64,000 bases of DNA from Albimonas pacifica (lineage in GTDB: Bacteria; Pseudomonadota; Alphaproteobacteria; Rhodobacterales; Rhodobacteraceae): positions 186,001-250,000 of the forward strand of contig NZ_FOQH01000004.1 in NCBI RefSeq assembly GCF_900113695.1. The letters are read 5' to 3'. The position numbers were made by a program, and so were the translations under genes. Positions within the stretch are counted from its first letter, which is position 1. The number at the start of each line of letters is the position of its first letter. Under the pieces are notes generated by a model. It was not told the origin of the DNA, ran no database searches, and saw only the letters and a list, made by a program, of their open reading frames with translations. Below are positions 1 through 64,000 of this stretch, in pieces.

Positions 1-49
1 GCCGGCGTCCCGGCCGCCATCCCGGCGGCGTGTTTCCCGTGCGCGTCAT
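1..49 (-). CDS. Possible 5' end of a gene cut by the left edge
   Basis: An ATG at 49 on the minus strand is preceded by a good ribosome binding site (GGGAGGATC, about 8 nt upstream) and opens a frame that runs off the window after 16 residues (MTRTGNTPPGWRPGRR). It lies 148 bp beyond the stop of the carboxyltransferase gene and in the same direction, so it would be the next gene of that operon. A biotin carboxylase partner would be expected somewhere for the carboxyltransferase, but nothing in these 16 residues identifies one. Treat as tentative. Confidence 0.35.
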   Translation of the reverse strand, partial: MTRTGNTPPGWRPGRR

Positions 50-197
50 GACGTCGATCCTCCCATGCGGCGCCCCGCCGTCGTGTCGCGGCGGTTCCGT
101 GATGCGCCTTGTCGGCCCGGCCGGGTCTCGGGCGGCGGAGCGGCCGGGCGGGCCCCGCCGTCCCGGCGCGGTCGGCGCCGGGAAGCTTGATCCGGGA

Positions 198-1742
198 TCA
201 GGGCCGGGCGCGGGTCCTCGGCGGCTCGCGCAGGTTGAGGCGGTAGGCGAGCTCGGCGAACTCGCACAGCAGGGGCCGGGTCTCGCAGGGATCGACGATC
301 TCCTCGATGTTGAAGGCCTCGGCGGTGCGGAACGGGTCGCGGTACTTCTCGAGCCCCGCGGTCAGCTCCTTCAGCCGGGCGGCCCGGTCGGGGGCGGCGT
401 CGAGGTCGCGGCGGAAGGCGGCCTCGACGCCCCCCTCCAGCGGCAGCGAGCCCCAGTCGCCGCTGGGCCAGGCGTAGCGGAAGCGGAACCGCTCGGGGTT
501 CATGTTGGCCGCCCCCGCCACGCCGAAGCATTTTCGAATGATCACCGAGCACCAGGGAACCGTCGCCTGGTAGACGGCGGCCAGCGCGCGGGAGCCGTGG
601 CGGATGGTGCCGGCCTGCTCGGCGTCGAGGCCGATGCGGAAGCCGGGGATGTCGACGAGGTGGACCACCGGCAGGCGGAAGGTCTCGGCGAAGTCCACGA
701 AGCGGGTCACCTTCATCGCCGTGTCCGCCGACCAGGCCCCGCCGTAGATCATCGGGTCGGAGGCGAGCACCCCCACCGCGCGCCCCTCCAGCCGCGCCAG
801 CGCGGTGATGGACGAGCGTCCGTAGCGCGGCGCCATCTCCATCACCGAGCCCGCGTCGAAGACCGCCTCCATGATCTCCCGCATCCGGTAGACCTTGCGC
901 CGGTCCGGGGGGACGACGGAGGCGAGCGCCGGCTCCCGCCGGTCCGCGGGGTCGTCGCAGGGGGCGCGCGGGATCTCCTCGCCGCTGGCGGAGGGCAGGT
1001 AGCCCAGGAAGCGGCGCACGGCGGCGAAGGCGCTCTCCTCGTCGGGGACCACCAGGTCGGCCGCGCCCGCGCGCTCGTGGATGCGGGCGCCGCCGAGCTC
1101 GTCCTTGCCGAGGTCCCGGCCCGTCGCGCCGCGCACCACCGGGGGGCCGGCGATGAACATGTGCGACATCCCCTCGACCATCACCGTCAGGTGGGCCGAG
1201 ACCGCGCGGGCCGAGGCGATGCCGGCCACCGAGCCCAGCACCAGCGCCACCACCGGCACGGTCTCGAGACTGGCGACCACCGAATCCCAGCCGGGGTTCA
1301 TCGGCACGTAGGTCCGCCCCAGCGCCTCGGTCGTGCGGACCGAGCCGCCGGTGGCGTCGATCAGCCGGATCATCGGCAGGCGCAGCTCCAGCGCCATCTT
1401 CTCGGCCTGGACCACCTTCTCGTCGATGGTGGCGTCGGCGGCGCCGCCGCGCACGGTATTGTCGTCGGCCGCGATCACCACCGGCCGCCCGTCGATCCGC
1501 GCCCGCCCGAACAGGAAGTTGGAGGGCGAGAACCCGGTCAGCCGGCCGGCTTCGTCATATTCGGCCTTGCCGGCGACCGACCCGATCTCGCGGAAGCTGC
1601 CCGGATCGCAGAGCTGGTCGATGCGCTCGCGCACCGTGAGCTTGCCGCGGCCGCGATGGCGCGCGACCGCCTCCTCGCCGCCCATGCGCGCGGCCAGCGC
1701 GCGCCTGCGGCCGAGCTCGTCGAGCCCGCTGCCTCCATCCAT
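198..1742 (-). CDS. Acyl-CoA carboxylase carboxyltransferase (beta) subunit
   Basis: 514 residues, the usual length for propionyl-/acyl-CoA carboxylase beta subunits, with both halves of the carboxyltransferase fold. The N-terminal half carries the acyl-CoA-binding region with VEGMSHMFIAGP near residue 195; the C-terminal half carries VDIPGF and RHGSRALAAVYQATVP. Family members move the carboxyl group from carboxybiotin to an acyl-CoA in the cytoplasm. The second glycine-rich turn reads KCFGVAGAANM rather than the common KAYGGAY, so substrate preference cannot be assigned. The ATG at 1742 has a GGGGAGGA site. It is the last complete gene behind the TRAP transporter genes, 109 bp after dctM. 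No biotin carboxylase or biotin carrier gene is visible in the window. Confidence 0.85.
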   Translation of the reverse strand: MDGGSGLDELGRRRALAARMGGEEAVARHRGRGKLTVRERIDQLCDPGSFREIGSVAGKAEYDEAGRLTGFSPSNFLFGRARIDGRPVVIAADDNTVRGGAADATIDEKVVQAEKMALELRLPMIRLIDATGGSVRTTEALGRTYVPMNPGWDSVVASLETVPVVALVLGSVAGIASARAVSAHLTVMVEGMSHMFIAGPPVVRGATGRDLGKDELGGARIHERAGAADLVVPDEESAFAAVRRFLGYLPSASGEEIPRAPCDDPADRREPALASVVPPDRRKVYRMREIMEAVFDAGSVMEMAPRYGRSSITALARLEGRAVGVLASDPMIYGGAWSADTAMKVTRFVDFAETFRLPVVHLVDIPGFRIGLDAEQAGTIRHGSRALAAVYQATVPWCSVIIRKCFGVAGAANMNPERFRFRYAWPSGDWGSLPLEGGVEAAFRRDLDAAPDRAARLKELTAGLEKYRDPFRTAEAFNIEEIVDPCETRPLLCEFAELAYRLNLREPPRTRARP

Positions 1743-1816
1743 GGCGTCCTCCCCGGCGGGCGGCCTCTTCAGCGGGCCGACCTTCCATAAGGGAACGGAA
1801 CCATCCTGGACGGTCG

Positions 1817-1828
1817 ATTGTCAACAAT
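1817..1828. promoter_or_regulatory. Inverted repeat upstream of the carboxyltransferase gene
   Basis: ATTGT-CA-ACAAT, two perfect 5-bp arms, lies in the 109-bp gap between dctM and the carboxyltransferase gene. The minus strand reads TTGACA (1824-1819) across it, so it overlaps a possible -35 box; no convincing -10 box follows at 16-18 nt. TTGT-N2-ACAA is a pattern used by several GntR/FCD regulators, which is an inference only. It suggests separate regulation of the carboxyltransferase gene. Confidence 0.4.
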
Positions 1829-1851
1829 TGTCCGTAGCGCCCGGCGCGGGA

Positions 1852-3159
1852 TCACCCGATCAAGGCGGGCAGGAAGGTGACGATGGCGGGGAACAGAACC
1901 AGCAGCGCGCCGATGATCAGGTCGACGACCAGGAACCACACGATGCCGCGGAAGATGCCCGACAGCGGGATCAGGTCGCCGACCACGCCCTTGATGACGA
2001 AGACGTTCATGCCGACGGGCGGCGTGACCATCCCGATCTCGAGCAGCTTGGTGAGGAACACGCCGAACCAGACCAGCGACCAGCCCGCGTCGCCCACGAT
2101 GGGCAGCACGATGGGCAGGGTCAGCAGCATCGCCCCGATGGGCTCGAGGAACATGCCCAGCACCAGGTAGATCAGCGCGACGCCGAGGATGATCATCACC
2201 GGGTCGGCGCCGAAGCCGGTCACCGCCTCGGTCAGGAACACGCCCGTGCCGCTCAGCGCCAGGAACCGGATCAGCAGCGCCGCCCCGCAGCCGATGATGA
2301 AGAGGGTGGCCGTGGTCATCAGCGTCTCGCGGATCGCATCGACGAAGGCCGACCAGCTCAGGCTGCGGCGGGCGAGCGCGATGACGGTCGAGAGGGTCGC
2401 GCCCAGGGCGCCGGCCTCGGTCGGGGTGAAGAAGCCGCCGAAGAGGCCGCCGAAGATCACCGCGATCAGCCCCGCGATGGGGGCCACGTCGCGGAAGGCG
2501 GCGAAGCGCATGCGCCAGGTCACCGCCTCCTCCACCCGCGGGGCGAGGGAGGGGTCGAGGCTCACCCGGATCACGATCAGGACCGCGTAGCCCAGCGCCG
2601 TGACCAGGCCCACCACCGCCCCGCCCAGGAACAGCTGGCCGATGGAGACCTGGGCGATCATCCCGTAGAGGATCATCAGGATCGACGGCGGGATCAGCGC
2701 CCCCAGCGTGCCCGCCACCGCCAGCGCCCCGGTGGCGAGCCGGGCGTCGTAGCCGTATTTCGTCATCTCCGGGATCGCGATGCGCCCCATCGCGGCCGAG
2801 CAGGCGACCGACGACCCCGCCACCGCCGCGAAGCCCGCCGCCCCGAAGATCGAGGCGATGGCGAGCCCCCCCGGCAGGGCCGAGGTCCACAGCCGGGCGA
2901 AGCGGAACAGGCCCGCCGTCAGCCCGGCCGCGAAGCAGACGTATCCCATCATCAGGAACATCGGGATCGAGCTCATCGTCCAGGTGGCGGCGAAGGTGTA
3001 GGGGACCAGCGACAGCGTCCCCCAGGCCGCCCGCTCGCCGCCCACGATCCACAGGCCCGCGAAGCTGACCGCGATCAGCGAGAAGGCGATGGGCACGCGC
3101 ATCGCCACCAGGGCGAACAGGATCGCGACGCCGGTCAGGCCGATTTCGATGTTGGTCAT
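1852..3159 (-). CDS. dctM: TRAP transporter large permease (DctM)
   Basis: 435 residues, almost all in hydrophobic segments, matching the 12-helix DctM membrane subunit that moves the substrate with a Na+ gradient. Visible family features are the N-terminal helix IALTGVAILFAL-type segment, PIAFSLIAVSF near residue 25, GALIPPSI near 165 and the C-terminal TPPVGMNVFVIKG near 378, a hallmark of DctM. It follows dctQ by 34 bp and dctP by about 600 bp on the same strand, so the three encode one tripartite importer. The ATG at 3159 has only a weak ribosome binding site, consistent with translation coupled to dctQ. Confidence 0.93.
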   Translation of the reverse strand: MTNIEIGLTGVAILFALVAMRVPIAFSLIAVSFAGLWIVGGERAAWGTLSLVPYTFAATWTMSSIPMFLMMGYVCFAAGLTAGLFRFARLWTSALPGGLAIASIFGAAGFAAVAGSSVACSAAMGRIAIPEMTKYGYDARLATGALAVAGTLGALIPPSILMILYGMIAQVSIGQLFLGGAVVGLVTALGYAVLIVIRVSLDPSLAPRVEEAVTWRMRFAAFRDVAPIAGLIAVIFGGLFGGFFTPTEAGALGATLSTVIALARRSLSWSAFVDAIRETLMTTATLFIIGCGAALLIRFLALSGTGVFLTEAVTGFGADPVMIILGVALIYLVLGMFLEPIGAMLLTLPIVLPIVGDAGWSLVWFGVFLTKLLEIGMVTPPVGMNVFVIKGVVGDLIPLSGIFRGIVWFLVVDLIIGALLVLFPAIVTFLPALIG

Positions 3160-3193
3160 GGGCGGAGGGTCCGGTCCGGGGCGTCGGGAGGGC

Positions 3194-3697
3194 TCATTTC
3201 GGGGGCGCGAGCCGGCCCAGCGCGTATTCCAGCAGGCGCAGGGCGCTGATCAGGGTCATCAGCGCGCAGCCCGCCGGCAGCAGGAAATAGCTCGGCCAGG
3301 TCGGGATCCGGGTCCCGAACTCGATCGAGAAGCTGTTGATCCTGAACTTGGTCAGCGCGTCGTGCGTCGCGGTCCAGGTCAGCAGGGCGAAGACCACCAC
3401 CGCGATCAGCAGCGCGAAGCCCGCCATGTGATATTGCGCCCGAGGCGGCGCGAGATGGGCGGCGGCGTCCATCGAGATGTGCCCGTCCACCGCCTGCGCA
3501 TAGGCCAGCGGCAGGAACGCGCAGGCGACCATGTAGTAGTCCGAGACGATCAGCGTGGTCCCCGGCAGCGGCCGGGCGAGGAACGGCCGGGTCACGACGT
3601 CCAGCGAGACGTGCAGCATCATCAGCACCACCGCGACGCCCGCGACGATCATCGCGAGGGCCAGCAGGCGGTTGGTCACGGCGAAGACGGTCTTCAT
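3194..3697 (-). CDS. dctQ: TRAP transporter small permease (DctQ)
   Basis: 167 residues with four predicted membrane helices: residues 10-30, 46-66, 88-108 and 130-150. Between the first two helices is a region close to DVVTRPFLARPLPGT, which resembles the DVxxRxxFxxPxPGT segment of DctQ proteins. It is the small membrane subunit that pairs with DctM. The ATG at 3697 is preceded by GGAG. It lies 72 bp after dctP, and that gap contains a strong hairpin. Confidence 0.9.
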   Translation of the reverse strand: MKTVFAVTNRLLALAMIVAGVAVVLMMLHVSLDVVTRPFLARPLPGTTLIVSDYYMVACAFLPLAYAQAVDGHISMDAAAHLAPPRAQYHMAGFALLIAVVVFALLTWTATHDALTKFRINSFSIEFGTRIPTWPSYFLLPAGCALMTLISALRLLEYALGRLAPPK

Positions 3698-3737
3698 CCG
3701 CAGGCTCCGGTCAGGTCGGACGGGGGAATGGGCGGCG

Positions 3738-3762
3738 GGCGGCGGCCGCGCGGGCCGCCGCC
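3738..3762 (-). other. Intercistronic hairpin between dctP and dctQ
   Basis: GGCGGCGGCC (3738-3747) and GGCCGCCGCC (3753-3762) form a perfect 10-bp stem with a 5-nt loop. No T run follows on the minus strand. Hairpins of this kind after a binding-protein gene usually stabilise its mRNA or cause partial termination, so that more binding protein than permease is made; this role is inferred. Confidence 0.6.
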
Positions 3763-3769
3763 CCGGGCC

Positions 3770-4909
3770 TCAGTTGAAGCCGTAGGTCTCGTAGTCGACC
3801 TTGCCGAGCACCTCGGTCCACAGCAGCTCGGCCAGGGCGGCCTGGTCGGTGGGGTCGAGCGGGTCGGTCAGGCCCTTCCACTTCGCCAACAGCGCCTGGA
3901 AGGTCTCGGCCTTGGCCTGCGCGTCCTGCACGCCGTACTGCTCGGTGTAGAGCTGCACGATGGTGGCGACGTCGGCCCTGGTGAAGGCGGCGGTGGCTTC
4001 GGCGAGCGAGGCGTCGGGCTCCAGCACCTCGATCCCCATCTCGCGGGCCTTGGCGAGGTCGGTCTGCGCCTGACGCACGTAGGCCGTCGACATGAAGGCC
4101 GCCGTCTCGGCCATGCCGCGGGCCATCATCTCGCGCTGCTCGACGCTCAGGTCCGCCCAGTAGCCCAGGTTGAAGTGGCCGATGCCGGTGCCGCCGAAGG
4201 TGCCGCCGGGGACGGCCAGCGTGATGCCCTTCACCACGTCGAACAGCGAGAAGTTCGACATCTCGCCCACCGCGTTGACGGTGCAGTCGATCAGGCCCTG
4301 GTTCAGCCCGTCATACATCTCGTTGCCCGAGATCGAGGAGGCGGTGGCCCCCATCGCCTCGGTCCAGCGGCGGAAGGTGTTGGTGGACGAGCGCAGCACC
4401 TTGCCCTCGACGTCGGCCTTGCTGGCCAGCGGCTCGCGGCACAGCAGCGAGAACTGGGTGCCCGGCGCGGTGGCGAGATACACCTGGTTCTGGGCGGCGA
4501 TCTGCATCAGGCAGTCGGGGCAGTTGAAGATGATGTATTCCATCATCGCCCCCGCCATCGCCGCCGCGATCGAGGTCGGGCGGCCGTCGATGTTGGCGGC
4601 CATCGACAGGTCCGCGGGGAAGTTCGCCTCCGAGAACTCGTTCTGGAAGTAGGGCGTCAGCACCATCGACACGTCCGCCACGCCCGAGGTCAGCCCCGGG
4701 GAGGCCTGGCGCAGGTCGAGCAGCGTCAGCGCGAAGACCTCGGCCTCGATGTCCGAGTTCGCCTCGACGTATTCGGCGAAATGGTCGTAGGTCGCGCCGA
4801 TGATCGACTGCGCGGGATAGCCGTGGGCGATGCGCAGGCTCTGGGCGCCCGCGGGCGCGGCGACGAGGCCCGCGGCCAGCGCGGCGGCGAGGGTGAAGGT
4901 CCGTTTCAT
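3770..4909 (-). CDS. dctP: TRAP transporter substrate-binding protein (DctP family)
   Basis: 379 residues beginning with a signal peptide (MKRTFTLAAALAAGLVAAPAGA, cleavage expected after about residue 22), so the product is periplasmic. The body has the DctP pattern: RIAHGYP near the mature start, then the AVPGGTFGGTGIG and NLGYWADL regions of the ligand domain. At about 380 residues it is longer than the common 325-340. The ligand is unknown; nearby acyl-CoA genes suggest a carboxylic acid. Start chosen at the ATG 4909, which has GGAGG six nucleotides upstream; an in-frame TTG lies just before it. The gene follows the flavin reductase gene by 15 bp. Confidence 0.9.
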   Translation of the reverse strand: MKRTFTLAAALAAGLVAAPAGAQSLRIAHGYPAQSIIGATYDHFAEYVEANSDIEAEVFALTLLDLRQASPGLTSGVADVSMVLTPYFQNEFSEANFPADLSMAANIDGRPTSIAAAMAGAMMEYIIFNCPDCLMQIAAQNQVYLATAPGTQFSLLCREPLASKADVEGKVLRSSTNTFRRWTEAMGATASSISGNEMYDGLNQGLIDCTVNAVGEMSNFSLFDVVKGITLAVPGGTFGGTGIGHFNLGYWADLSVEQREMMARGMAETAAFMSTAYVRQAQTDLAKAREMGIEVLEPDASLAEATAAFTRADVATIVQLYTEQYGVQDAQAKAETFQALLAKWKGLTDPLDPTDQAALAELLWTEVLGKVDYETYGFN

Positions 4910-4924
4910 CAATTTCCTCCCGGT

Positions 4925-5581
4925 TCAGGCGTTCTTTTCCGCGCCGGCTTCGGCCGGTCGCGGCGTCCAGTCGGCCGGGTTCAGGCGGCGGAGCTGGAAA
5001 AGGTCGGTGGTGCGCGCGTACCAGCCCGGGTTGTGCAGGCGGGAGACGGGCGCGAGGGCCGCGGTGTCGACCCGCATCCGCTCGGCGTCGATCAGCGCGT
5101 CGCGGATGTGCATCGCCACCACCTCGCCCAGCGCGATGCCTTGGGCCTCGCCCAGCTCGATGGCCTGGAACAGGCGGCATTCGAAGGCGACGGGGGCGGC
5201 GAGGATCCGGGGCGCGGCGACCAGATCGCCCGGCGCGGTCTCGAGCCCGGCTTCGGTCAGCTCGTCGACCTCGGGGCCGAAGTCCATGGCGGCGATGTTC
5301 ATCGCCTCCAGCAGCGGCTCGTCGACCAGGTGCACGACGAATTCGCCGGTGGCGCGGATGTTGGCCCAGCTGTCCTTGCCGGCGGCGGGGCCGCGCGGCT
5401 CGAAGCCCAGCGCCAGCAGCGGCGGGGTCGACTGGAGGCAGTTGAAGAAGCTGAACGGCGCCGCGTTGCGCCGGCCCTGCGCGTCGAGGCTCGTCGCCAG
5501 CGCGATCGGGCGCGGGGTCACGGTGGCGGTCAGCAGCTTGGAGCGGTCGCGCTCCGTCAGGGTCGCGAAGTCCAGCCGCAC
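4925..5581 (-). CDS. Flavin reductase-like FMN-binding protein
   Basis: 218 residues of the FMN-binding split-barrel family (flavin reductase-like domain). The N-terminal TPRPIALATSLDAQGRRNAAP segment and the FFNCLQSTPPLLALGF segment are typical of the long branch, where proteins of 200-220 residues often act as oxidoreductases or supply reduced FMN. The start is GTG at 5581 behind an excellent AAGGAGGTG site. It is the first gene of the minus-strand operon that continues into the TRAP genes. Its physiological partner is not evident in this operon. Confidence 0.8.
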   Translation of the reverse strand: MRLDFATLTERDRSKLLTATVTPRPIALATSLDAQGRRNAAPFSFFNCLQSTPPLLALGFEPRGPAAGKDSWANIRATGEFVVHLVDEPLLEAMNIAAMDFGPEVDELTEAGLETAPGDLVAAPRILAAPVAFECRLFQAIELGEAQGIALGEVVAMHIRDALIDAERMRVDTAALAPVSRLHNPGWYARTTDLFQLRRLNPADWTPRPAEAGAEKNA

Positions 5582-5637
5582 GGCCGCACCTCCTTGTCAC
5601 GTTTCCTCTGGCGACCCGATTCCGGGTCTTTTTTGGC

Positions 5638-5666
5638 AGGCTAGTTTCACCAAGTGAAACATGCAA
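5638..5666 (-). promoter_or_regulatory. Promoter of the TRAP operon with IclR-type operator in the spacer
   Basis: On the minus strand TTGCAT (5666-5661) and TAGCCT (5643-5638) are separated by exactly 17 bp. The spacer is itself the perfect inverted repeat GTTTCAC-CAA-GTGAAAC (5644-5660, plus-strand reading). The divergent IclR gene starts 110 bp away, making its product the natural candidate to bind here. A related copy lies at 10543-10559. Confidence 0.7.
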
Positions 5667-5775
5667 TATACAAACGCAGGGATGACCCGCGACGCCGCGC
5701 CGGCGACGCCCCGTGGCGTCGCCGGCGCAACTGGGAGATGATGCCGGCGCAGCGAGGGACCGGCGGAAGGACGAG

Positions 5776-6666
5776 ATGGCGAAGACAGGCAGCAAGGGCC
5801 GCGACGACGGCACGGGGGCGCAGCCGGCGCCGGGGCGCGAGCGCAAGGTCTCGCGCTCGGCGATGCCGCTGATCTTCGACGACGACGACCTGTCCGAGGA
5901 GCTGGGCGCCGACCGCAAGTTCAACTGGTCGCTGGCCCGGGGCCTCGAGATCCTGCGCGCCTTCTCGGGGGGAAACGCGTCGCTGGGCAACGGGGAGCTT
6001 GCGGAGATCACCAAGCTGCCCAAGCCCACGATCTCGCGGCTGACTTACACGCTCAAGCAGCTGGGCTACCTGCAGCTGAACGCGCGGTCGGGCAAGTTCG
6101 AGCCGACGCCCGCGATCCTGGCGCTGGGCTACCCGGTGATGTCGACGATGAAGATCCGGGTGATCGCGCGCGACTACCTCCAGCAGCTGGCGAACGAGGT
6201 CGGGCTGACGGTGGCGATCGGCGGGCGCGACCGGCTGGGGATGATCTACGTCGACGCCTCGCATCCCTCGACGATGATGACCCTGCGCCTCGACGTGGGC
6301 AGCCGGGTGGACATCGCCACCTCGGCGATGGGGCGGTCGTTCATGCACGGCATCTCGGCGCCCGAGCGCGAGCTGCTGCTGGGCGTGATCGAGCAGCGCG
6401 CGGGCGAGGGCTGGCCGAAGCTGCGCGACGCGATCCAGCGCAGCTTCGACGAGATCGACCGCCGCGGCTTCTGCATCGTCGACGGCGAGTTCCAGGAGGA
6501 CATCCGCGGCGTCGGCGTGCCGCTGGTGGCGCCCGACGGCGGCACGGTGCTGGCGCTGAACGCCGCCGGCCCGCGCTTCGCCGCCACCCTCGAGACGCTG
6601 GAGACGGTGGTGGGCCCGCGGCTCGTGCACCTGTCGCGCTCGGTCGCGCCGATGCTCAATCGCTAG
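5776..6666 (+). CDS. IclR-family transcriptional regulator
   Basis: 296 residues. After a charged 50-residue N-terminal stretch comes the IclR winged-helix domain (NWSLARGLEILRAF, then LAEITKLPKPTISRLTYTL as the recognition region, about residues 50-105). The C-terminal IclR effector domain spans about 120-290, with SAMGRSFMHGI and FCIVDGEFQEDIRGVGVP. The ATG at 5776 is preferred to one 63 bp upstream because AAGGA precedes it at a proper distance. It is divergent from the flavin reductase/TRAP operon and 21 bp upstream of the enoyl-CoA hydratase gene. It probably controls the GTTTCAC-N3-GTGAAAC sites at 5644 and 10543. Confidence 0.9.
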   Translation: MAKTGSKGRDDGTGAQPAPGRERKVSRSAMPLIFDDDDLSEELGADRKFNWSLARGLEILRAFSGGNASLGNGELAEITKLPKPTISRLTYTLKQLGYLQLNARSGKFEPTPAILALGYPVMSTMKIRVIARDYLQQLANEVGLTVAIGGRDRLGMIYVDASHPSTMMTLRLDVGSRVDIATSAMGRSFMHGISAPERELLLGVIEQRAGEGWPKLRDAIQRSFDEIDRRGFCIVDGEFQEDIRGVGVPLVAPDGGTVLALNAAGPRFAATLETLETVVGPRLVHLSRSVAPMLNR

Positions 6667-6687
6667 AAGAGACAACCGGAGGAAACC

Positions 6688-7482
6688 ATGACCGCCGACC
6701 ACGAGGCGCCCGCAGGCGGCGTCCGACGCACGCTGGAGAACGGGATCGGGACCCTGATCCTGGACAACCCCGCCGCGCGCAACGCCATGTCCGCCCCCCT
6801 GCAGGCCGAGCTGATCGAGGGGCTGCGCGTGCTGGGCGCCGACCCCGAGTGCCGGGTGATCGTGATCGCGGGCGAAGGCGGGCACTTCTGCGCCGGCGGC
6901 GACGTGAAGGGCATGGTCTCGCTGAACGGCGACAACGCCTACGGCAAGCTCCTGCACATGCAGGAGATGATCCGCGGCGTGGTCGAGGCGCCCAAACCGG
7001 TGATCGCGGCGGTCGAGGGCGTGGCGGTCGGCGGCGGCATGGCGCTGGCGGCGGCCTGCGACTTCGTGGTGGCCGCGCGCGACGCCCGCTTCGCCTCGGC
7101 CTTCGTGAAGATCGGCCTGATGCCGGATCTCGGCGCGATGTGGACGCTGACCATGCGCATGGGCCTCGGCCGCGCCCGCGCCTTCCTGATGTCGGGCGAG
7201 GTCATGGGCGCCGAGGCCGCGCGCGAGGGCGGCATGATCGAGGAGGTCGTGGACCCCGGTCAGGCCCTGCCCCGCGCCCAGGAGATGGCCGCGGGCTTCG
7301 CCACGATGGCCACCCGGGCGCTGGCGCGGACCAAGTCCTACATGGCCCGGATGCCGATGGGCTTCGACGAGGCCCTGAAGCTGGAGCCCGACGCCCAGAC
7401 CGCCTGCATCATCTCCGAGGATTTCGCCGAAGGGCGCGCGGCCTTCCTCGAGAAACGCGCGCCGGTGTTCAAGGGGCGCTGA
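6688..7482 (+). CDS. Enoyl-CoA hydratase/isomerase family protein
   Basis: 264 residues of the crotonase fold. The oxyanion-hole segments are visible as HFCAGGDVKGM (near residue 72) and GVAVGGGMALAAACD (near 113). The segment that usually carries the catalytic glutamates reads KIGLMPDLGAMWTL, which has Asp rather than the Glu of classical hydratases, so isomerase or another crotonase reaction is possible. The ATG has GGAGG upstream, and the gene follows the IclR regulator by 21 bp, probably in one transcript. The context (acyl-CoA ligase, dehydrogenase and carboxyltransferase nearby) suggests beta-oxidation-like processing of an imported acid. Confidence 0.85.
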   Translation: MTADHEAPAGGVRRTLENGIGTLILDNPAARNAMSAPLQAELIEGLRVLGADPECRVIVIAGEGGHFCAGGDVKGMVSLNGDNAYGKLLHMQEMIRGVVEAPKPVIAAVEGVAVGGGMALAAACDFVVAARDARFASAFVKIGLMPDLGAMWTLTMRMGLGRARAFLMSGEVMGAEAAREGGMIEEVVDPGQALPRAQEMAAGFATMATRALARTKSYMARMPMGFDEALKLEPDAQTACIISEDFAEGRAAFLEKRAPVFKGR

Positions 7483-7534
7483 GGCGCCGCCCGGCCGGCG
7501 GGCGTCGCGCCCGCCGCAGGCGCGGCGCCGGAGG

Positions 7535-7553
7535 CCCCGGGCCGAGCCCGGGG
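7535..7553. repeat. Short GC palindrome (CCCCGGG-N5-CCCGGGG), convergent gap
   Basis: CCCCGGG-CCGAG-CCCGGGG, preceded by AGG and followed by CGCCCTC. The same unit with the same flanks recurs at 19319-19347, 19383-19411 and 36949-36973, always between convergent genes. It can form a hairpin in either transcript and may act as a bidirectional terminator. Confidence 0.6.
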
Positions 7554-7618
7554 CGCCCTCCCTGGCGGGCGCCCGGGACGGAGCGGGCCCCGTGGGACGC
7601 GCGGCCGGGGTTGGGGGC

Positions 7619-7694
7619 GGCGCATTGAAATGCGCCCTGCGCCTCCGTCCTCCTTTGCGCGCCAACGCCCCCGTAGGGCGCATTTCAATGCGCC
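7619..7694. repeat. 20-bp perfect inverted repeat between convergent genes
   Basis: GGCGCATTGAAATGCGCCCT (7619-7638) recurs as its exact reverse complement at 7675-7694, with 36 bp between. Each arm is nearly palindromic on its own (GGCGCATT-GA-AATGCGCC), so the region can fold as one long hairpin or as two small ones. It lies between the enoyl-CoA hydratase stop (7482) and the acyl-CoA dehydrogenase stop (7726). A terminator or REP-like element is likely. Confidence 0.75.
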
Positions 7695-7725
7695 ATCCGC
7701 GCGCCGTCCGCCGCCCGCGCGGCGC

Positions 7726-8859
7726 TCAGAGCGAGCGGCCCACGATCTCCAGCATCACCTCGCTCGCGCCGCCGGCGATGCGCTGGTAGCGGCTGTCGGC
7801 CCACAGGCGCGAGATCGGGTATTCCTTCATGTAGCCGTAGCCGCCGTGCAGCTGCAGGCAGATGTCGAGCACCCGGTCCTGCATCTCGGTGCCCCACAGC
7901 TTGGCCATCGCGCCCTCTTCGGGCGTCAGCTCGCGCTCGATCTGGGCGGCGAGGCAGCGGTCGATGAAGGCGTGGCCGACCTCGATGTCGATGGCGCAGC
8001 GGGCGAGCTGGAAGCGGGTGTTCTGCAGGTCGAACAGCGTGCCGCCGAAGGCCTGGCGCTGCTTGACGTGCTCCAGCGCCCAGCCCATCGCGGCCTCGGC
8101 CACGGCGACGGTGTTGATGGCGATGATCAGCCGCTCCCACGGCAGGTTCGACATCAGCATGCCGAAGCCGCGGCCCTCCTCGCCCAGCAGGGCCGAGCCG
8201 GGCAGGCGCACGTCGTCGAAGAACAGCTCCGAGGTGTCGGCGGCGTGGGTCCCGATCTTCTCCAGCTTGCGGCCCTTGCGGAAGCCCGGCAGCGACGTGT
8301 CGACCAGGAACAGGCTGACGCCCCGCGCCCCGGCCGAGGGGTCGGTCTTGGCCGCCACCACCACCAGGTCGGCGGTCGAGCCGTTGGAGATGAAGGTCTT
8401 CTGCCCGTTCAGGACATAGCCGTTCCCGTCCCGCTTCGCCGTCGTGCGCAGCGCCTTCACGTCCGAGCCGCCCGAGGGCTCGGTCATCCCGATCGCCGCG
8501 ATCGCCTCGCCGGTGGCCATCCGGGGCAGCCATTCGCGCTTCTGCTCCTCGGTCCCGTAGGTCAGCAGGTAGGGCGCGATGATGTCGGAGTGCAGGGACC
8601 AGCCCGGCCCGGTCAGGCCGAGGCGATACTGCTCCTCGAGCAGGATCGCGGCGTAGCGCTCGTCGACGCCGGCGCCGCCGTATGCCTCGGGGATCAGGGT
8701 GCACAGCCAGCCCTGCTCGCCCATCGCGCGCCAGGCCTCGCGCGGGACCTCTCCGGCGGCCTCCCACGCGGGGTTGCGGGGCAGGAACTCGGTCTCGAAA
8801 TACTTGCGAACGGTGTCGCGGAAGAATTCGTGCTCGGGCTCGAACAGGGTGCGGCGCAT
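7726..8859 (-). CDS. Acyl-CoA dehydrogenase
   Basis: 377 residues with the standard three-part fold. The helical N-terminal domain is followed by the flavin-binding beta domain (IGMTEPSGGSDVKALRT near residue 130, and VLNGQKTFISNGSTAD near 155) and a C-terminal helical domain ending QLHGGYGYMKEYPISRLW. It catalyses alpha,beta-dehydrogenation of an acyl-CoA with FAD. At the position of the catalytic Glu of short/medium-chain enzymes (YEGTSE) this protein has AGGASE, so the base must lie elsewhere, as in long-chain and isovaleryl-CoA enzymes. It lies 42 bp after the acyl-CoA ligase gene, in the same operon. Confidence 0.92.
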   Translation of the reverse strand: MRRTLFEPEHEFFRDTVRKYFETEFLPRNPAWEAAGEVPREAWRAMGEQGWLCTLIPEAYGGAGVDERYAAILLEEQYRLGLTGPGWSLHSDIIAPYLLTYGTEEQKREWLPRMATGEAIAAIGMTEPSGGSDVKALRTTAKRDGNGYVLNGQKTFISNGSTADLVVVAAKTDPSAGARGVSLFLVDTSLPGFRKGRKLEKIGTHAADTSELFFDDVRLPGSALLGEEGRGFGMLMSNLPWERLIIAINTVAVAEAAMGWALEHVKQRQAFGGTLFDLQNTRFQLARCAIDIEVGHAFIDRCLAAQIERELTPEEGAMAKLWGTEMQDRVLDICLQLHGGYGYMKEYPISRLWADSRYQRIAGGASEVMLEIVGRSL

Positions 8860-8901
8860 CGGGGGGGGCTCCGGGAACAGGGGGGCGCGGGGAGGCGGGC
8901 G

Positions 8902-10458
8902 TCAGAGGGCGCCCCGCCCCTCCCAGTAGGGCGCGCGAAGGTCGCGCTTGAGGATCTTGCCGGCCGAGCTCAGGGGCAGCGGCTCGGTCCGGATCTGCAC
9001 CTCGCGGGGGCACTTGTAGGGGGCGAGGCGCGCCCGGCAGAAGTCGATCACCGCCTGCGGGTCGACCGTGGCGCCCGCGCGCGGCACCACCAGCGCCAGC
9101 ACCGTCTCGCCCCACTGCGGATGCGGGATGCCGATGACGGCGCATTCGGCGACGCCGGGGACCTCGGCGATGACGTTCTCGACCTCGATGGCGAAGACGT
9201 TCTCGCCGCCGGTCTTGATCATGTCCTTCAGCCGGCCGGCGAGGAACAGGAACCCCTCCTCGTCCAGCCAGCCGAGATCGCCCGAGTGCATCCAGCCGTC
9301 GCGCAGGGCGGCCGCGGTCTCCTCCGGCCGGTTCCAGTAGCCCTGCATGACGTTGGGCCCGCGGATCGCGATCTCGCCGACCTCGCCCGGCTCGGCGCGG
9401 GATCCGTCCTCGCGCCGCACCTCGACCTCGCACAGCAGGCCCGCCTGCCCGCAGGAGCGGCGCTTGGCGGCGTTGGGCCCTTCGGTCACGGCGTATTTGC
9501 CGGGCAGCATGGTGGCGATCGAGGCGACCTCGGTCATGCCGTAGCCATGGATGAACCGGGCGTTGGGCAGCAGGGTCAGGGCGCGGCGCAGGGTCTCGTC
9601 CTCGATCGGGCTGGCGCCGTAGAGGACCTTGCGCAGGCTGGTCAGGTCCCGGGTCTGCGCGTCGGGGTGGTCGAGCAGCATCTTGATCATCGTCGGCACG
9701 AACTGCGCGTTGGTCACGCGGCAGGTCTCGATCTGGGCGAGGCAGGCGGCGGCGTCGAAGCGCGGCACGTAGGCGTGCGCGCCGCCCATCATGGTGATCG
9801 CGAAGGTCGAGGTGCCGTCGGCCAGGTGGAACATCGGGGCCGAGTGCAGGTAGATCGAGTCCTCGGTGAACTGCAGCGAGGCCATGGCGTTGATCGCGTT
9901 GGCGCAGATGTTGTCGTGGCTCAGCATCACCCCTTTCGAGGCGCTGGTGGTCCCCGCGGTGTAGTAGAGCCCGGCGAGGTCCTCGCCGCCCCGCTCCGCG
10001 TCCGGGATCGGCTCGGCCCGGGTCGCGAGATCCTCGTAGGGGACGAGGTCGGGGGCGCCGTCTCCGCCCCCGCCGATCAGCACGGTGCGGGCCCAGGCGG
10101 CGGGGCGCGGGGTCATCGCGCGGGCCAGCGCCAGGCCCTCGGCGTCGGCGATCAGCACGCCCACGCCCGCGTCCTCCATCAGGAAGGCGAGCTCGCGCGG
10201 GGTCAGGCGCCAGTTCATCGGCACCGCCGCCGCCCCGCACCAGGGCAGCGCGAAGAGGCATTCGAGGTAGAATTCGGAGTTGAAGGCGAGGATCCCGACC
10301 CGGTCCCCCGGCGCGACGCCCATCGCGCGCAGCCCGCCGGCGAGGCGCGCGACCCGCTCGATCGCCTCGCGATAGGTCCGCCGCCCCTCGGCCGAGACGC
10401 GGATCGCCCCCTGCGGATTGGTGGCCGCAGCCCGTTTCAGGCCATGCGTCAACTGCAT
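8902..10458 (-). CDS. Acyl-CoA synthetase (AMP-forming)
   Basis: 518 residues of the ANL adenylating family. The phosphate loop YYTAGTTSASKGVMLSH lies near residue 170, the aromatic/ATP motif HGYGMTEVAS near 300, SGDLGWLDEEGF near 385, the hinge GRLKDMIKTGGENV near 402 and the terminal catalytic lysine in SSAGKILKRDLR near 500. It activates a carboxylic acid to its CoA thioester. The ATG at 10458 has GGAGGAGC; an in-frame ATG 54 bp upstream lacks a site. It is cotranscribed with the dehydrogenase gene. Its promoter contains a degenerate IclR-type operator, linking it to the TRAP island. Chain length or aromatic preference cannot be read. Confidence 0.9.
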   Translation of the reverse strand: MQLTHGLKRAAATNPQGAIRVSAEGRRTYREAIERVARLAGGLRAMGVAPGDRVGILAFNSEFYLECLFALPWCGAAAVPMNWRLTPRELAFLMEDAGVGVLIADAEGLALARAMTPRPAAWARTVLIGGGGDGAPDLVPYEDLATRAEPIPDAERGGEDLAGLYYTAGTTSASKGVMLSHDNICANAINAMASLQFTEDSIYLHSAPMFHLADGTSTFAITMMGGAHAYVPRFDAAACLAQIETCRVTNAQFVPTMIKMLLDHPDAQTRDLTSLRKVLYGASPIEDETLRRALTLLPNARFIHGYGMTEVASIATMLPGKYAVTEGPNAAKRRSCGQAGLLCEVEVRREDGSRAEPGEVGEIAIRGPNVMQGYWNRPEETAAALRDGWMHSGDLGWLDEEGFLFLAGRLKDMIKTGGENVFAIEVENVIAEVPGVAECAVIGIPHPQWGETVLALVVPRAGATVDPQAVIDFCRARLAPYKCPREVQIRTEPLPLSSAGKILKRDLRAPYWEGRGAL

Positions 10459-10774
10459 GGTCGCTCCTCCCGAAAGACCTTCGCCCCGGGCTCTGCGGCC
10501 CGTTCGCGCCATGCCTGCGGCATGGGCCTTCGCGACATAGCAGTTTCACCTAGCAAAACACAAGCGTCGCATAGGCGCGAAGGAGGACGCCCCGCGCGCC
10601 GCGGCGCGCAAGGGCGCGCCCGGCGGGCAGGTCGCGGGCGGCCGGCGCCGGCGCGCGGACGGGAGCTGTCCGGAAAAGGGGGGAGCGCCCCGGCCCTCGG
10701 GCCGGGGGCGGCAAGCTGCGGCCCTGCGGGGCCGGGGCCGGGGGCTGGAGGCTGCGGTCCCGCGGGGCCGGGGG
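10459..10774. other. 316-bp gap between crotonase and acyl-CoA ligase genes
   Basis: The left part holds the ligase promoter and operator (see 10543-10559). The right part, about 10670-10770, is a G-rich stretch of imperfect repeats of GGCCCTGCGGGGCCGGGG type, which can form small hairpins just downstream of the crotonase stop and probably ends that transcript. No coding sequence is supported. Confidence 0.5.
10543..10559 (-). promoter_or_regulatory. IclR-type operator in the acyl-CoA ligase promoter
   Basis: GTTTCAC-CTA-GCAAAAC keeps one arm of the 5644-5660 operator exactly and matches five of seven bases in the other. On the minus strand it falls between TTGTGT (about 10566-10561) and TATGTC (about 10542-10537), that is, inside the promoter spacer, as in the TRAP operon. 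Shared control by the IclR regulator at 5776 is inferred from sequence and placement. Confidence 0.6.
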
Positions 10775-11581
10775 TCAGCCGTTGGGGCGGACGCGGGCGG
10801 CGGTCTTGTTGGCGAAGGCCTCCAGCCGCGCCCGGGCGGCGGGCTGGGTGTTGACCACGCCGGCGACCACCGCCTCGGCATAGGCGGCGTCCATCCCGGA
10901 CATGTTGTTGAGGTGGCTGATCGCCGAGCAGATCGCGAAGTTGGTCAGCGGCAGGTTGGCGGCGATCTTCTCGGCCAGCTCCAGCGCCTTGTCGAAGCTC
11001 GACCCCTCGACGAGATACTGCGCCAGGCCGAGGTCGACCGCCTCCTGCCCCTGGTAGACGCGGCCGGTCAGGATCATGTCGATCATCCGCGCCTTGCCCA
11101 CCAGGTCCGAGACCCGGATCGTCGCGCCGCCTCCGGTGAAGATGCCCCGCTGGCCCTCGGGCAGGGCGAAGTAGGTGGTGGCGTCCATCACCCGGATATG
11201 GGCGGCGCTGGCGAGCTCCAGCCCGCCCCCGACCACCGCGCCCTTCAGCGCCGCGATCACCGGCACGCCGCCGTATTCCATCTTGTTGAACGCCTCGTGC
11301 CAGCGCAGGCAGACGTGCATGAACTCGTCGGGGCTGCGGTCGGCCTTCCAGTGCTCGACCAGGTCGAGGCCGGCGCAGAAATGGTCGCCGGCGCCCGCCA
11401 GCACCACCGCCCGCACGCCGATGCGCCGGGCGGACGTGAAGAAGGCGATCAGCTCCTCGATGGTGGCGACGTCGAGCGCGTTGCGCTTCTCGGGCCGGTC
11501 GAGGGTGACGACGGCGACGCCGTCGCCATGCTCGCGGATGGAGAGGTTGGCGTAGGCCAGGTCTTTGGGGTCGAGGGCCAT
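10775..11581 (-). CDS. Crotonase/enoyl-CoA hydratase family protein
   Basis: 268 residues. Crotonase landmarks are [14 protein letters not shown] near residue 24, [12 protein letters not shown] near 72, [18 protein letters not shown] near 115 and [18 protein letters not shown] near 145, where the Glu of PEGQ matches a catalytic position of hydratases. The start at ATG 11581 has AAGGA upstream; a longer frame lacks one and adds a basic, unlike-family stretch. It is divergent from the AraC-type gene at 11763, with a palindromic operator between them. Confidence 0.87.
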
Positions 11582-11720
11582 GGTCCGGTCCTTGGCTGGG
11601 ATGTCCGCGCGACGGCGGCCGAGGCCTCGTCGGCGCGGGATGGACCCGGCCGGCCGCGCCGCCCTATTGTCTGTTCGCGCCATCTAGCCGGCCCTGCGCG
11701 CCCTGAAAATCTCCGCTCAG

Positions 11721-11734
11721 GACAGGATCCTGTC
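11721..11734. promoter_or_regulatory. Perfect 14-bp palindrome between crotonase and araC-type genes
   Basis: GACAGGATCCTGTC is a perfect palindrome 29 bp upstream of the AraC-type start codon and 140 bp upstream of the divergent crotonase. Its position suits a regulator acting on the araC-type promoter. AraC proteins usually bind direct repeats, so another factor may be responsible. Confidence 0.4.
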
Positions 11735-11762
11735 ATAAAGCGACAAACCGGAGCCCCGCCCC

Positions 11763-12773
11763 ATGCCCCCCGCCGCGCCGCCCGACATCCCCACCGTGTC
11801 GCGGGCCTTCGTCGAGGACTGGCTCGACGCCCTGCGCGGGACCTGCCCGCCGGAGCGGATGGCGGGGTTCCTGCGCCGCTCGGGCATCGGGACGGCGCCG
11901 GGGCGGCGGGTGACGCTGGACGAGATCGTGCGCCTCTACCAGATCGCCGCGGTGGAGACCGGGGACGAGATGATGGGCCTGTGGAGCCGCCCGATCCGCG
12001 CCCGCGCCCTCCAGCACCTGCTGACCACGGTGCGCGAGGCCTCGAGCCTGCCCTCGGCCCTGCACCGGTTCTCGACCTTCTGGAACCTGCTGCTGGACGA
12101 CTGGCGGCTGGAGGTGGCGACCGAGCCCCGCGCCCTGCGCCTCGCGCTGCACCCGCGGGGCGCGGCGCGCGTCCAGCGCTTCGGGCACATGCTGATGCTG
12201 AAGCTGGCGCACGGGCTGCTGTCGTGGCTGGCGGGGCGCGAGGTTCCGGTGGCGGGCGTGGCCTTCGCCTTCCCGCGCCCGCCTTTCGCCGCCGACTACC
12301 CGGTGCTGTTCCCCGCCCCGGCGGCCTTCGGGGCCCCGCGCTCGGCGATCGTCTTCGACCCGGCCGCGCTGGGCCCGCCGGTGGCGCGCGGCGGCGGGGA
12401 GCTGGCGGCCTTCCTCGCGCGGGCCCCGCGCGACTGGCTGTTCACCGGCTACCGCGAGCACAGCCTGGCGCTGCGGATCCGCGAGCTGCTGCACCGCGCC
12501 GACTGGGCGGAGGGGCGGCTGGCGCAGGTCGCCGACGCGCTGGGCATGACGCCCCGCACGCTGATGCGGCGGCTGGAGGCGGAGGAGACCTCGTTCCAGG
12601 CGATCAAGGACGGGCTGCGGCGCGACATCGCCATCCGCCGGCTGCGCGACGGGCGCGGCAGCATCGAGGAGATCTCGCAGGACCTCGGCTTCTCCTCGGC
12701 GGCCAACTTCCACCGCGCCTTCCGGCGCTGGACCGGCGGCGCGCCGAGCCTCTATCGCCGCGGCGGCCCCTGA
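11763..12773 (+). CDS. AraC-family transcriptional regulator
   Basis: 336 residues. The N-terminal 230 residues match the arabinose-binding-like ligand domain of large AraC proteins (LDEIVRLYQIAAVETGDEMMGLW near residue 40). The C-terminal 100 residues hold two helix-turn-helix motifs: LAQVADALGMTPRTLMRRLEAE and IEEISQDLGFSSAANFHRAFRRWTG. The ATG at 11763 is the only start that keeps the normal N-terminus. It is divergent from the crotonase gene and convergent with the Liv operon. It probably controls the crotonase gene; the inducer is unknown. Confidence 0.9.
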   Translation: MPPAAPPDIPTVSRAFVEDWLDALRGTCPPERMAGFLRRSGIGTAPGRRVTLDEIVRLYQIAAVETGDEMMGLWSRPIRARALQHLLTTVREASSLPSALHRFSTFWNLLLDDWRLEVATEPRALRLALHPRGAARVQRFGHMLMLKLAHGLLSWLAGREVPVAGVAFAFPRPPFAADYPVLFPAPAAFGAPRSAIVFDPAALGPPVARGGGELAAFLARAPRDWLFTGYREHSLALRIRELLHRADWAEGRLAQVADALGMTPRTLMRRLEAEETSFQAIKDGLRRDIAIRRLRDGRGSIEEISQDLGFSSAANFHRAFRRWTGGAPSLYRRGGP

Positions 12774-12797
12774 CCCGCCGGGGCGCGCCGGCGGGTC
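12772..12797. terminator. Hairpin between convergent araC-type and livF genes
   Basis: GACCCGCCGG (12772-12781) and CCGGCGGGTC (12788-12797) form a perfect 10-bp stem with a 6-nt loop overlapping the AraC-type stop codon. No T tract follows on either strand, so termination efficiency is uncertain. Confidence 0.55.
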
Positions 12798-12822
12798 GGG
12801 GGCGGACGCCCGAGCGGGCGCG

Positions 12823-13479
12823 TCAGGCCCGCGAGACGGCGCCGCGCTCGATCAGCAGGGTCTCGTCGGCCACGTCGTCGAGCAGCTTGGGCGAGCTCTC
12901 GGTGACCAGCACCGCGATCTCGGGCCGGTGGTCGCGCAGGCGCGCCAGCGTGCGGGCGTAGTCGAGCGCCAGCGCGGGGGCGAGGCCCTGGAAGGGCTCG
13001 TCGAGGAACAGCACCCGGTCGGCCACCATCAGCGCGCGGCCCAGCGCCACCATCTTGCCCTGCCCGCCCGAGACGCCGCCGCCGGGACGGTCCTTGAGCT
13101 GCGCGAGCTGGGGGAGGAAGGCGTAGACCTCCTCCAGCCTGCGCTTGCGCTCGGCCGCCGGGAGGTCCAGCGCCAGCGCGGGCAGGAGGATGTTGTCCTC
13201 GATGGAGAAGCCCGCGATCAGGCGGCGGTCTTCGGGGGCGTAGCCGATGCCGAGGCGGGCGCGCTCGTGGGAGGGGAGATCCTGGATCTCCCGCCCGTCC
13301 AGCGTGACCTTGCCGCCCTCGCGCGGCAGCAGGCCCATGATGGCGCGGAGCGTCGTGGTCTTGCCCGCGCCGTTGCGCCCGATCAGGACCGAGCGGACGC
13401 CGGCCTTCAGCTCGAAGCCGAGGGAACGCAGGACCTTCACGCCCGCGATCTCGACCGACAGGTTTTCGACGACCAGCAT
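12823..13479 (-). CDS. livF: Branched-chain amino acid-type ABC transporter ATPase LivF
   Basis: 218 residues. Walker A is LIGRNGAGKTT near residue 32, the ABC signature VSGGQGKMVALGRAL near 135 and Walker B VLFLDEPFQGLAPAL near 155. It is slightly shorter than the usual 230-240, and the signature is QGK rather than QQQ. It energises import with LivG. It begins 1 bp after livG and is the last gene of the livKHMGF cluster. Confidence 0.9.
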   Translation of the reverse strand: MLVVENLSVEIAGVKVLRSLGFELKAGVRSVLIGRNGAGKTTTLRAIMGLLPREGGKVTLDGREIQDLPSHERARLGIGYAPEDRRLIAGFSIEDNILLPALALDLPAAERKRRLEEVYAFLPQLAQLKDRPGGGVSGGQGKMVALGRALMVADRVLFLDEPFQGLAPALALDYARTLARLRDHRPEIAVLVTESSPKLLDDVADETLLIERGAVSRA

Positions 13480-13480
13480 C

Positions 13481-14221
13481 TCAGGCCCCCACCACGCTTT
13501 TCAGGACCCGGGGGTCCTTCATCACCTCGGAGGGCTTGCCCTCGGCCATCACCGAGCCGCTGTCCCAGACCACCACGCGGTCGGCGTAGGTCTCGACGAT
13601 CTCCATGTCATGCTCGACGAAGAGGGCGGTGACGCCTTGCGCGCGCATCGCGGTCATCAGCGTGTCCATCAGCGGGAAGCGCTCCAGCGCCGAGACGCCC
13701 GAGGTCGGCTCGTCCAGCAGCAGCAGGCGGGGCTTGAGGGCCATCGCCACCGTCACGTCGGCCAGTTTGCGCAGGCCCTCCGGCAGGGCGCCGGCCATGG
13801 CGTTCGCGTGGTCCGCGAGCTTCAGCAGGTCCAGCAGCGCCATCGCCTCGGCCCGGTAGTCGGGGCGGTCGAGGGGGGCGAAGGCCTGCCAGATGCCGCG
13901 ATGGGCGGCGAGCGCCAGCATCACGTTCTCGATCACCGTGTGCTCGGTGAACAGCTGCGGGATCTGGAAGGCGCGGGCGATGCCCTTGCGCGCGATCCGG
14001 CGCGGGGCCATGGCGGTGATCGGCTTGCCGTCGAGCCAGACCTCGCCCGAGACCGGCCGCACGTAGCCGGTGCACAGGTTGAGGAAGGTGGTCTTGCCCG
14101 ACCCGTTGGGGCCGATGATGGCGACGAACTCGCCCTCGTCGATCGAGAGGTTGACCCCGTCGGCCGCCTTCACGCCGCCGAAGGCGACCTCCAGGTTCTC
14201 GGCTTTCAGAAGCGCGGTCAC
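13481..14221 (-). CDS. livG: Branched-chain amino acid-type ABC transporter ATPase LivG
   Basis: 246 residues. Walker A IIGPNGSGKTTFLNL lies near residue 36, the LivG-type RIARKGIARAFQIPQLF segment near 82 and Walker B LLLLDEPTSGVSALE near 160. The start is a GTG whose last base overlaps the livM stop (GTGA), so translation is coupled. With LivF it forms the ATPase pair of the importer. The family imports amino acids, amides, urea or aromatic acids. Confidence 0.9.
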   Translation of the reverse strand: MTALLKAENLEVAFGGVKAADGVNLSIDEGEFVAIIGPNGSGKTTFLNLCTGYVRPVSGEVWLDGKPITAMAPRRIARKGIARAFQIPQLFTEHTVIENVMLALAAHRGIWQAFAPLDRPDYRAEAMALLDLLKLADHANAMAGALPEGLRKLADVTVAMALKPRLLLLDEPTSGVSALERFPLMDTLMTAMRAQGVTALFVEHDMEIVETYADRVVVWDSGSVMAEGKPSEVMKDPRVLKSVVGA

Positions 14222-15174
14222 AGCTCGGTCTCCCCGCGATGGTCCTTCACGCCGGCGGCGGATTCGATCAGGCCGAAGAGGCCGCGCGGAAGGAAGAAGA
14301 TCACCGCCAGCAGGGCGACGCCGACGATCAGGTTCCAGGCCTCGGCCGCGTAGCCGACGGCGACGGTGTGGATCAGCTCGAGGAAGATCGAGCCGACGAA
14401 CGGCCCGGCGATGCCGGCGATGCCGCCGAGAACCGCGGTGAGGACCAGGTGGCCGCTCTCGGTCCAGAAGGCGTATTCGGGCAGGACGTGGCCGATGGCG
14501 ACGGCCGCGATGGCGCCGCCGATGCCGGCGAGCGCCGCCGAGATCGTGTAGGCCGCCAGCAGCGTCGACCAGGCGGAGACGCCCAGGTATTCCAGCCGCA
14601 CCTCGTTGGTGTGCACGGCCGCCAGCGCCTGGCCCAGCGGGCTCTTGAGATAGCGATGCACCAGCCAGCCGACGACGGCGAGCAGGACCAGAGAGATGTA
14701 GTAGAGCGCCTGGTCGAACTGCGCCTTCTCAAGGCTCATGCCCATCAGGGTCGGGACGTCGATGCGCAGCCCGTCAGTGCCCCCGGTGATCGAGTAGAGC
14801 TTGGAGGCCAGCGCATAGGCGACCATCGAGACGGCGAGGTTGAGCATGGCGAAGAAGATCGCCCGGTAGCGCACGAGGAAGGCGCCGACCAGCAGCCCCG
14901 CCAGCGCCGAGACGGCGACGGCGAAGGGCAGCAGCAGCAGGAAGTCGTTGATCCCCACGGCCTGGGCGAGGAAGGCGGCCGCATAGGCGCCCACCGCGAA
15001 GAACATCGCGTGGCCGAGCGAGATCAGGCCCGCCCGCAGCAGCAGCGCCACGCCCAGCGCGGCGAAGCCCTTGGCCACCGCCACCGTCAGGACGAACTGC
15101 AGGTAGGGGGCGGCGAGCGGGGCAAGCGCGAGCAGCGCGAGGCCCGCGGCGAGGATGAGGGGAAGCGCGCGCAT
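14218..15174 (-). CDS. livM: Branched-chain amino acid-type ABC permease LivM
   Basis: 318 residues, strongly hydrophobic with about nine or ten membrane helices. LivM landmarks are LISLGHAMFFAVGAYAAAFLA near residue 50 and the cytoplasmic coupling loop KSPLGQALAAVHTNEVRLEYLGVS near 180, which contacts the ATPase. The ATG at 15174 overlaps the livH stop by one base pair set (ATGA). A longer frame continues upstream inside livH but is only a shadow. Confidence 0.92.
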   Translation of the reverse strand: MRALPLILAAGLALLALAPLAAPYLQFVLTVAVAKGFAALGVALLLRAGLISLGHAMFFAVGAYAAAFLAQAVGINDFLLLLPFAVAVSALAGLLVGAFLVRYRAIFFAMLNLAVSMVAYALASKLYSITGGTDGLRIDVPTLMGMSLEKAQFDQALYYISLVLLAVVGWLVHRYLKSPLGQALAAVHTNEVRLEYLGVSAWSTLLAAYTISAALAGIGGAIAAVAIGHVLPEYAFWTESGHLVLTAVLGGIAGIAGPFVGSIFLELIHTVAVGYAAEAWNLIVGVALLAVIFFLPRGLFGLIESAAGVKDHRGETEL

Positions 15175-16073
15175 CAGATCCTCCGCGTCGCGCCCGCGCC
15201 GAACAGCCCGTAGGGACGGACCAGCAGCACGGCGAGCATGACAAGGTAAGGCGCAACCGCGTCGAGCGCGGGCGCGTAGTAGATCGCCAGAACCTTGGCG
15301 ACCGCGACGATGACCGAGGCGACGGCGGCGCCCTCGACCTGGCCCAGGCCGCCGATGGCGGCGACGGCGAAGGCGAGCACCATGGTGTCGGCGCCCAGCC
15401 CCGGCGCCACGCCGGTCGTGGGGGTGGCCATGGCGCCGCCGAGGGCCGCCAGCAGCACGCCCAGGGTGAAGGCGATCATGAACATCTTGTTGGTGTCGAT
15501 GCCCATGGCCTGGCTGACCTCGCGGTCGGCCACGACGGCCGCCAGCAGCTTTCCGGTGCGGGAGCGGCGGATGAACAGGCGCAGGCCGATCAGGACGGCG
15601 ACGGCGAGGCCGATCAGGGCGAGCTGGTAGTTGAGATAGACGATGCCGCCGATCTCGGAGATGCCCAGCAGCGCCATCGGCGTGTCGGCGTAGATCGACT
15701 GCACGCCGAAGACCATGCGCTGCAGATCCTCGAGGATCAGGAACAGGCCGAAGGTGACGAGGACCTGCACGGCCTCGGACTTGCCGTAGGTCCAGCGGAT
15801 CAGGGTGCGCTCGATCACCGGGCCGAAGAGCAGCGCCGTGAAGGCGGCCGAGAGCACCAGCGCGGGGAAGGTCAGCCAGGCGGGCAGGCCCGCGGCGACG
15901 ATCCACAGGCCGACCGAGGCCGCCACGTAGGCGCCGATGGAATAGAGCGAGCCGTGGGCGACGTTGAGGATGCGCAGCACGCTGAACACCAGCGTCAGGC
16001 CGACGGCCACGAAGAAGATCAGCGCCGCGTTGGCGAGCGCGTCCACGAAGAGGGGTATGAGCGTCTGAAGCAT
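15174..16073 (-). CDS. livH: Branched-chain amino acid-type ABC permease LivH
   Basis: 299 residues with about eight membrane helices. LivH landmarks are RILNVAHGSLYSIGAYVAA near residue 38 and the coupling loop SRTGKLLAAVVADREVSQAMGID near 175. The start is the ATG at 16073, at which the hydrophobic N-terminus begins; the frame extends upstream into a basic, Pro-rich stretch with no family likeness. It pairs with LivM as the membrane channel. Confidence 0.92.
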   Translation of the reverse strand: MLQTLIPLFVDALANAALIFFVAVGLTLVFSVLRILNVAHGSLYSIGAYVAASVGLWIVAAGLPAWLTFPALVLSAAFTALLFGPVIERTLIRWTYGKSEAVQVLVTFGLFLILEDLQRMVFGVQSIYADTPMALLGISEIGGIVYLNYQLALIGLAVAVLIGLRLFIRRSRTGKLLAAVVADREVSQAMGIDTNKMFMIAFTLGVLLAALGGAMATPTTGVAPGLGADTMVLAFAVAAIGGLGQVEGAAVASVIVAVAKVLAIYYAPALDAVAPYLVMLAVLLVRPYGLFGAGATRRI

Positions 16074-16248
16074 GGGGCTCGTCGGTCTGGCGCCGCCGCC
16101 GGGGGCGAGGAGGGGGCGGGGGTGGAGAGAGCGGGGCGCGGCGGGCCCCCGGCTCGGGCGGCCCTTGCGTCCGCTGCGCGGCCGCATCGCCCCGCCCGGC
16201 CGTCCCCCTCGCGGGGACCCCTGGCGGGCGGGACGGCGAAGACGCAGG

Positions 16249-16280
16249 GCCCGGGGCGCGCCGGCACGCGCGCCCCGGGC
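16249..16280 (-). other. Intercistronic hairpin between livK and livH
   Basis: GCCCGGGGCGCG (16249-16260) pairs perfectly with CGCGCCCCGGGC (16269-16280) across an 8-nt loop. It begins 5 bp past the livK stop in the 212-bp livK-livH gap. A strong stem here would raise livK mRNA over the permease genes, as in other importer operons; this role is inferred. Confidence 0.6.
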
Positions 16281-16285
16281 GCGTC

Positions 16286-17575
16286 TTACTCGTAGGAGCC
16301 GGGCTTGGGCATCGCGGCCAGGAACTCCGGCGTCAGGGAGCCGATCCAGGCGATGGGATCCTCGCCCAGCGGGGGCAGCATGGTCTCGCCGTCGTAGCGG
16401 GCCATGTCGGTCATCACCAGCTTGCCGTCGACCTTCGCCACCGTGCCGACCAGCTGGTCGACGACGCCGTCGTTATCCTCGCGGAAGGTCATCTCGCCGG
16501 TCATGGTGGTGGTCGACATCCCCTCCATCGCCGCGGCGAGCTGCTCCTTGGAGGGCCACTCGACGTTGTTGTCGGCGATCGCCTTCTCGTAGGCGGCCTT
16601 CATCACCAGGAAGGCGTTGGCCATCTTCACCGAGGGGAACACCGGGTCGGCGTCGAACTTGGCGCGGTAGGCCTCGGCGAAGGGGGCGGCGAGGCCGATC
16701 TCCTGCGCGTCCGGCGACATCCAGTAGCCGTCGCCCAGCACGCCGACGATCGAGCCCTCGGGCACGTCCACGCTCTGCAGCGCCGACTCGCCCAGCGCGA
16801 AGACGCCGACCGAGGTGCGGAACAGCCCGCGCGGCGCGGCCTGGCGGATGAAGTTCTCCAGATCCCCGCCCCACATGTTGGAGAAGATCACGTCCGGACG
16901 CGCGGCCGAGAGGCGCGAGATCTCGGTCTGGAAGGTCGAGGAGCCCAGCTTGGGGAACAGCTCGGCCACGATCTCGACCTCGGGCTTCACCGCCTTGAGG
17001 GTCGCCTTGACGATCTCGGCGGCGTCATGGCCGAAGGAATAGTCGGGGTTGATGATCGCCACGCGGCTGACGTCCGGGTTCTTGTCCAGGAAGTAGAGCG
17101 CGTAGGCCATGAACTCGGCGATGGTGTTGCCGTTCGGGCGGTAGAAGAACTGGTAGTCGTTCCCGAGATACAGCTGGTGCGTATCGCAATTCCAGCCGAT
17201 CGTGGGCATGTTGAGCTGGTCGGCGATGGGGGCCAGCGCCAGGCAGTTGCCCGACGACAGGGCCGCGATCATGAAGCCGTAGGCCGGGTCCTCGGACAGG
17301 CGGCGGTATTCGGAGATCACGCCCTCGGCGCCCTGCGCCTCGTCGACGTAGGTGGCCGAGACGGGCACGCCCGCGACGCCGCCCTCGGCGTTGATCATGT
17401 CGATCATCACCTCGGCGCCCTGGCGGCCGGGCATGCCGTAGGCGGCCGGGCCGCCGGACATGAAGGTGAAGACGCCGAGGTTCAGCGACTCGGGCTTGTC
17501 CTCGGCCGCGGCGGCGCCGGCGGCGAGCAGGGCGGCGGCGGCCGCGATCGGTCTCATGAAGGAAGTCTTGCGCAT
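16286..17575 (-). CDS. livK: ABC transporter substrate-binding protein (LivK type)
   Basis: 429 residues with an N-terminal signal peptide (about 24 residues, MRPIAAAAALLAAGAAAA), so periplasmic. The body matches the periplasmic-binding type I family (PBP type 1, Leu/Ile/Val or amide/aromatic-acid binding): GQGAEVMIDMINAEGGV-like region near residue 55 (QGAEVMIDMINAEGGV), and YSFGHDAAEIVKATLKAV near 178. It is longer than E. coli LivK (about 370). The promoter carries the 14-bp operator shared with the marR operon, so the ligand is probably the substrate of the oxygenase/amidase genes and not a branched-chain amino acid. Confidence 0.9.
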   Translation of the reverse strand: MRKTSFMRPIAAAAALLAAGAAAAEDKPESLNLGVFTFMSGGPAAYGMPGRQGAEVMIDMINAEGGVAGVPVSATYVDEAQGAEGVISEYRRLSEDPAYGFMIAALSSGNCLALAPIADQLNMPTIGWNCDTHQLYLGNDYQFFYRPNGNTIAEFMAYALYFLDKNPDVSRVAIINPDYSFGHDAAEIVKATLKAVKPEVEIVAELFPKLGSSTFQTEISRLSAARPDVIFSNMWGGDLENFIRQAAPRGLFRTSVGVFALGESALQSVDVPEGSIVGVLGDGYWMSPDAQEIGLAAPFAEAYRAKFDADPVFPSVKMANAFLVMKAAYEKAIADNNVEWPSKEQLAAAMEGMSTTTMTGEMTFREDNDGVVDQLVGTVAKVDGKLVMTDMARYDGETMLPPLGEDPIAWIGSLTPEFLAAMPKPGSYE

Positions 17576-17699
17576 TCTCTCACCCCTGTCGGCGCCGATC
17601 CGGCGCGTCGCTTCGATTGCCGACGTCCCCGGCGCCTCGGCCCCGCATCTCCCCGGCGTGCGTCCCGGGTTCGGATCTGGGCGGCCCTTTAAAACGTCT

Positions 17700-17740
17700 T
17701 GTGATATTTCACATAGTGTTTATAGAATCGCCGCTGTCAA
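17700..17740 (-). promoter_or_regulatory. livK promoter with MarR-type operator
   Basis: On the minus strand TTGACA (17740-17735) is followed 16 bp on by CACTAT, and the inverted repeat TGTGA-N4-TCACA (17700-17713) begins at the end of that box. The 14-bp sequence TGTGATATTTCACA is identical to the one in the marR promoter at 23800-23813. A repressor bound here would block RNA polymerase. It also lies 145 bp upstream of the divergent DUF2848 gene and may act on it. Confidence 0.75.
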
Positions 17741-17857
17741 GACGCATCACGGGCGACCGGCGACGACAATGCCGCTTGCGGCGGCGCCCCGGGCGCCGGC
17801 GCCGCGGGATTGGGCGACCGCCGCCGATCCGCGCCCCCGCCGACAGGAAGGACCCCC

Positions 17858-18541
17858 ATGGGCTGCACGCTTCGAATCACCTCCCGCGACGGCGAGCGCA
17901 CGCTCGACTTCGCGCCCTCCGCCCTGGTGATCGCGGGCTGGGCCGGCCGCGACCGGGAGGCCATGGAGCATCACATCGCCGAACTGGAGGCGCTGGGCGT
18001 GCCCCGGCCGAAGGAGACGCCGACCTTCTACCGCGTCTCCGCCGCCCGCCTGACCACGGCGCCCACGATGGAGGCCATCGGCGAGGCGTCCTCAGGCGAG
18101 GTCGAGCCCGCGATCTTCGCCCATGGCGGCGCGCTCTACGTCGGCGTCGGCTCGGACCACACCGACCGCGAGGCGGAGACCCACGGCGTCGCGCTGTCCA
18201 AGCAGATGTGCGACAAGCCGGTGGCGTCCGAGGTCTGGCCCTTCGAGGAGGTCGCCGACCACTGGGACAGCCTGATCCTGCGCTCCTGGATCGTGGAGAA
18301 CGGGGAGAAGGTCCTCTACCAGCAGGGTCCGATGACCGGCCTGCTGGATCCGCGCGACACCATCGCCCGCTTCGCCGGCGACGCCGGCCTGCCGGACGGG
18401 ACCGCGATGCTGTGCGGCACCATGCCGGCCATCGGCGGCATCCGCCCCTCGGGAACCTTCGTCGCCGAGATCGAGGACCCCGTGCTTTCCCGCAGGATCA
18501 CGTTCCAATATGAGATCGTGACCTTGCCCATCGCCGGTTGA
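17858..18541 (+). CDS. DUF2848 family protein
   Basis: 227 residues of the DUF2848 family, of unknown biochemical role. The segment LYVGVGSDHTDREAETHGVALSKQM (around residues 88-112) and the acidic residues near it recall the metal-binding fold of fumarylacetoacetate hydrolases, so a hydrolase or decarboxylase on a small acid is possible but unproven. The ATG at 17858 has AGGAAGGA upstream. It is divergent from livK and 24 bp upstream of a GntR gene, so the pair is probably one transcript tied to the Liv importer. Confidence 0.75.
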   Translation: MGCTLRITSRDGERTLDFAPSALVIAGWAGRDREAMEHHIAELEALGVPRPKETPTFYRVSAARLTTAPTMEAIGEASSGEVEPAIFAHGGALYVGVGSDHTDREAETHGVALSKQMCDKPVASEVWPFEEVADHWDSLILRSWIVENGEKVLYQQGPMTGLLDPRDTIARFAGDAGLPDGTAMLCGTMPAIGGIRPSGTFVAEIEDPVLSRRITFQYEIVTLPIAG

Positions 18542-18565
18542 ATCAATTTCGTGCAGATTTCCTGA

Positions 18566-19276
18566 ATGGCCACGCCTCCCTCCGACCCCGCGCCCGAGAT
18601 CCTCGACGCCCCCGCGCCTGCGGGAGGCAAGCGGGTGTCGCTGCGCGACCGGGCCTATGCCGAGATCAAGCGCCGGATCGTGACGACCGAGCTCAAGCCC
18701 GGCGAGGCGGTGACGGTCACCGACCTCGCCGACGCGCTGGGCTTCGGCCGCACGCCGGTGATGCAGGCCGTGGACCGGCTGATGATCGACGGGCTGGTCG
18801 AGGTGATGCCCCGCAAGGGGGTGGTGGTCAGCCCGGTGTCGCTCGACGAGCTGGTGGAGATCATCGAGATCCGCCTGCTCAACGAGGGCCAGGCGGCGCG
18901 CTGGGCGGCCGAGCGGGCCTCGGGCGCGCTGATCGAGGAGATGCGGGCGAACCTGGAGGGGCTGAAGGCCGCCACCGGGGCCCGCGACCTGGAAAAGCTG
19001 ATCGAGCTCGACCGGGCATTCCACCGGCTGATCACGCAGGCGGCCGGGAACTCGATCCTGGCGGAGATCCTGGGCAACCTGCACGACCGCTCCTCGCGGT
19101 TCTGGGCGATGTCGCTGAACGTGCCGCGCCATGACGCGCGGGTGATCGAGCAGCACGCGGCGATCATCGACGCCATCGCCGCCCACGACCCCGACCGGGC
19201 CGAGGCGGCGGTGCGCGACCACGCCGCCGCCTTCCAGCAGAACCTGGTCAGCCAAGTGCTGCGGCCCCGCTCCTGA
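18566..19276 (+). CDS. GntR-family transcriptional regulator, FCD domain
   Basis: 236 residues. The winged helix occupies about residues 25-90 (DRAYAEIKRRIV, then VTDLADALGFGRTPVMQAVDRLMIDGLVEVMPRKGVVV). The C-terminal FCD effector domain (about 98-230) has the metal/acid-binding pattern ELDRAFHRLITQAAGN and HAAIIDAIAAHD. Such proteins respond to organic acids. It follows the DUF2848 gene by 24 bp. Its own operator was not identified. Confidence 0.9.
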   Translation: MATPPSDPAPEILDAPAPAGGKRVSLRDRAYAEIKRRIVTTELKPGEAVTVTDLADALGFGRTPVMQAVDRLMIDGLVEVMPRKGVVVSPVSLDELVEIIEIRLLNEGQAARWAAERASGALIEEMRANLEGLKAATGARDLEKLIELDRAFHRLITQAAGNSILAEILGNLHDRSSRFWAMSLNVPRHDARVIEQHAAIIDAIAAHDPDRAEAAVRDHAAAFQQNLVSQVLRPRS

Positions 19277-19318
19277 GCCGCCGCGCTTCCGCAAGGGCTT
19301 CGCTCGGCCTCCGCCCCC

Positions 19319-19411
19319 GGGCGCCCCGGGCTTGACCCGGGGCCTCTCCCACGCCTGCAACCTGCGCAAGCGGCGGGCGTCGAGAGGCCCCGGGTCGAGC
19401 CCGGGGCGCCC
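19319..19411. repeat. 29-bp inverted repeat of GC palindromes, convergent gap
   Basis: The left arm 19319-19347 and the right arm 19383-19411 are reverse complements at 28 of 29 positions. Each arm itself contains CCCCGGG-N5-CCCGGGG with AGAGG and CGCCC flanks, so each can form its own hairpin. It lies between the convergent GntR and amidase genes and probably terminates both transcripts. Confidence 0.7.
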
Positions 19412-19430
19412 TCTTGTCCGGCCGGACGCC

Positions 19431-20768
19431 TCAGCCGGCCAGCGTCGCCTCGACTGCGCGGGCGACGGCCAGCAGCCGCCGGTCGCCCATCGTCGGCCCC
19501 ATCAGCATCAGCCCCACCGGCAGCCCTGCGGCCGGCAGCGGGACCGAGATCGCGCAGCGGTCCAGGAAGTTGCCCACCGTCGGGTTGCGCAGCGCCAGCA
19601 GGTTGGCCGAGCCGTAATAGGCCTCGTCCCTGTCCAGCTCGGCGATCAACGGCGCCTCCATGGGCGTGGTGGGCATCAGCACCGCGTCGAAGGGGGCGGT
19701 GGCGGCGTCGGCCGTGGCGATGATCTCGGCGCGGGTCGCCAGCAGAGCCTCGTATTCGCCGGGCTCCAGGCTCTCGCCCTTGAGGATGCGGATGCTGACG
19801 CGGGGGTCGTAGCCCTCGCGCCGGCGGTCCAGCAGCTCGCGGTGGATGGCCAGCGCCTCGGCGGCGACGATGCCGCCGCGGGCGTTCAGACCCGGCAGGC
19901 GGTCGAGATCCGGCAGGCTCAGCGAGGTCAGGCTCGCCCCCGCCGCCTCCAGCGCCTTCAGCCCGGCCTGATACGCCGCCGAGACATGGGGGGTCATGTC
20001 GCCGGTCACGTAGTTCTCCAGCACCGCGAAGCGCAGGCCCGACAGGGCCGGCACGTCCGCCGCGCCGTCCAGAGCCTCGCCCGCCAGCACCGCATCCGCC
20101 AGCGCGCAGTCCTCGACGGTCCGCGCGATGGGGCCGATGGAATCCAGCGTCTGCGACAGCGGGAAGGCGCCCGCCGTGGGGACCCGCCGGGCGGTCGGCT
20201 TGAACCCGACCAGCCCGTTCCAGGCCGCCGGGATCCGGCAGGAGCCGCCGGTGTCGGTCCCCAGGCCCATCGCGGCCATGCCCTCGGCCACCGACACAGC
20301 GGCCCCCGAAGACGAGCCGCCCGGCGCGTGCCGCCGGTCAGGCCCGCTGCCGGGCGTGCCGTAGTGCGGGTTCAGGCCCAGGCCGGAATAGGCGAACTCG
20401 GTCATGTTGGTATGGCCCATGACCACCATGCCCGCCTCGCGCAGCCGCGCCACCGCGGGCGCATCCTCACGCGCGGCGGGGGCGTCGGCCAGCACCTTGG
20501 AGCCGGCCGTCGTGACCTTGCCTTGCAGGTCGAACAGCGCCTTGATCGACACCGGAACGCCCGCGAGCGGCGAAGGCGCCTGCCCCGCCGCCCGCAGCGC
20601 GTCCATCCGCTCGGCCGTCGCGACCGACCGCTCGGGGTCGATCATGGTGAAGACCCGGTCGCCCTGCCCCTCGGGGTCGAGGATCCGGTCGAGCGCCTCG
20701 CGGACGAGGGCGACCGAGCTGGTCTCCCCCGCCTCGAGCGCGCGCGAGAGCTCGGCGAGCGTCTTCAT
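19431..20768 (-). CDS. Amidase (amidase signature family)
   Basis: 445 residues. The Ser-cisSer-Lys triad is visible: Lys76 in GVPVSIKALFD, the glycine/serine loop GGSSSG at 150-155 and the nucleophile Ser176 in TDTGGSCRIP. It hydrolyses a carboxamide or similar bond in the cytoplasm; the exact substrate cannot be read. The ATG overlaps the cupin stop (ATGA), so it is translationally coupled and is the last gene of the marR operon. Pairing with a flavin monooxygenase and a cupin suggests breakdown of an amide-containing or ring-cleaved compound. Confidence 0.9.
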   Translation of the reverse strand: MKTLAELSRALEAGETSSVALVREALDRILDPEGQGDRVFTMIDPERSVATAERMDALRAAGQAPSPLAGVPVSIKALFDLQGKVTTAGSKVLADAPAAREDAPAVARLREAGMVVMGHTNMTEFAYSGLGLNPHYGTPGSGPDRRHAPGGSSSGAAVSVAEGMAAMGLGTDTGGSCRIPAAWNGLVGFKPTARRVPTAGAFPLSQTLDSIGPIARTVEDCALADAVLAGEALDGAADVPALSGLRFAVLENYVTGDMTPHVSAAYQAGLKALEAAGASLTSLSLPDLDRLPGLNARGGIVAAEALAIHRELLDRRREGYDPRVSIRILKGESLEPGEYEALLATRAEIIATADAATAPFDAVLMPTTPMEAPLIAELDRDEAYYGSANLLALRNPTVGNFLDRCAISVPLPAAGLPVGLMLMGPTMGDRRLLAVARAVEATLAG

Positions 20769-21154
20769 TTGCTCTCGTCGTAGTAGTGCAGCTCCAGCAG
20801 CACGCAGCCGCCCACGGACTTGAACGGGCCATGCACCGCCCCCGGCGGGCGGCAGGCGTAGGTGTGGGGCTGGAAGCTCTCGCCGCCCTCGCCGTTCTCG
20901 TCGTTGCCGACGGTCAGGTCGCCTTCGACGAGATAGACCTCCTCCCAGTAGTCGTGGACGAAGGGCTTCGTCGTGTAGCAGCCCGGCTCGAAGCGCAGCA
21001 GGCGGGTGCGGAAGCCGGTCTTGTTCTCCTCGTCGAGCAGGCCCGAGAGGATCTTCTGCTGGATCTCCTTGGGGTAGCCCGGGGGCGAGGCCCAGCCGTC
21101 GGTTCCCATGTCGATCGGGTAGAACTCGTCGTGCGTCTTGGGGATGGCCATCAT
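20765..21154 (-). CDS. Cupin-domain protein
   Basis: 129 residues with a single small beta-barrel of the cupin type: FVHDYWEEVYLVEGDLTVG near residue 65 and TYACRPPGAVHGPFKSVGG near 97. These give His65-type, Glu and His ligands expected of a metal site (H-x-E-E... and H in VHGP). Small cupins of this kind act as dioxygenases, isomerases or sensors. It lies between the monooxygenase (9 bp gap) and the amidase (4 bp overlap), so a step between hydroxylation and amide hydrolysis is plausible. Confidence 0.75.
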   Translation of the reverse strand: MMAIPKTHDEFYPIDMGTDGWASPPGYPKEIQQKILSGLLDEENKTGFRTRLLRFEPGCYTTKPFVHDYWEEVYLVEGDLTVGNDENGEGGESFQPHTYACRPPGAVHGPFKSVGGCVLLELHYYDESK

Positions 21155-21163
21155 CTCAGGTCC

Positions 21164-22663
21164 TCACTCGGCGGCGGTCTTGATCTGGGCGAGCTCGTCG
21201 TCCAGCGAATAGGAGTCCAGCATCCGGTCCACCAGGCCCGTGCAGCGGTCCCAGTCGAAGGTGCGGAAGGCGTGGCCCTTGGTCACGAAGGTCGCGCCGG
21301 CGTAGAACATCTCGTACTGCGTGTGGCGCGAGGCGAACTCGGAGCCCACGGCGTCCCAGGCCAGCTTGAAGAACTTCACGCGGCCCTCCGAGGAGGTCGT
21401 CGGCGACTGCTGGGTCTTGCCGATCAGGGCCCGCAGCTCGGGGTTCGCGAAATCGGCGATGGACGAGGGCAGCATGATCAGCCCGCCGCCGGCGAGATCC
21501 CGCAGGGTGCCGATGACGCCGTTGTACATCTGCTGGGTCAGCACCTGCGCGGTGTAGAGCGTGTTGCGGTCGGGGATGAAATATTCGCCCCGCTGCGACC
21601 CCTTGGCCTCCATCGCGTGGACCAGCGCATCGACCATGCCGCACTGGGCGGCGAGCTGGCCCAGGGTCTCGCGCACCTGGGGGAAGGCGATGACGCCGTT
21701 GGTCTCGGCGGTCTTGCGGGCGATGCCCAGCAGGAAGCGCATCTTCACCATCAGGCGGATCTGCGCCTGGTAGTTCTGGTAGACATGCGCCGGGGTCGCG
21801 TGGAACTGCTTGCCGACCATGGCGGTGTCGCGGTCCACGAACACCCGGTCCCACGGCACCTTCACGTCGTCGAAGTAGAGCACCGCGTCGTTTTCGTCGA
21901 AACGGCTCGCCAGCGGGTTGTCGAAGGTCGAGGTCGCCGAGGCCTCGTAGCTCTTCCGCGACAGGATCTTCAGGCCCTTGGCGTTCATCGGGATCGCGAA
22001 GGAGACGGCGTAGGGCTCCTCGCCCTCGCGCATCGGCTGGATGCAGGTGACGAAGACCTCGTTGGCGAGGATCCCCCCGGTGGCGAGCATCTTGGCGCCA
22101 CGGATGGTCAGCCCTTCCGCGTCCTCGTCCACCACGCCGGCGGTCAGGAACGGGTCCGCCTGCTGATCGGCGGTCTTGGAGCGGTCGGCCTGCGGGTTGA
22201 TGATCACGTAGGTGAGGTAGAGCTCGTTGTCGCGGGCGTAGCGGTAGTAGCCCTCCAGCGCCTTGGCCCGCTCGGGGTTGTAGTCCTCGAACACCTCGCG
22301 GCCCATGTAGAGGCCGGCGATGCACGACGCCACGTGGTCGGGCGCGCGGCCCATGAAGCCGCCGTGCAGCTCGGTCCAGGCCTCCAGCGCCTTCCGGCGC
22401 TCGACGAGATCCGCGTAGGATTTCGGAAGCTGCCAGATGCGGTTCGCCCGCGCGGTCCCGTCGCCGCCCTCGGCTTCGGGGATGACGTAGGTCATCAGCT
22501 CGCGCTGCTCGGGCGCGCTCTGGAAATCGTAGATCGCGGCCATCGAGCCGATGGCGTTGCGGAAGGCGGGGTGTTTCGTGACGTCGCCGGCCTCGGCGCC
22601 GTCGATGAACACCTGCCGGCCGTCCTGCAGGCTGCGGATGTGCTGTTCGCCGGTCTTGAGCAT
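21164..22663 (-). CDS. 4-hydroxyphenylacetate 3-hydroxylase-family flavin monooxygenase
   Basis: 499 residues of the HpaB/PvcC family of two-component monooxygenases, which use FADH2 supplied by a separate reductase. The N-terminus KTGEQHIRSLQDGRQVFIDG matches the family start. Further landmarks are RAPDHVASCIAG near residue 105, the helical acyl-CoA-dehydrogenase-like core, and VKFFKLAWDAVGSEFASRHTQYEMFYAG near 430. The ATG at 22663 has GAGGAGC; the frame extends upstream only as a shadow of the reductase gene. The flavin reductase partner is 20 bp upstream. Substrates of the family are phenols and heterocycles; this one is undetermined. Confidence 0.88.
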   Translation of the reverse strand: MLKTGEQHIRSLQDGRQVFIDGAEAGDVTKHPAFRNAIGSMAAIYDFQSAPEQRELMTYVIPEAEGGDGTARANRIWQLPKSYADLVERRKALEAWTELHGGFMGRAPDHVASCIAGLYMGREVFEDYNPERAKALEGYYRYARDNELYLTYVIINPQADRSKTADQQADPFLTAGVVDEDAEGLTIRGAKMLATGGILANEVFVTCIQPMREGEEPYAVSFAIPMNAKGLKILSRKSYEASATSTFDNPLASRFDENDAVLYFDDVKVPWDRVFVDRDTAMVGKQFHATPAHVYQNYQAQIRLMVKMRFLLGIARKTAETNGVIAFPQVRETLGQLAAQCGMVDALVHAMEAKGSQRGEYFIPDRNTLYTAQVLTQQMYNGVIGTLRDLAGGGLIMLPSSIADFANPELRALIGKTQQSPTTSSEGRVKFFKLAWDAVGSEFASRHTQYEMFYAGATFVTKGHAFRTFDWDRCTGLVDRMLDSYSLDDELAQIKTAAE

Positions 22664-22683
22664 GGGTCGCTCCTCGGGAGGGG

Positions 22684-23217
22684 TCAGTAGTGGATGGGGA
22701 GGGGCCAGTCGGCGGGACCGACCTCCCCCGGATGCAGCGCCCCGTAGCGGCCGCCGGCGAAGAGCAGCGGCTTGCGGTCGGGGTCGTGGGCGTGGCGGAC
22801 GACCTCGGCGAGGAACAGCCGGTGGTCGCCGCCGGGGTGAATGGCGTGGGGGCGGCATTCGAACACCGCCGCGGCGCCGGACAGCAGAGGAGCGCCGGTC
22901 ACGCCGGTCTCGGAGGGCAGGCCCTTCCACTTGTCGCCGCCGGGGCGGGCGAAGCGGTTGGAGAGGTCCTGCTGGCTCTCGGCCAGCACGTGGATCGCGT
23001 AGCCGGTGGCGCGCTCCCACAGCGGCAGGCTCAGGGCGCGGTCGTCGATCGAGAACAGCACCAGCGGCGGGGTCAGCGACAGCGAGTTGAACGAGCTCAT
23101 GGTCATGCCCAGCGCCTCGCCGTCGACGCGCGCGGTGACCACGCAGACGCCGGTGGCGAAGCGGCCGAGCGCGCTGCGGAAGGCGCGCGGATCGACGGCG
23201 GCGGCGGCTTCGGTCAT
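22684..23217 (-). CDS. Flavin reductase (monooxygenase reductase component)
   Basis: 177 residues of the HpaC-like flavin reductase domain: FRSALGRFATGVCVVTA near residue 12, MTMSSFNSLSLTPPLVLFSI near 36 and VFECRPHAIHPGGDHRLFLAEV near 130. It reduces FMN/FAD with NAD(P)H for the monooxygenase encoded directly downstream. The ATG at 23217 is preferred because GAGGAG stands nine nucleotides before it; a GTG two codons upstream is too close to that site. It starts 2 bp after the marR stop. Confidence 0.88.
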   Translation of the reverse strand: MTEAAAAVDPRAFRSALGRFATGVCVVTARVDGEALGMTMSSFNSLSLTPPLVLFSIDDRALSLPLWERATGYAIHVLAESQQDLSNRFARPGGDKWKGLPSETGVTGAPLLSGAAAVFECRPHAIHPGGDHRLFLAEVVRHAHDPDRKPLLFAGGRYGALHPGEVGPADWPLPIHY

Positions 23218-23219
23218 CG

Positions 23220-23786
23220 TCACTTGCTCCTCTGCCCGGAGCCCGTGCCTGCGCCCGCGCCCTCTGCGATCAGGTAGTCGGAGAGGCGCACCGCCTGCTC
23301 CGCGCTCTCGCGCAGCTCGGCGGCCAGCGCCTGGAGGACCCCGAAGCTCTGCTCCGTCAGCGGCTCGAAGAGCTGGTCGTTGATCTCGCGCTGCACGGGG
23401 GCGAGGCGGCGCAGCAGCTCGGCCCCGTGCTCGGTGACGGTCAGGATCACGCGGCGGCGGTCCTCGGCGGAGGGGCGCTTGTCGACCACGCCGGCCTGCA
23501 CCAGGCGCCCGGTCTCCTGGGTGACGAAGGCGGGCGAGAGCGCGAGGTGGTCGGCCACCTGGCGCACGCCCACGCCCTCGCCGTCCTGCAGGTGCCGGAT
23601 GGTGATCAGGATCGTGTACTGCGGCGGGGTCAGGCCGATGAAGGCCGCGAACCGGGCGCGCACCTGCTCCAGCCGCGCCGAGAAGGCCAGCAGGTCGTGC
23701 AGCATCCGCCGGAACGCCGCGTCGTCGCCGGCCGCGCCCAGTAGGGCGGGGCGGCTCGCCGTCAGCATCTCTTCGTTTCGCGTCAT
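23220..23786 (-). CDS. MarR-family transcriptional regulator
   Basis: 188 residues. The winged-helix core lies at about residues 60-130: VRQVADHLALSPAFVTQETGRLVQAGVVDKRPSAEDRRRVILTVTEHG, with the DxR pattern in the wing. MarR proteins are dimeric repressors relieved by phenolic ligands. It is first in the operon with reductase, monooxygenase, cupin and amidase genes. Its start is 14 bp from TGTGATATTTCACA, which lies just past its own promoter, as expected for autorepression; the same site controls livK. Confidence 0.9.
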   Translation of the reverse strand: MTRNEEMLTASRPALLGAAGDDAAFRRMLHDLLAFSARLEQVRARFAAFIGLTPPQYTILITIRHLQDGEGVGVRQVADHLALSPAFVTQETGRLVQAGVVDKRPSAEDRRRVILTVTEHGAELLRRLAPVQREINDQLFEPLTEQSFGVLQALAAELRESAEQAVRLSDYLIAEGAGAGTGSGQRSK

Positions 23787-24280
23787 GGATGGATCGCCCT
23801 GTGATATTTCACAAAGGATGCTGAGGCGAGATAGTTAAGTTGTCAAGCTATTTCCGGCGACGCGCCCGTCCGTCCGGGGCCGCGCGGCGACGCCGTTTCG
23901 CCGGGCCGGCGCCCGGGTTCGGCCGATCCCGGCCACGGTTCCGACGATTTGCCGTGTCAGACAGGGGTTTGAAGGCCTCCGGCCCCGGGGCGACCCGGGC
24001 CGCCTGCGCCGCGCCCCCCCGGTCCTTCGGGCGGACGCCGGGCGCCCCGGCCCGCGTCCCGACCGGGCGCGGCGCCGGTCGGGCGGCAGGAACGGGGCCT
24101 GCGGGGGAGGGCCGCGCCGCTCCGTCGCCTGTCGTCGCGTCCGCCCGTCGGATTGATGGCGACGGCGGCTGGTTCGGCGGCGGCCGAAGTCACATGTAAC
24201 GACCCACGGCGCCCGGGCCTCGCGGCCGGCCGTGGAAGACCGCCCGGCGCGACGGGCGAGGGAACGACGAAGCGACGCGA
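23787..24280. other. 494-bp gap between marR and the antiporter gene
   Basis: The left 60 bp hold the marR promoter and operator. The rest (about 23850-24280) is GC-rich and reads as no known protein on either strand. The antiporter promoter must lie here but no clear -35/-10 pair was recognised. Confidence 0.45.
23800..23846 (-). promoter_or_regulatory. marR operon promoter with TGTGA-N4-TCACA operator
   Basis: On the minus strand TTGACA (23846-23841) is followed after 17 bp by CAGCAT, and the operator TGTGATATTTCACA (23800-23813) covers the expected transcription start. The start codon is 14 bp downstream. The operator is identical to that at 17700-17713. Confidence 0.75.
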
Positions 24281-27085
24281 ATGGACATCATCCTCATCAC
24301 CGCCATCATCGCCGCGCTGTTCGTCGTGATCGGCGCGGCCGAGCCGCTGGCCGACCGCCTGCGCCTGCCGTTCAGCGTGATCCTGGCGGCGATCGGCATC
24401 CTGATCGGCGGCGGCGCGATCTTCTTCCTGCGCACCCCCCTGACCGACGCGCTGAACCCGGTGGCGGAGGCGATTCTCGGCCTGCCGATCCGCTCCAACG
24501 TCTTCCTTTACGTGCTGCTGCCCACGCTGCTGTTCCAGGCGACGCTGGGCATGAACCTGCGCCGGATGCTGGACGACTGGGCGCCGATCCTGGTGCTGGC
24601 GGTGGTGGCGGTGGTGGCGGCCAACCTGACCGTGGGCTACGCGCTGTTCGCGGCCGGGGCGGGACCGCTCGCGGCCTGCCTGCTGATCGGGGCGATCGTC
24701 TCGACCACCGACCCCTCGGCGGTGGTGGGGATCTTCCGCTCGATCTCCGCGCCTCGCCGCCTCGCGCGGATCATCGAGGGCGAGAGCCTGCTCAACGACG
24801 CCGCGGCCATCGCGCTGTTCGGCCTGTTCATGAGCCTGGTGATGATGGGCGTGCCGGACCCCTCGCTGGGGGACGCGCTGGGCGAGTTCCCGATGCTGAT
24901 CCTGGGGGGCGCTGCGGCGGGCTGGCTGGCGGCCCGGATCGCGGTCGCGGTGATGGGCGCCTTCGGGCGGCACGAGCTGGCGCAGATGTCGGTCTGCGTG
25001 GCGCTGCCCTACCTCGCCTACATCGGGGCCGAGCAGCTCGCCGGCGCCTCGGGCGTGATCGCGGTGGTGGTGGCGGGGCTGACCCTGAACCTTGCGGCGC
25101 CGGGCCGCCTCTCGCCCGCCGCCTGGGCCAACCAGCGCGAGGTCTGGGACCTGCTGGCGCACTGGGCGGGGGCGCTGATCTTCATCCTCGCCGCCCTGCT
25201 GGTGCCCCGCACGCTGGAGGAGCTGCGCTGGTCCGACGCGGCCCTTCTGGGCGTGGTGATCGCGGCGGCGATCGCGGCGCGGGCGGCGATCCTCTATGCG
25301 CTGCTGCCCCTGCTCTCGGCCCTGCGCCTGTCGCCGCCGGTCGAGCGGCCCTACCGCACCGCGATCCTGTGGGGCGGCCTGCGCGGGGCCGTCACCCTGG
25401 CGCTGGCGCTGGCGGTGACCGAAAGCGCCTATGTGCCGCCGGAGGTGAAGCGGCTGGTCTCGGTGCTCGCCACCGGCTTCGCGCTGTTCACGCTGGTGGT
25501 TCAGGGCTCGACCCTGCGCTGGGTGATCTCGCGCCTCGGGCTCGACCGGCTGTCGCCGCTCGACCAGGCGCTGGCCCGCCAGGTGGTCGCCGTGTCGCTG
25601 CAGGAGGTGCGCGAGACGGTGGCCGAGACCACCGACACCTACGACTTCAACCGCGAGATCGTGCGCGCCGAGGCCAAGCGCTTCGGCGACCGGCTGGACG
25701 GGGCGGTGACCGCCGCGGACGAGGCCGACGCGATCTCGGACCGCGACCGCATCACCCTGGGGCTGGTGGCCCTGGCCGGGGCCGAGCGGGACGCGATCCT
25801 GGTGCGGATGCGCGACCGGATGATCTCGGCCCGGCTGGCGGAGCGGGCGCTGTCGAACGCCGACCAGCTGATCGAGGCGGCGCGCACCGGCGGGCGCAAC
25901 GGCTACCGGCAGGCGGCGCGGCGCTCGATCGCCTACGGGCGCACCTACCGGGCGGCGATGTTCCTGCACAACACCCTGCATCTGTCGCGCCCCATGGCCC
26001 GGATGACCGCCGAGCGGATGGAGATGCTGCTGACCCAGCGCATGATCCTGCGCGACCTCGAGGGCTTCACCCGCGGCCGCATCCGCCGCATCCACGGCCG
26101 CCGCGTCGCCGACCTGCTGCAGGAGCTGCTGTCGCGCCGGGCGGAGGAGGTGGCGACCGCGCTCGAGGGCCTGCGCCTGCAGCATCCCGGCTACGGCGAG
26201 GAGGTGGAGCGCCGCCTGATCCGCCGCACCGCCCTGCGGCTGGAGGAGCGGGAATACCAGGCGATGCACGAGGACGGGCTGATCGGGGCCGAGCTGCACG
26301 CCAGCCTGATGCAGGACATCGCCGGCCGCCGGGCGGCGGCCGAGCGGCCGCCGCGCCTGGACCTCGCCATGCGCCGCGCCGACCTGGTGCGGCAGTTCCC
26401 GCTGTTCGAGGACCTCGACGAGGCCGACCGCCGCCGCCTGACCCGGGTGCTGCGCGCCCGCTACGCGCGCGAGGGCGAGACGGTGGCCCGCCGCTCGTCC
26501 GGGGCGCGGGCGGTCTATTTCATCGCCTCGGGCGCGGTGCAGCTGACGCTCGCGGGGCAGAGCTGGCGGCTGGGTCGGGGCGAGATGTTCGGCCAGCTCG
26601 CGATCCTGCTGCGCCGCGCGCCGCGGGCCGAGGTGCGCACCATCGCCCCCACCATCTTCCTGGTGCTGGACGAGGCGCGCTTCCTGCGCCTGCTGCGCCG
26701 CTCGGCCACCCTGCGCGCGGCGGTCGAGGAAAGCGCGGCCAAGCGCGGCGTGGCGGTCGAGGCGCTGGAGGCCGGCCCGGGCGCCCCACGCGCCCTGCCT
26801 GGCCCCGGCAAGTCCGACCCCGCGCCCGGCGCGCCCGCGCCGCAGGCCGGCCCCGTCGACGCCCCCCCGCAGGAGGCCACGCCGCACGCGCCCGCGTCTC
26901 GCAACACCGCGCCGGAGCAGGCGACGGCCGGGCAGGACGCGCCGGGCGAGGCGACGGCCGGGCGGGATGCGCCCGAGGAGGCGACGGCCGGGCGGGACGC
27001 GCCCGAGGAGGCGACGGCCGGGCGGGACGCGCCCGAGGAGGCGACGGCCGGGCGGGATGCGCCCGAGGCGGCCCCGCGTCCCTGA
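24281..27085 (+). CDS. CPA1-type Na+/H+ antiporter with cyclic-nucleotide-binding-like domain
   Basis: 934 residues. Residues 1-420 hold about 12 membrane helices of the NhaP/CPA1 fold, with the transport motif GESLLNDAAAIALFG near residue 165 and the conserved LWGGLRGAVTLALAL near 365. A long cytoplasmic helical region (about 440-690) is followed by a cyclic-nucleotide-binding-like barrel at about 690-800 (LFEDLDEADRRRLTRVLRA, then GEMFGQLAILL). The tail is Ala/Pro-rich and ends in five 10-residue repeats (880-929). It exchanges cytoplasmic Na+ for H+. The ND pair is intact. It overlaps no neighbour and is convergent with the threonine ammonia-lyase gene, 21 bp away. Confidence 0.88.
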   Translation: MDIILITAIIAALFVVIGAAEPLADRLRLPFSVILAAIGILIGGGAIFFLRTPLTDALNPVAEAILGLPIRSNVFLYVLLPTLLFQATLGMNLRRMLDDWAPILVLAVVAVVAANLTVGYALFAAGAGPLAACLLIGAIVSTTDPSAVVGIFRSISAPRRLARIIEGESLLNDAAAIALFGLFMSLVMMGVPDPSLGDALGEFPMLILGGAAAGWLAARIAVAVMGAFGRHELAQMSVCVALPYLAYIGAEQLAGASGVIAVVVAGLTLNLAAPGRLSPAAWANQREVWDLLAHWAGALIFILAALLVPRTLEELRWSDAALLGVVIAAAIAARAAILYALLPLLSALRLSPPVERPYRTAILWGGLRGAVTLALALAVTESAYVPPEVKRLVSVLATGFALFTLVVQGSTLRWVISRLGLDRLSPLDQALARQVVAVSLQEVRETVAETTDTYDFNREIVRAEAKRFGDRLDGAVTAADEADAISDRDRITLGLVALAGAERDAILVRMRDRMISARLAERALSNADQLIEAARTGGRNGYRQAARRSIAYGRTYRAAMFLHNTLHLSRPMARMTAERMEMLLTQRMILRDLEGFTRGRIRRIHGRRVADLLQELLSRRAEEVATALEGLRLQHPGYGEEVERRLIRRTALRLEEREYQAMHEDGLIGAELHASLMQDIAGRRAAAERPPRLDLAMRRADLVRQFPLFEDLDEADRRRLTRVLRARYAREGETVARRSSGARAVYFIASGAVQLTLAGQSWRLGRGEMFGQLAILLRRAPRAEVRTIAPTIFLVLDEARFLRLLRRSATLRAAVEESAAKRGVAVEALEAGPGAPRALPGPGKSDPAPGAPAPQAGPVDAPPQEATPHAPASRNTAPEQATAGQDAPGEATAGRDAPEEATAGRDAPEEATAGRDAPEEATAGRDAPEAAPRP
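26918..27067 (+). repeat. Five tandem 30-bp repeats coding the antiporter tail
   Basis: Five in-frame copies encode EATAGRDAPE; the first is the variant QATAGQDAPG. Units three and four are identical in DNA and units two and five differ from them by a single C/T change. Near-identity suggests recent expansion by slippage or unequal exchange, and copy number is likely to vary between strains without frameshift. Confidence 0.9.
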
Positions 27086-27106
27086 GCGGGCGCGGGGCAG
27101 CCGGGC

Positions 27107-28315
27107 TCAGTCGCCCTCGGCGCGCAGGGTGAAGCCGCGGCCGCGCAGGTCGTCGACGATCTCGCGGACGTGGAAGCGGTCGCGGGCCTCGAGCACCACG
27201 TCGAGCTCGGCCTGCTTCAGCGCCACCGCCTGGAACATGCGCTGGTGGATCACCTCGATCACGTTGGCGCCCGCGTCGCCGATCACGCGGGAGATCTCGG
27301 CGAGCTGCCCGGGGCGGTCGTCGATCTCGAAGGTCAGGCGGGCGATGCGCCCGTCGCGCACCAGCCCGCGCAGGATCAGCGACGACAGGATCCGCGAGTC
27401 GATGTTGCCCCCGCAGATCACCAGCCCGACCTTGCGGCCCTGCAGCTCCTCGCGCAGCTTGGTGACCACCGCCATGCCGGCGCCCGCCGCGCCCTCGGCC
27501 ACCAGCTTCTCGTTCGAGAGCAGGTCGAAGACCGCGGTCTCGATCTCCTCCTCGGTGGCGGATTCGATGCGGTCCACGTGGCTGCGGATCAGCGCGAGGT
27601 TCGCCTCCGCCGGGGCCTTCACCGCGATGCCCTCGGCCAGCGAGGCGGCGCCGAAATGCGGCTCGAACCCCTCCAGCCGAGCCTTGGCGGCGTCGAACAG
27701 CCGGGCCTGGGCGCCGATCACCTCGATCTCGGGCTTGATCGCCTTGGCGGCCACCGCCATGCCCGCGATCAGCCCGCCGCCCCCGATCGGCACCACGATC
27801 ACGTCGAGGTCGGGCGCCTGCTCGAGCATCTCGCAGGCGACCGTCCCCTGCCCCGCGGCCACCACCGGGTCGTCGAACGGGTGGATCAGCACCATGCCCT
27901 CGCGCTCGACCAGGGCGTGGGTGAAGGCCATCGCCTCCTCGAAGGTCTCGCCCTGCAGCTCGACGCGGGCGCCGAAGTCCTGGGTGCGCTTGATCTTGTT
28001 GAAGGGGGTGCCGTGCGGCATCACGATGACCGAGCGCATTCCCAGCCGGGTGGCGTGGTAGGCCACCCCCTGCGCGTGGTTGCCGGCCGAGCAGGCGACG
28101 ACGCCGCGCGCGCGTTCCTCCTCGTCCAGGCTCAGCAGCTTCGCCAGCGCCCCGCGGGCCTTGAAGGCGTTGGTGTGCTGGAGGTTCTCGAGCTTGAGAT
28201 ACAGGTCGAAGCCGAGCTGCATCGACAGCCGGGTGGCGTGCACGGTCGGCGTGGTCACGGTGGCGTCGGCGATGGCGCGGCGCGCCCGGACGACGTCGGA
28301 ATAGGTCAGCGGCAT
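27107..28315 (-). CDS. Threonine ammonia-lyase (dehydratase), ACT-containing
   Basis: 402 residues. The PLP lysine lies in NAFKARGALA (about residue 52), the substrate loop SAGNHAQGVA near 78 and the glycine loop VVPIGGGGLIAG near 178. The C-terminal ~75 residues form one ACT domain (TFEIDDRPGQLAEISRVIGDAGANVIEV), so this is the single-ACT class of about 400 residues, related to catabolic TdcB-like or short IlvA enzymes. It converts threonine (or serine) to 2-oxobutanoate and ammonia. The residue before the PLP Phe is Ala instead of the usual Ser, a known variant. It stands alone. Confidence 0.9.
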   Translation of the reverse strand: MPLTYSDVVRARRAIADATVTTPTVHATRLSMQLGFDLYLKLENLQHTNAFKARGALAKLLSLDEEERARGVVACSAGNHAQGVAYHATRLGMRSVIVMPHGTPFNKIKRTQDFGARVELQGETFEEAMAFTHALVEREGMVLIHPFDDPVVAAGQGTVACEMLEQAPDLDVIVVPIGGGGLIAGMAVAAKAIKPEIEVIGAQARLFDAAKARLEGFEPHFGAASLAEGIAVKAPAEANLALIRSHVDRIESATEEEIETAVFDLLSNEKLVAEGAAGAGMAVVTKLREELQGRKVGLVICGGNIDSRILSSLILRGLVRDGRIARLTFEIDDRPGQLAEISRVIGDAGANVIEVIHQRMFQAVALKQAELDVVLEARDRFHVREIVDDLRGRGFTLRAEGD

Positions 28316-28460
28316 GGAGCCTCCGCGGGGCTGGACGGCGCGACGCCCCGGGGGGCGGCGCCTTGGCGAGGGGCGAGCGATACGCCCCCCCGGCCGCCGC
28401 CGGCAGGCGTCACGTCGTTGCAGGGGTCCGGGGGCAGGGGTCGGGGGCCGGCGGCCGGCC

Positions 28461-29453
28461 TCAGGGCAGCACCTCGAAGTCGCTGCGCCGGTGGCCCTCG
28501 ACCATCCGGCGCAGGGGCTCGGGGCTCAGCACCTCGACCGAGTCGCCCCACTGGTAGAGATGCCAGGCCATCTCGGTCCAGCCCGCGGCGGTGAAGCGCA
28601 CGGTGAGCGAGCCGTCGGGGTTCTCCTCGACCCGCTGCTCGGGGTGGAAGACGAACTCGCGCGCATGGGCGGCGGCGCGGGGGGCGAAGCGCCAGGCGAC
28701 CTCGCCGTATTCGCGCTCGGACTGGAACAGGCCGAAGGCGCGGGCGGCGTGGGCGTCGATGTCGAAGCCGGGGACCAGGGCGAAGCTCTCCTCCAGCGCC
28801 TCCGCCTCGTGGATGCGGTCGAGGCGGAAGTGGCGCAGCTCCGGCCCCCGGTCGGGCTGGCGGGCGACGAGGTAGCGCCGCGGGCCGACCAGCAGGCCGT
28901 GCGGCTCCACGATCCGCGGCGCAGGCGGCGCGCCGCCCGGCGTGACGTAGAGGATGCGCAGGCGGAACGGGCCCTTGAGGGCATGGGTCACGGTCTCGGC
29001 CACGCCCGCGTCGATGCGGGTGCGCGGGCCGGGGCGGGCGACGAAGCCTTGGGCGTCGAGCAGCGCCTCGGCGTCGGTCTCGGCGCGGCGGGCCTCCCGC
29101 GCGGGGGCCTGGGCGATCAGACGGTCGCGCAGACGGCGCAGGGCGGCGGCGTCGGCGGCGGTGTCCCCCCGCTCGGCCGCGCGGATCGAGATGTCGAGCG
29201 CGGCCAGCGTCTCGTCCTCCAGCCCCTGGAACCGCGCCGGTCCGGGGTCGCGCAGCTTCCACGCCCGGCGGCGGTCGGGGAGGGTGCGGATCTCGACCTC
29301 TCCGAAACTCTCCTCCAGCGCCTTGGTCATGCGCTGGGCGGTGCGGTGGTCGACGGCGAAGGTCTCGGCGATGTCGTTCAGGGTGACTCCGCCGTGGCGC
29401 GCCGCCGCCATCTCGGCGAGCTGCAGGAGCTGTCGGGCCTTGGCGAAGGACAT
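28461..29453 (-). CDS. WYL-domain transcriptional regulator (YafY type)
   Basis: 330 residues. An N-terminal helix-turn-helix (about residues 8-60: LAEMAAARHGGVTLNDIAETFAVDHRTAQRMTKALEE) is followed by a WYL domain at about 140-240 (FRLRILYVTPGG, EPHGLLVGPRRYLVARQPD) and a WCX-type C-terminus. Such proteins often sense nucleic acid or nucleotides. The ATG at 29453 has GGAAGA upstream. It is divergent from the SbcCD-like pair (162-bp gap) and probably regulates it. Confidence 0.88.
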   Translation of the reverse strand: MSFAKARQLLQLAEMAAARHGGVTLNDIAETFAVDHRTAQRMTKALEESFGEVEIRTLPDRRRAWKLRDPGPARFQGLEDETLAALDISIRAAERGDTAADAAALRRLRDRLIAQAPAREARRAETDAEALLDAQGFVARPGPRTRIDAGVAETVTHALKGPFRLRILYVTPGGAPPAPRIVEPHGLLVGPRRYLVARQPDRGPELRHFRLDRIHEAEALEESFALVPGFDIDAHAARAFGLFQSEREYGEVAWRFAPRAAAHAREFVFHPEQRVEENPDGSLTVRFTAAGWTEMAWHLYQWGDSVEVLSPEPLRRMVEGHRRSDFEVLP

Positions 29454-29464
29454 CGGGCATCTTC

Positions 29465-29483
29465 CATGACGGTTCCGGTCATG
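29465..29483. promoter_or_regulatory. Inverted repeat between WYL regulator and nuclease genes
   Basis: CATGAC-N7-GTCATG, perfect 6-bp arms, begins 12 bp upstream of the WYL regulator start. A further half-site CATGACCG occurs at 29540-29547. Three copies of CATGAC in this short divergent gap make an operator for the WYL protein plausible. Confidence 0.45.
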
Positions 29484-29614
29484 CTTGATGGCAGGCGCGC
29501 GCGCCTCGCACGAGCCCGAATCCCGGGCGCCGGGCGCGCCATGACCGTTTTCGCCACCCTGGGTCGTCAGGGTGACGCTCCCGTTCCCCTGCGCAGAGCT
29601 CCGAATCCCCGCCC

Positions 29615-30736
29615 ATGACCGCCTTCCGCTTCATCCACGCCTCGGACCTGCATCTCGGCCGTCGCTTCTCGACCTGGCCGGAGGAGATCCGCGGGCGCCT
29701 GCAGGAGGCGCGGCACGCCTCGCTGGCGCGGCTCGCCGCCGCCGCGCGGGCGCATGGGGCGAGCGACGTGCTGGTGGCGGGCGACGTCTTCGACAGCGAG
29801 ACCCCCTCCGACCCCGTCTGGCGCCAGGCGCTGGCCGCGATGGGCGCCGAGGCCGGGATCCGCTGGCGCCTGCTGCCCGGCAACCACGACAGCCTCGCGG
29901 CCGAGGCGCTGTGGGACCGGGTCGGCCGGCGCCTGCCCGACAACGTCCACCTGATCCGCGAGGCCGGCGTGGAGGAGATCGCCCCCGGCGTGCACCTCCT
30001 CTCCGCCCCCGCCACGCGCCGCCACCCGGGCCGGGACCTGACCGAGTGGATGGACGCGGCCCCCGACCCCGGCGGGATCCGCATCGGCCTCGCCCACGGC
30101 GGCGTCACCGAGTTCGGCGAGGACGATCCCCGCGACGTCATCGCCCCCGACCGGGCGGAGCGGGCGGGCCTGGACTACCTCGCCCTGGGCGACTGGCACG
30201 GCCGCATCCGCATCACCGCCCGCACCTGGTATCCCGGCTCGCCCGAGCGCGACGGCTTCCGCCATGCCGGCCGGGGCGAGTGCCTGGCCGTCGCGATCCC
30301 CGCCCGCGGCGTCGAGCCGGAGGTGACCCCGGTCCCCGTCGGCGCCTTCGCCTGGCTGGACGTGGAGCTGCCCCTCCTCCCCGACATGGAGACGGTCGAG
30401 GAGCTGGAGCGCCTGCTGCCTCCCGCCGAGCGTCGCGAAACCCTGATGCGCGTCCGCGCCACCGGCCGCGCCGGCCTCGCCGAACGCGAGGCCCTGCTCG
30501 CCTGCGCCGAGCGCCACGCGCCCGAGTTCGGCTGGTTCGAGCTGGACGACGCGGCCCTGGCGCTGGAGGCCGCCCCCGGGGACCTCGACGAGATCGACCG
30601 CGCCGGCGCCCTGCGCGCCGCCGCCGACGCGCTGGACGCCCGGACCCGGGACGAAGACCTCTCCGCCGCCGAGCGCGAGGTCGCCCGCGCCGCCCTCGGC
30701 CGTCTCTTCGCCGTGCTGCGGGAGGACGCGGCATGA
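29615..30736 (+). CDS. Metallophosphoesterase of the SbcD/YhaO DNA exonuclease type
   Basis: 373 residues. All calcineurin-like metal motifs are present: HASDLHLGRRF near residue 8, VAGDVFDSE near 52, LLPGNHDS near 86, GLAHGG near 149 and LGDWHG near 188. The family cuts DNA ends with Mn2+. The start ATG at 29615 has only a weak site. The stop overlaps the ATPase start (ATGA), so the two proteins are made together and should form an SbcCD/Mre11-Rad50-like complex. Confidence 0.88.
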   Translation: MTAFRFIHASDLHLGRRFSTWPEEIRGRLQEARHASLARLAAAARAHGASDVLVAGDVFDSETPSDPVWRQALAAMGAEAGIRWRLLPGNHDSLAAEALWDRVGRRLPDNVHLIREAGVEEIAPGVHLLSAPATRRHPGRDLTEWMDAAPDPGGIRIGLAHGGVTEFGEDDPRDVIAPDRAERAGLDYLALGDWHGRIRITARTWYPGSPERDGFRHAGRGECLAVAIPARGVEPEVTPVPVGAFAWLDVELPLLPDMETVEELERLLPPAERRETLMRVRATGRAGLAEREALLACAERHAPEFGWFELDDAALALEAAPGDLDEIDRAGALRAAADALDARTRDEDLSAAEREVARAALGRLFAVLREDAA

Positions 30737-33318
30737 GGATCCGCGCCATCCGCCTGAGCGACGTGCGCCGCTTCGACCGCCCCGTGGCGGTGGAGGGCAT
30801 CGGCGACGGGCTCAACCTGCTCTCCGCCCCCAACGAGGCCGGCAAGTCGACCCTCTTCGACGCCCTGCACGCGGCCTTCTTCCTCCCCCACCGCTCTCAG
30901 GCGAAGGAGGCGAAGGCCCTGCGTCCGCGCGTCGGCGGCGCCCCGGAGGTGACGGTGGAGATCGAGTGCGCCGAGGGCCGCTACGAGATCGCCAAGCGCT
31001 GGTTCTCCCGCCCCATGGCCGAGGTCCGCCGCCTGCCCCCCGGCGGCGGCGCCCCGGAGCTGGAGGCCAAGGCCGACGAGGCCGAGGCCCGCATCGCCCG
31101 CCTGGTCGGCGCCGCCGACGGCCGCGGCCCTGCGGGCCTTCTGTGGGTGCGCCAGGGCGAGCAGGGCCTGGGCGGCGACCCGGGCCTGCGGCGCGACCTG
31201 CTCTCCTCGGTCACCGGCGAGGTCGAGGCGCTGACCGGCGGCCGGCGCATGGACCGGGCGCGGGCGAAGGCGCAGGCGGAGCTCGACCGCCTCGCCACCT
31301 CCACCGGCCGTCCGAAGACCGGCGGCCCGTGGAAAGCCGCGCAGGACGAGATGGAGGCGCTGGAGGCCGAGGTCGCGCGCCTGACCGCCGACGCAGCCCG
31401 CCTGCACGACGACCTCGCCCGCCGCCGCGCCGTGCGCCGGGAGCTCGCGGAACTGACCGAGCCCGCCGCCGTCGCCGCCCGCGAGGCCGCCCTGCAGGCC
31501 GCGACCGCCGCCCATGCCGACGCCGAGCGCCACGCCGAGCGCCTGCGCGCCGCCGTCTCGGCCGAGACCATGGCCCGGCTGACCCTGGAGGCGACCCGCG
31601 ACCGCCTCGCCCGCCTCCGCCACGCCGAGGCCGAGCGGCAGGAGGCCGCCGCCGCCGCGCAGACCGCCGCCGACGCTCACGCCGCAGCCGCGGCCGAGCG
31701 CGCCGCCGCCGCCGAGGCGCTGCGCGCCGCGCGCGCGGCCGCCGAGACGGCGGCGCAGGCCCGCGCCGAGGCCGACCGCGCCCTCGCCCTCTCCCACGCC
31801 GCAGCCCGCGCCGAGGACCAGCGGCGGCGCCGCCAGGCCCTGTCCGACGCCCTCTCCCAGGCCGAGGAGCTGCGCCGCCTGCGCGAGGCGGCGGAGGCCG
31901 AGGCGAAGCTGGGCCCCGACGCCAAGGCCCTGCGGCGGCTGGAGGATCTCGCCGCCGACCTGCGCGCCCGCCGCGCCGCGCGCGACCGCGAGGCCGCCGC
32001 CCTGGTGATGCGCTACGCGCCCGGCGCCGCCCCGGCGACGCTCGATGGCGCCCCGCTGCCAGAGGGCGCCCGCACCCCGATCCCCGACGGTGGAGCGCTG
32101 GAGCTGCCCGGCCTCGGGACCCTGACCATCGAGCCCGGCCGCGGCGCCGATTCCGGCGCCGTCGCCGCCGCCGAAAAGGCCCTGGCCGAGGCGCTGAAAT
32201 CCCTCTCCCAGGACGGCCTCGACGCCGCCCGCGCCGCCCATGACCGCCGCCACGCGGCCGAGACCCGCCTGCGCGAGGCCGACGCCCGCCTCGCAGCCCT
32301 CGCCCCCGACGGCCTGCCGGCCCTGCGCCAGGCCCTCGCCGCCCTGCCCGAACCTGCGGAGACCGAGGCCCTCCCCCTGCCGCAGGCCGAAGCCGCCGCC
32401 GAAACCGCCCGCGCGGCCGAGACCGCGGCGCTGGCCGCCCAGGCCGAGGCCGACCGCGACGACCGCGCCGCCGAGCAGGCCGAGACCCGCGCCGCCGCCG
32501 CCGCGGACGCCTTGGCCTCGCGCCTCTCCCGCGCCGCCAACACGCTGGAAACCCTGGCCGATCGCGACGCCGTCGCCCTCGAGGCCCGCATCGCCACGGA
32601 GACCGCGGCCCTGTCCGAGGCCGAAGCCGCCCGCGCCGCGCTGGCCGAGGCCGCCCCCGACCTGGAGGCCGCCGAGGCCGAGCTCGCCCGCGCCCGCGGC
32701 GTCGCCCGCAACGCCGCGCAGACCCGCGAGCGCCTGGAGCAGGAGCAGGTGGCCCTGACCACCGCCATCGAGCTGCGCGCCTCCGACGCGGTGGAGGAGG
32801 AGCTGGCCGACGCCCGCGCCCGCCTCGCCCGCACCGAGACCGTCCACGACCGCCTGGCCTTCGAGGTGCAGGTGCTGCAGCGCCTTCTGACGGCCCTCGA
32901 CGAGGCCCGCTCCGCCGCCCGCGACCGCTGGTTCGCCCCGGTGATGGCCGAGCTGCGCCCGCTGCTCTCCCTCCTCTGGGAGGATGCGGACCTGCGCTTC
33001 GACGAGGCCGAGGTGGCGCCCGCCGCCCTCCTGCGCCGGGGCGCCGACGAGCCCTTCGACAGCCTCTCGGGCGGCACGCAGGAACAGATCGCGATCCTGG
33101 TGCGGCTGGCCTTCGCGCGGATGCTCGCCACCGGCGGCCAGCCCGCCCCGGTGATCCTGGACGACGCCCTGGTCCACACCGACGACGACCGGATCGAGCG
33201 GATGTTCCGCGCCCTCCACCGCCAGGCCCGCGACATGCAGATCCTGGTCTTCAGCTGCCGCCAGCGCGCCTTCCGCGACCTCGGCGCCCGCACCCTCGCT
33301 TTCGTCGAGGACGCCTGA
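30733..33318 (+). CDS. AAA/SMC-like ATPase of the YhaN/SbcC type
   Basis: 861 residues. Walker A APNEAGKST lies at residues 32-40 in an N-terminal ATPase lobe, followed by two long Ala/Glu/Arg coiled-coil arms (about 175-425 and 475-740). The C-terminal lobe has the signature SLSGGTQEQIAILVRLAF near 780 and Walker B VILDDALVH. The hinge between the arms (about 425-475) is a small Gly/Pro-rich globular insert; there is no CxxC zinc hook. It is therefore closer to the YhaN branch than to SbcC/Rad50. It is coupled to the nuclease gene by a 4-bp overlap and ends 39 bp before a structured repeat. Confidence 0.88.
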   Translation: MRIRAIRLSDVRRFDRPVAVEGIGDGLNLLSAPNEAGKSTLFDALHAAFFLPHRSQAKEAKALRPRVGGAPEVTVEIECAEGRYEIAKRWFSRPMAEVRRLPPGGGAPELEAKADEAEARIARLVGAADGRGPAGLLWVRQGEQGLGGDPGLRRDLLSSVTGEVEALTGGRRMDRARAKAQAELDRLATSTGRPKTGGPWKAAQDEMEALEAEVARLTADAARLHDDLARRRAVRRELAELTEPAAVAAREAALQAATAAHADAERHAERLRAAVSAETMARLTLEATRDRLARLRHAEAERQEAAAAAQTAADAHAAAAAERAAAAEALRAARAAAETAAQARAEADRALALSHAAARAEDQRRRRQALSDALSQAEELRRLREAAEAEAKLGPDAKALRRLEDLAADLRARRAARDREAAALVMRYAPGAAPATLDGAPLPEGARTPIPDGGALELPGLGTLTIEPGRGADSGAVAAAEKALAEALKSLSQDGLDAARAAHDRRHAAETRLREADARLAALAPDGLPALRQALAALPEPAETEALPLPQAEAAAETARAAETAALAAQAEADRDDRAAEQAETRAAAAADALASRLSRAANTLETLADRDAVALEARIATETAALSEAEAARAALAEAAPDLEAAEAELARARGVARNAAQTRERLEQEQVALTTAIELRASDAVEEELADARARLARTETVHDRLAFEVQVLQRLLTALDEARSAARDRWFAPVMAELRPLLSLLWEDADLRFDEAEVAPAALLRRGADEPFDSLSGGTQEQIAILVRLAFARMLATGGQPAPVILDDALVHTDDDRIERMFRALHRQARDMQILVFSCRQRAFRDLGARTLAFVEDA

Positions 33319-33356
33319 CGCCCGCCCCGTAGCCCCCGCGACGCAGGCCCACCCGT

Positions 33357-33618
33357 GAGCGCCTGTTCTCCGGAGCCGTCCGTCGCTGATGCCGTAAGAG
33401 CGAGTCGGCCGGAGCGGTCAAGGATCGCGAAGCGACCCGCGCTTGTGCGGGCTCGTCCTTGACCGCTCCGGCCGACTCGCTCAGGCATCAACAGCGACGG
33501 ACGGCTGCGGAGGACAGGCGCGGGCCTGTTCTTGGGTGAGTTCCAGAAGCGCCCCCGCAGGCGCCAGCCTGCGCGCGCGGAACGCGCGCAAGCCAGGCCC
33601 GCCCGCAGGGCGCCTCCG
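33357..33618 (-). repeat. Structured intergenic repeat, copy 1
   Basis: 262 bp filling the gap between the SbcC-like stop (33318) and the reductase stop (33637). It is similar over its whole length to 45533-45797. Positions 33361-33519 fold into one long hairpin. The outer stem is 33361-33393 with 33484-33519 (two mismatches and a 3-nt bulge), the inner stem 33399-33424 with 33456-33481 (26 of 26 paired), and a small apical stem is CCCGC/GCGGG. The rest (33520-33618) holds a second GC-rich hairpin. No protein is encoded. Strand is given as minus because each copy follows a minus-strand gene by 16-18 bp. Confidence 0.85.
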
Positions 33619-33636
33619 AACCCGGGAACCCGCCCC

Positions 33637-34614
33637 TCAGGCTTCGGGATGCGCCGAGGTGATCAGCAGCACCTTGCCGTCCCGCGCGTCGCGGGCCGCA
33701 TGGGCCACCGCCTCGGCCGCCCGCTCCAGCGGATAGCGCGCCGCGACGGGCGCGCCGATCTCGCCGGTCTTCAGCCGCTCGACGAGATAGGCGTAGGTTT
33801 CGGCCACCTTCTCCTTCGGCTGCTCGCGGAACCACTTGGTCAGCCAGAAGCCCTTCAGCGTGATGTCCCGGAACACGAGATGCGAGGGGTCCATCCGGCA
33901 GGGCTCGCCCGACAGCAGCCCGTAGTTGGCGATCACCGCGCCCTCGTCGCACAGTTTCGCCAGCGCCTCGGTCCCCCAGCCGCCGACCGCGTCGAAGGCG
34001 AGCTTCGCGCGGCCCGGCGCGGCGGGGGGAAGCCCCTCGCCGTCATGGACCAGCACCGCGTCGGCGCCGAGCGCATAGAGCCGCTCCTCGGGCCCCGGGC
34101 GGCGGACGACGTTGATCGTCTTCAGGCCCAGCGCCCTGGCCAGCCGGATCACGTTCACGCCCACCGCCGAGTTGGCCGCGTTCTGCGCCACCCAGTCGCC
34201 GGGCTGCAGCCCCACGATGTCCTTGAGCATCGCCAGCGCGGTCGCCGGGTTCGCCTTCAGCATCGCCGCCTGGTCGAGGTCCGCATCCGGCGGGATCGGC
34301 ACCACGGCGGCCCGCGGCAGGGTCATCCGCTCGACCCAGGCCGGGCCGGGGAGGGGGATGGCGAGGTCGCCGACGGCGAGGTCCGTGACGCCCTCGCCGA
34401 TCTCCAGCACGCGGGCCACGCCCTCGGCGCCGGGGATGAAGGGGGGCTCGGGCTTCACGCCGTAGCGGCCTTCCAGCAGCAGCAGGTCGGCGGGGTTCAC
34501 CGACATCGCCAGCATCTGCAGCTTCACCTCGCCCCGGCCGGGGGCAGGGGGCTCGGGCCGGTCGGCGGGGCCGACGGCGGCGAGGCCGTCTCCGGTGGCT
34601 TCCACGACGCGCAT
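33637..34614 (-). CDS. Zinc-independent MDR reductase, 2-enoyl thioester reductase-like
   Basis: 325 residues of the medium-chain dehydrogenase/reductase superfamily without the zinc ligands of alcohol dehydrogenases. The N-terminal domain has SVNPADLLLLEGRYG near residue 38 and PFIPGAEGVARVLEIGEGV near 59. The NADPH domain has DWVAQNAANSAVGVNVIRLARALG near 140, closely resembling the MECR/ETR1 family that reduces trans-2-enoyl thioesters. A quinone reductase role is the alternative. It follows the amidohydrolase gene by 83 bp, probably in one operon under the divergent IclR gene. Confidence 0.82.
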   Translation of the reverse strand: MRVVEATGDGLAAVGPADRPEPPAPGRGEVKLQMLAMSVNPADLLLLEGRYGVKPEPPFIPGAEGVARVLEIGEGVTDLAVGDLAIPLPGPAWVERMTLPRAAVVPIPPDADLDQAAMLKANPATALAMLKDIVGLQPGDWVAQNAANSAVGVNVIRLARALGLKTINVVRRPGPEERLYALGADAVLVHDGEGLPPAAPGRAKLAFDAVGGWGTEALAKLCDEGAVIANYGLLSGEPCRMDPSHLVFRDITLKGFWLTKWFREQPKEKVAETYAYLVERLKTGEIGAPVAARYPLERAAEAVAHAARDARDGKVLLITSAHPEA

Positions 34615-34697
34615 GGTCTCTCTCCTCCTGTTCGTTGCCGCGCAGGGAAGAGGGGATCGCGCCGCGGGTCAATCCCGCGGCGCGAGGGTCCGCAGCG

Positions 34698-35750
34698 TCA
34701 CGCGGACGGCAGCGCCACCCGGTAGACCCGCGAGGCCGTGCCGTGGAACAGCGCCGCCTTCTCCGCCGCCGAGGCGCCCGAGGCGACGCGCTTCAGGGCG
34801 TTCCACAGGGTCGCATAGGTGCAGGCGCCGCGGTCGACGGGGAAATTGCTCTCCATCATGCAGCGCTCGGCCCCGAAGGCCTCGATCACAGGCTCGATCC
34901 AGGGGGCCCAGGCCCTGGCCAGCACCTCGGAGGAGGCCGCCGGCTCGGACAGGAAGCCCTCCAGGTTGCAGAAGGACATCGCGAGGCCGCCGAGCTTCAC
35001 GGTCACGTTGGGGCACTCCGCCAGCGCCTTGATCGAGGCGAGCCAGTGGGGGCGGCGTTCGTCCAGCGTGCCGGCCCAGCGGCCGATGTTCACCGGAGTG
35101 CCGACGTGGTCGAGGATGATCGAGGTCTCGGGGAAGGCCCGCGCCAGGTCGATCACGTCGCCCAGCTGCGGCTCGAACACCCAGGCGTCGAAGCTGAGCC
35201 CGAGGCGCTGCAGATGCGCGAAGCCCTTGCGGAAGGTGGGGTCGAGGTAGAGCCCCGCCGGCGCCCGGCCGTGCATGGGGCCCGAGACCGCGCGGTCCTC
35301 GTCGTTGGCGCCGACGTTGCGGATGCCGCGGAAGCGGTCGGGGGCGCGGTGCATGTGCGCCTCGAGCACCGCGCCCGCGAGGTCGCCCAGCATCAGGTCG
35401 ACGCGGCTGACGATGCCCGCGCACATGCGCTTCGGCCCGAACTGGCCGCTGGCCGCCAGCGCGCCTATGCCGTTGGCGAACTCGGTCTCGCCCAGGGTGT
35501 CGAAGCCCTCGGGCGCGTCCGCGCGGTAGAAGGCGCGGCAGTCCACGAACACCGTCGCCCGCACGTCGTGGCCCGAGTTCATGTCGGCGAGCATCTCGTC
35601 GAACATGTAGTCGGGGACCATCTCCAGCACCTTGTTGAACCCGTGCACGGGCGGCTGCTCGTGCGAGGCGCGGCCGCGCCACAGGTGGTGATGGGGGTCG
35701 ATGATCGGCAGGTCGGGCTCGAGGATCTCCTCGCGCGGGGCGTCGGTCAT
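34698..35750 (-). CDS. Amidohydrolase family protein (amidohydrolase 2)
   Basis: 350 residues of the TIM-barrel metal-dependent hydrolase family that includes 2-pyrone-4,6-dicarboxylate lactonase. The metal motif HHHLW occurs near residue 19 (IIDPHHHLWRG), LDHVGTPVN near 215 supplies a further His, and ESNFPVDRG near 302 the C-terminal Asp. It would hydrolyse a lactone, amide or decarboxylate a small acid. Of two close ATGs, 35750 has AGGAG at a normal 6-nt distance. It is divergent from the IclR gene at 36128 and is followed by the MDR reductase gene. Confidence 0.87.
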   Translation of the reverse strand: MTDAPREEILEPDLPIIDPHHHLWRGRASHEQPPVHGFNKVLEMVPDYMFDEMLADMNSGHDVRATVFVDCRAFYRADAPEGFDTLGETEFANGIGALAASGQFGPKRMCAGIVSRVDLMLGDLAGAVLEAHMHRAPDRFRGIRNVGANDEDRAVSGPMHGRAPAGLYLDPTFRKGFAHLQRLGLSFDAWVFEPQLGDVIDLARAFPETSIILDHVGTPVNIGRWAGTLDERRPHWLASIKALAECPNVTVKLGGLAMSFCNLEGFLSEPAASSEVLARAWAPWIEPVIEAFGAERCMMESNFPVDRGACTYATLWNALKRVASGASAAEKAALFHGTASRVYRVALPSA

Positions 35751-36127
35751 GGGCATCTCCTGGCTCCTCCCGGCCGCGGTGGATAAGGCGGCCTTGGTTT
35801 TTGCGGACATGGAAGGCAGGGTGAAGGGCGCAGGGCAAGGAGTTTCTCTGCCGGCCGGTCGGAAGCTCCGGGAATTGCTGCGCTGCAAGAGACGCGCGCT
35901 TGACAATGCCCCGGCCCTGCAGAAGTCTGAAAACAAGTCGGCCGCATCGAAATTCGATATGGTCGGGACCTGCCGGAGCCTCCGCCTCCGGCCGCGCCCG
36001 GCCCCGGAGCGTCGGTCGGCGACCGCCCCCGTCTCGCCGCCCCGTTCCCGGGCCCAGAGGTTCCGCAGGGGGCTTCCGCCTGACCGGGGCGCCGCCGCGC
36101 GCCCGAGCTCCGAGCCCGAGGACGCGT
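35751..36127. other. 377-bp divergent gap between amidohydrolase and IclR genes
   Basis: Holds the palindrome at 35946-35958 and, on the plus strand, a TTGACA at 35900-35905 that could be a -35 box for the IclR gene. A lone GGTGGATAA at 35778-35786 resembles a DnaA box but has no companions. No coding sequence is supported. Confidence 0.4.
35946..35958. promoter_or_regulatory. ATCGAA-A-TTCGAT palindrome, likely IclR operator
   Basis: Perfect 6-bp arms around one base, an AT-rich island in very GC-rich DNA, located between the divergent amidohydrolase and IclR genes. IclR regulators commonly bind such palindromes in the gap next to their own gene. Confidence 0.5.
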
Positions 36128-36919
36128 ATGAGCCAGCCGCACCGCTTTCCCACGATCGACGATCGCCTGTTCCTGCAGTCGGTCAGCCGTGCGCTGGACG
36201 TGATCGAGGCCTATGCCGCCTCGCCGCGCCCGATGTCGCTGGGCGAGATCGCGGAGGCCGCAGGCATCAACAAGTCCGCCGCCCAGCGCATCGGCCAGAC
36301 CCTGCTCAGCCGCGGCTACCTCGAGCAGACCGAGACCGGGCGGCTGAAGCTGGGCCGGCTGTTCCTGGACCGCAGCTTCGACTACCTGCGCTCGAACGAG
36401 CTGATCGAGCGGGCGACGCCGGTGCTGACCGACCTTCGCAAGGCCGCCGAGGAGCGGGTGGACCTGTCGCTGTTCGATCCGGTGAACGACAGCCTGTCCA
36501 TCGTCTACGCGACCCGGATGCAGTCGAAGCGCGAGACCTTCTACGCCACGCTGGCCGGGCGGCGGCAGCCGACCTATGCGACCTCGGGCGGGCGGGCGTG
36601 CCTGGCGCTGCTGCCGGACGAGGAGGTGGACGACATCCTCGCGCGGTCCGTGATCACCCGGCTGACGCCCAAGACCGAGACCGACCTCGAGACGATCCGC
36701 GCCGCGGTGATGCAGGCGCGCGCCGACGGCTACTGCCTGGGCGTCGAGCAGGCGCTGCTGGGCGAGATCGCCCTTGCGGCCGCGATCCGCGACCGCAACG
36801 GCCGGCCGATCGGCGCGGTGCATATCGCGGGCTCGCTCTCGGAGTGGACCGAGCCCGACTTCCGCCGCCGCTTCGCCCCCATGGCCATGGAGGCAGCCGG
36901 CGCGCTCAGCGGCGGCTGA
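36128..36919 (+). CDS. IclR-family transcriptional regulator
   Basis: 263 residues. The winged helix spans about residues 12-75 (LQSVSRALDVIEAYAASPRPMSLGEIAEAAGINKSAAQRIGQTLL), and the effector domain about 90-255 (YATSGGRACLALLPDEEVDDIL, GYCLGVEQALLGEIALAAAI). The ATG at 36128 keeps the usual short N-terminus; the frame extends upstream through non-family residues. It is divergent from the amidohydrolase/MDR pair and probably controls it in response to their substrate. Confidence 0.9.
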   Translation: MSQPHRFPTIDDRLFLQSVSRALDVIEAYAASPRPMSLGEIAEAAGINKSAAQRIGQTLLSRGYLEQTETGRLKLGRLFLDRSFDYLRSNELIERATPVLTDLRKAAEERVDLSLFDPVNDSLSIVYATRMQSKRETFYATLAGRRQPTYATSGGRACLALLPDEEVDDILARSVITRLTPKTETDLETIRAAVMQARADGYCLGVEQALLGEIALAAAIRDRNGRPIGAVHIAGSLSEWTEPDFRRRFAPMAMEAAGALSGG

Positions 36920-36948
36920 CCCCTCCGGGAGGGCCGCCCGCCCCGGGG

Positions 36949-36973
36949 GCGCCCCGGACCTGATCCGGGGCCC
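36949..36973. terminator. GC palindrome between convergent iclR and kinase genes
   Basis: CCCCGGA (36952-36958), a 5-nt loop and TCCGGGG (36964-36970), extended by GC/GC pairs on both sides. It lies 30 bp past the IclR stop and 30 bp before the kinase stop, so it can end both transcripts. It belongs to the same palindrome family as 7535 and 19319. Confidence 0.6.
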
Positions 36974-37002
36974 CCGGCGCCCGGCCGGCGGCAGGCGCGG
37001 CG

Positions 37003-39690
37003 CTACTCGGCCGCCGCAGCGTCCGCGGGGCGCTCGGCGGCGGTCAGGCGGCATTCGAAGCGGGCGCCGGTCTCGGGCCGGGCCAGCGTCAGGTCGCCCC
37101 CGAACCGGCGCAGGATCTCGCGGCTGATGGCGAGGCCCAGGCCCGCCCCGCCCGGATCCGTGCGGTCCCAGCCGCGGGAGAACTTCTGGAAGATCCGCTC
37201 GCGGTCGGCCTCGACCACGCCGGGGCCGTCGTCCTGGATGGCGATCACCACCTGGTCGCCCGCGCGCGCGGCCTCGACCCAGACGCGGGGGCGCTCGCGG
37301 TTCGAGTATTTCACCGCGTTCGACAGCAGGTTGATGAAGACCTGCGCCAGGCGGTCGGGCTCGCCCTGCACCCACAGCTCGGGCTCGTCGATGCGCAGGT
37401 CGATCTCGGCGCGGGCCTCGCGCGCCACGCCGCGCACGGTGTCCACCGCCCGGCGCAGGGCGTCGGCCGCGTCGGTCGGCGCGACGGGGAGCTGCACCTG
37501 CCCCCGCTCCAGCACGCTCAGGTCCAGGATCTGGTCCAGCAGGCGGGTCAGGCGCAGGCTCTCGTCATGGATGATGCGCAGGAAGCGCTGCGCCTCCGGC
37601 CGGTCCATGGCGTCGGCCTCGAGCAGGATCTCCGAGAAGCTGCGCACCGAGGTCATCGGCGTGCGCAGCTCGTGGCTGACCTGGCTGAGGAAGTCGTCCT
37701 TCTGGGCGTCGAGCTCCCGCAGGCGGGCGTTGGCCTCGCGAAGCTGGGCGAGCGCGCGCTCCAGCTCGCCAGACTTGCGCTCGACCTCCTGGGAATACTC
37801 CATGATCCGCACCGTCTCGTCGGCGATGCGCATCAGCTCCGAGAGCGAGATGGTCTCGTTCCCCGCGGCCTTGGTGACCATGGCGTGCGCGGTGGCGGCG
37901 CCGACCGAGCCCGCCAGCTCCCGCTCCAGCCGCTGCACGAAATGGTCGGTGGCGGCCGGCAGCCCCTCGTCCCGGCCCTGTTCGGCGGCGGCATCGACGA
38001 AGAGGCGCCGCGCGGGCTCGGCGCCCAGGATCCGCTGGGCGAGGACGAAGAGGTCCTCCGAGGCGGCGGAGCGGCGCAGGACGCCGGCGGTGTCCTCGTC
38101 CCCGGTGCGGAACACGTCGACGAAGATCGCCGACTGCAGCCACTCCAGCGGGCTCGGTTCGCGCAGCAGCGAGACGACGGTCAGCAGGGCGACGTTGGCC
38201 GACAGGCTCCAGAAGGTGGCGTGGACCAGCGGGTCCAACCCCTCCAGCCCCAGCAGCGCCTGCGGGCGGAGGAGGGCGATCCCCCAGGGGCCGGCCTCCA
38301 TCACCTCCGGCGGCAGGCCGGTGGCGGGCAGCAGCAGGGTCCAGGCCCAGGCCGCGGCGCCGCCCGCCAGCCCCGCCAGCGCCCCCAGCCGCGTCGCCTG
38401 GCGGGTGTAGAGCCCCGCGAGCAGCGGCGGCAGGAACTGCGCCGCGCCGAGGAAGGCGATCAGGCCGATGGAGGCGAGCGCCGCGTTCCCCTCCGACAGC
38501 TGGTGCCACAGGAAGCCCAGCGTCAGCACGCCCACGATCGAGCCGCGCCGCCCCAGCAGCACGATGCGCCGCACGTCGCCCGAGAACGCCTCCGACTCCG
38601 CCCGCGCCCGCAGCGCCAGCGGCGTCACGATGTGGTTCGAGACCATGGTCGAGAGCGCGATGGACGACACGATCACCATCGAGGTGGCCGAGGAGAAGCC
38701 GCCGAGAAAGACGAAGATCGCCAGCGCCGTCTTGCCCTCGGCCAGCGGCAGGGAGAGCACGAAGAGGTCGGGGTTCGCCCCCTCGGGCAGCAGGCGCAGG
38801 CCGGCGGCGGCGATGGGCAGGACCGACAGGCACATCACCAGCAGGTAGAGCGGGAACAGCCACGAGGCGGTGGCGAGGCTGCGCTCGTCGTCGTTCTCGA
38901 CCACCGTCACCTGGAACTGGCGGGGCAGGCAGAGGATCGCCGCGCCCGAGAGCATGGTGATCACCGCCCAGCGCGCGTCGAAGGTGGTCTCGACCTGCAG
39001 CAGCTCCGGCGTCATGTCGGCCATGGTCGCGCCGACCCCGCCGTAGAGGCCGAAGACCACGAAGGCCCCGACCGCGGTCAGGGCCGCGAGCTTGACCAGC
39101 GCCTCGACCGCGATGGCCGCGACGACGCCGAAGTGGCGCTCGTTCACGTCCGCGGAGCGGGTGCCGAAGAGGACGGTGAAGACGGCCATGCCGGCGGCCA
39201 CCCAGAAGGCCGCGACGCCCCCCTCCTCGGCCCCGGGGACCGAGAACAGGGCGAAGCTCTCGGTCACGGCCTTGAGCTGGAGGGCGATGTAGGGCGTGCA
39301 GGCGACGACGGCGAGCAGGGTGACGAGCACGGCGATCGAGGGGCTCTTGCCGTAGCGCGAGGACAAGAGGTCCGCGATGGAGGTGATGCGCTGCGAGCGG
39401 CCGATGCGCACCATCTTGCGCAGCACCCACCACCAGCCGGCGAAGACCAGCGCGGGGCCGGTGTAGATCGCCACGAACTCCAGCCCCCCGCGGGCGGCGG
39501 AGCCGACGGCGCCGTAGAAGGTCCAGGAGGTGCAGTAGACCGAGATCGACAGCGTGTAGACCACCGGCGAGGCCAGCCAGTCCGCCCCCGGCCGCCGCAT
39601 CCGCCGGTCGGCCCAGAAGGCCACGGCGAACAGCGCGACGACGTAGAGCAGGCAGACGCCCAGCAGCAGGTCGGTGGAGACGCCGCTCAC
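37003..39690 (-). CDS. Sodium/solute symporter-like sensor histidine kinase
   Basis: 895 residues joining a transporter to a kinase. Residues 1-500 have about 13 membrane helices of the SSS (PutP-like) fold, beginning LLLGVCLLYVVALFAVAFWAD. A linker of about 120 residues and a coiled coil (about 620-665) follow. The kinase core has the phospho-acceptor His673 in SHELRTP, the N box NLLSNAVKYSN near 788, DDGPGV near 820 and GAGLGLAISREI near 848. It resembles CbrA/CrbS kinases, which sense nutrients such as histidine or acetate. The start is GTG. The small membrane gene and a response regulator gene lie just upstream. Confidence 0.9.
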   Translation of the reverse strand: MSGVSTDLLLGVCLLYVVALFAVAFWADRRMRRPGADWLASPVVYTLSISVYCTSWTFYGAVGSAARGGLEFVAIYTGPALVFAGWWWVLRKMVRIGRSQRITSIADLLSSRYGKSPSIAVLVTLLAVVACTPYIALQLKAVTESFALFSVPGAEEGGVAAFWVAAGMAVFTVLFGTRSADVNERHFGVVAAIAVEALVKLAALTAVGAFVVFGLYGGVGATMADMTPELLQVETTFDARWAVITMLSGAAILCLPRQFQVTVVENDDERSLATASWLFPLYLLVMCLSVLPIAAAGLRLLPEGANPDLFVLSLPLAEGKTALAIFVFLGGFSSATSMVIVSSIALSTMVSNHIVTPLALRARAESEAFSGDVRRIVLLGRRGSIVGVLTLGFLWHQLSEGNAALASIGLIAFLGAAQFLPPLLAGLYTRQATRLGALAGLAGGAAAWAWTLLLPATGLPPEVMEAGPWGIALLRPQALLGLEGLDPLVHATFWSLSANVALLTVVSLLREPSPLEWLQSAIFVDVFRTGDEDTAGVLRRSAASEDLFVLAQRILGAEPARRLFVDAAAEQGRDEGLPAATDHFVQRLERELAGSVGAATAHAMVTKAAGNETISLSELMRIADETVRIMEYSQEVERKSGELERALAQLREANARLRELDAQKDDFLSQVSHELRTPMTSVRSFSEILLEADAMDRPEAQRFLRIIHDESLRLTRLLDQILDLSVLERGQVQLPVAPTDAADALRRAVDTVRGVAREARAEIDLRIDEPELWVQGEPDRLAQVFINLLSNAVKYSNRERPRVWVEAARAGDQVVIAIQDDGPGVVEADRERIFQKFSRGWDRTDPGGAGLGLAISREILRRFGGDLTLARPETGARFECRLTAAERPADAAAAE

Positions 39691-39700
39691 CGCCCCGGCC

Positions 39701-40102
39701 TCACGGCTCGGGGTCGTGGCGCACCAGCCGGCGGGCCAGCAGCCGGGTGGCGAGGATCATCCCCGACCACAGCAGCATCAGGAACACCAGCGCCGCGGGC
39801 GCGCCGAACAACCGGCCGTCGTGGGCGAAGATCCACACGAAGGGCGGCATCAGCGCAAGGAAGGCGGCGATGGGCACGATGGCGGCCAGCGCCTCGGCCC
39901 GGCGCCGGCGCAGGAAGCGCGGGCGCGCGGAGAGGGCGCCGGGATCGGCCGGGTCGGCGGCCGGGCCCGGGGAAGACGCCGGGTTCGGAGCGGGGTTCGG
40001 CGCCGGGTTCGGGGCCGCAGCGGCGACGCCGGCCGCGGCCGCGCCTGGGGCCGGGGCGGCCGCCGGCTCGGGCGGCGCGGGGCGTCCGGGCGCGGGGCTC
40101 AC
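39701..40102 (-). CDS. Small membrane protein of unknown function
   Basis: 133 residues, GTG start. The N-terminal 60 residues are a Pro/Ala/Asn-rich low-complexity segment with tandem PNPA units. The C-terminal half has two predicted membrane helices (about 70-92 and 98-120) ending in a basic tail. It ends 10 bp before the symporter-kinase gene and follows the response regulator by 24 bp, so it is in that operon. By position it may be a small partner of the symporter-like domain. The family was not recognised. Confidence 0.65.
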   Translation of the reverse strand: MSPAPGRPAPPEPAAAPAPGAAAAGVAAAAPNPAPNPAPNPASSPGPAADPADPGALSARPRFLRRRRAEALAAIVPIAAFLALMPPFVWIFAHDGRLFGAPAALVFLMLLWSGMILATRLLARRLVRHDPEP

Positions 40103-40126
40103 GCCCGCCTCGCCGCGCGGGGGCGC

Positions 40127-40498
40127 TCAGCCGGCGATGAGGCGGTGCACATGATCCACCACGTCGCGGTTGGAGAAGGGCTTGGTGATGAAGGCGTCGG
40201 CGCCGATGTCCTCGGCGGTGCGCCGGTCCTGGGCCTGGCCCTTGGCGGTCAGCATGATCACCGGCAGGCCGGTGGTGGCGGGGTCGGCGCGCAGCCGGCG
40301 CAGGACCTCGAACCCGTTCAGCAGCGGCAGCATCACGTCGAGGATCACCAGGTCCGGCCGATCGGCGGCCAGGCTGCGGCAGGCGCTCTCCCCATCGCCG
40401 GCGTCGTCGACCGTGTAGCCTTCGCGAGACAGGATGAAGCGCAGGGACTCGACGATATGCGGCTCGTCTTCCGCGATCAGCACCCGCTTCGCGTTCAT
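40127..40498 (-). CDS. Single-domain response regulator
   Basis: 123 residues, a lone receiver domain. The acid pocket is Glu10-Asp11, the phospho-acceptor is Asp54 in VILDVMLP, the Thr is in MLTAKGQA and the conserved Lys follows (ITKPFSNRDVV, near 112). There is no output domain, so it must act through protein partners or as a phosphate relay. The ATG at 40498 has GGGGAGG upstream. It is first in an operon with the membrane protein and symporter-kinase genes; the kinase His673 is its likely phosphate donor. Confidence 0.9.
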   Translation of the reverse strand: MNAKRVLIAEDEPHIVESLRFILSREGYTVDDAGDGESACRSLAADRPDLVILDVMLPLLNGFEVLRRLRADPATTGLPVIMLTAKGQAQDRRTAEDIGADAFITKPFSNRDVVDHVHRLIAG

Positions 40499-40812
40499 CC
40501 CTCGTCCTCCCCTGGCGGCCCTCGCACGGGGCCTCGACGCGGGCTTCGCGGCGGCCCGCCGTTGGGTTCAGATTAGGGCCAGATGCCAGGTGGGGAAAGC
40601 CCGGGAGTGGACTCGCACGTCAGGAGAGTCCGCGGCGGCCCGGGCGTCCCTCGGTCAGCTCCCCGTCAGAGCCTCGGCCCGCCCCTCCGACCGGGGCCCC
40701 CGGGCCGCCCGGCGCGACGCCCGCCCCGCGCCGCGGGCGCAGGAGCGGCCCCGGGCGCGCGGCCCGACGCGGCGCCCGCGCGGGGGGTCGGGAACGCAGG
40801 CTCAGGGGCGGA
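40499..40812. other. 314-bp gap between GST and response regulator genes
   Basis: Must contain the promoter of the response regulator/kinase operon. A minus-strand TAATCT (40575-40570) with TTCCCC 16 bp upstream is a weak candidate. The part nearer the GST stop is GC-rich and shows nothing recognisable. Confidence 0.35.
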
Positions 40813-41466
40813 TCAGAACTCCACTTCCAGCTCGACGATCTCGTCGGGCTCGGCCATGGCGCCCTCGGTCCATTCCTTCATCAGGTCCCACTCGAAGACC
40901 GTGTCGCAATAGGCCTGCAGCTTGGGCTCCAGCGGCACGGCGTAGGTGCGGAAGCGGGTGCAGACCGGGGCCCACATGGCGTCGGCCATGGTCGGGCGGC
41001 CGAACAGGAACGGGCCGCCGTAGGCGTCCAGGCACTCGGTCCAGATCTCCTTCACCCGCTCCACGTCGGGCCGCGCGCCGGAGAAGATCTTGAAGCTCTT
41101 GTGCTGCGCCTTGAGGTTCATCGGCAGGGCCGAGCGCAGGTTGTAGAAGCCCGAGTGGATCTCGCCCGAGACCGCGCGGCAGTGCGCGCGCTTGGCCTTG
41201 CCCTCGGGCAGCAGCTTCGCCTCGGGGTACTCCTCGTTAAGGTAGTTGGCGATGGCGAGCGTGTCCCAGACCGTCACCTCGCCGTCCACGAGGCGTGGCA
41301 CCAGGACCGAGGGGCTGAGCAGCAGCAGCTCCTGGCGCTGGTCGGGGTCGTCCATGTCTACCGGGACCTCGTCGAAGTCGAGCCCCGCCATCTTGCACAG
41401 CAGCCAGCCGCGCAGCGACCAGGCGCCGTAGTTCTTCGAGGAGATGGTCAGCGTCGCCTTCGCCAT
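40813..41466 (-). CDS. Glutathione S-transferase family protein
   Basis: 217 residues. The N-terminal thioredoxin-like domain (about 1-80) starts ISSKNYGAWSLRGWLL, with Ser or Tyr candidates for glutathione activation near residue 10-16, and has SPSVLVPRLVDGEVTVWDTLAIANYL, the cis-Pro and glutathione-binding region. The all-helical C-terminal domain spans about 90-205 (LFGRPTMADAMWAPVCTRF). The ATG at 41466 has AGGAGGA upstream; the frame extends 41 residues further only as noise. It is divergent from phaZ by 182 bp. Substrate unknown. Confidence 0.88.
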   Translation of the reverse strand: MAKATLTISSKNYGAWSLRGWLLCKMAGLDFDEVPVDMDDPDQRQELLLLSPSVLVPRLVDGEVTVWDTLAIANYLNEEYPEAKLLPEGKAKRAHCRAVSGEIHSGFYNLRSALPMNLKAQHKSFKIFSGARPDVERVKEIWTECLDAYGGPFLFGRPTMADAMWAPVCTRFRTYAVPLEPKLQAYCDTVFEWDLMKEWTEGAMAEPDEIVELEVEF

Positions 41467-41564
41467 TGCGGAAGTCCTCCTGATCGCCGTCCGGCGCAGC
41501 CCCCGCGCCGGCCCGCGCCGTTCTTGCGGCGCCGCTCCGCCTGCACCATACTCCCGGGAATGAC

Positions 41565-41575
41565 GCAGTGCAGCA
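41565..41575. promoter_or_regulatory. Possible PhaR-like site upstream of phaZ
   Basis: On the minus strand this reads TGCTGCACTGC. PhaR of Paracoccus denitrificans recognises CTGC-N3-GCAG (established); this site keeps CTGC-N3-GC. It lies 74 bp before phaZ. A full CTGC-ACT-GCAG occurs at 50771-50781. No phaR gene is in the window. Confidence 0.3.
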
Positions 41576-41648
41576 CAATTGTCTCGCACGCCGCGGGGGC
41601 TTGCGCTAGCGTTTCGTGAAGCCGGGGATGCGGTCTGGAGTCTCGCCC

Positions 41649-42863
41649 ATGCTCTACCAAGCCTACCAGTTCAGCGACGACGCGCTGGCGCCCCTGCGCC
41701 TGGCCGCGCGCTGGGGCCAGGTCTGGAGCGGGTTCGCGGGCGGAGCGGCGGGGGACGAGCTCTCCCGGCGTCTCGGCGCCTCGCTGGAGATGCTCTCGCG
41801 CTTCCAGCTCACCCACGCCCGCCCCGCCTGGGGGATCTCCGAGGTGCAGGTCGGCAACCGCGTGGTCCCGGTGACGGAGGAGATCACGCTCTCGCTGCCC
41901 TTCGGCGACCTGCTGCGCTTCGCCAAGGACGTGGACGCAGCCCAGCCCAAGGTGCTGATCGTGGCGCCGCTGTCGGGCCATTTCGCCACCCTGCTGGCGG
42001 GCACCGTGCAGACCATGCTGCAGGACCACGACGTCTACGTCACCGACTGGGCCAACGCCCGCGACGTGCCGATGCGGGAAGGGAAATTCGGGGTCGAGGA
42101 CTACATCGACTACCTGATCCGCTTCCTCGAAGAGATGGGCCCCGGCGCCCACGTGCTGGCCGTCTGCCAGCCCTGCGTGCAGACGCTGGCCGCCGTCGCG
42201 ATCATGTCGGAGCGCAGGAACAACTGCACGCCCCGCACCATGACCCTGATGGCCGGCCCCATCGACGTGCGCGAGAGCCCGACCTCGGTCAACGACCTCG
42301 CCAACGAGAAGACGCTGAGCTGGTTCAAGGAGCGGATGATCCAGACCGTCCCCTGGCGCCACAAGGGCGGCGGCCGGCGGGTCTACCCCGGCTTCGTGCA
42401 GCTGATCAGCTTCATGATGATGAACATGGAGCGCCACAAGACCACCCACAAGAAGCTCTACGACCATCTCGAGGCCGGCGAGCTCGCCGAGGCCGAGAAG
42501 ATCAAGACCTTCTACGACGAGTATTTCGCGGTCCTCGACCTGACGGAAGAATTCTACATCGAGACCATCGACCGGATCTTCCAGAAGGCCCAGCTCGCCA
42601 CCGGCGAGTTCACCTGGCGCGGCAAGCCGGTCGACCCCTCGAAGATCACCCGCACCGCGCTGCTGACGGTGGAGGGCGGGCGCGACGACATCTGCGCGCT
42701 GGGCCAGACCTCGGCCGCGCACGACCTGTGCTCGTCTCTGCGCCCGCATCTCAAGCGCCACCACCTGCAGGCCAACGTGGGCCACTACGGCGTGTTCAAC
42801 GGCCGCCGCTGGGAGAACGAGATCTACCCGGTGGTGCGCAACATGATCCTCGCCATGGAGTGA
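41649..42863 (+). CDS. phaZ: Intracellular polyhydroxyalkanoate depolymerase
   Basis: 404 residues, the usual length. It begins MLYQAYQFSDDALAPLR, the family start. The alpha/beta-hydrolase core has VLIVAPLSGHFATLLAGT near residue 103, and the nucleophile elbow contains cysteine instead of serine (VCQPCVQT near 175), as in intracellular PHB depolymerases; the final His is in HYGVFNGRRW. It releases 3-hydroxybutyrate from storage granules. The ATG at 41649 is preferred to one 33 bp upstream because it matches family N-termini and has GGAG nearby. Confidence 0.92.
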   Translation: MLYQAYQFSDDALAPLRLAARWGQVWSGFAGGAAGDELSRRLGASLEMLSRFQLTHARPAWGISEVQVGNRVVPVTEEITLSLPFGDLLRFAKDVDAAQPKVLIVAPLSGHFATLLAGTVQTMLQDHDVYVTDWANARDVPMREGKFGVEDYIDYLIRFLEEMGPGAHVLAVCQPCVQTLAAVAIMSERRNNCTPRTMTLMAGPIDVRESPTSVNDLANEKTLSWFKERMIQTVPWRHKGGGRRVYPGFVQLISFMMMNMERHKTTHKKLYDHLEAGELAEAEKIKTFYDEYFAVLDLTEEFYIETIDRIFQKAQLATGEFTWRGKPVDPSKITRTALLTVEGGRDDICALGQTSAAHDLCSSLRPHLKRHHLQANVGHYGVFNGRRWENEIYPVVRNMILAME

Positions 42864-43048
42864 GGCCCCCGTCTCGCCGCGCGGCCTTTCGCGCCTGCGG
42901 GACGGTCTCCGCGCCCCGTTGATCCGCCGGAAGCCCGGACCGGAGACATCCGCTCCACGCCTCGCGCGCCACGGGGCGACGGAAGGGAGACCGCGGCCGC
43001 GTGGCGGCCGCCGGCGGATCGCGCGCCCCCGCCGACCGGCGCCACGAT

Positions 43049-43341
43049 CAGGCTGCGCCGCCTCGCCGACCTCGGGACCGGCGAGCCGCTCGACGGCATC
43101 GTCTCGTCGATCTCCCGGGGGGAGGCGGCGGTGCGCGAGGTCGAGGCCGCCAGCCGCGAGCCGTCGGCGGGGGTCTAGGAGATCCCCCTCGCGATCGGCC
43201 GCATGGACCAGATGACCCGGCAGAACGCCACGCTGGCGGAACGCACCGCCTCGGGCTCGCGCGACCTGCTGGCGGGGGCGCGGGAGCTGGCCGACCTGCG
43301 GTCGTTCTTCAGCCGCGTCGGCCGCGCGGATGCGCGCCGGG
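43049..43341 (+). pseudogene. Decayed methyl-accepting chemotaxis protein fragment
   Basis: The plus-strand frame reads LDGIVSSISRGEAAVREVEAAS..., then after an in-frame TAG at 43176-43178 EIPLAIGRMDQMTRQNATLAERTASGS and ELADLRSFF. This is the C-terminal end of the MCP signalling domain, where intact proteins read QEI.. in place of the stop and ...MDQMTQQNAAMVEE. No intact upstream part exists; phaZ ends at 42863. The sequence type (MDQMTRQNA) differs from the intact MCP at 53387, so it is not a duplicate of that gene. Boundaries are approximate. Confidence 0.75.
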
Positions 43342-43508
43342 CGGTCGCGAAGAAGACCGCCGCCTGCCGCGCCCCACCCGGGCGGGCGCGCCGGAGACCC
43401 TCGCCCGGCCGAGCGGCGTCCCCGGCCCGGGCCGCCCGGGCGCCCCGCCGCCCGCGCGTCCGGCCGGGGTCGACGGCCTCCGCGCCGGACGGGCCCCGGG
43501 CATGGGAA

Positions 43509-43576
43509 CGCCTGCCGGGAGGCGATCCCGGCAGGCGTCGAGACGGCGCATCGGCCGCGCCGCGGGGGCGCGGCCG
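43509..43576 (-). terminator. Two tandem hairpins after the Old Yellow Enzyme gene
   Basis: CGGCCGCGCC/GGCGCGGCCG (43552-43561 with 43567-43576) lies 6 bp past the stop codon of the minus-strand gene. A second perfect 11-bp stem, CGCCTGCCGGG/CCCGGCAGGCG (43509-43519 with 43527-43537), follows. No T tract is present. Tandem strong stems suggest a terminator. Confidence 0.6.
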
Positions 43577-43582
43577 GCAGGC

Positions 43583-44686
43583 TCAGGCGGCCCGGGTCTG
43601 CGCCAGCGTCGGGTAGTCGGTGTAGCCCTCGGCCCCGCCGCCGTAATAGGTGGCGGCGTCGCCCTCGTTCAGCGGCGCGTCCGCGGCCAGCCGCTCGACG
43701 AGGTCCGGGTTGGCGATAAAGGGGCGGCCGAAGGCCACCACGTCCGCCGCGCCGCTTTCGACCGTCTTCATCGCGAGATCCCGGTCATAGCCGTTGTTGG
43801 CCATGTAGGCCCCGTCGAACAGCTTGCGCAGCGCGGGGATCGAGCGCCCCTCGGCCAGCTCCCGCGGGCCGCCGGTCTGGCCCTCGACCAGGTGCAGATA
43901 GGCCATGCCGCGCCCCGCCAGATGCGTGCCGATGGCGTGGGAGAAAGTGGTCATCGGGTCCGAATCCAGCAGGTCGTTGGCGCCCGAGAAGGGCGACAGG
44001 CGGATGCCCACCCGCCCCGCCGGGATCGCCCCGGTCACCGCGTCCACCACCTCGCCCAGCAGCCGCGCCCGGTTCTCGACCGAGCCGCCGTAGGCGTCGT
44101 CGCGCCGGTTGATCCCGTCCTTGAGGAACTGGTCGATCAGGTAGCCGTTGGCGGCGTGGATCTCGACCCCGTCGAAGCCCGCCTCCATCGCCCGCTCCGC
44201 CGCGCGGGCGTAGTCGGCGACGACGCCGGGGATCTCGTCGGTGCGCAGGGCGCGCGGGGCCGAGGTCTCGACGAAGCCGCGGTCCTTGAGGAAGGTCTTC
44301 ACCGCCGCCGGCGTGGCCGAGGACGACACCGGCGCCTCGCCCCCCGGCAGCAGCTCGGAATGCGAGATCCGGCCGACGTGCCAGAGCTGGATCACGATCC
44401 TGCCGCCGCGCGCGTGCACGGCCGAGGTGATCGCCTTCCAGCCCTCGACCTGCGCCGGCGTGTAGATGCCCGGCGTCATCGCATAGCCCTTGCCGCGCGG
44501 CGAGATCTGGCTCGCCTCGGTGATCAGCAGCCCGCCCGAGGCGCGCTGGGCGTAGTATTCGGCCGCAAGCGGGCTCGGCACGCCGGTCGCGTCGTCCGCC
44601 CGGTTGCGGGTCAGGGGCGCCAGCGCGATGCGGTTGGCGATCTCGATGTCGCCGAGGCGCGTCGGCGTGAAGAGGGGATGGGTCAC
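43583..44686 (-). CDS. Old Yellow Enzyme-family NADH:flavin oxidoreductase
   Basis: 367 residues, an FMN TIM barrel. Landmarks are IALAPLTRNRADDATGVP near residue 20, LWHVGRISH near 103, HAANGYLIDQFLKDGINRRDD near 178 (His and Asn that bind the substrate oxygen) and AFGRPFIANPDLVERL near 325. It reduces activated alkenes or nitro/N-ethylmaleimide-like electrophiles. The start is GTG at 44686 behind AAGGAA. A TetR-type operator overlaps its promoter, and the tetR gene lies 78 bp upstream on the same strand, an arrangement like nemR-nemA. Confidence 0.92.
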   Translation of the reverse strand: MTHPLFTPTRLGDIEIANRIALAPLTRNRADDATGVPSPLAAEYYAQRASGGLLITEASQISPRGKGYAMTPGIYTPAQVEGWKAITSAVHARGGRIVIQLWHVGRISHSELLPGGEAPVSSSATPAAVKTFLKDRGFVETSAPRALRTDEIPGVVADYARAAERAMEAGFDGVEIHAANGYLIDQFLKDGINRRDDAYGGSVENRARLLGEVVDAVTGAIPAGRVGIRLSPFSGANDLLDSDPMTTFSHAIGTHLAGRGMAYLHLVEGQTGGPRELAEGRSIPALRKLFDGAYMANNGYDRDLAMKTVESGAADVVAFGRPFIANPDLVERLAADAPLNEGDAATYYGGGAEGYTDYPTLAQTRAA

Positions 44687-44703
44687 GGGGGGATTCCTTT
44701 TAT

Positions 44704-44717
44704 GGACCGGACATTCC
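44704..44717 (-). promoter_or_regulatory. TetR-type operator before the Old Yellow Enzyme gene
   Basis: GGACCG-GA-CATTCC matches the palindrome at 45407-45420 at 10 of 14 positions, and 11 of 15 with the preceding T. On the minus strand it lies just before CATAAA, a likely -10 box, 17 bp from the start codon. Confidence 0.55.
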
Positions 44718-44764
44718 AGAATTGAGCGCGACCCTTCGTCCGGGCGGATCGCGAGGGCGGGATT

Positions 44765-45394
44765 TCAGGCGCCGAGCAGCCTCCGCGCCTCCCGGCGCAG
44801 GCTCTCCACCGCCTCGTCGGAGGCGCCCGACTTGCGCATCACCCCGGCCCCCAGGGCCAGGGCGTAGGCGGCGCGGGCGCGCTCGGGGGCCTCGGCCTCG
44901 CCCACCAGGGGGGCTGCGAGGGCGGCGAAGTCGTCGACCAGGCGGTCCCGGTGGCCGGCGACGATGGCCAGGACGTCGGGGTCCCGCGCGCCGAGCTCGG
45001 CCGCCGCGTCGCCGATGAAGCAGCCGGTGGCGGCCACCTCGACGTCGAAATGCCCGTCGATCGCGGCCCGCGCCTGGGCCGCGGGCGGATCCCCGGGCCG
45101 GGCCAGCGCGCGCAGCGAGGCGCGATGGCCGTCGCACCACCGCTGCAGCACCGCCAGCATCGCGCCCCGCTTGGAGCCGTAGGCGTTGTAGAAGGAGGAC
45201 CGGCTGAGGCCCGCGGCCGAGATCAGCTCCTCGACGCTGGTCGCCTCATAGCCCCGCTCGCGGAACACCTGCGTCAGGGCGGCGAGCACGCCGTCGGGAT
45301 CGTAGCCGCGCGGCCGCCCCGGCCCGCAGCGCCGCTCGGCGCAGGCGGCCGGCCAGGCGGCCGGGAGGGGGGATATCGGGGGCGCGTCGCTCAT
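44765..45394 (-). CDS. TetR-family transcriptional regulator
   Basis: 209 residues. The N-terminal helix-turn-helix is at about residues 30-75 (VLAALTQVFRERGYEATSVEELISAAGLSRSSFYNAYGSKRGAMLAVL). The C-terminal ligand domain resembles the TetR_C group with Cys near residue 115 (EVAATGCFIGDAAAELG), a position at which related repressors sense electrophiles; that function is inferred. The start is ATG 45394, 12 bp from a palindromic operator. It precedes the Old Yellow Enzyme gene on the same strand. Confidence 0.9.
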   Translation of the reverse strand: MSDAPPISPLPAAWPAACAERRCGPGRPRGYDPDGVLAALTQVFRERGYEATSVEELISAAGLSRSSFYNAYGSKRGAMLAVLQRWCDGHRASLRALARPGDPPAAQARAAIDGHFDVEVAATGCFIGDAAAELGARDPDVLAIVAGHRDRLVDDFAALAAPLVGEAEAPERARAAYALALGAGVMRKSGASDEAVESLRREARRLLGA

Positions 45395-45406
45395 GAGCGG
45401 GATATT

Positions 45407-45420
45407 GGAACGCCCGTTCC
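45407..45420 (-). promoter_or_regulatory. tetR promoter palindrome
   Basis: GGAACG-CC-CGTTCC, perfect 6-bp arms. On the minus strand it fills the 17-bp spacer between TTGCAT and AATATC, so bound repressor would block the tetR promoter (autoregulation). A related site precedes the Old Yellow Enzyme gene. Confidence 0.65.
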
Positions 45421-45532
45421 TCAATGCAAGGCGCCCGCGCCGCGCGCCCCCGAAATCCGCCCAGCGCCTCCCGATGAGATCGCCTCGCGCCGTCCGCCCC
45501 CGGCGCCCCGGCGCGACGTCGGCCCCCCGCGA

Positions 45533-45797
45533 GAGCGCCTGTTCTCCGGAGCCGTCCGTCGCTGATGCCGATCAGAGCGACTCGCCCGCCCCGGTCAAGG
45601 ATCGCGCAGCGACCCGGCGAAGCCGGGCTTGTCCTTGACCGGCGCGGGCGAGTCGCTCAGGCATCTTCAGCGATGGACGGATCCGGAGGACAGGCGCGGG
45701 GCCTTGTTCTTGGGTGAGTTCAGAAGCGCCCTCCGCGGGCGCCAGCCCGCCGCGCGCCCCGCGCGCGCACGCCAGGCCCGCCCGCAGGGCGCCTCCG
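45533..45797 (-). repeat. Structured intergenic repeat, copy 2
   Basis: 265 bp, the same element as 33357-33618 in the same orientation. The outer stem pairs 45537-45569 with 45660-45695, the inner stem 45576-45601 with 45632-45657 (25 of 26), and the apical stem is CCCGGC/GCCGGG. Of five positions where the left inner arm differs from copy 1, four are matched by the complementary change in the right arm. It ends 16 bp before the ubiB stop codon. Confidence 0.85.
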
Positions 45798-45813
45798 GCC
45801 CCTTTTCCCAGGA

Positions 45814-47358
45814 TCAGAGCGCCAGCGCCACCAGCACCGCCCCCGCAAGCCCGCCCAGCAGCCCTGCGACCACGCCCACCGCGATCGCCCGGCGCAGTTC
45901 CAGCCCCTGGTCCGCGACCCGGATCGGCTCGTCCTCGGCGAGCTTGGTCAGCAGCTTCTCGGCCATCTCCGGCATCCGCGGGCCGAAACGCGAGAGGACC
46001 TTGAAGGTCGCCTCCAGGTCGCGCTTCACCGCCTTGGGACCGATGTTGGCCTTCATCCACTCCTCGACCACCGGCTGGGCGGCCTTCCACATGTTGAGGT
46101 TGGGGTCGAGCGTGCGCGACACCCCCTCGACCACCACCATGGTGCGCTGCAGGAGGATCAGCTCGGTCCGCGTCTCCATCCCGAAGCGCTCGGTCACCTC
46201 GAAGAGATGCGCCAGCAGCCGGGCCATGGAGATGCGCGAGGCGTCCTGCCCGAAGATCGGCTCGCCGATCGAGCGCAGGGCCTGGGCGAAGGTCTCGAGG
46301 TCCTGGTCGGCGGGGACGTAGCCGGCCTCGAAATGCACCTCGGCGACCCGGCGGTAGTCCTTCATCAGGAAGCCCAGCAGGATCTCGGCGTAGACCCGGC
46401 GGGTGTAGGGGTCGATCCGGCCCATGATGCCGAAGTCGAGCGCCACCAGCGTCCCGTCCTTCGCCACCTTCAGGTTTCCCTGGTGCATGTCGGCGTGGAA
46501 GAAGCCGTCGCGCAGGGCGTGGCGCAGGAAGCTGCGGATGATGAAGCGGCCCAGCTCCGGCAGGTCCAGGTCGCGGGTCGCCAGCAGGTCGACGTCGCCC
46601 AGCGGGTCGCCGTCGACCCACTCCAGCGTCATCATCCGCTTGGCCGACAGGCCCCACAGGACGGAGGGAACGCGGAAGCCCGCGTCGCCGGCGGTGTTGG
46701 CCTTGAACTCGGCCGCCGCCGAGGCCTCCAGCCGCAGGTCCAGCTCGGTGGTGACCACGCCCTCGAAATGCCGGGTGACGGCGGTGGGGCGCAGGCGGCG
46801 GGAGGAAGGGGCCAGGACCTCGATGGTCCGGGCGATGAAGTGGAAGGCCTCGACGTCCTTGCGGAAGGCCCGCTCCACCCCCGGCCGCAGGATCTTCACG
46901 GCGACGCGGCGGCCGGTCTCGCGTTCGATCGCCGGGTGCACCTGGGCGATGGAGGCGGCGGCGACCGGGGGGCCGAACTCCGAGAACGCCTCCTCGACCG
47001 GGCGGCCCAGCTCGTGCTCGACCGTGGCGCGGGCCTCGGCGTCGGGGAAGGGGGCGATGCGGTCCTGCAGCACGCGCAGCTCGCGCGCGAGCTTCGGCCC
47101 CGCCACGTCGGGCCGGGTCGAGAGGGTCTGGCCGAACTTCACGTAGGCCGGGCCCAGCGCGGTCAGCGCCCGGACCACCGGCGGCAGGGCCGGGTCGCCC
47201 TTCAGGCCCAGCGGGCCCAGCGGCCAGCCGAGGATGCGCGCCGCCACCCGGATAGAGCGCGGGGCGTCCAGCGCGGCCAGCGCCTCCTCCATCGCGCCGG
47301 TGCGCTGGAAGGTGGCGCCGGTGCGCGCCAGCCGCCAGAGATTGGCGAAGACGCCCAT
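45814..47358 (-). CDS. ubiB: ABC1-family kinase-like protein UbiB
   Basis: 514 residues. The atypical kinase core has the KxGQ motif (YVKFGQTLSTRPD near residue 70), the Ala-rich loop ASIAQVHPA near 125, the lysine in RRVAVKILRPG near 142, HADMHQGNLKV near 285 and LDFGIMGRID near 305. Two hydrophobic helices end the protein (about 480-514), typical of UbiB. It is an ATPase needed for ubiquinone synthesis at the membrane. It starts 2 bp after ubiE, in the usual ubiE-ubiB order. Confidence 0.95.
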   Translation of the reverse strand: MGVFANLWRLARTGATFQRTGAMEEALAALDAPRSIRVAARILGWPLGPLGLKGDPALPPVVRALTALGPAYVKFGQTLSTRPDVAGPKLARELRVLQDRIAPFPDAEARATVEHELGRPVEEAFSEFGPPVAAASIAQVHPAIERETGRRVAVKILRPGVERAFRKDVEAFHFIARTIEVLAPSSRRLRPTAVTRHFEGVVTTELDLRLEASAAAEFKANTAGDAGFRVPSVLWGLSAKRMMTLEWVDGDPLGDVDLLATRDLDLPELGRFIIRSFLRHALRDGFFHADMHQGNLKVAKDGTLVALDFGIMGRIDPYTRRVYAEILLGFLMKDYRRVAEVHFEAGYVPADQDLETFAQALRSIGEPIFGQDASRISMARLLAHLFEVTERFGMETRTELILLQRTMVVVEGVSRTLDPNLNMWKAAQPVVEEWMKANIGPKAVKRDLEATFKVLSRFGPRMPEMAEKLLTKLAEDEPIRVADQGLELRRAIAVGVVAGLLGGLAGAVLVALAL

Positions 47359-47360
47359 GC

Positions 47361-48167
47361 TCAGATGCGCCAGCCGGAGTGGATCGCCGCCACGCCCATC
47401 GTGTAGTTGCGGTAGCTGGCGCGCGAGAAGCCGGCCGCCTTCACCATCTCCAGGAAGGTGTCCTGATCGGGGAACCTGCGGATGGATTCCACCAGGTACT
47501 GGTAGCTGTCGCGATCCCCCGTCACCGCCTTGCCCATCGCCGGGATCACCGAGAAGGAGTAGGCGTCGTAGGCCTTCTGCAGCATCGCGTCGGTCATCTG
47601 GGAGAACTCGAGGCACAGCAGACGCCCGCCGGGCTTCAGCACCCGGTAGGCCTCGTTCAGCGCCTCCTGCGGGCGGGTCACGTTGCGGATGCCGAAGGCG
47701 ATGGTGAAGGCGTCGAAGCTGCGGTCGGGGAACGGCAGGGCCATCGCGTCGCCGACCACCCAGTCGAGCTGCTCGGCGAAGCCCTGCGCGTCGGCGCGGC
47801 GGCGCCCCTCCTCCAGCATGTCGGCGGTCAGGTCGCAGACCGTGGCGTGCCCGTCGCCCTTCAGCCGCTTGAGAAAGCGGAAGGAGATGTCGCCCGTCCC
47901 CCCCGCCACGTCCAGCAACTTCATGCCCGGCCGCGGCGCCATCCAGTCGATCAGCGCGTCCTTCCACAGCCGGTGCACGCCCCCCGACATCAGGTCGTTC
48001 ATCAGGTCGTAGCGCGCCGCGACCGAGGAGAAGACCCCCCGCACCAGCCCCGCCTTGTCGCCCTCGGGCACCTCGCGGTAGCCGAAATGCGTGGTGCCCT
48101 CTGCGGCCTCCCGGGCCGTCAGGGCGGGGGGCGTGGCCCCCTTGTCATTCTCGGTCGCGTCCGTCAT
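47361..48167 (-). CDS. ubiE: Ubiquinone/menaquinone C-methyltransferase UbiE
   Basis: 268 residues. UbiE motifs are [43 protein letters not shown] near residue 28-70, the SAM loop [16 protein letters not shown] near 83 and [13 protein letters not shown] near 155. It methylates the benzoquinol ring during ubiquinone synthesis. The ATG at 48167 lies 37 bp from the divergent mutM start. About 18 extra N-terminal residues precede the domain. Confidence 0.95.
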
Positions 48168-48204
48168 GGCGTTTCCCTTAGCCGAAAGGAGCGCGCGCAG
48201 GAAC

Positions 48205-49065
48205 ATGCCCGAGCTGCCCGAAGTCGAGACGGTGCGTCGCGGGCTGGAGCCCGTGATGACCTCCGCCCGCCTGACCCGCGTCGAACAACGCCGCCCGGAC
48301 CTGCGCTGGCCCCTGCCCGAGCGCTTCGTCGAGCGTCTGACGGGCGCCGAAATCCTGCGCCTGCGCCGCCGCTCCAAGTACATCCTCGCGGATCTTTCGA
48401 CCGGCGAGACCCTGCTGATCCACCTCGGCATGACCGGCCGGATGCTGATCGGCCAGGAGGTGCAGGGCGAGTTCGTCCACGACCCCGGCCTGCATCCGCA
48501 GCACGACCATGTGGTCTTCCACCTGTCCCTCGGCGAGCGCGCGGCCCGCGTCACTTTCAACGACGTGCGCCGCTTCGGGGCCATGGACCTGGTGGCCGAG
48601 GGGGCGGAGGCGCAGCACTGGCTGCTCGCCTCGCTGGGGCCGGAGCCGCTGGGCAACGGCTTCGACGCGCAGCTCCTGCGGGAGAGGTTCGCGGGCCGCA
48701 AGGCGCCGGTGAAGGCGCTGCTGCTGGATCAGCGAATCGTCTGCGGCCTGGGCAACATCTACGTCTGCGAGGCGCTGTGGCGGGCCGGCATCGCCCCCGC
48801 CCGCGCCGCCGGGCGCATCTCCCGCGAGAGGCTCGAGCGCCTGGCGCAAGCGGTGCGCGAGGTGCTGGTCGAGGCGATCGAGGCGGGCGGCTCCAGCCTG
48901 CGGGACTATCGCCAGGCCTCCGGCGAATTGGGCTATTTCCAGCACGCCTTCGCGGTTTACGGTCGCGAGGGGGAGCCCTGCCGGCGCGAGGGCTGCCCCG
49001 GCGTCGTGGCCCGCATGGTGCAGTCGGGCCGCTCGACCTTCCACTGCCCGCGCTGCCAGACGTGA
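48205..49065 (+). CDS. mutM: Formamidopyrimidine-DNA glycosylase
   Basis: 286 residues. The catalytic N-terminus is [15 protein letters not shown] directly after Met, with Pro as the Schiff-base nucleophile. The beta-hairpin lysine is in [11 protein letters not shown] near residue 58, the H2TH region has [19 protein letters not shown] near 175, and the C-terminal zinc finger has four Cys (CRREGC... and CPRC). It removes 8-oxoguanine from DNA. The start with AGGA just upstream is fixed by the catalytic proline. It is divergent from ubiE-ubiB. Confidence 0.96.
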
Positions 49066-49188
49066 CGTGACGACCCCCGGGGAAGACCCCGCCTTGAACG
49101 CCCGGCGGCGCTCCGTTAACACCCGCCGGCCGGCTTCAAGGAGGGCGAAGCCGCCCCGCCAGAGGGACCGCAGCAACGGGAGGGGCCG

Positions 49189-49965
49189 ATGGCCTACGCC
49201 AACCTGATCGTAGAGACCCGGGACCACGTGGGTCTCGTGAAGCTCAACCGCCCCGACGCGCTGAACGCGCTGAACCAGGACCTGCTGACCGAGCTGGGCG
49301 AGGCGCTCGCCAAGTTCGACGCGGACGACAAGATCCGCTGCATCGTGCTGACCGGCTCGGCGAAGGCCTTCGCCGCCGGCGCCGACATCAAGGAGATGTC
49401 GGACAAGACCGCGCCCGAGATGTTCAAGCTCGACTTCTTCGCCGAGGGCTGCCGCGCGATCGAGCGCACGCGCACCCCGATCATCGCCGCGGTGGCCGGC
49501 TACGCGCTGGGCGGCGGCTGCGAGCTGGCGATGCTGTGCGACTTCATCCTCGCCGCCGACACCGCCAAGTTCGGCCAGCCCGAGATCAACCTGGGCGTCA
49601 TCCCCGGCATGGGCGGCACCCAGCGCCTGACGCTGGCGGTGGGCAAGGCCAAGGCGATGGAGATGTGCCTGTCGGGCCGCTTCATGACCGCCGAGGAGGC
49701 CGAGCGCTCGGGGCTCGTCAGCCGGGTGATCCCCGCCGACAAGCTGCTGGACGAGGCGCTGGCCGTCGCCGCCAAGATCGCCGACAAGTCGCCCCTCGCC
49801 ACGATGGCCGCGAAGGAGGCGGTGAACCGCGCCTTCGAGACCAACCTGACCGAGGGCGTGATGTTCGAGCGCCGCCTGTTCCACGGGCTGTTCGCCTCCG
49901 AGGACCAGAAGGAAGGCATGGCCGCCTTCATCGAGAAGCGCGAGCCGCAGTTCCGCGGCCGCTGA
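49189..49965 (+). CDS. Enoyl-CoA hydratase
   Basis: 258 residues, a classical crotonase. [12 protein letters not shown] near residue 62 and [19 protein letters not shown] near 103 form the oxyanion hole; [18 protein letters not shown] near 132 carries both catalytic Glu-equivalent positions (the E of QPEI and the G-M-G-G turn). It hydrates trans-2-enoyl-CoA in beta-oxidation. The ATG has GGGAGG upstream. It is the nearest of the three crotonases here to true short-chain hydratases, and this mutM-ech-rpsT order is common in related bacteria. Confidence 0.93.
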
Positions 49966-50152
49966 CCCGGGCCCCGGGGGCGCCTTCGGGCAACCCCGGT
50001 CCGGACGAATCGCGGAGCGGATTCGGACGTGGGGGAAGAGGGCGAGTCGGCCCGTCCCGCTCCGGGCCGTTCCGCCAGCCCTCTCGCCGGGAATCGGCCT
50101 GTGGGAAAACAGCGACGGCGGAAGGGTTTGGCCGAAGGCCGCCGCTCCGCCG

Positions 50153-50181
50153 TTGACCCTTCGCGGGCCGACGTGTATACG
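50153..50181 (+). promoter_or_regulatory. rpsT promoter
   Basis: TTGACC (50153-50158) and TATACG (50176-50181) are spaced by exactly 17 bp. The transcript would start near 50188, giving a leader of about 35 nt before rpsT. Confidence 0.7.
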
Positions 50182-50222
50182 CCGCGCCTCACGTTAGAAC
50201 GAGCAGAACTCGGGAATCACAG

Positions 50223-50489
50223 ATGGCCAATTCGCCGTCCGCACGCAAGCGCATTCGCCAGATCGAGCGCCGCACCGCGGTCAACAAGGCTCGCCGGAGC
50301 CGCATCCGCACTTTCCTCCGCAAGGTCGAGGAAGCGATCGCCAAGGGCGACGCGACCGTGGCCGCCGAGGCGCTGAAGAGCGCCCAGCCGGAAATCATGC
50401 GGGGCGTCACCAAGGGCGTGCTCCACAAGAACACCGCGTCGCGCAAGGTTTCGCGCCTGGCGTCGCGCGTGAAGGCCCTCTCGGCCTGA
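50223..50489 (+). CDS. rpsT: 30S ribosomal protein S20
   Basis: 88 residues, basic and helical, with the family start [21 protein letters not shown] and the central [22 protein letters not shown]. It binds 16S rRNA in the small subunit. The gene is monocistronic: a clear promoter precedes it and a strong hairpin follows. Its position upstream of dnaA is usual in this group. Confidence 0.97.
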
Positions 50490-50921
50490 TCGTCCGGCCG
50501 GGCCTCGCCCGGCCTCCCGGACAACGAGACGTAACCGATGCCCAGGCATCGCGCCGGTCGGCATGACCGACCGGCGCGTCTTGTCGTGGCGTCATGGTTT
50601 CGACGTCCCGATGTCATGTTCCTGATTTCGTCCTGTTGCCAGCGACGGGGCCTCGCGCCTAAAGTCTAGGGGCGCTGTTCGAGGGACAGGGAACAGCCTT
50701 CAAGCAAATTCGCAGAACTGAACGCTCGGGGCGAAAATATTCGCCACGGGATGGATTTGGTTTTGCTATGCTGCACTGCAGCGAGTATCGAGGGCCGGCC
50801 GTGATGACTCAATCACTTGAGCGAAAATCCGCCGCGCGACTTGCGAGCGCCTTGCGGGACTTCGGGACGGCCGCCTACCATACCGCCGATTCCACCGGGA
50901 CGGCTTGAGGGAGACACCAAG
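50490..50921 (+). other. 432-bp gap between rpsT and the rhodanese gene
   Basis: Contains the rpsT terminator, a candidate promoter TTGCCA (50636-50641)-18 bp-TAAAGT (50660-50665), an inverted repeat GGCGAA-AATA-TTCGCC (50730-50745), the palindrome CTGC-ACT-GCAG (50771-50781), an inverted repeat GTGAT-N6-ATCAC (50801-50816) and GANTC sites at 50806-50810 and 50888-50892. It is the most AT-rich, site-dense stretch of the right third. No cluster of DnaA boxes was found. Confidence 0.5.
50551..50577 (+). terminator. rpsT terminator hairpin
   Basis: GCGCCGGTCGG (50551-50561), loop CATGA and CCGACCGGCGC (50567-50577), a perfect 11-bp stem followed by GTCTTGTCG. It lies 62 bp past the rpsT stop. 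Confidence 0.8.
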
Positions 50922-51374
50922 GTGACGCAGGAAACGGGCTCGATCGCGGGCATTCCCCAGCTGGCTCCGGCGCAGGCCTACGAGGTCCTGTCCGGCGGCG
51001 ACGCCGCGCTGGTGGACGTGCGGACGCGGGCGGAATGGGCCTGGGTCGGCCTGCCGGACCTGTCGCCCATCGGGGCGCAGCCGGTCCTGGTCGAATGGCA
51101 GCGCTACCCCGACATGACCCGCAACCCCGCCTTCGTCGAGCAGGTGCTGGGCGCGCTGGGCGACAAGGCCCCCGCGAAGCTCCTGTTCCTGTGCCGCTCC
51201 GGCGGCCGTTCCCAGCAGGCCGCGCTCTCCGTCGCCGCGGCGCTGGCCGAGAAGGGCGTCGCCTGCGAGTGCTGCAACGTCGCCGAAGGGTTCGAGGGCG
51301 ACCTCGGCCCCGACAACCACCGCGGCGGCGTGAACGGCTGGAAGGTCCGCGGCCTTCCCTGGGTCCAGAGCTGA
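50922..51374 (+). CDS. Rhodanese-like sulfurtransferase
   Basis: 150 residues, a single rhodanese domain. It starts at GTG 50922 behind GAGGGAGA, the point at which family likeness begins. LVDVRTRAEWAWVG lies near residue 30 and the active-site loop LCRSGGRS with Cys91 near 90, typical of sulfur carriers that form a persulfide on Cys. It ends 113 bp before dnaA. A rhodanese directly before dnaA may share its promoter region. Confidence 0.88.
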   Translation: MTQETGSIAGIPQLAPAQAYEVLSGGDAALVDVRTRAEWAWVGLPDLSPIGAQPVLVEWQRYPDMTRNPAFVEQVLGALGDKAPAKLLFLCRSGGRSQQAALSVAAALAEKGVACECCNVAEGFEGDLGPDNHRGGVNGWKVRGLPWVQS

Positions 51375-51487
51375 CCTGACGCGGCGCCCGTCCCGGACGG
51401 CGCCCCAACGCCGTCCGGGGCGGCCCCAAGCCGCCCCGCCCGCCGCCTGACCGTCCAGGGCGCCCCCGCCGCCCCTGAGGAGACCGA

Positions 51488-53044
51488 ATGCCCGCCATGA
51501 CTTCCCCGGATGGCCCGGCGCACGGCCGCCCCGCATACCCGTCGTTCGAATCCCCCCGCTCCTGCCCGCCGGCGCTGGTCGCCGCCTGGGACCGGGCCAA
51601 GGGACGCGTGCGCGACGAGATCGGCGAGGCGTTGCACGACAGCTGGATCGCCAACCTCGAGATCGAGGGCGCCGGGCAGGGCGTGGCCAAACTGACCGCG
51701 CCGACCGGGTTCATCGCCGAATGGGTCGACCGCTACTACGCCGAGAGCCTTCTGCGCGCCCTGCGCGCCGAGCTGCCCAACCTCCAGCGCGTCGACCTGC
51801 GCGCCGCCCCGCGCGGCGCGGCGCCCGAGGCGTCCGAGGCCCCCGCCCCGCGCCGCGAGGCCTCGCGCCCCGCGCAGGCCGCGCCCGCGGTGCGCGACGC
51901 GCTCGCCTCCGCCACGGCCGCCCGGCGCGAGGCGGAGCCCGCGCCCGCCCCTGCGCCCAGGCCCGCCGAGGCCCGGACCGCCGCTACCACCGATCCGGGC
52001 GAGTCGCCCTCGATCCCGCTGGACCCGCGCTTCACCTTCGACCGCTTCGTGGTCGGCAAGCCCAACGAGCTCGCCCACGCCGCCGCGCGCCGCGTGGCCG
52101 AGGGCGGGGACGTGACCTTCAACCCGCTGTTCCTCTATTCCGCCTCGGGCCTGGGCAAGACCCACCTGATGCACGCCATGGCCTGGCGCCTGGCCGAGTC
52201 GCGCCCCGAGGCGAAGGTGGTCCTGCTGACCGCCGAGCAGTTCATGTACCGCTTCATCCAGGCGCTGCGCTCGAAGGACATGATCGGCTTCAAGCAGATC
52301 TTCCGCTCGGTCGACGTGCTGATGATCGACGACGTGCAGTTCATCGCCGGCAAGGACTCCACCCAGGAGGAATTCTTCCACACCTTCAACGCCCTGGTCG
52401 ATCAGGGCAAGCAGGTGGTGATCTCCGGCGACCGCAACCCGGTGGACATGGAGCACCTGGAGGAGCGGATCCGCTCGCGCCTGCAGTGGGGCCTGGTCGT
52501 CGACCTGCACCCCACCGACTACGAGCTGCGGCTGGGCATCCTGCAGTCGAAGCTGGACCTGCTGCAGGCCTCGCACCCCGAGGTCGTCATCCAGCCCCGG
52601 GTGCTGGAGTTCCTGGCCCACCGCATCAGCTCCAACGTCCGCGTGCTGGAAGGCGCGCTGACCCGGCTGACCGCCTTCGCCTCGCTGGTGGGGCGTCCGG
52701 TGGACCTCGACATGGCGCAGGAGTGCCTGGCCGACATCCTGCGCGCCGCGGACCGCAAGGTCACGGTGGAGGAGATCCAGCGCAAGGTCGCGGCCCACTA
52801 CAACGTGCGCCTGACCGACCTGCTCTCGCCCCGGCGCGCCCGGGTGGTGGCCCGACCGCGGCAGGTGGCGATGTGGCTCGCCAAGACCCTGACCTCGAAG
52901 AGCCTGCCCGACATCGGCCGGCGCTTCGGCGGGCGCGACCACACCACGGTGATCCACGCCTGCAAGACCATCGAGAAGCTCAAGGAAACCGACAGCCAGA
53001 TGGCCGAGGACCTCGAGCTCCTGCGCCGCATGCTCGAGGGCTGA
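51488..53044 (+). CDS. dnaA: Chromosomal replication initiator protein DnaA
   Basis: 518 residues. Domain I covers about 30-105 (WDRAKGRVRDEIGEALHDSWIANLEIE). Domain II is a long Ala/Pro/Arg-rich linker (about 106-175). The AAA+ domain has Walker A SASGLGKTHLM near 218-228, Walker B VLMIDDVQFI at 277-284 and the sensor GDRNPVDMEHLEERIRSRL. Domain IV ends with the DnaA-box-binding signature GRDHTTVIHACKTIEKL near 480. It opens oriC. The ATG at 51488 has GAGGAGA upstream. A chemoreceptor gene separates it from dnaN. Confidence 0.97.
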   Translation: MPAMTSPDGPAHGRPAYPSFESPRSCPPALVAAWDRAKGRVRDEIGEALHDSWIANLEIEGAGQGVAKLTAPTGFIAEWVDRYYAESLLRALRAELPNLQRVDLRAAPRGAAPEASEAPAPRREASRPAQAAPAVRDALASATAARREAEPAPAPAPRPAEARTAATTDPGESPSIPLDPRFTFDRFVVGKPNELAHAAARRVAEGGDVTFNPLFLYSASGLGKTHLMHAMAWRLAESRPEAKVVLLTAEQFMYRFIQALRSKDMIGFKQIFRSVDVLMIDDVQFIAGKDSTQEEFFHTFNALVDQGKQVVISGDRNPVDMEHLEERIRSRLQWGLVVDLHPTDYELRLGILQSKLDLLQASHPEVVIQPRVLEFLAHRISSNVRVLEGALTRLTAFASLVGRPVDLDMAQECLADILRAADRKVTVEEIQRKVAAHYNVRLTDLLSPRRARVVARPRQVAMWLAKTLTSKSLPDIGRRFGGRDHTTVIHACKTIEKLKETDSQMAEDLELLRRMLEG

Positions 53045-53386
53045 GGCCCGCCGCCTCCAGAGGCGCCGCGCCCGCCGGTCGCGACGGCCGGCGCCCGTGC
53101 CGCCCGCGCGAGGCCGCCTCCGTGCAGGGGAGAGCGTCTCCCTCGCGGAGGAAACCGCGACCGCCCCCGCGACGGGTCTCGCCTCCGTGGCGGAATCCGC
53201 TCCGGCGGCAGATCCTGCCTGAGCCGTCGAAGAGGCCGCCTCCTCGGCGGCCCTGGGCCGGGCCATCCCAACGAGAGCGACCGGGCCCGCTCGACGGATG
53301 GACCGGGTCCCGCCCCGCTCCCTCGGCCCGATCCGGCTCGCGGCCTCCGCCGACCGCTTCCGGCCGGGCGCCCCGCCCGGCGCGGC
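53045..53386. other. 342-bp gap between dnaA and the chemoreceptor gene
   Basis: GC-rich with several GCCTCCGTGG-like repeats. Both strands have Ala-rich open frames, but none has a start with a ribosome binding site or a recognisable family. A hairpin at 53363-53381 (GCCGGGCG/CGCCCGGC) lies just past the chemoreceptor stop and may end that transcript. Confidence 0.4.
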
Positions 53387-55645
53387 TCAGGCGGCCCGGC
53401 GGGCGCGCGGCGTCTCCCCGACCTTGAACTCGGCGACCCTCGCCTGCACGGCGCGGGCCGAGTCGGTCATCCGCTCGGTCCGGCGCACGGCGTCCTGGGC
53501 CATCTCGGCATTGCGCTGGGTGGCCTGGTCGAGGCTGGCGACCGCCTGGCTGATCTCCTCGATCCCGGAGGTCTGCTCGGCGCTGGCGGCGCTGATCTCG
53601 GCGATGGTGCGCTCCAGCGTCGAGACCGCGTCCACGATCTCGGTCAGCGAGCCGCCGGCGCGCTTGGCCGAGGCGACGCCCTCGGCGACCTGCTTCACGC
53701 TCGCCTCGATCAGCCCCTTGATGTCGGAGGCCGCGTCGCCCGAGCGCTGGGCGAGCTGGCGCACCTCCGCCGCGACCACCGCGAAGCCCTTGCCGGCCTC
53801 GCCCGCGCGGGCGGCCTCGACGGCGGCGTTCAGGGCCAGCAGGTTGGTCTGGAAGGCGATGCCGTCGATCACCGAGGTGATCTCGGCGATGCGGGCCGAG
53901 CTCGCCTCGATCCGCTCGATGATCGCGACGGTGTCGGCGACCACCCGGCTGCCCGCCGCGGCGCTGCCCGAGGCGCGGCGCGAGAGATCGGCCGCCGCGC
54001 CCGCGTTCTGGGCGTTGCCGCGCACCGTGGCCGCGATCTCCTCCATCGTCGCGGCGGTCTCCTCCAGCGAGGCGGCCTGCCCCTCGGCCCGGCCGGCGAG
54101 GTCGCCGGCGTCGCCCGCCATCTCGCGGGCCAGCGCCACGATCGCGCCGGTCCCGTCGCGGGTCTCGGCCACCAGCTGGGCGAGGCGGGTCGCGGCGGCG
54201 TCGAGGTCGTCGCGAAGCTCCGCGAAGGCGCCCGAGAAGCTGCCGGTCATGCGCGCGTCGAGATCGCCCTCGGCCACCCTGGCCAGCGTCGCGCGCGCCG
54301 CGCCGACGCCGGTCTCGACGCTTGCCAGCATCCGGTTCATGCCCGAGGCCAGCGCCTGCAGCTCGGCGTCGTCGAAGCGGGCGGAGACCCGGCGCGAGAA
54401 GTCGCCGGCCACCGCCGAATCGACCACCGCGCCGAAGCTCTCGCCCAGTTCGCGCATCATCTCCGCCCGGCGCCGCGCGGCCTCGGCGGTCTGCGCCGCC
54501 TGGGCGGCTTCGGTCTCGCGCAGGGCGCGCTGGGTGTCGCGGAACACGGCCAGGGCGCGGGCCATGGCCCCGATTTCGTGGCGATGCTCGGCGCCGCGGA
54601 TCTCGACCGAGAGATCGCCGCCCGCCAGCCGCTCCATGTCCGAGGCGGCGCCGCGCACCGCCCGGCCGATCGAGCCGCCGACCGCGGCGGCCACCCCGAT
54701 CGCGAGGACCAGCGCCACCGCCGCGCCGATCGCGACCGCGGACTTGCCCGCGGCGGCGGAATCGCTCGCGTCGACGGCGAGCCCGGTCTGCCGGTCGACC
54801 ACGCGGCGCTTGAGCTCGGCGGTCACGTCCAGCAGGCCGGGGCCGGCGACGTTCAGGCGCTGCTCGAGGATCGCCCGGCGGGCCTGGGCGGCGGCCTCCA
54901 CCGGGTCGATGGCGGCGGCGGCGGCCTGCACCGCGGCGACCCCGGCCTCGGCGTCGCCGGGCACGTCGGTCTGCGCGGCCACGTAGGCGGCCCGGCGAAT
55001 GGCGCGCTCCGCCGCCTCGTAGCCGGCGCGGGCGGCGTCGAGCGCCGCGCCGTCGCCGGAGGCGCGGAAGGCCGTCAGCTCCACCTCGGCGGTCAGCAGC
55101 AGCCGGCGCACCTGCTCGGTCGCCAGCAGCACCTCGTTGGCGCGCGGCTCGAAGGCGGTGCGCCCCTCGGCGCGCACCGCCAGCCCCTCCATCTCCTGCG
55201 AGGCGGCCCGGCGCGCGGCCTCGGCCGCCTCCATCGCCTCGGTCCCGAGCTGGGTCTGCACCCGCAGGTCGGCGAAGCCCGCGCCGTATTCGCGCGACAG
55301 CCGCGCCGCCTCGCCGAGCAGGCGCGTCTCCTCCGGCCGGTCGGCGAGGGCGGTCGCCAGGGCGGCGATCACCTGTTGCTGCTCGGCCACGTGGGCGACG
55401 ATCGTCTCCACGTCCCCGGGGTCGCCGAAGGCGAGGTAGCGGAAGGCCGCGACGCGCATGTCCGCCACCTCCCGCACCAGGAGGTCGAGGGCGAGGTTGC
55501 GCTCGCTCGCCGCCGCGACCGAGTCCACGGCGCGGTCGATGCGCTGCATCGTGAGCCCCGAAACGGCGGCCAGGGCCATGACGACGACGATGGTCGCGGC
55601 GAAGCCGCCTGCGATGCGCTGGAAGATGCTGAGGCGGGCGAGCAT
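53387..55645 (-). CDS. Methyl-accepting chemotaxis protein
   Basis: 752 residues. An N-terminal membrane helix (about 10-32) is followed by a long periplasmic helical sensor region (about 33-300), a second helix ([21 protein letters not shown], near 310), HAMP domains (about 330-385 and 420-480) and the signalling domain ending at about 740. The kinase-control tip reads [40 protein letters not shown]. No C-terminal receptor-tethering pentapeptide is seen. The start at ATG 55645 gives a proper membrane N-terminus. It is on the opposite strand between dnaA and dnaN, an unusual place; no other chemotaxis gene is near. Confidence 0.92.
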
Positions 55646-55936
55646 GGCTTGGCTCCGGTCCGGGATGCGGAAGGGCGGCGAGGTCCGTCGCCCAGCGCAT
55701 AACCGCTCCTGGTTTCCGGAACCTGAACGCGGCGCCCCGGAACGCCTCCGCCGGGCGGTTTCCGCTGCGAATCCCCCGCCGGCGCCGCGACGCGGCGCCT
55801 CCGCGGGCGTCGCGACCGTTGCGCCCGCCGCGCCAGCCGCTAGTGTGACCCTCCGAACAATCCGCGCCCTCCCGCCCCGGCGCCGCGCGCCTCGCGCGCG
55901 TCCGGCGGAGAGGGCCATCCGACCCGGCGGGGGACC

Positions 55937-57055
55937 ATGAAGATCAGCGTCGAAAGGGCGGCCCTCCTGAAGGCCATGAGCCGCGCACAGGGCGTCGTCG
56001 AGCGCCGCACCACCATCCCGATCCTGTCGAACGTGCTGCTGGAAGCCTCGGGCGACACGCTGTCGATCCGCGCGACCGACCTCGACGTCGAGGTGCTGGA
56101 GCAGATCCCGGCGCTGGTCGAGCAGGCGGGCGCCACCACCGCGCCGGCGCACATGCTCCACGACATCGTGCGCAAGCTGCCCGACGGGGCGCAGGCGAGC
56201 CTGATCGACGACCCGGCCTCGGGGCGTCTCGAGGTCCGCGCCGGCCGCTCGGACTTCAAGCTGGCGACGCTGCCGCGGGAGGATTTCCCGGTGATGGCGT
56301 CCGCCGACTACGCCTGCGATTTCGAGGCGCCGGCGAAGGTGCTGCGGCGGCTGTTCGACAAGGCCAAGTTCGCGATCTCGACCGAGGAGACGCGGTATTA
56401 CCTCAACGGCGTCTACATGCATGTCGCCGACGGGGCCGAGGGCAAGGCGCTGCGCTGCGTGGCGACCGACGGACACCGGCTGGCGCGGGTCGACGCGCCC
56501 CTGCCGCCGGGCGCCGAGTCGATGCCCGGCGTGATCGTGCCCCGCAAGACGGTGGGCGAGCTGAACCGGCTGCTCTCGGACGACGAGGCGGTGATCCAGG
56601 TCGGCGTGTCGGAGACCAAGGTGCGGTTCCGGGCGAACGGCGTGTCGCTGATCTCGAAGGTCATCGACGGCTCCTTCCCCGACTACACCCGGGTGATCCC
56701 GCAGGGGAATCCCAAGCGGATGGAGGTGGACGCGGCGGAGTTCGCCTCGGCCGTCGACCGCGTGGCGACGGTGAGCTCGGAGCGCTCGCGCGCCGTGAAG
56801 CTGGCGCTGAGCGAGGACCGGCTGGTGTTGTCGGTGAACGCCCCCGACAGCGGCGCCGCGACCGAGGAGGTGGCCGTCGCCTATTCCGAGGACCCGCTCG
56901 AGATCGGCTTCAACGCCCGCTACCTGCTGGAGATCGCCGGCCAGGTGGACCGCGAGAACGCGGTGTTCCTGTTCAACAACTCCGGCGACCCGACCCTGGT
57001 GCGGGAGGGCGACGACGAGAGCGCCGTCTACGTCGTCATGCCGATGCGGGTCTGA
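55937..57055 (+). CDS. dnaN: DNA polymerase III sliding clamp (beta subunit)
   Basis: 372 residues, the standard length, with the three clamp domains. The N-terminus [39 protein letters not shown] is typical, [18 protein letters not shown] opens domain 2 near residue 140, and the protein ends YVVMPMRV, the family C-terminus. It encircles DNA for replication. The promoter must lie in the 291-bp divergent gap from the chemoreceptor gene. recF follows after 130 bp. Confidence 0.97.
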
Positions 57056-57109
57056 GGACCCGGGGACTCCATACCGACGCGCGCCCGGCGGGGGCCGGGT
57101 TCCCCGGCC

Positions 57110-57131
57110 CGGAGGCGCCCTGCGGGCGGGC
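57110..57131 (+). repeat. Fragment of the structured intergenic repeat after dnaN
   Basis: The 22 bp that begin with CGGAGGCGCCCTGCGGGC match, in reverse complement, the right ends of both copies of the element (near 33597-33618 and 45776-45797). It lies 54 bp past the dnaN stop, so relative to its upstream gene it has the same orientation as the full copies. The rest of the element is missing. Confidence 0.55.
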
Positions 57132-57185
57132 TCGGCTGCGTCCCGCCCGTGGCGGAGCGCGGGCTTTTCCCCTCGGGCGAGGCGC

Positions 57186-58334
57186 ATGACCCACGTCTCC
57201 ACGCTGGCGCTGTCGCACTTCCGATCCCACCGCCTGGCGCGGCTGGCGCCGGGCGGGCGCTCGGTGGCGCTGTTCGGACCCAACGGGGCCGGCAAGACCA
57301 ACCTGCTGGAGGCGCTGTCGCTGCTCTCCCCCGGCCGCGGCCTGCGCCGGGCGGAGGGCGAGGCGCTGGCGCGGAGGCCGGAGTCGCTCGGCTGGCGGGT
57401 GCAGGCGGTGGTGGAGACCCCCGACGGCCCCCATGAGGTCGAGACCGGGGCCGAGGCGCCCGGCGCCTCGCGCCAGGTGCGCCTCGACGGCAAGCCCGCG
57501 CCGCAGGTGCGGCTGGGCTCGCTGCTGCGGATCGCCTGGCTGACCCCCTCGATGGACCGGCTGTGGACCGAGGGCGCGGCGGAGCGGCGGCGCTTCCTCG
57601 ACCGCACCGCCATGGGCTTCGATCCGGACCACGCCGAGGCCGCGCTCGCCTACGAGAAGGCGATGCGCGAGCGCAACCGGCTGCTGAAGGACGACGTGCG
57701 CGACGCCCGCTGGCTGGACGCGCTGGAGGCGCGGATGGCCGCCTCGGGCGCCGCGGTGGCCCGGGCCCGGGCGGTGGCGCTGGCGCGCCTCGCGCAGGCG
57801 CAGGCCGGGGCCGAGACCGCCTTCCCCGCCGCCGAGCTCGCGCTGGAGGGCGACCCCGACGCCGCCGTCGCCGCGGCGCTGGCGGCGGGAGAGGCGCCCG
57901 AAGGGGCGCAGGCGGCGGCGGAAGCCTCGCTCCGCTCGGCCCTGGCCTCCGGCCGGGGGGCGGACTACGCCGCCGGCCGCACGCTGGCGGGGCCGCATCG
58001 CACGGACCTGAAGGCGGTCTATTCGGCCAAGGGGATCGAGGCGCGGCTCTGCTCGACCGGCGAGCAGAAGGCGCTGCTCATCTCCCTGATCCTCGCCACC
58101 GCCCGGGCGCTGGCGGCGCAGACCGGCACGCCCCCGGTGCTGCTGCTCGACGAGGTCGCGGCCCATCTCGACGAGGCCCGCCGGGCCGCGCTCTACGCCG
58201 AGATCCGGGCGCTCGGCGCCCAGGCCTGGATGACGGGGACCGAGGCGCATCTCTTCGACGCGCTCGGCGACGAGGCCCTGCGCGTCACGGTCGCCGAGGG
58301 TCCCGACGGCTCGCGCACCACGCTGCAGGACTGA
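57186..58334 (+). CDS. recF: DNA replication and repair protein RecF
   Basis: 382 residues. Walker [11 protein letters not shown] is at 30-39, followed by [15 protein letters not shown], the family motif. [14 protein letters not shown] lies near 268, the ABC signature [14 protein letters not shown] near 290 and Walker [17 protein letters not shown] near 318. It loads RecA at gaps through RecOR. It lies 130 bp after dnaN. The usual next gene gyrB is separated by an aldolase gene. Confidence 0.95.
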
Positions 58335-58604
58335 AGCGCCGCCGCCCCGCGGCCGCGGGGTCACGACGCGAGACGCCGCGGGCTCGCGCCCCGGCGCCGC
58401 CCCCCCCCGACGCCTGCCGATCCCGCGCGCCCCTCCCGTTCCCCGGGGGCGAAGCCGTCGACGGGGACGCAGGGCGGGGCGGTCGCGGCCGCGCAGCGGA
58501 CGCGCCGGGGCGCCCGCGTCCTGCACGCCTCGGCGCCGGCGCGAACACCGCTCGCCTCGCGCCCGCCGCGCGCCTATCCTCCGCCGGCAGCCAGGGAGGC
58601 CCCC

Positions 58605-61935
<3,331 letters not shown>

Positions 61936-61955
61936 GGCGCCCCCGCACGACCGAG

Positions 61956-61984
61956 AGGCCCCGGTTCCGCGCCGGGGCCTTTCG
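61956..61984 (+). terminator. gyrB intrinsic terminator
   Basis: AGGCCCCGG (61956-61964), a 7-nt loop and CCGGGGCCT (61972-61980), followed by TTTCG. It lies 20 bp past the gyrB stop. Confidence 0.8.
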
Positions 61985-62252
61985 CATTCCGGCGCCCCCG
62001 CGGGCGCCCGCGGCGACCCCGCCGATCCCGGGCCGCCGCCTGCCCCGCGCCCCTGACCCGCGCCCCTGACCCGCGCGACGTCGCCGCAGCCGCCGGCGGG
62101 CACGGGTTGCGTTCATTCGACCTGTGGCAGTGTCGCGATGTGAAATCGTGCCGCCGCGTTGCGCGGAGCGCGCCGATCCTGCCCGTCGTCCCGGCGATTT
62201 CGGCCCGGACGCCTCCGACGCCGCCGCCCGTGAACCGCCCCGAAAGGACACG
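61985..62252. other. Gap between gyrB terminator and carboxypeptidase gene
   Basis: The gyrB-to-carboxypeptidase interval totals 317 bp. Past the terminator it is GC-rich, with a tandem GACCCGCGCCCCT-like duplication near 62053-62077. The carboxypeptidase promoter is expected around 62110-62200, where AT content rises (TTCATTCGACCTG), but no clear pair of boxes was assigned. Confidence 0.35.
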
Positions 62253-63746
62253 ATGACGCCCACCGAAGCCTATGACGCCCTGCTCTACCACGCCCGCCGC
62301 ATCTCGGCGCTGGAACAGGCCGCGGGCCTGCTCGCCTGGGACCAGGAGACGATGATGCCCCCGCGCGGCGGCGCGCAACGGGCCGAACAGATGGGCGCGC
62401 TCGCCGCGGTGCTGCAGGAGCTGCGCACGGATCCCCGGCAGGAGGACTGGCTGGCGACGGCGGAGGGGCTCGACGACCCGGCGCCCGACGTGCGGGCCGA
62501 CCTGCGCGAGATCCGCCGCGACCTGACCCGCGCCGCCCGCCTGCCCGCCGGCCTCGCCGAGGCGCTGGCGCGCGAGCGCTCGGCCAGCCACCAGATCTGG
62601 GCGCAGGCCCGCGCCGACCGCGACTTCGCCGCCTTCGCCCCCGCGCTCGGCCGCGTGCTGGCCCTGCGGCGGGAAGAGGCGCAGGCGGTGGCCGACCCGG
62701 GCCAGGACCTCTACGACGCGCTGCTCGACCACTACGAGCCGGGCGCCAGCGTCGCGCAGATGGAGCCGGTCTTCGCCCGCCTGCGCGAGGGGCTGACCGG
62801 GCTTCTGGACCGGATCCGCGGGTCCTCGGTGCGGATGCCCAAGATTTCGGGCGCCTTCCCCGAGACGGCGCAGATGGCGCTGGCGCACGAGCTGGCCGGG
62901 CACTGCGGCTACGACTTCGCCTCCGGACGGCTGGACCGGGCGGTGCATCCGTTCTCCTCCGGCTCGGGGGGCGACGTGCGCATCACCACCCGCGTCGATC
63001 CCGCCAATCCGACCGAATGCCTGTTCGCCACCCTGCACGAGACGGGCCACGCGCTCTACGAACAGGGCATCGCGGCGGAGCTGCACATGCGCCCCGCCGG
63101 CGGCCATGCCTCGATGGGCGTGCACGAGAGCCAGTCGCGGTTCTGGGAGAACCACGTCGGCCGCTCCGCCGCCTTCGCCCCGTTCCTGCGCGACCGCATG
63201 AAGATCGCCTTCGGCGGCCTCGGCCTGCGCTCGGCCGACGCGCTGTTCGCCTCCGTCAACGCGGTGGCCGCCGGCTTCATCCGCACCGCCTCGGACGAGG
63301 CGCAGTACGACCTGCACATCCTGATGCGCTTCGACCTGGAGCGGGCGCTGCTCTCGGGCGACCTGCCGGTCGAGGATCTGGAGATCGCCTGGGCCGACCG
63401 GTTCGAGGCGGACTTCGGCCGCCGCCCGCCCCACGCCGGCCTCGGCTGCCTGCAGGACGTGCATTGGTCGGAGGGGCTGATCGGCTACTTCCCGACCTAC
63501 ACGCTGGGCAACCTCAACGCCGCCGCGCTGGCCGCCGCCCTGCGTCGGGACCTGCCGGATTTCGACGAGATCCTGCACCGGGGGGACCTGGCCGAGCCGC
63601 TCGACTGGCTGCGCGAGAAGGTGCACCGCCACGGTCGGGTGATCCCGGCGGGCGAACTGATGGCGCAGGCCTGCGGCGGTCCGGTGGACGAGGCCCCGCT
63701 GCTCGCCCATCTGGAGGCGAAGTTCGGCGCGATCTACGCCCTCTAG
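62253..63746 (+). CDS. Carboxypeptidase M32 (Taq-type)
   Basis: 497 residues, the usual length of thermostable carboxypeptidase family M32. The zinc motif HETGH has His262, Glu263 and His266; the family HPFSSG, DVRITTR and GVHESQSRFWENHVG motifs surround it (near 230-300), with the third zinc ligand Glu in HESQ. LTWDQETMMPP-like LAWDQETMMPP is near residue 30. It removes C-terminal residues from peptides in the cytoplasm. The ATG at 62253 has GAAAGGA upstream; the frame extends 43 residues upstream with no family likeness. Confidence 0.94.
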   Translation: MTPTEAYDALLYHARRISALEQAAGLLAWDQETMMPPRGGAQRAEQMGALAAVLQELRTDPRQEDWLATAEGLDDPAPDVRADLREIRRDLTRAARLPAGLAEALARERSASHQIWAQARADRDFAAFAPALGRVLALRREEAQAVADPGQDLYDALLDHYEPGASVAQMEPVFARLREGLTGLLDRIRGSSVRMPKISGAFPETAQMALAHELAGHCGYDFASGRLDRAVHPFSSGSGGDVRITTRVDPANPTECLFATLHETGHALYEQGIAAELHMRPAGGHASMGVHESQSRFWENHVGRSAAFAPFLRDRMKIAFGGLGLRSADALFASVNAVAAGFIRTASDEAQYDLHILMRFDLERALLSGDLPVEDLEIAWADRFEADFGRRPPHAGLGCLQDVHWSEGLIGYFPTYTLGNLNAAALAAALRRDLPDFDEILHRGDLAEPLDWLREKVHRHGRVIPAGELMAQACGGPVDEAPLLAHLEAKFGAIYAL

Positions 63747-63753
63747 CGGGGGC

Positions 63754-64000
63754 TCACCCCCTCGCCGGGCGGCGGGAGAGCTGCACCAGCAGGATGCCCA
63801 CGGTGACGATCCCCACGCCCAGCAGGTCGCGGGGGCCCAGCGTCTCGCCCAGCAGCAGGGCGGCGACGGCGACGCCGAGGCAGGGGTTGAGGAAGTGGAA
63901 GGCGGCGGCGTTGGTCGGGCCGATGCGGCGCACCAGCAGGAACCAGACCAGCGTCGCCAGGATCCCCGAGAACAGGATCGAATAGCCCAGCCCCAGCAGC
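63754..64000 (-). CDS. DMT-family (EamA) transporter, C-terminal part
   Basis: The last 81 residues are present; the gene continues past the right edge. The minus-strand frame has three hydrophobic segments: LGYSILFSGILATLVWFLLV, then FHFLNPCLGVAVAALLLGE and LLGVGIVTVGILLVQL. The sequence IGPTNAAAFHFLNPCLGVAVAALLLGE is the typical last repeat of EamA/RhaT-like exporters (helices 8-10). It ends RRPARG and stops 7 bp from the convergent carboxypeptidase stop. The exported solute cannot be inferred. Confidence 0.85.
   Translation of the reverse strand, partial: LLGLGYSILFSGILATLVWFLLVRRIGPTNAAAFHFLNPCLGVAVAALLLGETLGPRDLLGVGIVTVGILLVQLSRRPARG

Follow-up and report, generated by a model that had tools for sequence, protein, structure and literature searches.

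The presence of two direct copies of a non-coding repeat in a 64,000-nt window of the Albimonas pacifica genome (the whole stretch of DNA analysed here) raises the question of what kind of element keeps its two arms paired while its sequence changes. An earlier note, made from the letters of this window, had described the copies as alike over their whole length, lacking protein-coding capacity and each able to form a stem of about 60 bp. Alignment confirmed the likeness, all predicted genes lay outside both copies (gene positions throughout are from gene calls made within this analysis), and both copies folded, with about 60–65 pairs. Folding stability stood at z = −14.1 for copy 1 (as RNA) and z = −13.9 for copy 2 (as DNA), with 0 of 200 shuffles equally stable in each case. 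The inner left arms, GAGCGAGTCGGCCGGAGC and GAGCGACTCGCCCGCCCC, indeed differed at five positions, four of which were restored on the right arm as claimed; the fifth was unrestored, with A-T becoming C-C. The features of the window are as follows.

33357–33618, plus strand: copy 1 of the repeat (family profile of 273–274 positions)
33359–33521, plus strand: copy 1 hairpin, 163 nt, comprising outer stem, hypervariable block and conserved tip
33408–33415, plus strand: copy 1 hypervariable block, left arm GCCGGAGC (right arm at 33465–33472)
33416–33464, plus strand: copy 1 conserved tip, GGTCAAGGATCGCGAAGCGACC...TCCTTGACC, with a GNA-loop mini-hairpin and a variable hairpin
33525–33540, plus strand: copy 1 third site, CCTGTTCTTGGGTGAG, which repeats the left foot in direct orientation and could replace it as partner of the right foot
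33591–33614, plus strand: copy 1 3′ terminal module, ending in GCCCGCCCGCAGGGCGCC
45533–45797, plus strand: copy 2 of the repeat
45535–45697, plus strand: copy 2 hairpin, 163 nt
45585–45592, plus strand: copy 2 hypervariable block, left arm CCCGCCCC (right arm at 45641–45648)
45593–45640, plus strand: copy 2 conserved tip
45703–45718, plus strand: copy 2 third site, CTTGTTCTTGGGTGAG
45771–45793, plus strand: copy 2 3′ terminal module
57092–57137, minus strand: solo 3′ terminal module, after a plus-strand gene ending at 57055

In a MITE, terminal inverted repeats would bound the entire element; here the palindrome spanned only the first ~165 nt of the repeat, the 3′ end looked different, and the 5′ border was uncertain. 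We propose that the written strand would act while folded as a single strand, in a ~60-bp hairpin whose tip would form a three-way junction of the stem GGTCAAGGA/TCCTTGACC, a mini-hairpin (CGC-GNA-GCG) and the variable hairpin. In such a structure the tip would be the recognised part, presumably by a protein, and the block beneath it would need only to pair. The foot (CTGTTCT) recurs as a direct repeat immediately beyond the hairpin, so that either of two sequences could pair with the right foot.

The Repeat Belongs to a Large Family

The earlier note had presented a repeat of two copies, and this was overturned by a genome-wide count, which gave 141 matches to the tip pattern in the 6.0-Mb genome and 0 to the same pattern written backward. 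Albimonas sp. CAU 1670 (G001) contained 132 matches, and a third Albimonas genome contained none with the identical tip pattern. A stricter tip pattern was positive in 3 of 394 family genomes, including A. pacifica itself and G001, while another genus (G022, L143) carried a single copy with the same outer stem as the Albimonas repeat. Chance or one recent duplication might be suggested by a window that holds two copies only; it is refuted by the 141 genome matches together with orthologous copies in another species, and we give it practically no weight. None of the findings that the earlier note had named as refuting was obtained: there are further copies, the arms covary (see below), and no recent single duplication lies behind them.

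The family, of ~275-bp palindromic repeats in about 141 copies, is apparently undescribed so far. Our literature search returned nothing on Rhodobacteraceae palindromic repeats or alphaproteobacterial REP/RAYT systems that matched the element; when searched by tip strings, 15-letter strings were absent and 11-letter strings occurred only in papers unrelated by title. Neither Rfam nor the literature searched supplied a name or function for the tip, and a blastn search of the whole element (copy 1 as query) against plasmids and phages gave no match.

REP/BIME elements, which are associated with RAYT, are extragenic, high-copy and palindromic, lie beside stop codons and have a unit of about 20–40 nt. 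The Albimonas repeat shares the first four of these properties, and its 3′ module likewise occurs alone, but it is several times longer. Elements of the ERIC/RIME/RPE type are about 100–300 bp long, intergenic and foldable, and the Albimonas repeat resembles them in size, location and folding and in having no known partner mover gene. It differs from them, by description, in its paired hypervariable block, which turns over at fixed positions, and in a tip common to several phyla. ERIC, RIME and RPE are among the bacterial palindromic intergenic elements covered by a review (PMC2229807).

Pairing Is Maintained on the Written Strand

Pairs were counted in 100 of 109 hairpins, comprising 56 of 57 from A. 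pacifica (G000) and 44 of 52 from G001; those left out were duplicates, cut or unparsed (unparsed hairpins numbered 8 of 109 in one parse and 4 of 109 in another), and the second hairpin was excluded because its alignment was too poor. Paired cells amounted to 98.3%, falling to 37–44% when the arms were slid by 1–3 columns, and two-sided change was seen in 23 of 65 pairs; 0 of 500 shuffles reached this. On the written strand, G.T pairs occupied 21 columns and 146 cells, as against 7 columns and 13 cells for A.C, and with the two most frequent polymorphisms set aside G.T still led by 47 to 13 cells; because the copies are related, these cells are not independent. The greater number of G.T columns indicates that the written strand is the one kept foldable. 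Together, the covariation and the G.T excess support selection for pairing, which the earlier note had thought the simplest reading, and place it in one strand.

Tip and feet were conserved across copies, as were unpaired motifs. The mini-hairpin loop could be read as G-N-A in all 100 hairpins (GAA in 68, GCA in 27, GGA in 2, and GCA with an extra stem pair in 3). Strong covariation and conserved unpaired motifs would also be expected of a family of free-standing small RNA genes, an explanation that we regard as very improbable in view of the 141 copies, the lack of a sigma-70-like promoter at either copy 1 or copy 2, and the Rfam results. These comprised 0 families at gathering score in the 64-kb window, only below-threshold hits for copy 1, and nothing at threshold for the hairpin structure at 20 further loci. 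One weak hit on the element's written strand, to Alphaproteobacterial sRNA ar35 (RF02346), was dismissed as being at chance level (15.7 bits, where the cut-off is 45; E = 0.93).

Copies Lie Between Genes and Mostly Beside Gene 3′ Ends

Location statistics were drawn from the 57 long copies found in 2.39 Mb of A. pacifica sequence, a sample in which 0 of the 57 overlapped a predicted gene. The proximity to stop codons that had been noticed in the window extended to the family, in that 53 of 57 copies were flanked, on one side or both, by the 3′ end of a gene. Relative to expectation from intergenic length, copies were scarce between divergent genes (4 against 14.7) and enriched between convergent genes (14 against 9.0), chi-square p = 0.003. 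Those between tandem genes were oriented almost evenly, 22 in the same direction as the genes and 17 in the opposite direction, and in 21 of 57 copies the nearest upstream gene read other than the written strand. Orientation showed a weak association with GC skew (Fisher p = 0.007–0.05 across five window sizes), which was set aside.

In the window, the stop codons of the minus-strand genes beside copies 1 and 2 began at 33637 and 45814, respectively; the plus-strand gene upstream of copy 1 ended at 33318. The distance of 16–18 bp to the minus-strand stops had been given correctly, although the copy end concerned is the 3′ end as written. The idea of a shared 3′ module was partly borne out by solitary occurrences of the 18-nt 3′ core, of which the 2.39-Mb sample contained 28 exact copies, 3 inverted pairs within 200 bp among them.

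This location raises the possibility of a host-selected 3′-end element that would be transcribed with its neighbouring gene and would end or insulate transcription coming from either side or protect mRNA 3′ ends; its retention would then be due to location, not mobility. The frequency of gene 3′ ends beside the copies and the avoidance of divergent genes argue for this, and the written-strand G.T excess fits RNA, but the near-even orientation in tandem pairs and the 21 copies with an upstream gene off the written strand argue against it, as may the count of terminator-like sites (a GC hairpin with a T run immediately after it), which was 0 for copy 1 and 1 for copy 2 against shuffle means of 0.1. 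The location fits the long bidirectional terminator suggested earlier better than the sequence does.

Positions Are Shared Between Species

Two Albimonas species had the element at the same place in 18 of 19 positions, and so there was no sign of recent movement. At the one empty site, 10 bp separated convergent genes, compared with about 440 bp for the intergenic region; this single site gave no clear target-site duplication and may represent a loss of the element. Orthologue mapping of 53 elements, done with the elements masked, gave 19 shared and 0 absent, with 31 lacking an orthologue in the sample and 3 mapped on one side; the 19 correspond to 15 distinct elements, because G001 and CAU 1670 are one genome. 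Conservation of position speaks for the host-selected 3′-end element, but the locus that does without it and the third Albimonas genome without pattern matches speak against it, and on balance we consider this explanation possible but not likely.

A MITE would also have a related autonomous transposon in the genome, and three transposase families were tried as mobilisers. Y1 transposases (PF01797; RAYT/IS200) were found in 0 of 3 genomes searched and in 5 of 14 control genomes, which sets the repeat apart from REP/BIME-RAYT systems; the control for the IS91 search found nothing. IS110 was rejected, being found in G000 only and absent from G001 despite its 132 matches. The non-autonomous mobile element proposed in the earlier note fits the patchy, high-copy spread, but no mobilising enzyme was identified and 18 of 19 positions are shared. 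We think it somewhat probable that the family, a palindromic repeat of high copy number and non-autonomous kind, multiplied as a mobile element in an ancestor shared by the two Albimonas species and has since become fixed in the intergenic regions.

Both Arms of the Hypervariable Block Change Together

The 8-bp block was no more alike in orthologues (identity 0.41) than in unrelated copies between genomes (0.46), and identity among copies inside one genome was 0.54 and 0.60. Among 14 orthologous pairs, the block contained 63 two-sided changes, 6 one-sided changes and 43 unchanged pairs; with two-sided changes so far ahead of one-sided ones, point mutations compensated one step at a time seem a poor description of the block. 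G-C/C-G flips were common among the two-sided changes. Outside the block, orthologues were 0.871 identical and unrelated copies 0.849, with 34 one-sided and 25 two-sided changes; since these were mostly one-sided, joint change belongs to the block and not to the whole hairpin. Block sequence showed hardly any linkage to the variable hairpin enclosed by the arms (adjusted mutual information 0.08 and 0.04).

These observations bear on an explanation in which folding is not selected and the arms match only through arm-to-arm repair or re-copying of hairpin DNA. It would account for two-sided changes that arrive together, for the frequent flips and for the near-absence of linkage to the enclosed hairpin, which simple tract conversion would not give, but if the arms were merely copied from each other the two strands should fare equally, in conflict with the excess of G.T over A.C, and the tip and feet remain conserved. 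We consider it improbable. For a mobile repeat now fixed in place, we propose that sequence may pass between copies and be rewritten concertedly, with both arms of the block altered at once: one arm would be converted by another copy, and arm-to-arm copying in the hairpin would follow. The ~140 hairpins per genome make a natural set for reading arm pairing, turnover and concerted change at fixed positions.

The Tip Recurs in Other Bacteria and on Plasmids

The tip recurred in Nocardioides (12 and 18 tips in two genomes), in Rhodobacteraceae and on alphaproteobacterial conjugative plasmids, so that one hairpin tip keeps its sequence from Actinobacteria to Rhizobiaceae and sphingomonad conjugative plasmids. 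One plasmid form matched 605 of 72,556 plasmid records, and 39 of the 605 covered at least 80% of the query. SSB, DUF736 and SLOG genes lay near plasmid-type structures with the tip, and in the plasmid form the G.T pairs were on the strand opposite to the mRNA.

PMC11541004 describes Frpo/ssi as single-strand promoters in plasmid leading regions, Frpo having its −35/−10 within foldable ssDNA and allowing transcription on plasmid entry. The plasmid tip resembles Frpo/ssi in structure and in its SSB, DUF736 and SLOG gene context, and the Albimonas repeat differs by description in its many scattered copies, most of them where genes end. A −35/−10 pair was sought by eye in the plasmid form, and none was convincing.

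Tentatively, as a reading that we consider unlikely, the tip could be a widespread ssDNA signal, such that one hairpin-reading protein would link plasmid entry with genome-wide repeats. If so, the form on conjugative plasmids, near SSB and DUF736 genes, would fold on the opposite strand from the mRNA; Albimonas and Nocardioides would have turned the tip into the recognition part of a repeat scattered over the genome and multiplied or rewritten via folded ssDNA; and the block under the tip, paired and otherwise free, would be rewritten continually on both arms. On the one conjugative plasmid that was mapped, the tip match lay 2.7 kb from mobC.

A family of palindromic repeats

The earlier note had described two long repeats in the window, each able to fold, and both sequence comparison and folding of the two copies bore this out; its tally for the inner left arm, five differences between the copies with four restored on the right arm, proved exact. 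The copies belong to a family of palindromic repeats of about 275 bp, hereafter the element:

33357-33618, copy 1
45533-45797, copy 2

A profile search of 2.393 Mb of the 6.02-Mb Albimonas pacifica genome, a sample made up of stretches of 7 of the 68 contigs picked for already holding hits, returned 61 places, 57 of them longer than 180 nt, and at least 7 of these 57 long copies were truncated at one end. A pattern for the conserved tip, run over the whole genome and thus free of the contig-choice bias of the profile sample, gave 141 matches, while a backward-pattern control gave 0. The element extends from GAGCGCCTGTTC towards GGGCGCCT and consists, in order, of a long hairpin, CTTGTTCTTGGGTGAGT, a small hairpin present in part of the copies (GGAGCCCGCCGGAGGCTCC, at 38 places with up to 2 mismatches allowed), a free C-rich stretch and a terminal 3′ module, which was found within elements at 50 places. 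The long hairpin has an outer stem with feet, an 8-bp hypervariable block in two arms, and the tip, itself a mini-hairpin and a variable second hairpin. In the 5′ flanks (window 33320-33356 and 45500-45531), many copies resemble GCGACGCCGGCCAGCCCTCGCAAAGCGCC, which by eye is similar to the 3′ module; the 5′ border may therefore be about 35 bp farther out. The general kind of palindromic repeat is a known one, but the family, apparently undescribed so far, is unusual in its dynamics and in how widespread its tip is.

The CTGTTCT foot is repeated just 3′ of the hairpin, and the right foot is able to pair with either the left foot or this third site. Of 105 parsed copies, 104 had matching polymorphic letters at the two sites (TCT-TCT in 93, TCC-TCC in 9 and TTC-TTC in 2), a figure with few independent events behind it, and a copy from another genus (L143) obeyed the same rule, with GTTTC at both sites. 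At C36:306548, the left foot was fused directly to the downstream part and the hairpin was missing, as recombination between two CTGTTCT repeats would leave it.

The written strand is kept foldable

Among 100 distinct hairpins from two genomes, 98.3% of 6499 cells at 65 pairs were standard pairs. Sliding the partner by 1–3 columns lowered pairing to 37–44%, a comparison biased in favor of the structure, which was drawn from the same sequences, and none of 500 shuffles matched any of five pairing measures, in a test inflated by kinship among copies. The evidence that carries the pairing argument is the two-sided change seen in 23 pairs.

If a duplex or cruciform were the selected form, G.T and A.C pairs would be expected equally often. 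We found G.T in 21 columns and A.C in 7 (binomial p 0.013), or 146 versus 13 cells (47 versus 13 without the two commonest polymorphisms), and this excess indicates that the written strand, that is, the element read forward, is kept foldable while single-stranded, as RNA or DNA. The loops do not arbitrate between the two, because the mini-hairpin loop is readable as GNA in all 100 hairpins, and DNA loops of the C-GNA-G type are exceptionally stable, while the second hairpin frequently carries GCAA or CTTG loops, which are stable in RNA.

Stable positions and a changing block

Of 19 A. pacifica elements in regions aligning to fetched loci of Albimonas sp. CAU 1670 (taken to be the same genome as G001, a member of the A. 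pacifica genus with which its match positions agree), 18 were shared, a count favored by the fetching of these loci for holding an element; at the remaining position the site was empty, with 10 bp separating two convergent genes, through either gain or loss. Flank alignments were 81–94% identical. Block identity was 41% in 14 orthologous pairs, compared with 54% and 60% within each genome and 46% for unrelated copies between genomes, and the block pairs across these orthologs comprised 63 two-sided changes, 6 one-sided changes and 43 unchanged. The remaining hairpin behaves unlike the block: its identity was 87.1% in orthologs, 87.0% and 87.9% within genomes and 84.9% in unrelated copies, and 644 pair comparisons included 34 changes on one side and 25 on both.

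Block types were discrete (26 in 56 copies and 19 in 44, with 4 common to both genomes) and nearly unlinked to the second hairpin that sits between the block arms. Since contiguous conversion tracts would link the two, we propose two steps, in which one block arm would be converted and the converted arm would then be copied onto the other.

Genomic location and the solo 3′ module

None of the 57 elements overlapped a predicted gene, as called by a codon-usage script written for this analysis in place of a standard annotation. With the element (E) forward, its nearest genes were arranged as +E+ in 22 cases, -E- in 17, +E- in 14 and -E+ in 4. Divergent gaps are avoided, holding 4 elements versus 14.7 expected from intergenic length (overall p 0.003). 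A stop codon faced the element 3′ end in 31 cases, at 30 nt or less in 19 of them, and the 5′ end in 36, at 33–187 nt.

The 3′ module (GCCCGCCCGCAGGGCGCC) is also an independent short repeat, one copy of which lies in the window:

57092-57137, minus strand, solo 3′ module

Across the sampled contigs, its 18-nt core was found outside elements as 28 exact copies, 27 of them adjoined by a facing gene 3′ end at 21–462 nt. Three inverted pairs of solo modules lay less than 200 bp apart.

The tip in other genomes

A 22-letter tip pattern, for which we roughly estimate well under one chance match, hit at least 76 stretches in the collection of named genomes; among the matches listed, 32 were in CAU 1670 and 44 in Rhodobacteraceae, Sphingomonadales, Rhizobiales, Nocardioides and one further bacterium. 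Another pattern, in which the third arm is short, matched 10 of 27 genomes reached through loci, namely CAU 1670, seven Rhodobacteraceae (1–2 each) and two Nocardioides (12 and 18). It gave 0 in a third Nocardioides (L217), in the other-genus genome G022 and in genomes with the plasmid type described below, where 0 reflects a pattern unable to span the long third arm. In Nocardioides, an actinobacterial genus, we observed dispersed palindromes bearing the same tip (L207, L221, L241 and G420/G421).

The third Albimonas genome (G002) gave 0 by the tip pattern that had 141 matches in A. pacifica, yet holds at least one copy (L144) of a second form, which has GGC/GCC in the tip and could not be matched by that pattern. 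In this form, seen also in Rhodobacteraceae (L192, L178, L193, L194, L246 and L233), the tip is the same, after it come a variable second hairpin and letters resembling CTCTCAGCAAA, and in several loci a facing stop codon lies near its end. The L144 tip stem carries a paired change from A-T to C-G.

A plasmid-type structure

Rhizobiales and sphingomonads carry the tip at the head of a structure of 91–135 nt (27 distinct), a conserved three-way junction of alphaproteobacterial plasmids (L183, L179, L236, L311 and others), for example:

L311:14001-14153, plasmid-form match, Aminobacter pMDW2

A 151-nt query of one form matched 605 plasmid records, 428 of them predicted conjugative, most matches being partial and only 39 covering at least 80% of the query; another form matched 36 records, 22 of them conjugative. 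In pMDW2, the match is located 2.7 kb from mobC, with the type IV secretion genes on the opposite side; a Shinella plasmid typed as non-mobilizable has its match some 8.8 kb away from a relaxase gene. Neighbors at inspected loci include SSB, DUF736 and SLOG-family genes, with mob genes nearby in some.

In 22 of 32 cases, the structure edge was 50–63 nt ahead of the chosen start codon (ATG) of the opposite strand. The G.T variant fell on the written strand in 6 of the 27 structures and on the opposite strand in 0, and the mRNA is the other strand, which favors a folded DNA strand in the plasmid structures and is the main reason that we take a single-stranded DNA reading seriously for the window repeat. 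The three-way junction is a candidate single-strand promoter or priming site.

Other features

Two IS110-type transposase matches were noted in A. pacifica (C39:94-537 and C64:36576-37019), and none was found in G001 and G002. In the window, a 30-bp tandem unit is present at 26878-27102 as six copies in overlapping registers, close to where a predicted gene (24281-27085) ends.
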